The translations under genes were made by a program, and so were the position numbers. DNA of 35,688 bases from contig JARVGL010000008.1 in NCBI GenBank assembly GCA_029762575.1, forward strand, positions 1 through 35,688, given 5' to 3'. This DNA comes from Thermoplasmatota archaeon (GTDB lineage Archaea > Thermoplasmatota > E2 > DHVEG-1). This document shows positions 1 through 35,688 of this stretch, piece after piece; position 1 is the first letter of the stretch; each line of letters starts with the position of its first letter. Under the pieces are notes generated by a model. It did not search any database, was not told the DNA's origin, and worked only from the letters and a program-made list of their open reading frames with translations.

Positions 1-540
1 CAACAGTTGAATACTTATGTTCTCTCATCATTTCAGGATCAAGGGCTCCCAGTGGTATCTATTCCTCCACATGCGACGGTGATATTGAACAATCATGATA
101 TTGAAAGGTTCGATACAGAGATATTCAGTAGATACAGGACTAATGGTTTTATCCCTATGACCTTTGGTGATGTCGTTCTTGATACTGTGCTAGGTTGTTC
201 TATCTGTTCTGGAGATGTACTCATCCGTGTTCTTGCGGAGACCTTTCAACCAGAATCGGTTATTTTTCTGATGGATGAGGATGGATTATATACAGCTAAT
301 CCAAAGAAAGACAAGAATGCAACATTTATTAAAGACATTACCATAGATGAACTTCATACGTTGACAACTAAGGTCGATGATCATGCTGATGTAACGAAAG
401 GGATGCAAGGAAAACTAGAGATGATAACCAAGATCGTTCAACAGGGAAGTAACGTTTTTCTTCTCAATGGCAATAAACCTGATCGACTGTATGACGTATT
501 ACAAGGTAAACAAACAATATGTACGACTATCCATGGGTGA
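1..540 (+). CDS. Isopentenyl phosphate kinase, 3' part (5' end outside window)
   Basis: C-terminal ~179 residues of an amino-acid-kinase-fold protein; the frame is open from base 1, so the start lies upstream and roughly the first third (the usual K-x-G-G-S nucleotide loop) is missing. Visible family signatures are GLPVVSIPPHA, then IPMTFGDVVLD and CSICSGDVL (the G-D-V-V / S-G-D segment of IPK), then VIFLMDEDGLYTANP, the nucleotide-side loop, and a C-terminal GMQGKLEM stretch. IPK phosphorylates isopentenyl phosphate to IPP in the archaeal modified mevalonate routes. It is followed after 7 nt by type 2 IDI and then GGPP synthase, which fits a cytoplasmic isoprenoid operon. The identification rests on motifs and context; other amino-acid kinases lack this neighbourhood. 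Confidence 0.88.
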   Translation, partial: QQLNTYVLSSFQDQGLPVVSIPPHATVILNNHDIERFDTEIFSRYRTNGFIPMTFGDVVLDTVLGCSICSGDVLIRVLAETFQPESVIFLMDEDGLYTANPKKDKNATFIKDITIDELHTLTTKVDDHADVTKGMQGKLEMITKIVQQGSNVFLLNGNKPDRLYDVLQGKQTICTTIHG

Positions 541-547
541 AACGTAG

Positions 548-1594
548 ATGAATGTGATTGAAAACAGAAAGGATGAACATGTTCGTATCGCTCTTGAAAA
601 ACATGTATCCGCAGATCATAATCAATGGGATGACATTATTCTTACTCATAATGCACTTCCCGAGCTAAACTATGATGAGATCGATATATCGACAACGTTA
701 TTTGGTAAGGACCTTGGTGCTCCCCTCATCATCGCCGCTATGACAGGTGGATATACTCTTGCTAAGGATATCAATGAGCGATTAGCTTATACAGCCTCTC
801 ATCTTCAGATACCAATGGGTGTAGGATCCCAAAGAGCTGCTCTTGAGAACCCGAACCTTCGACAAACCTATGGCATCATCAAAGACTATGATGTCCCTTT
901 GCGTATCGCTAATATCGGTGCATCCCAACTAGTATTATGGGGACATAAGAAAACAGTACAGCATGTCCAGGATATGGTTTCAATGATCGATGCACATGCT
1001 ATTGCTATTTGTCTAAATTTCCTCCAAGAGGTGGTTCAATTCGAAGGAGAACCACACGCTAAAGGGTGCTTCGATGAGATTAAACTTCTTTCTGAAGAGA
1101 TCGATATCCCTATTATCATCAAGGAATCAGGTGCAGGTATCTCTCAGGATGTCGCAGTACGTCTCTTGAAAACAAATATTGCATGTATAGATGTTGGAGG
1201 TAAAGGAGGTACGTCCTTTGCAGCGATTGAACATTATCGAGCAAAACTTCGTTCAGATTATCTTAATGCAAGAGGTGGCCAGACCTTTTGGAACTGGGGT
1301 ATCTCCACACCACAATCCATTAGAGAGGTGGGAGAGGCTATAAACTGGAAACTACCACTTATTGCAACAGGGGGCATAAGAAATGGTCTTGATGTGGCAA
1401 AAGCTATTATCCTAGGTGCTCGATGCGCTGGTGTAGCACAAGCATTGCTCAAAGCTTCAACGGAGAGCAAAGAAGCGACACTGCTTGAAAGTGAGGTCAT
1501 TATAAAGGAGTTACGAGCGGCGCTGTTTCTCCTAGGTATCGATTCGGTTCAACATATGCCAGAGGTGAAATATGAATTTAGAAAACTATCTTAA
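548..1594 (+). CDS. fni: Isopentenyl-diphosphate delta-isomerase, type 2 (FMN-dependent)
   Basis: 348 aa, the normal size for type 2 IDI, a TIM-barrel flavoprotein that interconverts IPP and DMAPP using FMN, reduced cofactor and Mg2+. Motifs in order: LPELNYDEID near the N-terminus, PLIIAAMTGG (~residues 58-67), MGVGSQRAA, IANIGASQLV, CLNFLQE (the Gln-Glu pair that binds Mg2+ in the family), IIKESGAGIS, DVGGKGGTSF, FWNWGISTP and the FMN-phosphate loop ATGGIRNGLDVAKAI. The ATG follows IPK by 7 nt and the 3' end overlaps the GGPP synthase start by 23 nt, so the three are probably co-translated. The product supplies DMAPP to the next gene. No anomalies seen. Confidence 0.97.
   Translation: MNVIENRKDEHVRIALEKHVSADHNQWDDIILTHNALPELNYDEIDISTTLFGKDLGAPLIIAAMTGGYTLAKDINERLAYTASHLQIPMGVGSQRAALENPNLRQTYGIIKDYDVPLRIANIGASQLVLWGHKKTVQHVQDMVSMIDAHAIAICLNFLQEVVQFEGEPHAKGCFDEIKLLSEEIDIPIIIKESGAGISQDVAVRLLKTNIACIDVGGKGGTSFAAIEHYRAKLRSDYLNARGGQTFWNWGISTPQSIREVGEAINWKLPLIATGGIRNGLDVAKAIILGARCAGVAQALLKASTESKEATLLESEVIIKELRAALFLLGIDSVQHMPEVKYEFRKLS
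1562..1567 (+). promoter_or_regulatory. Shine-Dalgarno of GGPP synthase inside fni
   Basis: GAGGTG lies 4 nt before the ATG at 1572 and within the end of the fni coding sequence. It supports the overlapping start chosen for GGPP synthase and translation coupling between the two. Confidence 0.7.
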
Positions 1595-2555
1595 AGGATA
1601 TCGTGAGATCTTTGAAAAAGAGATGAAAGATACTCTCTTTAAAGATGACTCCGAGAATCTATACGAGGCTGCCCGCTATATACCATTTGCAGGCGGTAAA
1701 CGTCTCCGACCCATTCTTGCCATGCTTTCCTGCGAGAGCACTGGAGGGTTCATTAAGGATGTGATGTCGTTTGGTCTTGCATTAGAGATCATCCATTGTT
1801 TCAGTCTCGTCCATGATGATATCATGGATAAGTCAACCCTTCGACGAAATATACCTACGGTGCATGTCAAATATAGTGAGCCTATTGCTATTCTAGCTGG
1901 TGACCTTTTGTTCATCCGAGCGTTTGATGTATTGGGGTCATATAGGACAGATCCTATGCTATATTCACAGTTGAATCGGATTTTTATCCAAGCGGTCACC
2001 GATGTTTGTGAAGGCCAGTATCTTGATATGATGTATGAGAAACAATCCAATGTGACAAAGAATGAGTATATGAAGATGATCGAGAAGAAAACAGCGGCGT
2101 TGTTCTCTGTTGCAGCGGAAGGAGGTAGTATCGTTTCGGGTTCATCTCCACATGTTCAACAAGCGATGAATACCTATGGTAGATCCCTAGGCCTTGCATT
2201 TCAGATTCGTGATGATGCATTGGATATGATCAGTGATACCGAGACACTTGGTAAGGATATCGGTAATGATATCCGGAATGGAAAGAAGACATTGATTGCA
2301 GCCCATGCATTGGAACATGCGCAAGGGACGAACAAAGAACTCTTGGCAAAGCTTTTTGGTAATCCTCATGCAACTGATGAGGATATTAAAACGGTGCGGC
2401 AGGTCTTTCAAGACGTTGGTTCTATTGCATATGCTGAGAAAAAAGCCCAGGAGTATAGCATTATTGCAAAGAACTCATTATCGATTTTATCTGATTCATC
2501 TGCTAAGGATCTTCTCTCAGATGTTGCATCATATGCTGTTACACGAGTGAAATAA
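1572..2555 (+). CDS. idsA: Geranylgeranyl diphosphate synthase (polyprenyl synthetase)
   Basis: 327-aa trans-prenyltransferase of the all-alpha isoprenoid synthase fold, which condenses IPP with allylic diphosphates. Seen: FAGGKRLRP (substrate Lys/Arg), first Asp-rich motif DDIMD inside LVHDDIMDKSTLRRN, GDLLF, EGQYLDM, and second Asp-rich motif DDALD within FQIRDDALDMI. A phenylalanine sits at position -5 relative to the first Asp-rich motif (H-C-F-S-L-V-H-DD), which in archaeal enzymes goes with a C20 product, so geranylgeranyl diphosphate for ether lipids is the likely product; bifunctional FPP/GGPP activity is possible. The start overlaps fni by 23 nt and has an SD; gltX begins 3 nt after the stop. 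Confidence 0.94.
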   Translation: MNLENYLKGYREIFEKEMKDTLFKDDSENLYEAARYIPFAGGKRLRPILAMLSCESTGGFIKDVMSFGLALEIIHCFSLVHDDIMDKSTLRRNIPTVHVKYSEPIAILAGDLLFIRAFDVLGSYRTDPMLYSQLNRIFIQAVTDVCEGQYLDMMYEKQSNVTKNEYMKMIEKKTAALFSVAAEGGSIVSGSSPHVQQAMNTYGRSLGLAFQIRDDALDMISDTETLGKDIGNDIRNGKKTLIAAHALEHAQGTNKELLAKLFGNPHATDEDIKTVRQVFQDVGSIAYAEKKAQEYSIIAKNSLSILSDSSAKDLLSDVASYAVTRVK

Positions 2556-2558
2556 AGT

Positions 2559-4277
2559 ATGACAAACGATGAAATAGCGCAGACTGCAAGGAAATATGCT
2601 CTTCAAAACGCTGTTCAGTTCAATGGATCTGCTCAACTGAAAGCAGTTATCGGAAAGGTTATCGGTACATTTCAAAAACAAGGGCATTCTCCTGATGAGC
2701 TTATCCCTGTCGTTCAATCGGTTGTCAAAGAGATTAACACTCTTTCTCTTGATGAACAGAAACAGATGCTTCAGCGATTGGCTCCAGAGCTTTTAGAGAA
2801 AAAAAAGAAGATACGGGATTTCTCTCTTCCAGATCTCCCCGGTGCGATCAATGGAGAGGTTGTTACAAGATTTCCTCCAGAACCAAATGGGTATTTACAT
2901 ATTGGTCATGCAAAAGCAGCTATCGTTGATTATCAATATGCGAAAAAATATGATGGAAGATTCATCCTTCGATTTGATGATACGAATCCAGAGAAGGATG
3001 AAGAAGAGTTTTATGATGCTCAGAAAGAAGATCTAAGATGGCTTGGGATACAATGGGATGAGGTCTATAATACATCTGATCATCTAGTACTTCATTACAG
3101 ACTTGCTCATCAATTGATAGAACAAGGTGATGCATATGTCTGTCGATGTTCCGCTGAAGAGATAAAGAAAGGCAGATTCAATCAAACGGATTGTGCCTGT
3201 AGAGGATATGATACAGCAGGTAACATAGAGATGTGGGAGCGCATGCTTAATGGTTCCTTAGATCAGTGTGTTCTCCGATTGAAAGGTGATATGAGAAGTG
3301 TGAACACTGCGATGCGTGATCCAACTCTTTTTCGGATTATCACTACTCCGCATCCAATACAGAAAGATAGATATCATGTATGGCCTACGTATGATTTTGC
3401 TGGTGCAGTAGAAGATAGTCTTAGTGGTGTGACCCATCCGTTTCGTACAAAGGAATATGAACTTAGAGATGAATGTTATTTCTATTTACTTGATAAACTA
3501 GGACTTCGAAAACCTCATCTCATGGAATTCGCTCGGTTATCTATTGAAGGGATGCCGGTATCAAAGAGGAAGATAAAACCGTTGATCGATGAAGGTCTTG
3601 TCTCTGGATATGATGATATCCGCCTTCCAACATTGCGCGGGTTACAGAGACGAGGCATTGTCCCTGAGGCGATAAAACAGTTCGTCCTTTCTCAGGGTAT
3701 CTCAAAGGTTGAATCAACGGTTACGTTTAGTTTGGTGGAATCTGAGAATAGAAAGATCATAGATATAAGGTCTAAACGCTTGTTCTTTGTCCCTGAGCCT
3801 ATACGACTTACTGTTGACAATGCGATGGAAAAATCGATAACGCTTCCGTTTCACCCTACAGATGGCTCGCTAGGATCTCGGTTGGTACATACCTCTGATA
3901 CGTTTTTCATCCCGAGTGATGATGCACGAAAACTACACAAGGGTGATATCTTTCGTCTGAAGGATCTGTATAATGTTGAGATCAAAGATACCGTCAATGG
4001 TCTACAGGGTTCCTATGCTGGTACGGATCTATTGCAGGAATCCTTGAAGATACAATGGACGACCAATGACCATATCGATGTCACGGTGTATATTCCTGAT
4101 CTGTTGTATACAAAAGATGATGTCTATAATGCGGATAGTCTGCGAAAGGTTTCAGGGTATGCGGAGATGGCGCTAAAAGAGATAAGGACAGGTGACATCG
4201 TTCAATTCGAGCGCTTTGGATTTGTCCGTATTGAACATACTTCAAAAGGTACTATCGCTAATTTTTCTCATCGGTAA
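2559..4277 (+). CDS. gltX: Glutamyl-tRNA synthetase (archaeal/GlnRS-like type)
   Basis: 572-aa class I aminoacyl-tRNA synthetase that charges tRNA-Glu. The archaeal form has an N-terminal helical extension (~1-95), then the Rossmann catalytic core starting RFPPEPNGYLHIGHAK with HIGH at 114-117, the IQWDEV and CRCSAEEI/CACRG cysteine-rich insert (~190-220), the VSKRK version of KMSKS at 334-338, and a beta-barrel anticodon-binding C-terminal half. The beta-barrel C-domain and length match archaeal GluRS rather than bacterial GluRS. In archaea this enzyme often also supplies Glu-tRNA-Gln for transamidation. It is the last gene of the isoprenoid operon (3 nt from GGPP synthase); linkage of idsA to gltX is known from other archaea. 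Confidence 0.96.
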   Translation: MTNDEIAQTARKYALQNAVQFNGSAQLKAVIGKVIGTFQKQGHSPDELIPVVQSVVKEINTLSLDEQKQMLQRLAPELLEKKKKIRDFSLPDLPGAINGEVVTRFPPEPNGYLHIGHAKAAIVDYQYAKKYDGRFILRFDDTNPEKDEEEFYDAQKEDLRWLGIQWDEVYNTSDHLVLHYRLAHQLIEQGDAYVCRCSAEEIKKGRFNQTDCACRGYDTAGNIEMWERMLNGSLDQCVLRLKGDMRSVNTAMRDPTLFRIITTPHPIQKDRYHVWPTYDFAGAVEDSLSGVTHPFRTKEYELRDECYFYLLDKLGLRKPHLMEFARLSIEGMPVSKRKIKPLIDEGLVSGYDDIRLPTLRGLQRRGIVPEAIKQFVLSQGISKVESTVTFSLVESENRKIIDIRSKRLFFVPEPIRLTVDNAMEKSITLPFHPTDGSLGSRLVHTSDTFFIPSDDARKLHKGDIFRLKDLYNVEIKDTVNGLQGSYAGTDLLQESLKIQWTTNDHIDVTVYIPDLLYTKDDVYNADSLRKVSGYAEMALKEIRTGDIVQFERFGFVRIEHTSKGTIANFSHR

Positions 4278-4337
4278 CTTTTTAAATTTCCACTTGTATT
4301 CCTTTCTTCATTAAAGAGTTTTGTAGGATGGGATGAA

Positions 4338-5018
4338 ATGGATGTTCGATATCTAATAATTGGAATGTTACTTTGTAGCATCGTTTGTATTCCTTGCGTT
4401 GCTGCTTCAGAGGAAACGATGATCTTTGGGTTGTCGTTAAATGAGGTATTGTATCTTATTGGTGCTGTTGCGTTGATCATTGGTATCCTTACTGTTGGAG
4501 GTATTAAATATGTCACTGCGGACAATGTTCTTGATACGTCGGTTAGAAAAAACCTTTATGAGTACATTGATGAGTATCCAGGTTCTCATCTGCGGGAGAT
4601 AGCTCGTGAGTTGAACCTGAAACCAAGCAATGCTGCATGGCATCTTCGAAAACTCGAACAGACGAATCTTGTCCGAAGCAGAGCCATTGGAGGGAAAAAA
4701 GTCTTTTATCTTGTGGAAGGTGGGATTGATGCACGAAAGGAAGCGGTGGCTGAATCGATCCTGCGAAATGATAATGCACTTCGTATCATGAAATATCTAG
4801 TGAAGAATCCCGGGAAACATCTCGTGGAAATCGCTCATGCATTACATTTAAATCATCATACGGTGAAATGGCATATCAAAAAGATGTATCTAGCAGAACT
4901 TGTGGAAGGGGATACAAGCAATTCAACGTATCCTGTATACCATCCAACGGATGCAGGTATGTCAATTACACAAGAAATCGTAATGAAAAAGATGAAAAAA
5001 GGGAAGAAAGCTTCTTAG
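4338..5018 (+). CDS. Membrane-anchored regulator with two winged-helix domains
   Basis: 226 aa. Residues ~4-24 and ~36-57 are hydrophobic helices (the first could be a cleaved signal), then a cytoplasmic part with two ArsR/MarR-like winged helices: LYEYIDEYPGSHLREIAREL...AAWHLRKLEQTNLVRS (~69-118) and IMKYLVKNPGKHLVEIAHAL...TVKWHIKKMYLAELVEG (~134-180). Tandem membrane wHTH proteins of this kind are common in Thermoplasmata and Methanomicrobia, with presumed signal-dependent DNA binding; no target is known. The ~60-nt gap after gltX contains a TATA-like TTTTTAAAT at ~4279-4287, suggesting its own promoter. The C-terminus is Lys-rich. The fold is confident; the physiological role is unknown. 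Confidence 0.85.
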   Translation: MDVRYLIIGMLLCSIVCIPCVAASEETMIFGLSLNEVLYLIGAVALIIGILTVGGIKYVTADNVLDTSVRKNLYEYIDEYPGSHLREIARELNLKPSNAAWHLRKLEQTNLVRSRAIGGKKVFYLVEGGIDARKEAVAESILRNDNALRIMKYLVKNPGKHLVEIAHALHLNHHTVKWHIKKMYLAELVEGDTSNSTYPVYHPTDAGMSITQEIVMKKMKKGKKAS

Positions 5019-5287
5019 ATTCTTCCAACATCGACGACTTCGACACTTTCAACGTGTTCTATTTTCGCTAACTCATCAACGATAGGGTCTAATCCACCTT
5101 CGGAATCAGGAACAGCGATGGTCACATCTAGTCCTCTCAGGCCAAAGGCAACATTTTTTACTTCAATGCGGCCAAGTCGTATCGGTTCTTTTACCGTTTC
5201 TTGAATTGAAGTCTGGATGGAATTGAGCTCATCGTCACTGATGACGCCTGCAGGCATGATTCTAATAAGTGCTATTACTTCACCCAT
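5015..5287 (-). CDS. ef1b: Translation elongation factor aEF1-beta
   Basis: 90 aa, matching archaeal EF-1 beta, the guanine-nucleotide exchange factor that reloads aEF1-alpha with GTP. The sequence begins MGEVIALIRIMPAGV and contains IRLGRIEVKNVAFGLRGLDV, VPDSEGGLDPIVDEL and the acidic HVESVEVVDVGRI end, all typical of the family. An in-frame extension upstream to 5392 exists, but it overlaps the zinc-ribbon gene; the start at 5287 agrees with the family length and has GAGG at 5296-5299, 8 nt upstream. It lies 31 nt after the zinc-ribbon gene and is probably co-transcribed with it. Its 3' end overlaps the 3' end of the convergent wHTH gene by 4 nt. Confidence 0.94.
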   Translation of the reverse strand: MGEVIALIRIMPAGVISDDELNSIQTSIQETVKEPIRLGRIEVKNVAFGLRGLDVTIAVPDSEGGLDPIVDELAKIEHVESVEVVDVGRI

Positions 5288-5318
5288 GGTATGTTCCTCA
5301 GTATGTTTTTTTTGATTT

Positions 5319-5483
5319 CTATGGTCCTGTGAAACCACATTGCGGGCAGGTATAGGAAATGCTTTGTTCTCTGCAACTACCGCATCTTCCAATAACTATG
5401 CTGCATGTTGGACAGATGAATGTGGCAGATCCCATCTCTTGGAGACCTTTTCCACAGGAAATGCATCGTTGTGCTTTCTTCAT
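5319..5483 (-). CDS. Small four-CxxC zinc-ribbon protein upstream of aEF1-beta
   Basis: 54-aa protein with four CxxC knuckles at C7/C10, C24/C27, C34/C37 and C46/C49, i.e. two zinc sites. The pattern RCISCGKGL, GSATFICPTC, IGRCGSCREQ, YTCPQCGFTGP matches the archaeal Zn-ribbon family (HVO_2753-like, COG2888) described as RNA-binding/translation associated and commonly placed before the EF-1 beta gene. That same arrangement is seen here, with aEF1-beta 31 nt downstream. A TATA-like element at 5527-5538 would give a transcript starting near 5500, so the leader is short. Molecular role is inferred from the family only. Confidence 0.9.
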   Translation of the reverse strand: MKKAQRCISCGKGLQEMGSATFICPTCSIVIGRCGSCREQSISYTCPQCGFTGP

Positions 5484-5526
5484 AGGAAGTGCTGAATATC
5501 AATTCTATTATTAAAAGATGCCGCTA

Positions 5527-5538
5527 CCTTTTAAATCT
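5527..5538 (-). promoter_or_regulatory. TATA-box promoter of zinc-ribbon/aEF1-beta operon
   Basis: Read on the minus strand the bases give AGATTTAAAAGG, a good archaeal TATA box. Transcription would begin about 25 nt downstream, near 5500, some 20 nt before the ATG at 5483. Confidence 0.55.
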
Positions 5539-5550
5539 GGCTACTGTTAT

Positions 5551-6633
5551 CTATGTTTTACTTGAGATCATTTCCATTGAGAATGAGGCGACGGATTTGA
5601 AGATTCGGTATTGGAAGATAGCTCCTGCGATAAGCCCCATATGATACGTTATCAATCGGAAGAGTAAGACAAAGACACCAAGAAGCGAAGGTGCCATGAA
5701 TACTCCGTACAGCGCTGCAACCCCTCCTTCTGAAACTCCGCTACTTCCTGGTGTCGTAGGCATCATTGCAATGATGATGAGCAGTATTTGTGCGGCGCAG
5801 GATTCAAGGATGAATGGTTGTATACCAAGACCTAAAAGGAGAAGGATTGGGATTATCCATCCTGAAATCCAAAAGAGAGCAGTTACAAACCCTGCGAGAA
5901 AAAAAGTTTTCTTTCCTTTTGTCAAGAAGAAGGTCATACTTTTATGGAAGTTATCCACTTCTTCAGATATTCTTTCAATGATGTGAGGTGATGTCTCTTT
6001 TTTTCTCATTTTCTTATACGATCTTGTTATTCTTATCAGAAATCCCTTTGTTTTTTCAGGGTATTTCAATGCATAGGCGAATAGTCCAATGACTACGAGG
6101 AAAAGCCCGATGGCTATTCCAAATCCGATCTGTAGATAGGTGTTTGTGATGTAACTTCCGAAGATATAGATGGCAAAGGGTACTGATACTAAAAGAAACA
6201 ATGCATCTAATAGTCGTTCTCCTAGGACGGCTGCTGTTGCTCCTCCAATGTTCAAACCATTTTTATTGAGAAGATAGATTCGTACTGGTTCTCCCCCAGC
6301 CATTGAAGGTGTGATGTTTGCAAGGAAAAGGTTTGCTATCACTATCTTTGTTGATTCCCATAGGCTGATATGGAATGATTTATCCACAGCATCACTTAGG
6401 ATCTTTAAGCGAGCTCCCCAGAGTGTCCAAAAAATGATGTTCATTAACGCTGCTGCGATAAAGAACTCGTAACGAATAGGTGTTGTGGTGAGGTACTGGA
6501 TTGTTTCTGCAGTGATCGTGAAATAGAGTAAGATTATGATGATTGCAACACTAAGGAGGATGCTAAAAAGGATGGAATATTTGACCGTCTTTCTTTTTTC
6601 TTGCTTTTTAGTCACAACCCAGGTAATTACCAA
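5551..6633 (-). CDS. UPF0104 / LPG-synthase-TM family membrane protein (flippase-like)
   Basis: ~360 aa with about eight hydrophobic helices. Signatures of the PF03706 family are present: NLFLANITPSMAGGEPVR (~98-115; G-E-x-x-R signature) and MMPTTPGSSGVSEGG (~292-306; P-G-x-x-G-x-x-E/G). Members include the transmembrane half of lysylphosphatidylglycerol synthases and archaeal AglD-type/flippase-like proteins acting on lipid-linked substrates. Here the soluble aminoacyltransferase domain is absent, so a lipid or glycolipid translocation role is more likely than lipid lysylation. It is the distal gene of the minus-strand glycan cluster. The start is uncertain: TTG at 6633 or GTG at ~6615; neither has a clear SD. 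Confidence 0.82.
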   Translation of the reverse strand: MVITWVVTKKQEKRKTVKYSILFSILLSVAIIIILLYFTITAETIQYLTTTPIRYEFFIAAALMNIIFWTLWGARLKILSDAVDKSFHISLWESTKIVIANLFLANITPSMAGGEPVRIYLLNKNGLNIGGATAAVLGERLLDALFLLVSVPFAIYIFGSYITNTYLQIGFGIAIGLFLVVIGLFAYALKYPEKTKGFLIRITRSYKKMRKKETSPHIIERISEEVDNFHKSMTFFLTKGKKTFFLAGFVTALFWISGWIIPILLLLGLGIQPFILESCAAQILLIIIAMMPTTPGSSGVSEGGVAALYGVFMAPSLLGVFVLLFRLITYHMGLIAGAIFQYRIFKSVASFSMEMISSKT

Positions 6634-6684
6634 TGCTTTATGATTCTTATGGTTTACACAATCGATTACACAATATGCGAAGTA

Positions 6685-9171
6685 TCATTTTTTTAAGATT
6701 AGCTGTAAAGAGGTTGAATAGATGCCACCATGTGTCCAATTCGTTTCATATGTTCTATCGATTGCAACCAATCCATCTTTTTTAGTGATGGATGGAAAAT
6801 ATCCTTTGAGCCGGCATCCTTGTATCTGTATATTCTTATCATCTATGATTTGAGCAGGAGCATCTATTACGGGGATAAAGACACCGTCACAAGAAAGATC
6901 ATGAGTGAGAACAGAGACGTTTAGCGGATCGATATCGATATGTGCCGCATCCTTTGAACTATAAAGATGAATGGAGAGATTGATCTCGTGAAATTGTGAT
7001 CGTATCTTGATTGCTGCTTGGATGGGGGAGATGATGGTAATTGAAGATGATTGTATATGGTTTGAGAAAGGATCAAATGATGTTTTTGCAGGCTTCTTTG
7101 GTGCTTTTACTCCAGTGATTGCATAGAGCGCATCCTTAGCACCTAAGAGATATTTCCCAGTTTTGCCTCTTAGAGCTAGTATTAGTTTCTGTTTTATTTT
7201 TTTTCGTTTCCCATATGGCCCGTTGAAGGAGAGACTAATGCCTTTTGGCCCTAAGGAAACATCTTTTAGATAGGTTATCTTGCATTGAGATGCATCTATC
7301 GAACAGAGTCGTTGTTTCTTATGAAAGAGTGTTAGTATATCATTATCTTGAATTATCTTGAAGTCATCATCTTTTCTTTTTTGTTTTTTGGCCGTTGGTT
7401 CTTTACCTTTCTTTTTCATGAATTGGAATGAGGCTTGCATGAGTTCAACAGTTGCAAAGGTTTGCTCCATTGGAAGAGGTTTTAGTGATGATTGATAGCG
7501 GGGAAACACTCCTTCTGATAATCCCCCTGTTTTAGAGATGAAAGGGATAACAGAATGGTAACAGATTGTTGCAAGATTCTTCCAAAATGATTGATCCGCA
7601 TAGGTAGAAAGTCGAAGGAACAAGGAAACAACCCATGCTGTTTCATAGGGGGAGACCCGCGGAGTGATGGAATATGATATTGGATGGAAGGTGTAGGAAA
7701 GATCCCAATGCTTCGTGTTATACGTATAGATCCATGTGATAAGATACAATGCATAGGTGAATGCTTGGGAGAGGTATTCCTTATTTTTTGTAGTATCATA
7801 TCCATCAAGGAATGCATTGATGATTGATACAGCAGAGAACGCTTCAGCTTCATGGATGCCGATGTCCCGTAATCCCTGGTAACAGATCGGATAGACGGTC
7901 GTGAGGAACGCTAAACCTTTTTTTGCTGCTTCCTTATATGTCTTATCTTTATAGACTTCAGAGGCAAGTAATAAGGCACGGACCGCTTCTCCAGTTCCTC
8001 CGTAGGTGACAAAGTGTTCTAGTTTCTCTGGTCTGAAACGAATGATACCTTGTTGTCTGATGGCCATAGGCCACGAACCATCATCATGTTGTGTCGAAAT
8101 GATATAGCGGACGGTTTGATGGACCCTTTCCTGTAAGGATTCATCCGGATTCCGTTTTAGATACTGGAGGAGATGATAGACTGTTGTCGCTTGTCCTCCC
8201 GGATACCCAGCATATCCACAATCCATATAGAAATACCCTGTCAATCCTTTTTTAGTAAGATTGGTCATATTATACCAGATCAATCCTTCTCCTTTTCTCA
8301 AAGGTCTTGTGGAGAGACGGGGGTTAGTGAAATGATTTTTAATTTTTTGTTGCCACTTTAAAAGATCAGTATCCTTTCGTGATTGAGACCAATTCGAGAA
8401 ATAATCCAATCGAACTGCTTCATAGGAGAGCAGGGAATAACTTGAGTTTTGAAAAGTAAATCCGGGGTTATCTCTCCAGGGCAGCTGTATAAATGATCCT
8501 GTGAGATCATCATATGATCTCCACAAGGCTTTCTTTGCTTTATGAAAGATCTCCTCTACATCCGGTAATGGTTTTGATTGACGGAGATGAGATGTAAAAA
8601 ACGATTTCACTACATCCTGCCAAGAAGGATACTCTCCGACCTCTATTTTAAATCGAAATGTATCTTCTTTTGAGAGGGCAACAGTGATATTCTTTTTTCT
8701 TCCTTTCCCAAGCCATGCGTTCTCTTTTGTTTTTATCTGATAGGAAGTGAAAAGATAAAAAGATATCACAAAATCTTTATCGTTTTCTTCCAAACAGATG
8801 AATGGATACATCTCGTTGTCGTTTATGTCTAAAACCGGATCAAAGGTGATAGCGGTACATGTTGTATCAGATTGGAGGATGAACAACGGGGTCTTTATGT
8901 ATAGTGCTGAGCGGTAGAGTTTGTTCTCTTGTTCTTTATCTAGTATCTTAAACGTATAATATGTGGAAAAGGGAAACGGTAATGAGATCTGTTGTTTGAA
9001 GGAGAATTCATCGTGTGTATACCACATGCCTCCAAGAAAACTATATCGAAGACCTTGTTTCTCTATTCTTATCTTTTTTAGAAGATAGACTGGTTTCTCT
9101 TCTAGTATGATATAGATATCATCGTCGACCGAAAACGCTTCATCTATCTCTTCTACATACATAAAACTCAA
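6685..9171 (-). CDS. Large alpha/alpha-toroid protein, glycan-cluster associated (unknown activity)
   Basis: 828 aa, no signal peptide or membrane segment, so apparently cytoplasmic. Three parts can be inferred: a beta-rich N-terminal region (~1-200), a helical repeat region (~210-565) with alternating helices and loops such as AGYPGGQATTVYHLLQYL (~320), HDDGSWPM (~360) and YGGTGEAVRALLLASEVY (~388), and a beta-rich C-terminal region (~620-828). The helix-hairpin pattern resembles six-hairpin glycosidases, polysaccharide lyases and uronate-epimerase-like toroids. It sits 6 nt after a GT4 gene in a run of glycosyltransferases, so action on a glycan or sugar nucleotide is likely. A stretch of Lys-rich linker lies at ~588-605. 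I do not recognise a specific family and assign no reaction. Confidence 0.7.
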   Translation of the reverse strand: MSFMYVEEIDEAFSVDDDIYIILEEKPVYLLKKIRIEKQGLRYSFLGGMWYTHDEFSFKQQISLPFPFSTYYTFKILDKEQENKLYRSALYIKTPLFILQSDTTCTAITFDPVLDINDNEMYPFICLEENDKDFVISFYLFTSYQIKTKENAWLGKGRKKNITVALSKEDTFRFKIEVGEYPSWQDVVKSFFTSHLRQSKPLPDVEEIFHKAKKALWRSYDDLTGSFIQLPWRDNPGFTFQNSSYSLLSYEAVRLDYFSNWSQSRKDTDLLKWQQKIKNHFTNPRLSTRPLRKGEGLIWYNMTNLTKKGLTGYFYMDCGYAGYPGGQATTVYHLLQYLKRNPDESLQERVHQTVRYIISTQHDDGSWPMAIRQQGIIRFRPEKLEHFVTYGGTGEAVRALLLASEVYKDKTYKEAAKKGLAFLTTVYPICYQGLRDIGIHEAEAFSAVSIINAFLDGYDTTKNKEYLSQAFTYALYLITWIYTYNTKHWDLSYTFHPISYSITPRVSPYETAWVVSLFLRLSTYADQSFWKNLATICYHSVIPFISKTGGLSEGVFPRYQSSLKPLPMEQTFATVELMQASFQFMKKKGKEPTAKKQKRKDDDFKIIQDNDILTLFHKKQRLCSIDASQCKITYLKDVSLGPKGISLSFNGPYGKRKKIKQKLILALRGKTGKYLLGAKDALYAITGVKAPKKPAKTSFDPFSNHIQSSSITIISPIQAAIKIRSQFHEINLSIHLYSSKDAAHIDIDPLNVSVLTHDLSCDGVFIPVIDAPAQIIDDKNIQIQGCRLKGYFPSITKKDGLVAIDRTYETNWTHGGIYSTSLQLILKK

Positions 9172-9177
9172 TAATGG

Positions 9178-10146
9178 TTAGGAATCAAGGGTAGTCTGAT
9201 AAAGGTTTACATGTTGTCTAGCTATGTCCCTGATATTATACCTCTGAACATCATATGTTTTCCGTTTATATTTTAAAAGATTGTTTTCACTAAAGACATC
9301 CTCAGTAATATCTAAGATGTCATCATAATAATAGATCATATCCGAAAAAGCTTCCATATATTCTTCTGTACGTCGCGCAATCATCGGTAGCCCCATTGCA
9401 AGAGCTTCAAGCATGACGATGGAATGACCTTCTGCATAGGATGGCATAAGAAAGACGTCTGCACCAGAGTATACTTCAAAGATATCCTCAACAAACCCTG
9501 GAAAAATTGTATTGTTTGCTGCATGCTTTAATGCGGTTGTCACGTTACGAAAATCCTTTGAGAACAGACCATAGGGGAATCCACCGATCCAGATGAACCT
9601 CTTCTCTTTAAATCTCTCTGCAAGATCTAAGAAATCATAGATGCCTTTTCGAGGTGTACGCTGAGCAACCGTAAGCACCACAAGCTCATGATCTTTGATA
9701 TGATAGTGTTCTCTAAATCGTGTTCTTTTTTCGTTGGTCGATCTGAATTTCTTTAGGTCAATACCGTTATATATCGTTGAGATTGGTTTGATACACCCCA
9801 TCTCTTTTAGTTCCTGTTCACATTTATTTGAAACAGCGATGATATGGTCAAATTGATTATAAATTGGTGTATATAACCAGTTGACAAGACGCGGAAATGC
9901 AAGGTTTCCTTCGTTAAGCTGTGGCGTTGAATGTGCAGTGATGATCTTTTTTCCTTTGAAACGTTTTAGATACAATAGTGATCTAGGTCCAAAGGTATGA
10001 AGATGACAGAGATCATAGGATAATGATGTATCGTTATATGAGATATCGATTGATTCAGATAATGTATTGTAGAGGTTTTTTGCTGCAGTAGCACAACCAA
10101 GGTATTGCAATGGACCAGAATCCTCAACGATAAAATTAATTCTCAT
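9178..10146 (-). CDS. Glycosyltransferase family 4 (GT-B)
   Basis: 322-aa retaining GT-B transferase. The N-lobe carries the glycine-bearing loop PLQYLGCATAAKNL, HLHTFGPRS and ITAHSTPQL; the C-lobe has STIYNGIDLKKF (~123-134), LTVAQRTPRKGIYDFL, GFVEDIFEVYSGADVFLMPS and the E-x7-E motif E239/E247 in YAEGHSIVMLEALAMGLP. These are standard GT4 donor-binding features. It is a compact member, with a shortened N-lobe compared with ~370-400 aa homologues. Donor and acceptor cannot be read from sequence. It is followed 6 nt later by the alpha/alpha-toroid gene and preceded 40 nt earlier by the GT-C protein, all on the minus strand, which suggests one surface-glycan or glycolipid pathway. Confidence 0.92.
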   Translation of the reverse strand: MRINFIVEDSGPLQYLGCATAAKNLYNTLSESIDISYNDTSLSYDLCHLHTFGPRSLLYLKRFKGKKIITAHSTPQLNEGNLAFPRLVNWLYTPIYNQFDHIIAVSNKCEQELKEMGCIKPISTIYNGIDLKKFRSTNEKRTRFREHYHIKDHELVVLTVAQRTPRKGIYDFLDLAERFKEKRFIWIGGFPYGLFSKDFRNVTTALKHAANNTIFPGFVEDIFEVYSGADVFLMPSYAEGHSIVMLEALAMGLPMIARRTEEYMEAFSDMIYYYDDILDITEDVFSENNLLKYKRKTYDVQRYNIRDIARQHVNLYQTTLDS

Positions 10147-10186
10147 ACTAACGTCCCTTTTATAGTATATCGCTTATGTAGGCGCA

Positions 10187-11974
10187 TCATAAGTTGATCT
10201 TTGAATAATTGACCTTATAGATCTCGATCCAATGCTCTTCAGTTAGTTGATCGTTATATGTTGCATTTCTATAGATCATCTCGAAGGGGGATGTTTGGAA
10301 TTTCTCATAGGATCTATTGGTAAGATAATAATACTGTCCAACATCAATATTGATGACTTTCTCAAACATGATATCATCTATGATGATATGGGTGATATTC
10401 AAACGTGTTATCTCAGGTATGCATTCGGTGCTCTCGTTAGAGGTCCAGATGGCGCTTGTGATATTATCGATACCTAGAGGTATCTTGAACCCTGACGCCC
10501 ATGCTAGCATAGAGAGTCGATGATCTGACGCGATGATACTACTACTGCTTAGGTTCCCTTGCATCCATTCAATACAGTTGATACAGGGATCAGAGACACG
10601 TTCATCGATATGATCTAAGGAATCAATGGTTGGATAAGCTACGATCATATTTGAGACAAAGAGGATAAGGATACTTCCAATCACTCCTATCTTTTTCATA
10701 TGATGATGCATAGTAAACGTAGATGATTGGGGATTGAATAGATGTCTCTCAGAACTCTCTTTGTATTCCTTAATGAATTCGTTTAATAATAGGGCAGCAG
10801 GGATACAGAGTGGAACAATGAGATACTCTAAATGCCGATCGGGGAACAATCCCCCTGAGACGATGGCATAGAGAAACGAAAACATGATCCCCATGATCCA
10901 TCCTTTGATGAACATATTGCCTTTTTGTTTTGGTAGAAATGAGAAACCAGCAAAGGCAAAGCTTACAAGTACGATCATTGGAATTGAAAGTAGGATGGAG
11001 AGATGGGTCAACGGTGCATAGACACCACGAAGACCAGTGAACGAGATGATAATTGTTGCAAGGAAGATAAGGGAAAACACAATGACGATCTTCTTTTCCT
11101 TTGGAATGTTTTTCCCTATTGATATCGGTGGGAGACTAGGATATTGTTTTTTATAGAATCGGATGAAGAGGACGCCACTGAAGATGAACGTATAGAACAA
11201 AAGGATGACACCGATGGGAGGTATGAACATCTTCTCTGTAAAAAAGGCAAAGACCGGGGTAGCAATGAACCCCCAATATCCAAATGCTATCGTTGCAGCT
11301 AGACCAATATAGAAGAGGAGATGATACAGATGTTTCGATGTCACTGACCGTTCCATCGTATAATAGAATAACATAAACGTGATACTAATTAGATAGAAAT
11401 AAGTGGTGAAATGATGGGAGAGTATGAGAAGAACCGTAGAGAGAAGAAGGGGGATGAAATATTTCTGATCCTTGATGTATTTAATGAAGAAATACAGCGA
11501 GAGCATCATGAATAGATGTCCGACCGTTAAGGGTGCCGCATGACTTGTTTGATAGATATGAAACGTTGAAACGGAAAGTAATGCTGAAGCGAGTAAAGCG
11601 ATTTTCTGTTCTCCGATGAGCTCTTTTACAATAAAATAAAAGACCGGTATCGTCAAACCACCGATGATCGGTGCAATCTTAGGCAGTAATGAAATGACCT
11701 CTATACCAGTTATCCAGTGAAGGATACCAGTGATAGTATAAAGGACAGGAAAATATTGATAGGAAGAACCCCAACCATCGTAAAAGTTTATCAGTTCTTT
11801 TGTCTCAAGAAACGAGTTTGTAAGCCCATAATAGATACCAAAATCAACCCCCCATGCAGCATTGAACAATGAAGGTATCATTCGAAGCAGTATCCCTAGA
11901 CCTGTGATGAGTATCAACCAGAATATCCAATGATGTACCATCAATGAAATATGTGCTGATCGATTCCATTTCAT
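10187..11974 (-). CDS. Multi-pass GT-C glycosyltransferase-like protein
   Basis: 595 aa with a dozen or so hydrophobic helices over residues ~14-430 and a soluble C-terminal domain of ~165 residues. After the first helix the extracytoplasmic loop contains WGVDFGIYYG (D44), the acidic motif position of GT-C enzymes, then WGSSYQYFPVLY. The pattern resembles archaeal/bacterial PMT-, ArnT- or STT3-like GT-C proteins that use polyprenyl-phosphate sugars outside the membrane. The C-terminal part has CINCIEWMQGNLSSSS followed by a Rossmann-like ASDHRLSMLAW segment, common in this protein group. Acceptor (protein, lipid or other glycan) is unknown. Within the minus-strand glycan cluster. Confidence 0.82.
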   Translation of the reverse strand: MKWNRSAHISLMVHHWIFWLILITGLGILLRMIPSLFNAAWGVDFGIYYGLTNSFLETKELINFYDGWGSSYQYFPVLYTITGILHWITGIEVISLLPKIAPIIGGLTIPVFYFIVKELIGEQKIALLASALLSVSTFHIYQTSHAAPLTVGHLFMMLSLYFFIKYIKDQKYFIPLLLSTVLLILSHHFTTYFYLISITFMLFYYTMERSVTSKHLYHLLFYIGLAATIAFGYWGFIATPVFAFFTEKMFIPPIGVILLFYTFIFSGVLFIRFYKKQYPSLPPISIGKNIPKEKKIVIVFSLIFLATIIISFTGLRGVYAPLTHLSILLSIPMIVLVSFAFAGFSFLPKQKGNMFIKGWIMGIMFSFLYAIVSGGLFPDRHLEYLIVPLCIPAALLLNEFIKEYKESSERHLFNPQSSTFTMHHHMKKIGVIGSILILFVSNMIVAYPTIDSLDHIDERVSDPCINCIEWMQGNLSSSSIIASDHRLSMLAWASGFKIPLGIDNITSAIWTSNESTECIPEITRLNITHIIIDDIMFEKVINIDVGQYYYLTNRSYEKFQTSPFEMIYRNATYNDQLTEEHWIEIYKVNYSKINL

Positions 11975-12051
11975 CCCTAATCACCTAATTGGTATCTGTC
12001 GCTCTTATATCGAAATGAGATATTGATTATTGTTTAAATGGGTTTGGGTTT

Positions 12052-13119
12052 TTATGTCCCTATGATTTGCAGCATGTGATCCACTGTCTCATCGACAGTT
12101 CTTTTAGCGATGAATCCTTTTGACCCTTTAGCGATTTCAACATCTCTACTTAGTTGAAGTGCATCTTGGGTGATGGTATGACACGAGTTTTTTTCTTTGT
12201 GGTATTCTGCAAGATATTCCTGCTCTATCTGACCCGGTGTTGGTATCATGAGTGCTTTAGTCCCTATGATTGCTAGATCTGAGATCGTCGAATACCCGCT
12301 CCGAGATATCACGAGTTTTGACTTATTTAAAAGCTGCTCCCGTTGCTCAGTAGGAAGGGAGGTATAGGTCTGCACATGGTCGTTAGTTATCTTTTCCACT
12401 GTCTCTGGTTTTCCCAGGGTCATGACAATAGTACCCGATAGGTCATCTATTTGTGAGAGTATCCGTTGTTCCAACAATGATCTCTGAGGTTCAGGGCCTG
12501 AGAGGGAGATGAAAAAATCAATATCCTTTTTTAAATTCCTTTTTTTAAAATCAGAGAGCACACCAACATAATGAAGGTTTTTTTCATCAATCTTCTTTAG
12601 ATTATGTGACAAATCTCCAGATAATCCGTCTGTTCTATAATCTGGGATGATTATCTCTTTGAAACGTTTGAAGAAAAAAAGATTGAATGTTTCACTTCCT
12701 CGTTCAAAGAGTTCAAATCTCATAGGGTTCATTATTCTCATCTGATGAGAGATGAAATAAGAGGGAATCGATCTACTATACATATCATATCGACCATCTG
12801 AGATGATCCTATCGCACGGTTGTGTCTTTAAAAGTTTTATCAATCGTTGAAGACCTGATTCCATCCGTTGAATAAATAAAGGCCAGTAGACCATACTCTT
12901 TGCAATGAACTGTTGTTTGTTCTCTGAGACCAGTAATGGATAATCTGGGATATCAACAAAGGATGCAGCATCCTTGAGTTCATTTTGTAAAAGGGTCAGT
13001 GCACGGTCATGGGATATGATAGTTAACGTATGGTCCTCTTTGATCAAACGACGAATAACAGGTAATGATCGAGTCGCATGACCTAATCCCCAGGAACAGA
13101 TCGCATAAATGATGTTCAT
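12052..13119 (-). CDS. MurG/GT28-like glycosyltransferase
   Basis: 355 aa from the start chosen here. It opens with MNIIYAICSWGLGHATRSLP, the glycine-rich GLGHATR loop (~11-17) of GT-B enzymes of the MurG / MGDG-synthase / UDP-GlcNAc-transferase type (PF13528-like). The C-lobe contains FISLSGPEPQRSLLEQ, then LVISRSGYSTISDLAIIGTKALMIPTPGQIEQEYLA, the donor-binding G-x-S/T-T-x-x-E/D-like segment and P-x-P/E-Q-E loop. A 17-residue in-frame extension to 13170 is possible but runs through a TATA-like TATTTTTTTAA at 13145-13155 (minus strand); that box would place the transcript start almost at the ATG 13119, a leaderless gene. Likely first gene of the cluster, acting on the cytoplasmic face. Confidence 0.88.
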   Translation of the reverse strand: MNIIYAICSWGLGHATRSLPVIRRLIKEDHTLTIISHDRALTLLQNELKDAASFVDIPDYPLLVSENKQQFIAKSMVYWPLFIQRMESGLQRLIKLLKTQPCDRIISDGRYDMYSRSIPSYFISHQMRIMNPMRFELFERGSETFNLFFFKRFKEIIIPDYRTDGLSGDLSHNLKKIDEKNLHYVGVLSDFKKRNLKKDIDFFISLSGPEPQRSLLEQRILSQIDDLSGTIVMTLGKPETVEKITNDHVQTYTSLPTEQREQLLNKSKLVISRSGYSTISDLAIIGTKALMIPTPGQIEQEYLAEYHKEKNSCHTITQDALQLSRDVEIAKGSKGFIAKRTVDETVDHMLQIIGT

Positions 13120-13144
13120 CGATGGATGGGTATTTCTTCTTACA

Positions 13145-13155
13145 TTAAAAAAATA
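13145..13155 (-). promoter_or_regulatory. TATA-like promoter of the glycan cluster
   Basis: On the minus strand this reads TATTTTTTTAA, centred about 31 nt upstream of the ATG at 13119. It supports the internal start and a very short or absent leader. The divergent pyrF gene starts at 13210. Confidence 0.45.
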
Positions 13156-13209
13156 CCGAGATAGCAACATTTTTAGATTGCTCTATGATGACTTTTTGAG
13201 GATATCCCT

Positions 13210-14025
13210 ATGGATTTCAATACCAAATTAGAAACAATTTCTCGGAAAAACGATAGTCTTGTCTGCGTTGGTCTCGATGTCGATAAGGAAAAAATGCCTC
13301 AGTTTCTTTTTGATACGAGCGATGATCCCTTCTTTGAATTTACAAAAGAGATAATCGATCAAACAAAGGATATTGTGTGTGCATATAAACTGAATATGGC
13401 GTTCTATGAAGCGTTAGGATCCATCGGTTACAGAATATTGCGAAACACAGTCCGGTATATACCAAAAGAGATAGTTGTCATTTTAGATGGAAAAAGAAAT
13501 GATATCGGTAACACTGCTAAGAAATACGCTGAAAGTCTTTTTGAAGACATTCATGCAGATGCGATAACAGTTAACCCCTATCTAGGATTTGATGGGGTCA
13601 AACCATTCTTAGACTATCCAGATACCTGTAGTTTCATCCTCTGCAGGACATCAAATAGATCTGCAGGTGATTTTCAGGACCTAAAAAGCGATGGAAAACC
13701 ACTCTACATCCATGTTGCCCAGAAAGTAAAGACCTGGAATGAAACAGGTACCTGTGGTGTCGTCGTTGGTGCAACATATCCTGAGGAGCTTAAAGAGATA
13801 CGAACAATACTAGGGGATTCTGTTCCGTTCCTTATCCCTGGTATCGGTACACAAGGCGGAGATGTTAAGAAAACAGTGGAATATGGGACAAATACCCATA
13901 AGGAACTAGCTGTTATCAATTCATCAAGAGGTATCATCTTTGCAGGCTCCGAGGATGATTATGCTGAGAAAGCTCGGGATGCAACGATACTACTAAACAA
14001 AGAGATCAATATCTATCGGGTCTAG
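13210..14025 (+). CDS. pyrF: Orotidine 5'-phosphate decarboxylase, type 2
   Basis: 271-aa TIM-barrel enzyme that decarboxylates OMP to UMP, the last step of pyrimidine synthesis. The catalytic Lys/Asp array is visible: CVGLDVD (~19-25), AYKLNMAFYE with K60, and VVILDGKRNDIGNTA with D93, K95 and D98. The C-terminal phosphate-binding region has VVGATYPEEL, LIPGIGTQGGD and NSSRGIIFA. The length and the DGKRNDIGNTA form match subfamily 2 (TIGR02127-like), frequent in some bacteria, rather than the ~215-aa form usual in archaea. GAGG at 13198-13201 precedes the ATG by 8 nt, confirming the start. It is divergent from the glycan cluster. Confidence 0.94.
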   Translation: MDFNTKLETISRKNDSLVCVGLDVDKEKMPQFLFDTSDDPFFEFTKEIIDQTKDIVCAYKLNMAFYEALGSIGYRILRNTVRYIPKEIVVILDGKRNDIGNTAKKYAESLFEDIHADAITVNPYLGFDGVKPFLDYPDTCSFILCRTSNRSAGDFQDLKSDGKPLYIHVAQKVKTWNETGTCGVVVGATYPEELKEIRTILGDSVPFLIPGIGTQGGDVKKTVEYGTNTHKELAVINSSRGIIFAGSEDDYAEKARDATILLNKEINIYRV

Positions 14026-14079
14026 TTCAGAGGCCATAAAACATATTAAGAGGAGTATACTATTGGAAGTATTCCTTGA

Positions 14080-14346
14080 TCCGAAGAGCTTCATGAACAG
14101 ATGATTGAAGCGGCAAAATCAAGGGAACAATCCTGAGGCCACAAGAGTCCCTCCTTGATCAAGCAGACGAAAAGTCAAGAGATGATATGGAGGACAACCA
14201 TGGCATCGGAGAACTGTCGCGATAGGTATCTTTGCATTGGTTGCCTGCTGCTTATCCGTAACCATTGCGAAGGTTCCACCCAACAACCTTTTTATTCGTT
14301 GTTGGGTGACAGCGGCAATACTTTCTCTCAAATCTTTTAGAAACCT
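14080..14346 (+). pseudogene. Frameshifted remnant of a short helix-plus-membrane-segment gene
   Basis: Three frames in sequence read like one protein: EELHEQMIEAAKSREQS (frame ending in TGA 14134-14136), ESLLDQADEKSRDDMEDN (14145 on, ending TAG 14223-14225) and then IGIFALVACCLSVTIAKV (from 14222), a charged helical stretch leading into one membrane helix. Each piece is protein-like but none is open throughout. I interpret it as a gene broken by two frameshifts or as sequencing indels. No family recognised. A perfect 11-bp hairpin lies inside (14277-14308). Opposite-strand frames here look artificial. Confidence 0.4.
14277..14308. repeat. Perfect 11-bp inverted repeat (hairpin)
   Basis: CACCCAACAAC (14277-14287) and its reverse complement GTTGTTGGGTG (14298-14308) flank a 10-nt pyrimidine-rich loop. 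No T-run follows on either strand, so a simple terminator is doubtful. Confidence 0.6.
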
Positions 14347-14468
14347 TTAGAGAATGTTATAAAAAGGCAATAAGAGTACATATCCCAGAGTATCTAAGAA
14401 TAAATACTGATGTTCTCTGCTTTCTTATGAACTTTTCTATGTACCGTGATCTGTTTCTTATTATAGAG

Positions 14469-16043
14469 TTATACCCATGGCCATAGTCGATACCATTGCC
14501 CACCGATATATACCTCAATAAGCATGGAGAGGAAATCAATATCTCCAGTTGAGTTGATATTCCATTCTATTGGTGGCCATATCGTCCAATCCAAGCGGAA
14601 ATCCTCAGCTTTAAATGTTTCAGCAACAGTTCGAATACCAGTATCGCTTCCACGTATCAATAGGTCCATTTGATTCAACGGCTGCCAATTCGTATCATAG
14701 GTTAGATATCCAGTGATATCTGTTAGCCATGAGACGCTTATCTCCTCTGCTACTGGCCGGGCATCCAATCGTGCCTCCCACACTCCTATTATGAATGCAA
14801 GATCAATATGAAACGATGGGTCCTTTACAATTCTGAGGTCTCCGGGATTTGTGAAATTCCAGAATGCGGTCAGATCAACATCAGTAACACCGTACATTGA
14901 GAGATCTATCGTAGGGTTTTCCAATGAGTCAAGAAGACTGATATCCGTTCCATCTGAGTCGATTTCAAGATGATACCATCCTCTCTCTTTTACTGGCAAC
15001 CATTCTGCAAACAGCATCCGTGGTGTATTCTTTATAATGGCATAGTTACAGGCACCTAGTTCATTTGTTTCAATGAGAACATCCATGTCGTACATGGAAT
15101 CACTTGTATAATAAACACTTCCGCCTTCTGATGAGAAGGGAGTAATTCGAAGCGAAAATGATACAGTTCTTGGGAATTTGTTGAAGGTAAGGATCGTTTC
15201 CTTTGTCTCTGTAGGTAGCGTTCTTGATCGTCCCATGGTTAAGATAGTATCATATTCTGTGTTTCGTGTTAGTTTATAATTCCATTCATTTGGGTCTTTT
15301 GTCGATGAGATGGTCATCTGGGTTTTTGATGGTGGGTCAAAGGAGAAGAAATGAGAGTGTTGTACAGTATCTTCTGATGTATACGAGTTGAAGAAGACGA
15401 GTTTTTTATTTCCAATGTTAGTAGCGTATGTTGGTTCCATGGATATGGTGAATCCTTTTGAGCTATCTAGCATATTATAAAAGAGTAGAACGGATAGTTG
15501 GATATGAGTTGGTATCTCATTTCCACTTTTTTCAGGGGCCCAGTATCCAACGGAGACTAGATCATTTCCAAGGGTTGCGGTAATGTTGAATTCTGTTTCT
15601 TTGATCTCTTCACCTATTCGTTGGATGTTTACAACGAATTTTAGACCAAGGATAAATGCAGGGTCGATCTCAATATGGGGGATAAGATAGTATTGAACCT
15701 GGATATCGTTTCCGTTGATCCCTGTTGATTCGTCTCCATCAACATCAATAGCGTTGATCATTCCAAACGTAATCTTTGATGTTTTCTCAACACCTGAACA
15801 AGTTGTCCGTATAGTGCTTGTTAGAAGATCATAAAGATCTATTTGTTTTTGTAACGAGAGAATATTGTTTAATAATCTAGTAAGACTGTTACTGCGAATT
15901 TTTTGTGATGGTTGACCTATCAGGTTTTGAATATTAATCCCTGTTTTTTCTTCGTTCAATTGTGATATGCCAGAAGCGCTGGCTAGATTTATCATCAATA
16001 ATGAAAGAATAATTACTATGCCCTGTATCGTCTTTTGTTTCAT
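14469..16043 (-). CDS. Secreted protein of unknown function
   Basis: About 524 aa from the ATG at 16043, which is preceded 7 nt upstream by GAGGTGA (16051-16057); a longer in-frame start at 16085 is therefore not preferred. It opens MKQKTIQGIVIILSLLMINLASA, a clear signal peptide. The mature part is beta-rich, with an Asp-rich DVDGDESTGINGND loop (possible calcium site), several Ser/Thr-rich strands and repeated FNITATLGND / SFSLRITPFSS-like beta segments; no cysteine pairs or C-terminal anchor were seen, so it is probably released or surface-bound through other partners. I recognise no catalytic motif or family. It diverges from the C25 peptidase gene and may serve the same extracellular system. 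Function unknown. Confidence 0.8.
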   Translation of the reverse strand: MKQKTIQGIVIILSLLMINLASASGISQLNEEKTGINIQNLIGQPSQKIRSNSLTRLLNNILSLQKQIDLYDLLTSTIRTTCSGVEKTSKITFGMINAIDVDGDESTGINGNDIQVQYYLIPHIEIDPAFILGLKFVVNIQRIGEEIKETEFNITATLGNDLVSVGYWAPEKSGNEIPTHIQLSVLLFYNMLDSSKGFTISMEPTYATNIGNKKLVFFNSYTSEDTVQHSHFFSFDPPSKTQMTISSTKDPNEWNYKLTRNTEYDTILTMGRSRTLPTETKETILTFNKFPRTVSFSLRITPFSSEGGSVYYTSDSMYDMDVLIETNELGACNYAIIKNTPRMLFAEWLPVKERGWYHLEIDSDGTDISLLDSLENPTIDLSMYGVTDVDLTAFWNFTNPGDLRIVKDPSFHIDLAFIIGVWEARLDARPVAEEISVSWLTDITGYLTYDTNWQPLNQMDLLIRGSDTGIRTVAETFKAEDFRLDWTIWPPIEWNINSTGDIDFLSMLIEVYIGGQWYRLWPWV

Positions 16044-16050
16044 GAGAAGT

Positions 16051-16057
16051 TCACCTC
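16051..16057 (-). promoter_or_regulatory. Shine-Dalgarno deciding the start of the secreted protein gene
   Basis: Minus-strand GAGGTGA lies 7 nt before the ATG at 16043. A TATA-like CATTATAAGAA at ~16089-16101 (minus strand) is placed correctly for a short leader carrying it. Confidence 0.65.
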
Positions 16058-16159
16058 TTGTTATACCCAGTATATCTTTTATCATTTCCTTCTTATAATG
16101 GTTTCGAGATTATCATCGTTTTTTAACGAGAAATCCATAAAAATATCATTTTTTTGAGG

Positions 16160-16175
16160 TATCGTCTAAACGATA
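16160..16175. repeat. Small palindrome between divergent secreted-protein genes
   Basis: TATCGT-CTAA-ACGATA, a 6-bp inverted repeat in the 300-bp space between the divergent genes at 16043 and 16341. Possible operator; weak evidence. Confidence 0.25.
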
Positions 16176-16296
16176 AAACGATTTTACTTGTTTGAAATGA
16201 GATATTTTTCTGAACAGAGGAGTTTTGTAGGGTGCTCTCATGACCAATGAATCCTTAGTGCGAGAGATCACATGAAAAGAACTTAAATATTATAAA

Positions 16297-16306
16297 CTTT
16301 ATATAA
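16297..16306 (+). promoter_or_regulatory. TATA-like promoter of the C25 peptidase gene
   Basis: CTTTATATAA lies ~40 nt before the ATG at 16341 in a very AT-rich stretch. Transcription would begin near 16328, close to a GGGGGT (16326-16331) that can act as ribosome site. Confidence 0.45.
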
Positions 16307-16340
16307 CTACTATTTATATTATGATTGGGGGTAAAAAAAT

Positions 16341-18305
16341 ATGAAATATTTTTCCATAATCGCAGTGTCTCTTCTTCTGATAAGTGGCATTGCAACAATA
16401 GGGATAAGTGAAACAGATAATGAACAAGGCTGTATCGTAAGCGTTATAGAATTTAAGGACCCATTGTTCAAAGAGACTAGTATCAATGGTCAAGATTTTT
16501 TTGAAATCATCTCTTTAGATTCATTTGGATTGATGAGGTCAGAGGGAACACCACTTCTACCAAGAAAGATACAGACCTATGAATTTCCGCAAGGCACTCG
16601 AATTGTTGACGTTCAGATAGAGATTGACCTAGTAAAGACGATTACGCTCTCTGAAAAAATACTTCCTGCACCAAAACCTGTTATCCGGGGAAGAAGCGCT
16701 GAAGCAGTCTATGAACTCAGTCCTGAAATCTACGATAACAATGAGTATTTCCCAGAAAGACCCTATACTGTTCATTTAGGTGGCGGATTGAATAGTGAAA
16801 ACAAACGAACCACCTTTATCACCCTTGAATCATTTCCCGTTCAATATAATCCTATCTCTGATACACTGCGTTATGCTGAGGAGATGACCATTACTATATG
16901 GTATGAGGAACCACAATCTCCTTTTATATCTACGGTTAATGAGTATGATATGGTGATCATTTCACCATTGGTCTTTTCCGATGATCTTCAAAGATTAATC
17001 GATCATAAGAACTCATATGGTATGAGAACGTATCTAAAGACAACTGAGGATATCTATCAAGAATATCCTGGTGTTGATAAACCTGAACAGATTAAATTTT
17101 TCATAAAGGATGCAATCGAGACGTTTGATATCACTTATGTGATGCTTGTAGGAGGATTGAAATCTCCGTTATGGGCAACACCTCGGGATGACAAGAATCA
17201 AGGTACTAAAGATTGGTTGTTACCTGTTAGATATACTAATCTACGGGAGATGGGAAGTGTCTATGATCCTGGATATATCAGTGATCTCTATTTTTCTGAT
17301 ATCTATGATAGTGATTTTAATTTCTCTAGTTGGGATCAAGATAGGAATGGTGTGTCTGATGGAATCTTTGCGCAATGGGGAGTATTCGGTGGTTCTAAAG
17401 ATATCATTGATCTCTATCCTGATGCCTATGTGGGTCGACTTGCTTGTCGTAATAAAAGAGAGCTAGGGTATATGATAGATAAGATCATCACCTACGAGAC
17501 ATCTACCTCTGGATCAGAATGGTTCACTAGGATCATTGGTGTCGGCGGTGATTCTCATGATGATTCAGGGACCAATTTTATTGAAGGAGAGGTTGTCTGT
17601 GATGCTATCTTTGATATGTATATGGATGATTTTTCTCCTGTGAAACTCTATGCATCCTATAAGGATACGAAACCTGATTATATCCCAAGTGATACCAATA
17701 TCGTTAGAGAAGTAAGCAACGGTGCAGGGTTCCTCTTATTTGATGGTCATGGTTCTCCTGGTTCATGGAATACCCATTGGCCTGGCGAGTTCAACTGGGC
17801 TGATACACCAGGAGGCATCAGCTGTTATGATTTCTTTGATATGGGTAATAAAGGTAAATATCCTGTATGTGTGATCGGTGGTTGTCATAATAGTCAATTC
17901 AATATCACCCTTATCTCTACAGCATTAAACCTTCCATTCACCTGGGCTCATGGTGTTCCATATGCTGAATGTTTCGCTTGGCATCTAGCTAGGAAAAAAG
18001 ATGGAGGCGCTATTGCATCCTTAGGAAACACGGGATTAGGCTATGGCGCCATCGGTAATCATGGTGACCTTGACGGGGATGGTATCGATCTACCAGATAC
18101 CGTTGAAGCAGTAGGTGGCTATCAGGAGGCAATGTTCTTTAAGACATATCATGAGGGTGTTGATATCCTTGGCGCGGTCTGGGGTGGTGCAGAACGAAGC
18201 TATCTTAACACGTATCCAGGGATGGCCGATCAAACGGATTGTAAAACAGTTCAACAATGGCCATTGCTTGGTGACCCCAGTCTTAAGATTGGTGGATACG
18301 AATAA
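16341..18305 (+). CDS. Secreted gingipain-like cysteine peptidase (family C25)
   Basis: 654 aa with an N-terminal signal peptide (MKYFSIIAVSLLLISGIATI). A propeptide-like beta region (~25-200) is followed by the C25 caspase-fold domain beginning YDMVIISPLVFSDDLQRLI (~205). The catalytic dyad is visible: H470 in FDGHGSPGSW and C515 in VIGGCHNSQF. A calcium-loop-like DQDRNGVSDG occurs at ~331-345, and the frame ends QWPLLGDPSLKIGG, typical of archaeal C25 homologues. No C-terminal sorting helix was seen. C25 enzymes are extracellular endopeptidases, known in detrital-protein-degrading sediment archaea. It is convergent with the M28 peptidase gene, separated by 17 nt, implying a shared protein-degrading role. 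Specificity (Arg/Lys or otherwise) cannot be read here. Confidence 0.93.
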   Translation: MKYFSIIAVSLLLISGIATIGISETDNEQGCIVSVIEFKDPLFKETSINGQDFFEIISLDSFGLMRSEGTPLLPRKIQTYEFPQGTRIVDVQIEIDLVKTITLSEKILPAPKPVIRGRSAEAVYELSPEIYDNNEYFPERPYTVHLGGGLNSENKRTTFITLESFPVQYNPISDTLRYAEEMTITIWYEEPQSPFISTVNEYDMVIISPLVFSDDLQRLIDHKNSYGMRTYLKTTEDIYQEYPGVDKPEQIKFFIKDAIETFDITYVMLVGGLKSPLWATPRDDKNQGTKDWLLPVRYTNLREMGSVYDPGYISDLYFSDIYDSDFNFSSWDQDRNGVSDGIFAQWGVFGGSKDIIDLYPDAYVGRLACRNKRELGYMIDKIITYETSTSGSEWFTRIIGVGGDSHDDSGTNFIEGEVVCDAIFDMYMDDFSPVKLYASYKDTKPDYIPSDTNIVREVSNGAGFLLFDGHGSPGSWNTHWPGEFNWADTPGGISCYDFFDMGNKGKYPVCVIGGCHNSQFNITLISTALNLPFTWAHGVPYAECFAWHLARKKDGGAIASLGNTGLGYGAIGNHGDLDGDGIDLPDTVEAVGGYQEAMFFKTYHEGVDILGAVWGGAERSYLNTYPGMADQTDCKTVQQWPLLGDPSLKIGGYE

Positions 18306-18322
18306 ACATCTTCCATCTTCTT

Positions 18323-19636
18323 TTACTTTCTTTTATTATTTATTAAAGGGTTGATGAAGAATATGTCCATGAAATCTGTTGTTTGTTGTCCAAGTCTATT
18401 GTATCCAATGACTTTTATCCTGTGAGTGCCCATTGATCGAAAGTTACATTCCCATTGAAATGGCGGTGTTGTATCTGTTGTTGCAAGGATGTCATCATAA
18501 TAGAATTCAACATGTGTTAACTGAGTATATGGTTGTGTTTCTGCTTTGATAGTGATTCTATCAAAGACCATTGCTGTCATTTTATTTATAGGTTTTATAT
18601 AGGTATCTTTTCTGTATATTGTTTGCCTTTTTGGTGAAATGATCTGTAGTTGAGGAGATATTATCTGAACATCTGCTAGATATGCTAATGTTCCTGTGAT
18701 GAGTTTTGTCGTATTAATTAGATAGCTATAATTGATGTTTGATAGGTCATCCTCTGGTGTATGCATGTTTGGGTCACCCTCTCCTTGCCAGCATGCCACT
18801 GCCTCATAGCCATAGACGACAAAAGGATGATAATCACTCCAACCTCTACCCTCTCTATCGATAGCTCCTGCGCCTAAATCGAAGTTCAAATTGGCGATAT
18901 CGTTTATCGTTGAGAACACATCAAGAACCATGGATGCATCTTCGGTTATTGAAAACCTCATTGAAGATCCTCCCTTCTTTGTTGTTGCATGTCCTATCAT
19001 GTCTGCGTTGAGATCAAACAGGATGTTATCATTACGATGATATGCTTCCTTTGCATATGCCCAACTTCCTTTCAATCCGATCTCTTCCCCTGAAAATGTA
19101 ACGAATCGGAGCGTTCGATCAAATATGAATTGACTAAGGATATATGCAGAAGCAAGGACTGCGACGACGCCTGATCCATCGTCGTTGGCACCTACAGTGT
19201 TCTGTACTGTATCGTAATGAGCGCTGAAGATGATTATCTCATCTGATGTGCCGGGTAAGGTTCCTTCTATGTTTTGACTCGTGAAGAATCTAGGATGATA
19301 TCTATTCCCAAAATCTGACCAATCATGTAATCGAACGTCTAGATCCATAGAGGTGAATTGATCATGGATAAATAATGCAGCTTGCTGACATCCATATGTT
19401 CCTGTATATCGAGGGCCACAATCAATGAGTGGTTCAAAGAATGATCTAAGAAGGTCTTCAGTGATCATATCTAGGATTGTTTCAATTTTTTCAGAGGATG
19501 TTAGATTGTTGAGAGCTGTAAACATTAAAGGTTCTTTAAGGGTTGAAGGAACTAAGGGAAGTACTAGACCACTGGATTGGGTTGAGAGAATGAGAAAGAT
19601 ACATATGATGGTAACTGTGGTCCCTGTATGTTTCAT
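18323..19636 (-). CDS. Secreted M28-family zinc peptidase with C-terminal Ig-like domain
   Basis: 437 aa: signal peptide (~1-23), M28 aminopeptidase-type domain (~50-320) and an Ig-like beta domain (~350-425). Zinc and catalytic residues can be seen: H140 in FSAHYDTV, D152 in GANDDGSGV, E184/E185 in FSGEEIGLKG, D212 in LNADMIGH and H270 in SDYHPF. This is the complete di-zinc set expected for M28. It would release amino acids from peptides outside the cell. The Ig domain (VEFYYDDILATTDTTPPFQW) is of the kind that attaches to surfaces or substrates. It is tail-to-tail with the C25 gene, a pairing that makes sense as endopeptidase plus exopeptidase. Confidence 0.92.
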   Translation of the reverse strand: MKHTGTTVTIICIFLILSTQSSGLVLPLVPSTLKEPLMFTALNNLTSSEKIETILDMITEDLLRSFFEPLIDCGPRYTGTYGCQQAALFIHDQFTSMDLDVRLHDWSDFGNRYHPRFFTSQNIEGTLPGTSDEIIIFSAHYDTVQNTVGANDDGSGVVAVLASAYILSQFIFDRTLRFVTFSGEEIGLKGSWAYAKEAYHRNDNILFDLNADMIGHATTKKGGSSMRFSITEDASMVLDVFSTINDIANLNFDLGAGAIDREGRGWSDYHPFVVYGYEAVACWQGEGDPNMHTPEDDLSNINYSYLINTTKLITGTLAYLADVQIISPQLQIISPKRQTIYRKDTYIKPINKMTAMVFDRITIKAETQPYTQLTHVEFYYDDILATTDTTPPFQWECNFRSMGTHRIKVIGYNRLGQQTTDFMDIFFINPLINNKRK

Positions 19637-19749
19637 AGTATACTTTATATCAAAACCATTAGCTAATATATAGTTTTCGCTATAAAATCTTTTTAAAAGA
19701 GAATGAAATAGTGCTCTTGCGCTATGGTTTTTGTTGTAGGATACAGTGT

Positions 19750-20157
19750 TTATTTCAGTTTGAACTCGGTGGAGTTGATACTTGCGTTTTTCTTCTTTGG
19801 GCTTATCTTATCTTCTCTAGCAAGCCATCCTATCGCGGAATAGGCATCCTTCTTTTGTATCTTTGATATCTTAGCAATTGAAGAGACATTGATCTCTCCA
19901 AGATTGATAAGTGTAGTATAGAGCTTCCCAGCGTTTCCACCAATCTTTTCTGTAAGATTTGTTGGGCTGAGATGATATTTCCCTTGAGTATAACATATCT
20001 TATCTTCTCGGGCAAGCCAGCCAATGGCCGCATAGAAATCCTCTTCTTTTAATCGTGTTTTCTTTAGTAATATTTTTTCCTCAAGTGATCCTTTTTTGCT
20101 TAATTCGGCCCATATCTTTCCAGCATTCCGTCCGAACTTATCAATTATATCAACCAT
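19750..20157 (-). CDS. Tandem winged-helix protein (DUF2582-like duplicate)
   Basis: 135 aa made of two copies of one ~60-residue unit: GRNAGKIWAELSKKGSLEEKIL..EEDFYAAIGWLAREDKI and GGNAGKLYTTLINLGEINVSSI..KKDAYSAIGWLAREDKI. The AIGWLAREDKI end is identical in both. It fits the PF10771 winged-helix family, normally a single unit, here duplicated in one chain. It may bind DNA or other protein partners; target unknown. ATG 20157 is preferred over an in-frame TTG at 20166. It lies between the M28 and C39-like secreted protein genes. Confidence 0.8.
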   Translation of the reverse strand: MVDIIDKFGRNAGKIWAELSKKGSLEEKILLKKTRLKEEDFYAAIGWLAREDKICYTQGKYHLSPTNLTEKIGGNAGKLYTTLINLGEINVSSIAKISKIQKKDAYSAIGWLAREDKISPKKKNASINSTEFKLK

Positions 20158-20354
20158 AAAAACCAACCCAATTGAACAATAATCTTAATGATGTTCATAT
20201 ACCTTCTGTTTTTTTCAAGAAAAACCCATTGTTAGCGTTCAGATCATGTAGCCGATTTCATACTGCTTCATATCGTCACTAGTAACATATCCATTTTTTT
20301 TGATACACACCTTTTTATATTGAATTAATAATTATTTTTTATGCTGGTGACAGA

Positions 20355-21746
20355 ATGAAAGCATACTTTCTAATGATCTTCATTTCATTTCTGTTCTGTT
20401 CAACATCGTTTTCCATGGGGTTTACCTCGATTGATCCAACTGTGCCTCGAAGTATCCAGGTTGAAGAAACAAATAATAGTCATATCATTGAACAGATTCC
20501 GTATGTGTCTCAGGAGACTGATTTTTATTGTACCTATGCATGTCCAACGATGATACTTAATTTTCTTGGCTGTAATACAAGCCTCTATGAAGTTCTTTTT
20601 TCTTGTGGTGCTGGGTATTCTGTTCTCTATTCCCATCCCTTAGTCAAACGATTCCTTATTGGTTGTATTGGGACAAGTAACTGGGAGATGGATAGAAGGT
20701 TTTTAGGAAGTCTCTATGGTATATCGTATGTGGAACATCGTTTTTCTGGTATTGATGGCGATGAATCGGAAAAATGGGATATCTATTGGGATACCATCCG
20801 GGCATGTGTTTCTAACGATCAGCCTGTTCTCACTATCGTGGATCCTTCATGTCTTTCCTCGGTTCGATCAGCGATACAGGATATGCTTGGCATCCCAGAT
20901 AGATTATGGATGCTCATCCCGGAGGCTGTGTTCAGTCTGTTCCCTTCAACGATGACCCATATGATCCTTATTGTAGGATTCAACGAAGAGAATGGGACCA
21001 TATGTTATCATGATCCTTCTGCTGCGTTGTTCGGTGATGCATCCTATGGTACCTATGAATGGATGGATACTACGCCCATCAGGAGGACGATGAAGCATCT
21101 TTCATCGTTTTCCCCTTTTGCATATATGGTGGGCTATTTTCAAGGGATAGATACTACTGCCTTTACCCTGGAACAACGTTTTGAGATGTCTCGCTATCGT
21201 AATATCCAAAAGATGAGTGGAGATCCCCTAGGTTATGATGATCAGATCCATGCGACATGGAGTGAATCAGAACTTGGTGTCAAAGGATTACGTATGCTGT
21301 ATACGGATCTAGGTCCTGGTGTAGAGCATCGATATACAACAATACTACTTTATAGGATACTGTGTACAGGTCTTCTTTACTCGTTCTCATATAAAGTCTA
21401 TCGGTTTTTCGATAGATATCTCTCTTCAGTCCTCACTCTTTCGGATTTTCAAGAGCAGATGAACTATATATATCAATTAACCCTCGAGAAACAAGATGTC
21501 TCAAAGTGGTTATATACACTAAGTGATCGTTTGGATAATGAAACACTTTCATCTATCTGTCGGCATGATGCATTTCTTTTAAAAAAGGAAGCAGATGTCT
21601 GCGAGCGGTTAGCTGAGAATTTCTCAGTATTCTTAGAAAAAGGCATCTGGTTACCTTTTCCAAAAAGTCTTGATGTTGTTTCAAACATGGCCCTACTTGT
21701 TTCAGAGATGATTGCTTTTGAAGAAGCTATGATAAGGTATCCGTAG
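20355..21746 (+). CDS. Secreted C39/papain-like cysteine peptidase-like protein
   Basis: 463 aa with a signal peptide (~1-22). The N-terminal domain (~45-245) has the C39-type layout: IPYVSQETDFYCTYACPTMILNF-type opening with candidate nucleophile C59, then THMILIVGFNEENG with H202, then YHDPSAALFG with D220. Together these give a Cys-His-Asp triad consistent with C39-like or BtrH-N-type papain-fold proteins. The rest (~250-463) is helical and unrecognised. No ABC-transporter half follows, so it is not a bacteriocin exporter. A TATA box (~20313-20320) and GGTGA at 20346-20350 precede the ATG. It may process surface or extracellular proteins next to the C25/M28 peptidases. Activity is inferred. 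Confidence 0.72.
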   Translation: MKAYFLMIFISFLFCSTSFSMGFTSIDPTVPRSIQVEETNNSHIIEQIPYVSQETDFYCTYACPTMILNFLGCNTSLYEVLFSCGAGYSVLYSHPLVKRFLIGCIGTSNWEMDRRFLGSLYGISYVEHRFSGIDGDESEKWDIYWDTIRACVSNDQPVLTIVDPSCLSSVRSAIQDMLGIPDRLWMLIPEAVFSLFPSTMTHMILIVGFNEENGTICYHDPSAALFGDASYGTYEWMDTTPIRRTMKHLSSFSPFAYMVGYFQGIDTTAFTLEQRFEMSRYRNIQKMSGDPLGYDDQIHATWSESELGVKGLRMLYTDLGPGVEHRYTTILLYRILCTGLLYSFSYKVYRFFDRYLSSVLTLSDFQEQMNYIYQLTLEKQDVSKWLYTLSDRLDNETLSSICRHDAFLLKKEADVCERLAENFSVFLEKGIWLPFPKSLDVVSNMALLVSEMIAFEEAMIRYP

Positions 21747-21748
21747 TA

Positions 21749-21940
21749 TCATTCTTTTTTCATTTTAAGGGGAAGATAGAGGATATAGAATATACAAAAG
21801 AATTCGATGACTCCTCCAACGATGATCCAACTTATCAACCAACCTTGTAGATGATGCATAAATGCAAGCAGGATGGTGACAAGGAATGCTATCACGATAT
21901 AGATGATCATTCTTTCTTTTTTCGTTCGTGTTTCAAACAT
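21749..21940 (-). CDS. Small two-helix membrane protein
   Basis: 63 aa from the ATG at 21940 (an in-frame TTG lies at 21958). Residues ~12-30 and ~37-56 form two hydrophobic helices, with a Lys-rich end (LKMKKE). No family recognised. The chosen ATG is ~30 nt from the centre of a palindromic TATA box (21967-21974), implying a leaderless transcript. Its stop is 3 nt from the stop of the C39-like gene. Confidence 0.6.
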   Translation of the reverse strand: MFETRTKKERMIIYIVIAFLVTILLAFMHHLQGWLISWIIVGGVIEFFCIFYILYLPLKMKKE

Positions 21941-21966
21941 GATGGAGGTGCAATACAATGTATATC

Positions 21967-21974
21967 ATTTAAAT
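21967..21974. promoter_or_regulatory. Palindromic TATA box ATTTAAAT between divergent genes
   Basis: A self-complementary TATA element between the small membrane protein (start 21940, minus) and the metallopeptidase (starts 21996/21999, plus). Both starts are ~26-31 nt from its centre, the distance expected for transcription start, so both may be leaderless and share one TBP site. Confidence 0.5.
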
Positions 21975-21995
21975 CATAGTGGTTTATTTCACGAT

Positions 21996-22766
21996 ATGAT
22001 GTCAGATCTTCTTTTTGATTTCTTCCAAAAGGACCGTAGAGATATGGATCAAATCCGGATCAATGATATCGATTTCGTACTAAAGATCCATTATGAACCT
22101 CGGAGTAATGCTCGTGTATCAATCCGGAAGAACAACATCAACATCCGGATACCAAGTTCATTATCAAAAGACAAACAGAGAGAGCAATTGAGGCAGATGA
22201 AAGCATGGGCCATTGAACGTATTCAGAAGAACCCAGATAGGTTCAAACCAGTCATTGATAAAAAGTATGTAGATGGAGATATCATAAAGACCCAGAGGAA
22301 AACATATCGTATCCACTTAACATATAAGGAAAAGAAGAATAGTTCCGCAGTGTTGAAAGAGGATACTATAATGTTACGGATATCTAGTGATGTTTCTTCT
22401 GAAGCGCAGCAGAAACATATCAAAACACTCTTAAGCCGGATCATTGGTGCAGATCAACTCCCTTGTTTAATCGAGAGGATACATTTTCTCAACAAGATAT
22501 ATTTCAATAAAAAGATACATAACATCTCTTTTAAACATAATCTATCCAACTGGGGGAGTTGTTCCCAGCTTGGAAACATCAATATCTCAACACGGTTGTT
22601 GTTTGCTCCTGATGATGTGTTTGATTATGTGTGTATCCATGAACTCGCTCATCTCATCGAACAGAATCATTCTAAACGGTTCTGGCATTTAGTGCAACAA
22701 GCAGTCCCTGATTATAAGGATAAGATACAATGGCTTAAAGAGAATTCAAAGAAATGCCACTTTTAA
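21996..22766 (+). CDS. YgjP-type (DUF45, M48-like) metallopeptidase
   Basis: 256 aa from ATG 21996 (ATG 21999 or 22044 also possible; a frame continues back to 21903). The C-terminal domain shows NWGSCSQLGNINIS and the zinc site CIHELAHLIEQNHSKRFW, with H215, E216, H219 and probably H225. The N-terminal ~150 residues contain the beta-rich VLKIHYEPRSNARVSIRKN part common in the YgjP/PF01863 group. No signal peptide is evident, so it is likely cytoplasmic. Cellular role unclear for the family. It is transcribed divergently from a small membrane protein, using a palindromic TATA box. Confidence 0.87.
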   Translation: MMSDLLFDFFQKDRRDMDQIRINDIDFVLKIHYEPRSNARVSIRKNNINIRIPSSLSKDKQREQLRQMKAWAIERIQKNPDRFKPVIDKKYVDGDIIKTQRKTYRIHLTYKEKKNSSAVLKEDTIMLRISSDVSSEAQQKHIKTLLSRIIGADQLPCLIERIHFLNKIYFNKKIHNISFKHNLSNWGSCSQLGNINISTRLLFAPDDVFDYVCIHELAHLIEQNHSKRFWHLVQQAVPDYKDKIQWLKENSKKCHF

Positions 22767-22942
22767 CTGTTATTGACTTGCGGATATTCTATTTCTCAGA
22801 TGGAGAGGTTTGACCAGATGTCTTGGAATCCTTCTAAAAGATCAAAAGGTTTGAATTGTAAGAGTATCATAGCATATCTCAAAATCGATCACATATACAG
22901 TACCAATAAAGGGTTTTCAATAAGGTTATTAGGGGTCTTTCT

Positions 22943-24538
22943 CTAAAGATCTTTGACCATATACGGTCCTTTTTTCTCATATCCCAGTCTTCTATAGTAG
23001 TTACGTGTACCGATGCCGGAGAGCACACCGATCACCTGAGCATCATAGTCTTCTTTTGCTATCCGTTCTGCTTCATTCATAAGTCGTTGACCCCATCCTT
23101 TATGTTGCCATTCATTGTTCTGAGGATTTGAACCAACTTGGACCATTGGCCCGTATACGTGAAGTTCACGGACTAGCATAATATTTGTATCTCGTATTTC
23201 AGGTCGATGGGCTTGTTCTGATGGATGTCGGAGTCTTAAAGAACCTATCAGCACATCCTTTGATACGTCTTCAAAGGCGAGGAAGAGTTCTTCTCCTTGA
23301 GATGCAGGGTATCTATCCATCGTGAGTTTAATGTCCTCACTTTTGAGCGTATCCTTTGTGGTATGATGAGCATGACCGACCTCTCGGCATCGTATACAAT
23401 GACATTGATATCCTTTAATCTTCATGTTGTCTTTGACTAGTAGTCGGAGATCACCTCGTTTCACACCTGCTGAGATGAGAGGTGCGGGGATATCTCGTTG
23501 TATCCTTTGGATGCGTACCCATCGAGGCACTCGTTTCTTTATCTCCGATATAAGGTTGATACTTTCATCAAGGCTATATGGTCGGTAGTCTCCTTGTTCC
23601 CATAGTTCATAGAGTCTTGTCTTTGGGATGACCAGTGTTGGATAGATCTTGATGGCATCTGGTTTAAAGCTCTCATTGGTAAATATCGTTTCGAATGCTT
23701 GTAGATCCCTATCAATATCTGTTCCATAAAGACCCGGCATCATATGATAGATGACACAGTATCCTGCATCCTTTGCAGTACGAGTAGCTTGTATGACGTC
23801 GTTGACATTATGACCTCGGTTTATTTTTTCATAGATGTCATCATAGACGGTCTGAACCCCTAGTTCAACCCGTGTGGCACCTAATCGCAGCATGAGATCG
23901 ACTTGAGAGGGTTTACAATAATCCGGACGGGTCTCTATCGTGATATCACTATTCTTTATCGTTGAGTGTTCTGCAGCATACTGGGCTTCATCGATGGTCT
24001 GTGCATCAGAACCTGATAACGCGTTCAGACATTGTATAACAAACCATTCAAGATACTCCGGAGGATAGGCGGTAAGCGTCCCACCAAACATGATGAGCTC
24101 TACCTTATCAACAGTATGACCCATGATCTGGAATTGTTTGATACGGCCGCTCACCTGTCGATAGGGGTCATACTCATTTTCTAGTGCACGTCTACCCGCT
24201 GGTTCACATCCTGTATAGCTCTGCGGAGTACCATACTCTGGTCCGCCAGGGCAATAGATACATGGTTTGTCCTTTGGGCATGGATATGGTTTAGGCATCA
24301 CTGTTATAATGGTTACCCCTGACATGGATCGGATCGGTTTGATCCTTAGCAAGGACAAGACCTTTTCTTTCTCACTTTCAGTTGCAGTGGCTAGGATCTC
24401 TGAGTTTTTCGGGAATTGCTTTAACCCATATGTTCTACAAGCCCAGAGTTTTACTTTTGTAAGGTCTTTTTCGTTTTCGAAATCACCTGAGAGTATCTTA
24501 TCTAGGATTGCTCTATACGTCTTTTTTTCATGTGTCAT
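22943..24538 (-). CDS. elp3: tRNA uridine C5-carboxymethylation enzyme Elp3
   Basis: 531 aa, the usual archaeal length. N-terminal radical SAM domain with three cysteines C87/C93/C96 in YPCPKDKPCIYCPGG, then VELIMFGGTLTAYP, DITIETRPDYC, LGATRVELGVQTVYDD and KIYPTLVI; the C-terminal HAT (acetyltransferase) domain has ELHVYGPMVQVG, KGWGQRLMNEAE and GTRNYYRRLGYEKKGPYMV. Elp3 uses SAM and acetyl-CoA to begin carboxymethyl-type modification of U34 in tRNA. The zinc-binding CHCIRCREVGH is present. The TATA at ~24580-24591 (minus) leaves a 15-20 nt leader. No anomalies. Confidence 0.96.
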   Translation of the reverse strand: MTHEKKTYRAILDKILSGDFENEKDLTKVKLWACRTYGLKQFPKNSEILATATESEKEKVLSLLRIKPIRSMSGVTIITVMPKPYPCPKDKPCIYCPGGPEYGTPQSYTGCEPAGRRALENEYDPYRQVSGRIKQFQIMGHTVDKVELIMFGGTLTAYPPEYLEWFVIQCLNALSGSDAQTIDEAQYAAEHSTIKNSDITIETRPDYCKPSQVDLMLRLGATRVELGVQTVYDDIYEKINRGHNVNDVIQATRTAKDAGYCVIYHMMPGLYGTDIDRDLQAFETIFTNESFKPDAIKIYPTLVIPKTRLYELWEQGDYRPYSLDESINLISEIKKRVPRWVRIQRIQRDIPAPLISAGVKRGDLRLLVKDNMKIKGYQCHCIRCREVGHAHHTTKDTLKSEDIKLTMDRYPASQGEELFLAFEDVSKDVLIGSLRLRHPSEQAHRPEIRDTNIMLVRELHVYGPMVQVGSNPQNNEWQHKGWGQRLMNEAERIAKEDYDAQVIGVLSGIGTRNYYRRLGYEKKGPYMVKDL

Positions 24539-24744
24539 AGCATCAGGATCTCTAAGATATGAGTCTATGCAAATATGATATAAAATAAAAATGCTTGTAT
24601 ACCATTAACCTTATCATTTTTTGACTTTAATAGTATATGAACGGTAAACGTCTACCTGTTTACAGATAAAAGGATCATCTAATGTTGTTGATGAAGTAGG
24701 AAAAAGAATGTTGTTGTCTAGTGAAGGGGAAAAGCTGTGAATAT

Positions 24745-24993
24745 TCATTTAAGCCTAAAGTGATCTGATGAACCAGGTGGATACAGTATGGTGTCATAAA
24801 CAAAGACATTATACTTTTCATTTTGTTCATCATCACCATGCAATTTTTGAAAAAGATTATGCCATGTACTAATTTCCCTAGCCATCTCCTCGCTCCATAT
24901 TATTTTATTTTTTTCCAACGATTTTTGTTTTATTTTTTTGCAAATCCCCGAAAAAAATGCTTTCGCTTTCTTCAAATGTTTCACCTCTTCCAA
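24745..24993 (-). CDS. Small hypothetical protein
   Basis: 82 aa, start TTG 24993 or GTG 24982 (GAGGTG lies at the beginning, so an SD-plus-later start at 24975 is also possible). Residues 1-33 are Lys-rich and helical; the middle WSEEMAREISTWHNLFQKL and end DTILYPPGSSDHF look protein-like. No family or neighbour link. Start and reality are uncertain. Confidence 0.4.
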   Translation of the reverse strand: MEEVKHLKKAKAFFSGICKKIKQKSLEKNKIIWSEEMAREISTWHNLFQKLHGDDEQNEKYNVFVYDTILYPPGSSDHFRLK

Positions 24994-25424
24994 CTCATAA
25001 TATTATTTATAGTTCAAATTATAAATATTTTATTCTCACTACACAGCAAGGGGTTTTTCAAAAATCTCTTTATACTATCTCTCAGGTTGGCGGAAAAGCT
25101 AGTTGGGAGAGTAAGATACATCCTTTCTTGGTAGTTCCCAGTATTATTTGTCTTATCACTAGCATATTTACAGTTTAGGGCATATGAAAATCGTAACCGG
25201 TGGATGAAAACATTGTTACTATTGAGGATAATGTTCATCAACAAAAATAATTTTGGGGGAAACAAAAAATTAATCCATTTCTTAGATATTAACTGTTTTA
25301 ACAGGGAGAAATGAAAGGGTCCTTCCTTGCCCCCCGTTACTATGAGCCTCCTTTTTTGACCCTTTCAATAGTGACATTGTTGTTTTCTACGAACGGATGT
25401 AAGAACGCATTTTGACTACTTATT
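24994..25424. other. AT-rich intergenic stretch with a 10-bp inverted repeat
   Basis: No convincing gene. Frames on both strands are short and low-complexity. The one clear structure is an inverted repeat at 25312-25367, described separately. Confidence 0.5.
25312..25367. repeat. 10-bp inverted repeat with 36-nt spacer downstream of csp
   Basis: TGAAAGGGTC (25312-25321) and GACCCTTTCA (25358-25367) are perfect reverse complements. On the minus strand it lies ~57 nt after the cold-shock gene stop and could end its transcript, or could be the two ends of a tiny mobile relic. Confidence 0.5.
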
Positions 25425-25628
25425 TTAATTAGGTGTATTGTAGGTTTTTACGTTTCTTGCTTTTTGACCATTTTTAGATTCTTCTGTCGTATATTCAACA
25501 AGGTCATCTACATTTACTTTTGATCCTTTGGCTAATGCTGTTGAGTGAATAAAAAGATTATTTCCATCTTCCCCATAGATGAATCCAAAATTTTTGAATG
25601 GGGCAAACCATATTACCGTTCCTTTCAT
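25425..25628 (-). CDS. Cold-shock domain protein (CspA family)
   Basis: 67-aa single-domain OB-fold nucleic-acid binding protein. MKGTVIWFAPFKNFGFIYG carries the RNP1-like motif and NNLFIHSTAL matches RNP2; the rest (LVEYTTEESKNGQKARNV) follows the CSD consensus. Cold-shock domain proteins are uncommon in archaea and often look transferred. A TATA-like element (minus-strand TATTATATAC at ~25687-25696) implies a ~40-nt leader, containing a weak CCGA/TCGG hairpin that may have regulatory value. RNA chaperone role inferred from family. Confidence 0.9.
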   Translation of the reverse strand: MKGTVIWFAPFKNFGFIYGEDGNNLFIHSTALAKGSKVNVDDLVEYTTEESKNGQKARNVKTYNTPN

Positions 25629-25748
25629 TTGTTTTTTTCAGTCCTTGCCGATGTTTGTCGGATAGTGGCAGATTATACCATATGTAGTATATAATATTGT
25701 GTACAAAGGCATATAAAGGTGTATAAACATTTCACATTTGTGTAAACC

Positions 25749-25901
25749 ATGATAAAAAGAATACGCATGAACATATCGTTGACAAAAGAAGAAAACGCCC
25801 TAATCAAAAAACTCGCAAAAGAGGAAGAGAGACCATATAGTAGACAAATTGTTTACATGATGAATTTCTATATAAATAATAGGAAAAATGAGGTTAAATA
25901 A
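25749..25901 (+). CDS. Small ribbon-helix-helix (CopG/Arc-like) protein
   Basis: 50 aa; starts at ATG 25749 or ATG 25767 (44-residue form). The sequence fits the beta-strand-helix-helix plan of CopG/Arc proteins: RIRMNISLTKEENALI, then KKLAKEEERPYSRQIVYMMN. Such dimers bind DNA as repressors, typical of plasmids, viruses and toxin-antitoxin operons. The stop TAA abuts the ATG of the next gene, a zinc-finger protein, so they form one transcript. Likely an autoregulated pair; target not visible. Confidence 0.7.
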   Translation: MIKRIRMNISLTKEENALIKKLAKEEERPYSRQIVYMMNFYINNRKNEVK

Positions 25902-26099
25902 ATGAGATATATCTGTAATCAATGTGGTACTGTCATCCAGGAACATAACGTAACAACGCATTATAAAACAGGCCCCAATGGATTAGAGATTGTCGCAATT
26001 TGTCAGTTGTGTTTAGCTGAGTATTTGGAAAAAGAAAAAGTAGATACCGATAGAAAAGGTGAAGATACTGAACTAAAGAAAATAGTACGAAAATGGTAG
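25902..26099 (+). CDS. Small CxxC-CxxC zinc-binding protein
   Basis: 65 aa with CNQCGTVI and CQLCLAEYL knuckles (C5/C8 and C34/C37), a single treble-clef or ribbon zinc site, followed by an acidic/basic tail. Its ATG directly follows the RHH gene stop, and GAGG at 25890-25893 is suitably placed as ribosome site. Function unknown; may act with the RHH protein. Confidence 0.68.
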   Translation: MRYICNQCGTVIQEHNVTTHYKTGPNGLEIVAICQLCLAEYLEKEKVDTDRKGEDTELKKIVRKW

Positions 26100-26839
26100 A
26101 TGAGATAGTCTATTGAGCATTCAAAAATTTTTTGCATCAGTATCGAAAGTATGCTTCCAAGTATCCATGGAGTTTGTAAGAAGAAAGTGTATTGAATGAT
26201 ATATATGAAACATTGATGGGTTCCTGTTTCTTGGTATGACTGATACAGTTCTCTTACCTAACGGGATGAAACTTGTTGTAGTTTTGCTATCCTATACACG
26301 GATCGTTTTTCTTTCTTCATTTCTCTAGTGATCCATCGAATCTTCTGTTGATTCAACATACTCATCCATTCAAATTCATTTACTTTATTTACTAGGTGGA
26401 AGTAATTTTGGGATAACACACAACATTTCCAAACCATACTATTATCAGTGATATGTGTTTTGATTTTAGAACGGGGTAGAAGAAACGAACGAATCATCTC
26501 TGAAACTTGTTACAAACGTAGTTCCACGACAAGATACAAAATTATTGTCTTTAGTGGTTGAATTTCATTTGTTAAAAATGCGCACGTATTATCAAACATA
26601 TGTGAAAAATCTAGGGGTTGACATAGGATCAATCCAAGTGTTGAGGAATCGGGATGTATCTTATGTCGCCTCCCCCAAATTTCCACAATACCACAATAGT
26701 ACTATTTTTTATAAATCTTACCCAAGCAGTTTATAAGTCAATGAAAATGGGTGGCAAAATTCCCTTATTTTAGATTTCTTCCTTGAAATACAGACATGAT
26801 ACATCAAAAAAAACTTTATAAAGAATGTTGAGCGCTGAG
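26100..26839. other. Gene-poor stretch with transposase remnant
   Basis: 740 bp with no intact gene. The only recognisable content is the broken transposase at 26210-26365 (minus). The remaining sequence is AT-rich with frames too short or repetitive to support. Confidence 0.5.
26210..26365 (-). pseudogene. IS transposase N-terminal remnant
   Basis: Minus-strand frame opens at 26359/26365: MLNQQKIRWITREMKKEKRS then VYRIAKLQQVSSR, a TAG stop (26258-26260), and in the same frame VRELYQSYQETGT. This resembles the start of rve/IS481-like archaeal transposases, which begin with a helix-turn-helix of the pattern K-I-R-W-I-x-R-E-M ... S-V-x-R-I-A-K. The catalytic DDE part is absent, so the element is dead. 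No terminal repeats found. Confidence 0.6.
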
Positions 26840-28006
26840 TTATTGTATGTTGAGGATAGGGTCCCATGATTTTAAAAAGTTCGATAGCCCAATGGGTCTA
26901 AAATCTACTCTATCCTTACCGAATAATGTAGTATATCTTTGATGTACTTCATTGATTCTTTGTATATCTGCTTGGTCATTCTTATCCGGCTTTTTATCGA
27001 TTGCTACGATTCTTGGATTGTTACTGTTATTTATCAATGCTTTTGTTAATAGACTTCGTATATGGTGGTCAGCAGGATCAAGTGAATATCCAATAAAAAT
27101 AATTTCATCTGACTTTGATAGTGTTCTCTCTGCTTCAACCCAAAGTTGTTGTAAAAATGAATTATCATATAATTTTAACATCGTCGGTGTCACAATAAGA
27201 GGTTGATAATTAGAAGTACAAAAACGGTTTACACATATGAATTTATCGTGGTCGCCAGCTAGTTCATTTGCACCTTTACGACCAATGGTAATATCTAATT
27301 CATCGCATTTCGGGCAATAAAACCAATTCAAAGATCCATGAAGTTTCAAAAAAGGTATCTTTCCTTCATTCAATGTACCCTCGTGAGTTGCATTGCCTCC
27401 TTGATATGTCCAATGTTCATTACTATGAACCTTGACTTGTTCCAATTTCTTTTTAGGATTCCAAAAGATATTTTTTCTTAGACGAATCTGATAATTACTA
27501 CTTTGTATGATCTCAAGTAATGCATTATCCATTATAATATCATAATTTGTCGAGATTATTGAAACATCAATATTTCTTTTATAGAGTTCATGTAGTTTTT
27601 CAATAAAGATACGACTTGGTTTCAATATGTCTGGATTTGTTGATTCTTCTATCGTCTTTTTAATAACGGTACTTATCAGAAAGATCATATCTTTTTTAAT
27701 TTCCAAAACATCTTCGAATAGATAATTTTTAGATAAAGATTCCTTTCTTTGAATTACATAATCAATAAGACTTGAAACATCTTCTATTTTTGGATAATTC
27801 TGCTTTCCAACGGTGTAATAATTGTTCTCAATGAATTGCTTGACGCGTTGCACACGAAGATCTTTGATAAAACTTCTTTTTTCATCAAATGCAAATTCGA
27901 AAAATTCTGATCCTTTCGGTGCAGTATTAACAACTGCTTTAGTGAATCCTGCACCTATAAAAAATACCACATTTCTCTTTATCATCTTGGAATTTAATGT
28001 ATGCAT
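26840..28006 (-). CDS. Stand-alone SIR2-domain protein (possible defence NADase)
   Basis: 388 aa (M8 at 27985 is an alternative start). Rossmann fold of SIR2_2 type (PF13289-like): FIGAGFT (18-22; GAG loop), SIISTNYDIIMD with N154 and D156, FLKLHGSLNWFYCPKC with H223, a zinc-ribbon insertion C231/C234 and C258/C263, and FIGYSLDPADHHIRSLL near the C-terminus. The N/D/H set is that of an NAD-cleaving SIR2 domain. Related single-gene and multi-gene systems (ThsA, DSR, SIR2-HerA type) degrade NAD on phage infection. No partner gene (HerA, Argonaute) is nearby, so a single-gene role or unrelated sirtuin-like role remain open. It lies in the accessory stretch next to an IS remnant. Confidence 0.8.
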   Translation of the reverse strand: MHTLNSKMIKRNVVFFIGAGFTKAVVNTAPKGSEFFEFAFDEKRSFIKDLRVQRVKQFIENNYYTVGKQNYPKIEDVSSLIDYVIQRKESLSKNYLFEDVLEIKKDMIFLISTVIKKTIEESTNPDILKPSRIFIEKLHELYKRNIDVSIISTNYDIIMDNALLEIIQSSNYQIRLRKNIFWNPKKKLEQVKVHSNEHWTYQGGNATHEGTLNEGKIPFLKLHGSLNWFYCPKCDELDITIGRKGANELAGDHDKFICVNRFCTSNYQPLIVTPTMLKLYDNSFLQQLWVEAERTLSKSDEIIFIGYSLDPADHHIRSLLTKALINNSNNPRIVAIDKKPDKNDQADIQRINEVHQRYTTLFGKDRVDFRPIGLSNFLKSWDPILNIQ

Positions 28007-28032
28007 GCCTAAATAAACCCTTCTAGCATGAA

Positions 28033-28061
28033 ATGAAATAGGGATGAGGCGACTATTTCAT
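28033..28061. repeat. Inverted repeat upstream of the SIR2 gene
   Basis: ATGAAATAG (28033-28041) and CTATTTCAT (28053-28061), a perfect 9-bp inverted repeat with an 11-nt spacer, lies 27-55 nt upstream of the SIR2 start. That position overlaps where its promoter would be, so an operator is possible. Confidence 0.45.
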
Positions 28062-28299
28062 GGAGAAATTGTCCATATGGATTGTTTGTTTATATTGCGG
28101 GTCGTTCTTCTTGTATGATATTTTTTTTGAGTATGTTCTCTAGCTTGATTAAAACCATTTTCATTCTTATCTCGCTCTACAAATTTTACACAAAAATATA
28201 ATTAAATTACACATTTATATGCCTATGTACACAATTATATATACTACCTATTGCATACTACTATCATCTGAAAAATTTCGGAAAGAGCAGGTGAGATCA

Positions 28300-28410
28300 A
28301 TGAAAGAAAACCGAGAATACAGTATTTTTGAAAACGATATGAATTGGAGGAAGCGAAAACGACGCCTACAACAGGAAGCAGATGACTTTCGAAGCACACC
28401 ATTTTCATGA
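28300..28410 (+). CDS. Small hypothetical protein upstream of the thermosome
   Basis: 36 aa, charged ([17 protein letters not shown] core). GGTGA at 28290-28294, 5 nt before the ATG, and a TATA-like AATTATATATAC at ~28228-28239 would support expression. A longer frame starts at 28219 but would place the TATA within it. No family known. Confidence 0.4.
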
Positions 28411-28479
28411 ACATAAAATGAATTAACGCTTAAACTTTGAAAACTAAGAAAATGAGATAGTAATTTATACGATTTAAAT

Positions 28480-28487
28480 AAAGGTGA
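28480..28487 (+). promoter_or_regulatory. Shine-Dalgarno of the thermosome gene
   Basis: AAAGGTGA lies 7 nt before ATG 28495 (10 nt before ATG 28498). A TATA-like TTTATACGATTTAAAT lies at ~28463-28478 but is too close to be the sole promoter of that start, so the true box may be further upstream. Confidence 0.5.
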
Positions 28488-28494
28488 AACAAAT

Positions 28495-30144
28495 ATGATG
28501 GCAGGACAACAACCAATAATAATACTAAGAGAAGGAACACAAAGAGAGACCGGAAAAGGTGCACAGGCAAATAACATTACCGCAGCACGCGCCATATCAG
28601 AAGCAGTGAAATCAACTCTTGGCCCAAAAGGCATGGATAAAATGCTTGTGGACTCAATGGGTGATGTTGTAATAACAAATGATGGGGCAACAATCCTAAA
28701 AGAAATCGATGTGGAACACCCCGCAGCAAAAATGCTTGTCGAAGTTGCAAAGGCACAAGATGAAGCATGCGGTGATGGAACAACAACAGCGGTCGTCCTC
28801 ACAGGTGAACTCCTAAAAGAAGCCGGCACACTTCTTGAACAAAACATCCATTCAACCACTATCAACCATGGCTACCAGCTGGCTTCAAAAAAAGCAGTGG
28901 AAGTACTCAACAAGCTTGCGATTGACATCAAAACAAATGATATCGAAGTATTAAAAGACATAGCAAAAACATCCATGGCTAGTAAAGGAGCGAACTTTGA
29001 AAAAGATAGCCTTGCAGATGTTGTCGTAGAGGCAGTGACAAAAGTCGCAGAAAAACGTGACACAAAACATATTGTTGACCTTGATAACATCCAGATCCAA
29101 AAGAAACATGGTGGAGGCATCAACGAAACGGAAATCATTGAAGGCATCATCCTTGATAAAGAACGAGTGCATGAAGGAATGCCGGAAGTAGTGAAAAACG
29201 CAAAAATCGCTCTTATCAATACAGCATTAGAAGTACGAAAAACAGAAGTTGATGCGCGTATACAAATTCAAGATCCTACACAACTGCAAGCATTTCTTGA
29301 TGAAGAAGAATCGATGATACGCAAAATGGTTGAAAAAATTAAAAGCAGTGGTGCAAATGTCCTTGTTTGCCAAAAAGGTGTTGATGATCTCGCCCAGCAT
29401 TTTCTAGCAAAAGCTGGTATCTATACGGTACGCAGAGCAAAGAAGGGTGATGTGGAGAAACTTGCAAAGGCAACAGGAGCAAAAATCGTATCCAACCTTG
29501 ATGACCTTACAAAAAATGATCTTGGTAACGCAGGTGTCGTCGAAGAGCGAAAGATCGGTGATGACAAAATGACCTTTGTCACCAATTGCAAGAATCCAAA
29601 AGCCGTTTCCATCTTAATCCGAGGGAGTACTGAACATGTAACAGTTGAGCTTGAACGAGCGCTTCATGATGCATTATCTGTTGTCAAAGGTGCCATTGAG
29701 GATGGGAAGATAACCCCTGGTGGTGGTGCTGCGGCTATTGAGATCGCCATGCAACTTCGTGATTATGCCCCGACTGTTGGTGGCCGGGAACAAATGGCCA
29801 TTGAAGCATTTGCTGATGCCGTAGAGATCATTCCAAAGACACTTGCGGAAAACGCTGGTCTTGATCCAATTGATATGATTCTTGAAGCCCGCAATGCCCA
29901 TAGCAAAGGACAAAAACATGTTGGTATCAACGTCAATGAAGGAAACGTTGGTGACATGTTCAAGCTGAAAGTCTTTGAACCATTACGGGTCAGTGTGCAA
30001 GAAATTCAAGCCGCTTCAGAGACAGCAACCATGATCATACGAATTGATGATGTGATTGCCTCAAAAGGTGGTGGCGGTGGAGCTCCAGGCGGAATGCCTG
30101 GAGGATACCCCGGTGGCGGCGGTGGTATGCCTGATCTCGATTAG
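28495..30144 (+). CDS. thsA: Thermosome subunit (group II chaperonin)
   Basis: 549-aa ATP-driven folding chaperonin, forming eight- or nine-fold double rings in the cytoplasm. Equatorial domain: [24 protein letters not shown] (ATP site), [10 protein letters not shown], and [18 protein letters not shown] (~86-103) with the GDGTTT phosphate loop. Apical/lid region ~200-370; equatorial return with [19 protein letters not shown] and [14 protein letters not shown]. The C-terminus is a Gly/Met-rich tail ([17 protein letters not shown]), as in many thermosomes. The ATG doublet at 28495/28498 leaves the N-terminus uncertain by one residue. Codon use is more A-ending than neighbours, expected for a highly expressed gene. 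Confidence 0.98.
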
Positions 30145-30182
30145 ATGAACACAGTGATAACATTATCTGTAGAGGTATTTAG

Positions 30183-30548
30183 ATGAAAATGAAAAAACAA
30201 AAACAATTTGTCCTAGTTGTTGGAATGATGCTAGTGATGTTGACGACCGTAAGTTTGATTGGTTGTACGAACGCAGTTGATAAAAGTAAATTTATTGGAA
30301 CATGGAGAACGTCTGGTGGGGACGGATCAATGACCTTCACAAATGATGATAAGGTAACGGTGACAGGTCAACTGGGCGACATATCATTAAGCGGAACCTA
30401 TACGTGGGCTGTCGCTGGTGAAAAAATAACTTTTACTTCTGAGTCTGGCGGATCACTTGGTGTGACCATGGATTATAGATTTCCTACAGGAGATGAGTTG
30501 ATCTTTACAACTGCTAGCGGTGGGTCTGTCACATTAACCAAAGCGTAG
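30183..30548 (+). CDS. Secreted lipoprotein, lipocalin-like domain
   Basis: 121 aa with a hydrophobic signal and lipobox LIGC (Cys ~28), indicating a lipid-anchored surface protein. The mature part has KFIGTWRTSGGDGSMTFTND, GTYTWAVAGEKITFTSES and an antiparallel beta pattern, like DUF5640/META-type small beta proteins in archaea. Ligand unknown. It begins 38 nt after the thermosome stop and is followed by a tiny membrane protein gene. No shared function with the chaperonin is apparent. Confidence 0.8.
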   Translation: MKMKKQKQFVLVVGMMLVMLTTVSLIGCTNAVDKSKFIGTWRTSGGDGSMTFTNDDKVTVTGQLGDISLSGTYTWAVAGEKITFTSESGGSLGVTMDYRFPTGDELIFTTASGGSVTLTKA

Positions 30549-30549
30549 A

Positions 30550-30705
30550 ATGATTAATATGACAAACATAAAAATTGAATGGACCCACCTTACAATATTG
30601 TCAGTAATAGCTTTTGTAGCAGGTTGGTTGATATTCGGTTTTCTAGGAGCGATAGTATTAGCTATTGTCGTCATGCTACTAATGGGGATCATAAAAGTTA
30701 GGTGA
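30550..30705 (+). CDS. Tiny two-helix membrane protein
   Basis: 51 aa, ATG at 30550 directly after the lipoprotein stop, so co-transcribed. LTILSVIAFVAGWLIFGFLG and AIVLAIVVMLLMGII are two hydrophobic helices. No family recognised; similar tiny integral proteins often occur with lipoproteins. Too short to verify from sequence alone. Confidence 0.5.
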   Translation: MINMTNIKIEWTHLTILSVIAFVAGWLIFGFLGAIVLAIVVMLLMGIIKVR

Positions 30706-30860
30706 TCCTTATCCGGAAAAATAATCTATGGTATAAAAGAAAAAACAAAGGAATTTATTCGAAAAAGAAATGAAACGGTAGAACGCGATAAAAATATTGT
30801 ATTTGATTGCAATGTCTTGTATGGATTATAAAAAAATCCGCATTACATACTGATGTTTGC

Positions 30861-31553
30861 TCAGTTCATGATATCTGTTACAAAGTTACGGATACCCTCT
30901 GCCACATCTTGCCAGTTGTCATTTGAAAAAAAATGATGACAACCATCGTACAGTTTATAATTTGCATTATATTTCATAGCTATTCGTTTAACTAATTCAG
31001 GAGCACATACTTTATCCTGTTTTGTTGCAATAAATAAAAGGGGACATCTGACTTTTGTTTCATCTATACGTATCCTGTTCATCCCTAATTCATACGTGAC
31101 AATTGATGATTGTTTCTCTAATCTTTCATAAATCTTTTTTGCTTTATCTTCCTCTATCCCAACTAACATGTATTTTCTAACATACGTATAATCTTGTTTG
31201 AATGGAAGTCCTATCATAACATTCAGTGCATACTTTGCAGAAGACAACACAATACTCCCTTGAAACTTCACTCCTTTAGGTGCTGCAGAGCATACAGCAA
31301 CGCCACCTTTTATACTTGATTCTTCTGCTAGTTTCTGGACAATCAGACCACCCATTGAATGGCCTATAACGATATCATCTTTTGTTGCTATGCTCTTTAC
31401 TTTTTCTACATAGTCTTGAAAGTGAACTTTTCTCAGATCCAATCCTTCCTTCAAATCCACTGCTTTGCATAAAAAATTCCTATCATTAAAATACTTTATC
31501 ATTGGATTCCAAACTGTCTCATTGGATAACATCCCATGTACAAAAATAAGCAT
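30861..31553 (-). CDS. Alpha/beta hydrolase
   Basis: 230 aa, soluble. Oxyanion region HGMLSNETVW at the start, nucleophile elbow IGHSMGGLI with S66, D180 in FIATKQDKV and H206/H207 in YDGCHHFF: a Ser-Asp-His triad. This is the esterase/lipase-like fold; substrate unknown. It is transcribed on its own, convergent with the lipoprotein genes. The class call is firm, the activity is not. Confidence 0.88.
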   Translation of the reverse strand: MLIFVHGMLSNETVWNPMIKYFNDRNFLCKAVDLKEGLDLRKVHFQDYVEKVKSIATKDDIVIGHSMGGLIVQKLAEESSIKGGVAVCSAAPKGVKFQGSIVLSSAKYALNVMIGLPFKQDYTYVRKYMLVGIEEDKAKKIYERLEKQSSIVTYELGMNRIRIDETKVRCPLLFIATKQDKVCAPELVKRIAMKYNANYKLYDGCHHFFSNDNWQDVAEGIRNFVTDIMN

Positions 31554-31984
31554 ATCAATCCCAGATATTGTTTAGATCACTATGTTACTTATTTACTGTA
31601 AGTTTAAAAAGTAATGGGTTGATATAATTGCATAAAACTTGGATATACTGAAACTAGTATGATTGTTAACAGACTAAAAACGTTGCTTATTTGTATATTC
31701 ATTACATAATTCCCTATATATAATATCTATCTAATCACTATGGTTACATCCATGAAGATCTTTTACGTAATCCCTAGATTGTTACCATGTGTATAGAGAA
31801 AATAATGAATCATATATTTTTAATATTTGCATTTAAATATTCATTATAGGAAAAAACTACCTGCTATGTTTCTCCTGTAAAGTTTTAATAACAATTATGC
31901 CCATATCTGTATTATACTCCTAATCAAAAAGGAAAATTAAACAAGGCGGGGCTGAATCATAAACAATACTACAGGTGAGAAAAT
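31554..31984. other. AT-rich intergenic region
   Basis: 430 bp with no supportable gene. A 9-bp inverted repeat ATAATGAAT / ATTCATTAT occurs at 31802-31847 (28-nt spacer). A TATA-like TTTTAATAAC near 31882 may serve the UbiA gene. Confidence 0.45.
31973..31978 (+). promoter_or_regulatory. Shine-Dalgarno preceding the frameshifted UbiA start
   Basis: AGGTGA lies 6 nt before the ATG at 31985. That ATG is in the wrong frame for UbiA unless one base is removed, as explained at the gene. Confidence 0.55.
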
Positions 31985-32801
31985 ATGGGGTTTTGTTAGA
32001 CTTATTCGACCGGAGATTATTATTCTAGGAATAGTCTGTGTCTATGTTGGCGCCCTTGTTGCCGGATCTGAATTATTTACTCTTAGGCTACTTTTAGGGA
32101 TGGCTGCTGTGTTTTGTATCGGGGCTGGATGTCATCCGTTTAATGATTATTTTGACTATGAGATAGATAAAATCAGTCATCCTAAAAGACCTTTACCTTT
32201 AGGATTATTCAAAAGACAAACCGGTATCTATATAGGAGTGATTTTTTTCGTACTTAGTATAGTGTTATCATCGTTAATTAACCTATTTTGTCTTTCCATA
32301 AATCTTATTGGAGTCGTTCTCATATTAGTTTATGAATCGTCATTAAAAAACAAAGGGTTGGGTGGCAATTTGCTTGTCGCATTTACCGTTGCATTATCAT
32401 TTAATTATGGTGGTGCTATTGCAGATGATGTTTTCAAACCAATATTTTTCACTTTGATCACATTTTTCATTTTCTTTGGACGGGAGATTATGATGGATGT
32501 TAGGGATTTTGAAGGGGATAAAAAAACAAGAGTAACATTACCTGCCGTAATTGGAAAAAAAATAGCTGTCTATTTATCTAGCGTCATGGTAGTAATTTCT
32601 ATGATCTTACTTTTTGTACCATTTTTCAATGGCTTGTTTAGTATTTGGTATGGGCTTTTGGCTATTCCCCTGTCTATCTTTACTATTTATGCGTTATCTC
32701 TTTCAATTAGTAACTTGGAAAAAGTTGGTAGAACAGCAGAGATGTTAAGATTAACAATGATCCTAGGTTTAATCTTGTTTATAGTTGGTATTTTTTCCTA
32801 A
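31985..32801 (+). CDS. UbiA-family prenyltransferase (DGGGP-synthase-like), apparent frameshift near start
   Basis: Integral membrane prenyltransferase of ~270 aa with about eight helices. First Asp motif NDYFDYEIDKISHPKRPLPLG and second DVRDFEGDKKTRVTLP are both intact, the expected Mg2+/diphosphate sites. In archaea this family includes digeranylgeranylglyceryl-phosphate synthase, which uses GGPP made by the enzyme at 1572; other UbiA roles are possible. The frame has no ATG/GTG/TTG before 32100, yet 31986-32099 clearly encodes family sequence (FVRLIRPEIIILGIV). The ATG 31985 with its SD would read into it if the run TTTT (31991-31994) had one T fewer. Either a sequencing indel, a frameshifted gene, or a non-standard start. 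Confidence 0.72.
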
Positions 32802-32850
32802 TCACCTTTTTCGTTTATATAATTGAACCCACAGATTATGTAACAGCTAA

Positions 32851-32868
32851 AACTCCATAGTTGGAGTT
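32851..32868 (+). terminator. Hairpin after UbiA gene
   Basis: AACTCCA-TAGT-TGGAGTT, a perfect 7-bp stem with a 4-nt loop, 50 nt after the UbiA stop. Possible transcript end, though no strong T-run follows. Confidence 0.35.
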
Positions 32869-32983
32869 GAGATTACTCATCTAAAAAAGTATGATTTGTT
32901 GTTATTTTACAGGATTATTCGTCCCTCTCTACTGTGCCCATTGGTCACACCAATCAAACATAAAATGTCTAAATACTATCTAA

Positions 32984-33001
32984 GAATTTCGGAAGAAATT
33001 C
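32984..33001 (-). terminator. Hairpin just downstream of tRNA-Val
   Basis: Minus-strand GAATTTC / GAAATTC, a 7-bp stem with 4-nt loop, 6 nt after the tRNA 3' end and followed by a T-containing sequence. It could end the tRNA transcript. Confidence 0.35.
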
Positions 33002-33007
33002 ATAATA

Positions 33008-33081
33008 TGGGCTTAAGGAGATTCGAACTCCTGACCTCCGCCGTGTGAAGGCGACGTCATAACCAACTAGACCATAAGCCC
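33008..33081 (-). tRNA. tRNA-Val(CAC)
   Basis: Cloverleaf on the minus strand: 7-bp acceptor GGGCTTA/TAAGCCC with A discriminator, D arm, anticodon stem TCGCC/GGCGG with loop TTCACAC (anticodon CAC, reads GUG), variable loop AGGTC, and T arm AGGAG-TTCGAAT-CTCCT. No CCA is encoded and no intron is needed. A TATA-like CATTTATCTA on the minus strand lies ~35 nt upstream. Confidence 0.95.
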
Positions 33082-33232
33082 CTGATAAAATCGTATTAGG
33101 GTAGAATACGAGTAATAGATAAATGTTTTTCGAAAGATAGCGGTGCGTTTGTTTTGGATCGTTAAGAAAGATTTATCAAGAGCGTTGTTTTTTATATATA
33201 TGAAAGAATTGGTTCATACAAGGTAGTTTTCT

Positions 33233-33769
33233 ATGAAAAAATTACGATTTATCAATAAACTAACATCTAAGACAGAACAAGAGGATGAGTGTTCTAAAGA
33301 ACCATCTGAGCCCTCTCAACCAGTTGTCTCTGATCAGAAGAAGCATAAAGCGGAGTATCGTGAGACGTTGTATGCTAATGAGGATGTCGCTGCTCCATCG
33401 TTTGATTCATTTCGTTTTCGTAATGTGGAACATATTGAATCAACTGTGGATACTCTTCATCATCGTTCATCAAGAACCTCAGAGTCAGATATCGAGCGAC
33501 GAGTGGATTCTGTGTTGTCTAAACAACAAACGCAACGATCTCGTAAACCTGCAAACGTCATCTATGTGGTGAGTAAACCAACACCAGGGCAGGTGCGAGG
33601 TGATTGGGCGGTACGAAGTCATGGGAAGATCTATAGTCATCATCGTACTAAGGAGAATGCGATCAAGAATGCTCGTCAAATAGCATCTGAGAAAGAGGCA
33701 ACGGTTCTTGTTCAGAATATGGATGGGACGTTTCGGACGAGTTACAAACCTAAAACGAAAAAGGAGTGA
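33233..33769 (+). CDS. DUF2188-domain protein with long disordered N-terminus
   Basis: 178 aa. Residues ~10-105 are charged and low in hydrophobics (disordered). Residues ~107-176 form a DUF2188-like domain: NVIYVVSKPTPGQVRGDWAV, SHGKIYSHHRTKENAI, ARQIASEKEATVLVQNMDGT. DUF2188 is a small beta-rich fold found in bacteria and archaea with no proven function. A TATA-like element near 33187 and AAGGTAG at ~33219-33225 precede the ATG. Confidence 0.75.
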   Translation: MKKLRFINKLTSKTEQEDECSKEPSEPSQPVVSDQKKHKAEYRETLYANEDVAAPSFDSFRFRNVEHIESTVDTLHHRSSRTSESDIERRVDSVLSKQQTQRSRKPANVIYVVSKPTPGQVRGDWAVRSHGKIYSHHRTKENAIKNARQIASEKEATVLVQNMDGTFRTSYKPKTKKE

Positions 33770-33834
33770 CCGTCTATAAGGTTTATGAATTACTCTTTTT
33801 TTGATATGTGTTCTTTTGTATGGATGTGTTATGT

Positions 33835-34368
33835 ATGATAGCGGTGTTACGTCTTGGCCATCGACCGTTTCGTGATAAACGGATCACGACGCATGTTGCA
33901 TTGGTGTCACGTGCTTTTGGTGCTGACGAGATCTATATTGATACAAAAGATGAAGGTATTGAACGCACTCTTACGTCTCTCTCACAACGATTTGGCGGGT
34001 CTTTTAAGGTTCAAACAGGTGTGAACGCGTTAAATATCGTGAAGAATTGGTCAGGGGTTGTCGTTCATCTAACGATGTACGGAGAGACCCTCTCAAAGGC
34101 AGTGGATGCGATAAAAAAAGAAGCACCTAGGGATCTTCTTGTCATCGTTGGAGCGGAAAAGGTTCCTCCGCAGTATTATGAACTATCAGATTGGAATATA
34201 TCTGTTGGCACCCAGCCTCATTCAGAGGTAGCGGCTCTTGCGGTCTTTTTAGATAGGATGACAAATGGTTCCTGGCAAGAGAAACAGTTCAATGGTGAAA
34301 TGACCATTATTCCTTCAAGACAAGGCAAACAGGTCGCTTCAAACGTAGGGTCTAATGGTGAACGCTAA
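33835..34368 (+). CDS. trm56: tRNA (cytidine-56 2'-O)-methyltransferase Trm56
   Basis: 177 aa from ATG 33835 (GTG 33808 and ATG 33820 upstream are possible, but the family begins I-A-V-L-R-L-G-H-R). SPOUT-fold, archaea-specific, 2'-O-methylates C56 in the T-loop using SAM. Family motifs: VLRLGHRPFRDKRITTHVAL, VVVHLTMYGETL, VIVGAEKVPPQYYE and GTQPHSEVAALAVFLDR, the trefoil-knot SAM site. The TAA overlaps the next gene's ATG by one base, so the HD-domain protein is co-translated. Confidence 0.92.
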   Translation: MIAVLRLGHRPFRDKRITTHVALVSRAFGADEIYIDTKDEGIERTLTSLSQRFGGSFKVQTGVNALNIVKNWSGVVVHLTMYGETLSKAVDAIKKEAPRDLLVIVGAEKVPPQYYELSDWNISVGTQPHSEVAALAVFLDRMTNGSWQEKQFNGEMTIIPSRQGKQVASNVGSNGER

Positions 34369-34889
34369 TGGATGAAATACCATCTAGAGAACAATGTATA
34401 CAGCTTCTTAGAGATGTAGGATGTTCTAATGAGGTCATCTGTCATTGTAAAGCAGTACGGGATATAGCGGTACGTATCGCTCAAAAAGCTGGTGCACGTG
34501 TTGATCTTGTTGAAGCAGGTGCGTTATTACACGATATCGGGAGAGCTAAGACCAATACTATCCGACATGCTATCGAAGGAGTGAAGATAGCAAAGAAACT
34601 AGGCTTATCTCAGGAGATAATCGATATCATCGAACGCCATATCGGTGCAGGAATATCAATGGATGTTGCACGTTCCTTAGGTCTACCAAAAAAAGAATAT
34701 ATACCTTTGACACTTGAGGAAAAGATAGTCTGTCATGCTGATAATCTTCTTGATGATTGCACCCGTCAACCAATAGAAAAAGAGATCGAAAAAGCATTAT
34801 TATCCGGTCATAACGAATACGCGGTACGGTTAGCTCGTCTTCACTGGGAACTCAGTAAGTTATGCGGTATGGACCTTAACAAGATATAA
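34368..34889 (+). CDS. HDIG-domain phosphohydrolase-like protein (TIGR00295-like)
   Basis: 173 aa, all-helical HD fold. H26, then GALLHDIGRAKTNTIRHAIEG with the HD pair H55/D56, ERHIGAGIS and a distal CHADNLLDD Asp complete the metal set. This fits the archaeal HDIG family (TIGR00295). Members are presumed phosphohydrolases acting on nucleotides or on RNA ends; substrate unknown. Its ATG shares a base with the trm56 stop, suggesting a tRNA or nucleic-acid link. Confidence 0.86.
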   Translation: MDEIPSREQCIQLLRDVGCSNEVICHCKAVRDIAVRIAQKAGARVDLVEAGALLHDIGRAKTNTIRHAIEGVKIAKKLGLSQEIIDIIERHIGAGISMDVARSLGLPKKEYIPLTLEEKIVCHADNLLDDCTRQPIEKEIEKALLSGHNEYAVRLARLHWELSKLCGMDLNKI

Positions 34890-34959
34890 GATACACTAGA
34901 AAAAGATATATATGGTTTTTAGAATGTAGCCCTTACATCTGTTATGTTTTTTCATCTAT

Positions 34960-35044
34960 GCAGGGGTAGCCAAGCCTGGTCAACGGCGCAAGGTTGAGGG
35001 CCTTGTCCTGTAGAGGTCCGCGAGTTCAAATCTCGTCCCCTGCA
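34960..35044 (+). tRNA. tRNA-Leu(GAG)
   Basis: Class II tRNA of 85 nt: acceptor GCAGGGG/CCCCTGC with A discriminator, D arm GCC..GGC, anticodon stem CAAGG/CCTTG with loop TTGAGGG (anticodon GAG, reads CUC/CUU), a long variable arm, and T arm GCGAG-TTCAAAT-CTCGT. No encoded CCA, no intron. Its 3' end is partly repeated 140 bp downstream. Confidence 0.95.
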
Positions 35045-35189
35045 TATTTTTATATAAATATTAATATAAATAATTATTTAAAAGGAGAAATTCCATTAAA
35101 TTTAGTTAGTATTTTGAAAATATAAAATTCATTTTGCAACATAAATTTACCGGTAAAAACGTTTTGAAATCCCTTCCCTCTGCATATTT
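35028..35189 (+). repeat. Imperfect repeat of tRNA-Leu 3' end (possible att remnant)
   Basis: The tRNA 3' end and flank from AAATCTCGTCCCCTGCATATTT (35028-35049) matches AAATCCCTTCCCTCTGCATAT-type sequence at 35167-35189, with 10 identical bases CTGCATATTT at the end of each. Such imperfect duplications at tRNA ends are left by integrated elements. Confidence 0.35.
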
Positions 35190-35643
35190 ACATACCTAAA
35201 TATTTTAGGTCAAAAGCCCTCCGTACATTAACATATAATTTTGTACATTTTTAAGGAGAAATCCCTCCTGACAAGCCGACGGAGGGACTACGGTGTATGG
35301 GTAAAAAGCTTCCTGATCTAATTGAAAATGGTTTAAAACCTTATTAAAAATTCTATAAAGGTTCTAATTCCCTTCAAAAATCCATGCAAATAAAGTCAGA
35401 TTAAGTCAAGAACCTAGCACAATGTATTTATCATGGGACTTTTGACTTATGTGTAGCAAACGCAATTAATAGTCTTAAACGTTTTATTTTCATCTATAAC
35501 TAATATGGAAATCTATATATATTATTTATTACATTTGTTATATAAAATGTAATCCCAATATGTTTTATAAATGACGGTCTTAATCAGATACAAAAATTAT
35601 TGAATGAATTTTGTAAACATCTTAGGACTACAGAGGTATAATC
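35045..35643. other. AT-rich tail after tRNA-Leu, no gene supported
   Basis: Contains palindromes ACCTAAA-TAT-TTTAGGT (35194-35210) and TTACATTT/AAATGTAA (35529-35552), a repeated AAGGAGAAAT (35082-35091 and 35253-35262), and the leader-like structure at 35217-35287. No complete gene. Confidence 0.5.
35217..35347 (+). ncRNA. Leader-like RNA with two alternative pairings and a 16-codon frame
   Basis: Two upstream segments can each pair with the same GGAGGG: CCCTCCGT (35217-35224) with ACGGAGGG (35279-35286), 8 bp, or TCCCTCC (35262-35268) with GGAGGGA (35281-35287), 7 bp. Downstream, ATG 35297 opens a 16-codon frame ending at 35347, and the GGAGG (35281-35285) lies 11 nt before it. This is how an attenuator or riboswitch-like leader is laid out. 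No known family recognised. Confidence 0.3.
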
Positions 35644-35688
35644 ATGGGGCATAATGATAAATATTTATATATTAAACGGAATATTTGT
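35644..35688 (+). CDS. Possible start of a CDS cut by the window end
   Basis: ATG 35644 with AGAGGT (35632-35637) 6 nt upstream, then 15 open codons to the window edge. The SD is good but the length is too short to identify anything. Confidence 0.4.
   Translation, partial: MGHNDKYLYIKRNIC

Follow-up and report, generated by a model that had tools for sequence, protein, structure and literature searches.

Predicted secreted peptidases and an archaeal papain-like family side by side in a Thermoplasmatota genome

Gene content and layout of the region

We analysed a stretch of 35,688 nucleotides of a Thermoplasmatota archaeon (assembly GCA_029762575.1, contig JARVGL010000008.1), hereafter called the window. 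A preliminary description had presented five consecutive genes in it as a cluster of secreted peptidases, and all five ORFs are present where it placed them. These genes, called by their first coordinate where needed, and the upstream pyrF gene are as follows.

13210..14025, plus strand: pyrF, orotidine 5'-phosphate decarboxylase (PF00215, 1.3e-31), a conserved neighbour of the C25 gene
14469..16085, minus strand: putative secreted protein of 538 aa (524 aa from the likely start at 16043), without Pfam or NCBIfam match
16341..18305, plus strand: C25 peptidase (gingipain-like) with propeptide, 654 aa, predicted secreted; H470 at 17748-17750, C515 at 17883-17885
18323..19636, minus strand: M28-family metallopeptidase with C-terminal Big_7 domain, 437 aa, predicted secreted
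19750..20166, minus strand: tandem DUF2582 winged-helix protein, 138 aa, no signal
20355..21746, plus strand: papain-like protein (C39_2/C70/BtrH superfamily) with C-terminal helical domain, 463 aa, predicted secreted; C59 at 20529-20531, H202 at 20958-20960, D220 at 21012-21014, with Q53 as fourth member

Signal peptides in the region were judged from hydropathy only. The N-termini of the 14469, C25, M28 and 20355 products are hydrophobic (mean Kyte-Doolittle value of 2.85-3.12 over 11 residues), and the hydrophobic stretch is preceded by a short, mostly basic start. The DUF2582 protein has no such N-terminus, which agrees with the initial count of four signal peptides among the five genes. 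The strands of the five genes follow the pattern -,+,-,-,+ with intergenic gaps of 255, 17, 113 and 188 bp, so that at most the M28 and DUF2582 genes share a transcript. A scan of the region for sigma-70-type promoters, a model that does not cover archaeal promoters, found sites no more often than in shuffled sequences, and a repeat search of the region returned only the internal duplication of the DUF2582 gene.

The 16341 product matches both the C25 catalytic domain (PF01364, E=2.8e-51, 175.4 bits for a gathering score of 23) and Propeptide_C25 (PF08126, E=3.4e-11, 43.1 bits). The catalytic dyad is present in the motifs GHG (H470) and GGC (C515). Its structural relatives are gingipain R (PDB 4ief/1cvr), with which it has in common the propeptide, the HG...GC dyad and export, the latter predicted here. 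Unlike gingipain R, the 16341 product is archaeal. The 18323 product matches M28 (PF04389, E=7.1e-32, 111.1 bits for a cut-off of 21.3) and Big_7 (PF17957, 8.9e-7), and carries the metal-site motifs HYD(140), NDDGSG(151), EEIG(184), NADMIG(210) and MHT(291). It shares the family profile and these motifs with M28 aminopeptidases (PDB 2ek8, 6hc6, 1cp7), structures such as 2ek8 being structural relatives, and differs from them by its C-terminal Big_7 domain. The 19750 product matches DUF2582 (PF10771, E=3.2e-33) over two stretches. The C25 dyad, the M28 zinc set and the tandem winged-helix protein between the peptidase genes, all of which had been read from the sequence beforehand, are borne out by these analyses.

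C25 genes and the 14469 family

C25 is a multicopy family in this organism. Counted by coordinates, as some long ORFs contribute two HMM matches each, the 1.58 Mb source genome has 21 C25 matches at 18 distinct places, one match being below the cut-off; 54 of 60 relatives also have C25 matches. Given this abundance, a C25 gene adjoining any secreted gene is not surprising. In a genome of the same genus (L052, G001:C129), the C25 orthologue adjoins pyrF, with identities of 66% and 61%. In another genus (L148, G027:C33), it lies near pyrF with two ORFs between them, and the locus also keeps four more of the genes that lie upstream in the window. Neither of these C25-pyrF loci has counterparts of the 14469, M28, DUF2582 and 20355 genes. 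The 14469 orthologues are located elsewhere, away from the C25-pyrF loci of relatives.

The predicted structure of the 14469 product is made of strands throughout (pLDDT 73), and a conserved loop rich in D-x-D lies near residues 114-127. We abandoned a fold identification, since the search yielded no PDB match at E≤0.001 and all TM values listed were <0.2. Homologues are found in 33 of 80 genomes of the class, as a single full-length copy per genome where present.

A 14469-family gene adjoins a C25 gene in 10 of the 28 loci examined. By our estimate, based on how many C25 candidates a genome contains, chance adjacency would amount to ~4% per locus, and the observed frequency is above chance even with shared contexts merged. 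The two genes are divergent in the window and convergent in genome G015. In another family, f7, they are co-oriented and 15-422 bp apart in 8 of 14 loci, which represent at least five different surroundings. Pfam searches confirmed the C25 identity of the f7 partners examined and of the G015 partner.

In view of the repeated adjacency of the two families, the 14469 protein might be an exported, beta-rich accessory that would act with C25-type peptidases. Judging from these gene neighbourhoods, a working partnership is possible. The other explanation, to which we give nearly an even chance, takes 14469 for an unrelated surface protein, its adjacency to C25 genes reflecting peptidase-rich islands. 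The C25 partners belong to at least three paralogue groups, none orthologous to the C25 protein of the window, and with such different paralogues the pair could indeed mark an island of this kind. Portions of the 14469 family also occur within surface-type ORFs of 1500-2500 aa, and the adjacency is missing from most f1 loci and from all f10 loci. Against this explanation, the spacing of the same-strand pairs is tight in at least five f7 contexts.

The papain-like family of the 20355 product

The 20355 product matches C39_2 (PF13529) with 23.0 bits, below the cut-off of 24, and its matches to Guanylate_cyc_2 and C70 are also sub-threshold. We did not read the Guanylate_cyc_2 match as that of a cyclase but took it as belonging to the same papain-like superfamily; PF09778, C39 and BtrH_N have been discussed together (PMC10318531). 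Scanning genome contigs with the single sequence found no locus, and scanning them with an alignment found 22. The distribution of the family is patchy, with homologues in 16 of 390 Thermoplasmatota genomes and also in Thorarchaeota; the named loci come from deposits labelled as Thermoplasmatales/Thermoplasmatota or Euryarchaeota MAGs. A homologue fused to a domain of the peptidyl-arginine-deiminase type occurs in one archaeon (L184, G064).

Residues Q53, C59, H202 and D220 are invariant in alignments of 11 and of 21 homologues, including the three that had been proposed as catalytic at the outset. The Gln is shifted by one residue in two of the 21. At E≤1, C39_2 is matched by all 21 homologues (best 3.2e-15) and BtrH_N by 16 of them (best 7.1e-11), 20355 itself being unmatched by the latter.

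The structural model of 20355 (pLDDT 80, pTM 0.82) is papain-like with two domains. The core matches C70/C39 peptidases, and the best 17 PDB fold matches, which extend across both domains, are AziU3, CtaG and CcbD (E 2e-6 to 4e-3), papain-fold enzymes that form amides and depend on a cysteine. The likeness to these three is modest: over about 430 alignment columns, the TM values are 0.34-0.59 and the rmsd is 7-11 Å. In shape, the family is as close to such antibiotic-building enzymes as to proteases. By structure comparison, the initial view of a C39-like peptidase is half upheld: the core fits it, but the best full-length matches are to amide-forming enzymes.

With C39_2/C70 papain-like peptidases (PDB 3erv, 6hqz), 20355 shares the core sequence around Q-C and H-D and the invariant triad. 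It differs from them by an extra C-terminal helical domain of ~190 residues, a predicted signal peptide and low sequence scores. With BtrH_N + DUF4872 enzymes, AziU3, CtaG and CcbD, it may have in common the two-domain arrangement, which the fold search suggests, and profiles point to a homologous core. In contrast with BtrH-type proteins, it has a predicted signal peptide, keeps the Gln before the Cys and lacks the His-Cys motif, and DUF4872 is undetectable by sequence. The comparison set of true BtrH_N/DUF4872 proteins was taken from plasmids. Profile-profile comparison (hhalign) of the 20355 core with BtrH_N proteins gave E=1.2e-13, and the helical half showed a weak in-register match of 22.2 bits, shuffles reaching 14.4.

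We propose for 20355 the role of an exported cysteine enzyme with a papain fold. It would form an acyl-enzyme at C59, with Q53 at the oxyanion and H202/D220 assisting, and would then either hydrolyse peptide or amide bonds or pass the acyl group to an amine, the helical domain shaping the substrate site. Between these two outcomes, we slightly favour hydrolysis of extracellular peptides, although the structural matches speak rather for a two-domain shape like that of acyltransferases. An exported acyl or aminoacyl transferase or amide-forming enzyme of the BtrH/CcbD type, with no peptidase activity, is a serious possibility of lesser probability. The fold matches across both domains, the profile match of the core, the weak match of the helical half above shuffles and the BtrH_N matches of most homologues all point in that direction, as does the fact that CcbD forms amide bonds by means of a Cys-His-Glu triad (PMC12945683). 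On the other hand, DUF4872 was detected by Pfam in none of the 21 homologues compared with all seven true BtrH proteins, and the papain-type Gln and missing His-Cys motif of 20355 argue against this type of enzyme. Nor would one expect a carrier-protein acyl donor to be available extracellularly. It is doubtful, in our estimation, that the proteins in Thermoplasmatota and Thorarchaeota make up an exported or surface-anchored archaeal papain-fold family of amide-forming or acyl-transferring enzymes with BtrH/CcbD-type architecture.

The Q-C-H-D active site is also that of the C39 double-glycine exporter peptidase (PF03412). Classic C39 domains work at the cytosolic side of an exporter; 20355 has instead an N-terminal signal-like segment, as judged from hydropathy, and no transporter gene is found among its neighbours. 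The 20355 product does not qualify as a canonical C39 exporter protease. The lack of an exporter, pointed out in the preliminary description, is true of this locus but may not hold for the whole family. The Thorarchaeal homologues carry a membrane anchor at the C-terminus, and at three Thorarchaeal loci (L187, L190 and L193) an ABC ATPase gene and a gene for a 548-aa protein lie directly upstream of the homologue, the ATPase having been tested against Pfam for L187 and called from sequence likeness for the others. At L195, the gene before the homologue is that of the 548-aa protein, and no ATPase was read. Pfam recognises none of the 548-aa proteins, which makes the exporter encoded by these genes a putative one.

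These Thorarchaeal gene sets, together with the homology of the core to C39, are what speaks for the idea that 20355 processes exported peptides, e.g. bacteriocin-like leaders, with an exporter encoded elsewhere. We consider it improbable, as the complete exporter is itself presumptive, no exporter adjoins the Thermoplasmatota copies examined, and a signal peptide would not place 20355 where classic C39 domains act. The exported papain-fold enzyme proposed above remains our preferred reading.

The neighbourhood in related archaea and its meaning

To assess synteny, each of the five proteins was searched in 60 relatives, the surroundings were retrieved and the gene contents compared. The five-gene order is kept in none of these relatives, whose contigs are short, so that missing neighbours are sometimes assembly-limited. 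The loci of 20355 homologues never adjoin the other four families; apart from the 20355 gene itself, they have no neighbour in common with the window but a C25-like ORF located ~2.3 kb away in G022. In the comparison of C39-like and DUF2582 genes, none of the 29 homologous loci outside the window has a C25 ORF. The best M28 homologues of four genera (G008, G020, G024 and G028) have a common neighbourhood, unlike that of the window. DUF2582 is a four-copy family in the source genome and is found in 40 of the 60 genomes. In G023 (L161), a DUF2582 gene comes immediately after an M28-family gene and has the same orientation. We also envisaged a shared DUF2582 regulon and set it aside, since this single pair, in which the gene order is swapped, is insufficient to support it.

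The M28, DUF2582, 20355 and 14469 genes lie beside the C25 gene in this genome only. A conserved five-gene cluster is thus ruled out by synteny: the peptidase genes are side by side mostly by chance. The order being unconserved, the initial claim of a functional cluster is unsupported, and only the pair of 14469-family and C25 genes recurs. What stands of the original 'cluster of secreted peptidases' is that the genes are neighbours; they do not form a unit, since their strands alternate and their order is not kept. Least likely of all is that the five genes make up a peptide-degradation cluster of recent origin in this species under DUF2582 control, for which one may invoke the four neighbouring products predicted to be secreted, three of them with peptidase-type active sites, the consecutive M28 and DUF2582 genes of G023 and the recurrent 14469-C25 adjacency, but which has to face the unconserved order, the possible own promoters of four of the five genes, the wide occurrence of DUF2582 and the lack of C25 ORFs at the homologous loci.

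These are separately transcribable genes of a peptidase-rich archaeon. We consider it likely that the C25 and M28 proteins are independent members of its secretome, that 20355 is a papain-fold enzyme and, less surely, that 14469 is an accessory protein. With both peptidases predicted to be secreted and having complete catalytic motifs, a division of labour between endo- and exopeptidase is plausible. C25 would cut within the chains of detrital protein outside the cell and M28 would trim amino termini, supplying peptides for uptake along the lines already proposed for related archaea. The two enzymes would do so as members of a large secretome and not as one system. Thus, the extracellular action suggested in the preliminary description is retained, but not as that of a functional cluster.

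Secreted C25 and M28 peptidases have been published for archaea of the Thermoprofundales/MBG-D type (PMC6461988, PMC6752024). MBG-D MAGs encode secreted C25 and M28A/E enzymes, and C25 ranks among those most expressed (PMC6461988); in White Oak River sediments C25 represents 41-45% of signal peptide-bearing peptidases (PMC6752024). Exported C25 and M28 and multicopy C25 are thus features that the source genome has in common with Thermoprofundales (MBG-D) and related sediment archaea. As it has already been published, the secreted pair is ordinary; it fits the known protein-degrading life of sediment archaea and adds little to it. The main texts of PMC6461988, PMC6752024 and PMC9123169 make no mention of C39.

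What is unusual about the region is the papain-like family, predicted to be exported, and the pairing of 14469 with C25. The recurrence of this pairing points to a specific candidate partner for a secreted family that has had no name so far. The 20355 family, with its full active site and predicted export, occupies an intermediate position, with C39 peptidases on one side and BtrH-type enzymes that form amides on the other. If its members formed amides or transferred acyl groups, their role would be in extracellular peptide modification and not in peptide degradation. The reaction of 20355 would thus tell whether archaea modify peptides extracellularly.

Genetic contexts of the homologues

Homologues of the secreted papain-like protein encoded at 20355..21746 (+) occur in Thorarchaea in two contexts. 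Those with a C-terminal anchor (loci L187, L190, L193 and L195) are preceded by genes coding for 548-aa proteins, themselves preceded in three of these loci by an ABC ATPase gene; at L187, the gene 3' of the homologue codes for a GyrI-like/ArsR-type regulator. In the second context (L185, L188, L189, L191 and L192), the homologue is adjoined by radical SAM and DUF255 thioredoxin-type genes, the Pfam assignment coming from L185 only. The genome of the window itself harbours a paralogue, adjoined by a macro-domain gene:

G000:C108:5829-7202, paralogue of the papain-like protein, 30% identity

Homologues of the secreted all-beta protein encoded at 14469..16085 (-) are adjoined in six genomes (G050, G053, G071, G267, G059 and G048) by one subfamily of C25 peptidases, in which GHS/GHA-type and GCM(A/S)GG motifs replace GHG and GGC, and which also contains a PKD domain.

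Other genes of the window

Two further features were annotated:

5551-13170, block coding for an LPG synthase-type membrane protein, a LANC-like 828-aa protein, two glycosyltransferases and an uncharacterised 595-aa protein
26840-28006, stand-alone SIR2_2-domain protein (PF13289, 7e-10, Pfam)

The order of four genes of the block and pyrF is kept in genome G027. The SIR2_2 gene is possibly a defence-type gene.

Association with deiminase domains

PAD_porph domains were found (e.g. on G011:C23 and G035:C1) in 21 of the 60 relatives, which are likewise rich in C25 peptidases, and none in the window's own genome. By coordinates, two of these domains lie at most about 1 kb from an M28 gene. In one homologue locus, the papain-like domain is fused to a deiminase domain:

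L184:1055-3301 (CABMCU010000005.1, same contig as G064:C5), single 748-aa ORF, papain-like and PAD domains

The latter matches PF04371 (6.1e-47, Pfam), the peptidyl-arginine deiminase family of Porphyromonas type, and the fusion recalls the gingipain/deiminase pairing of Porphyromonas.
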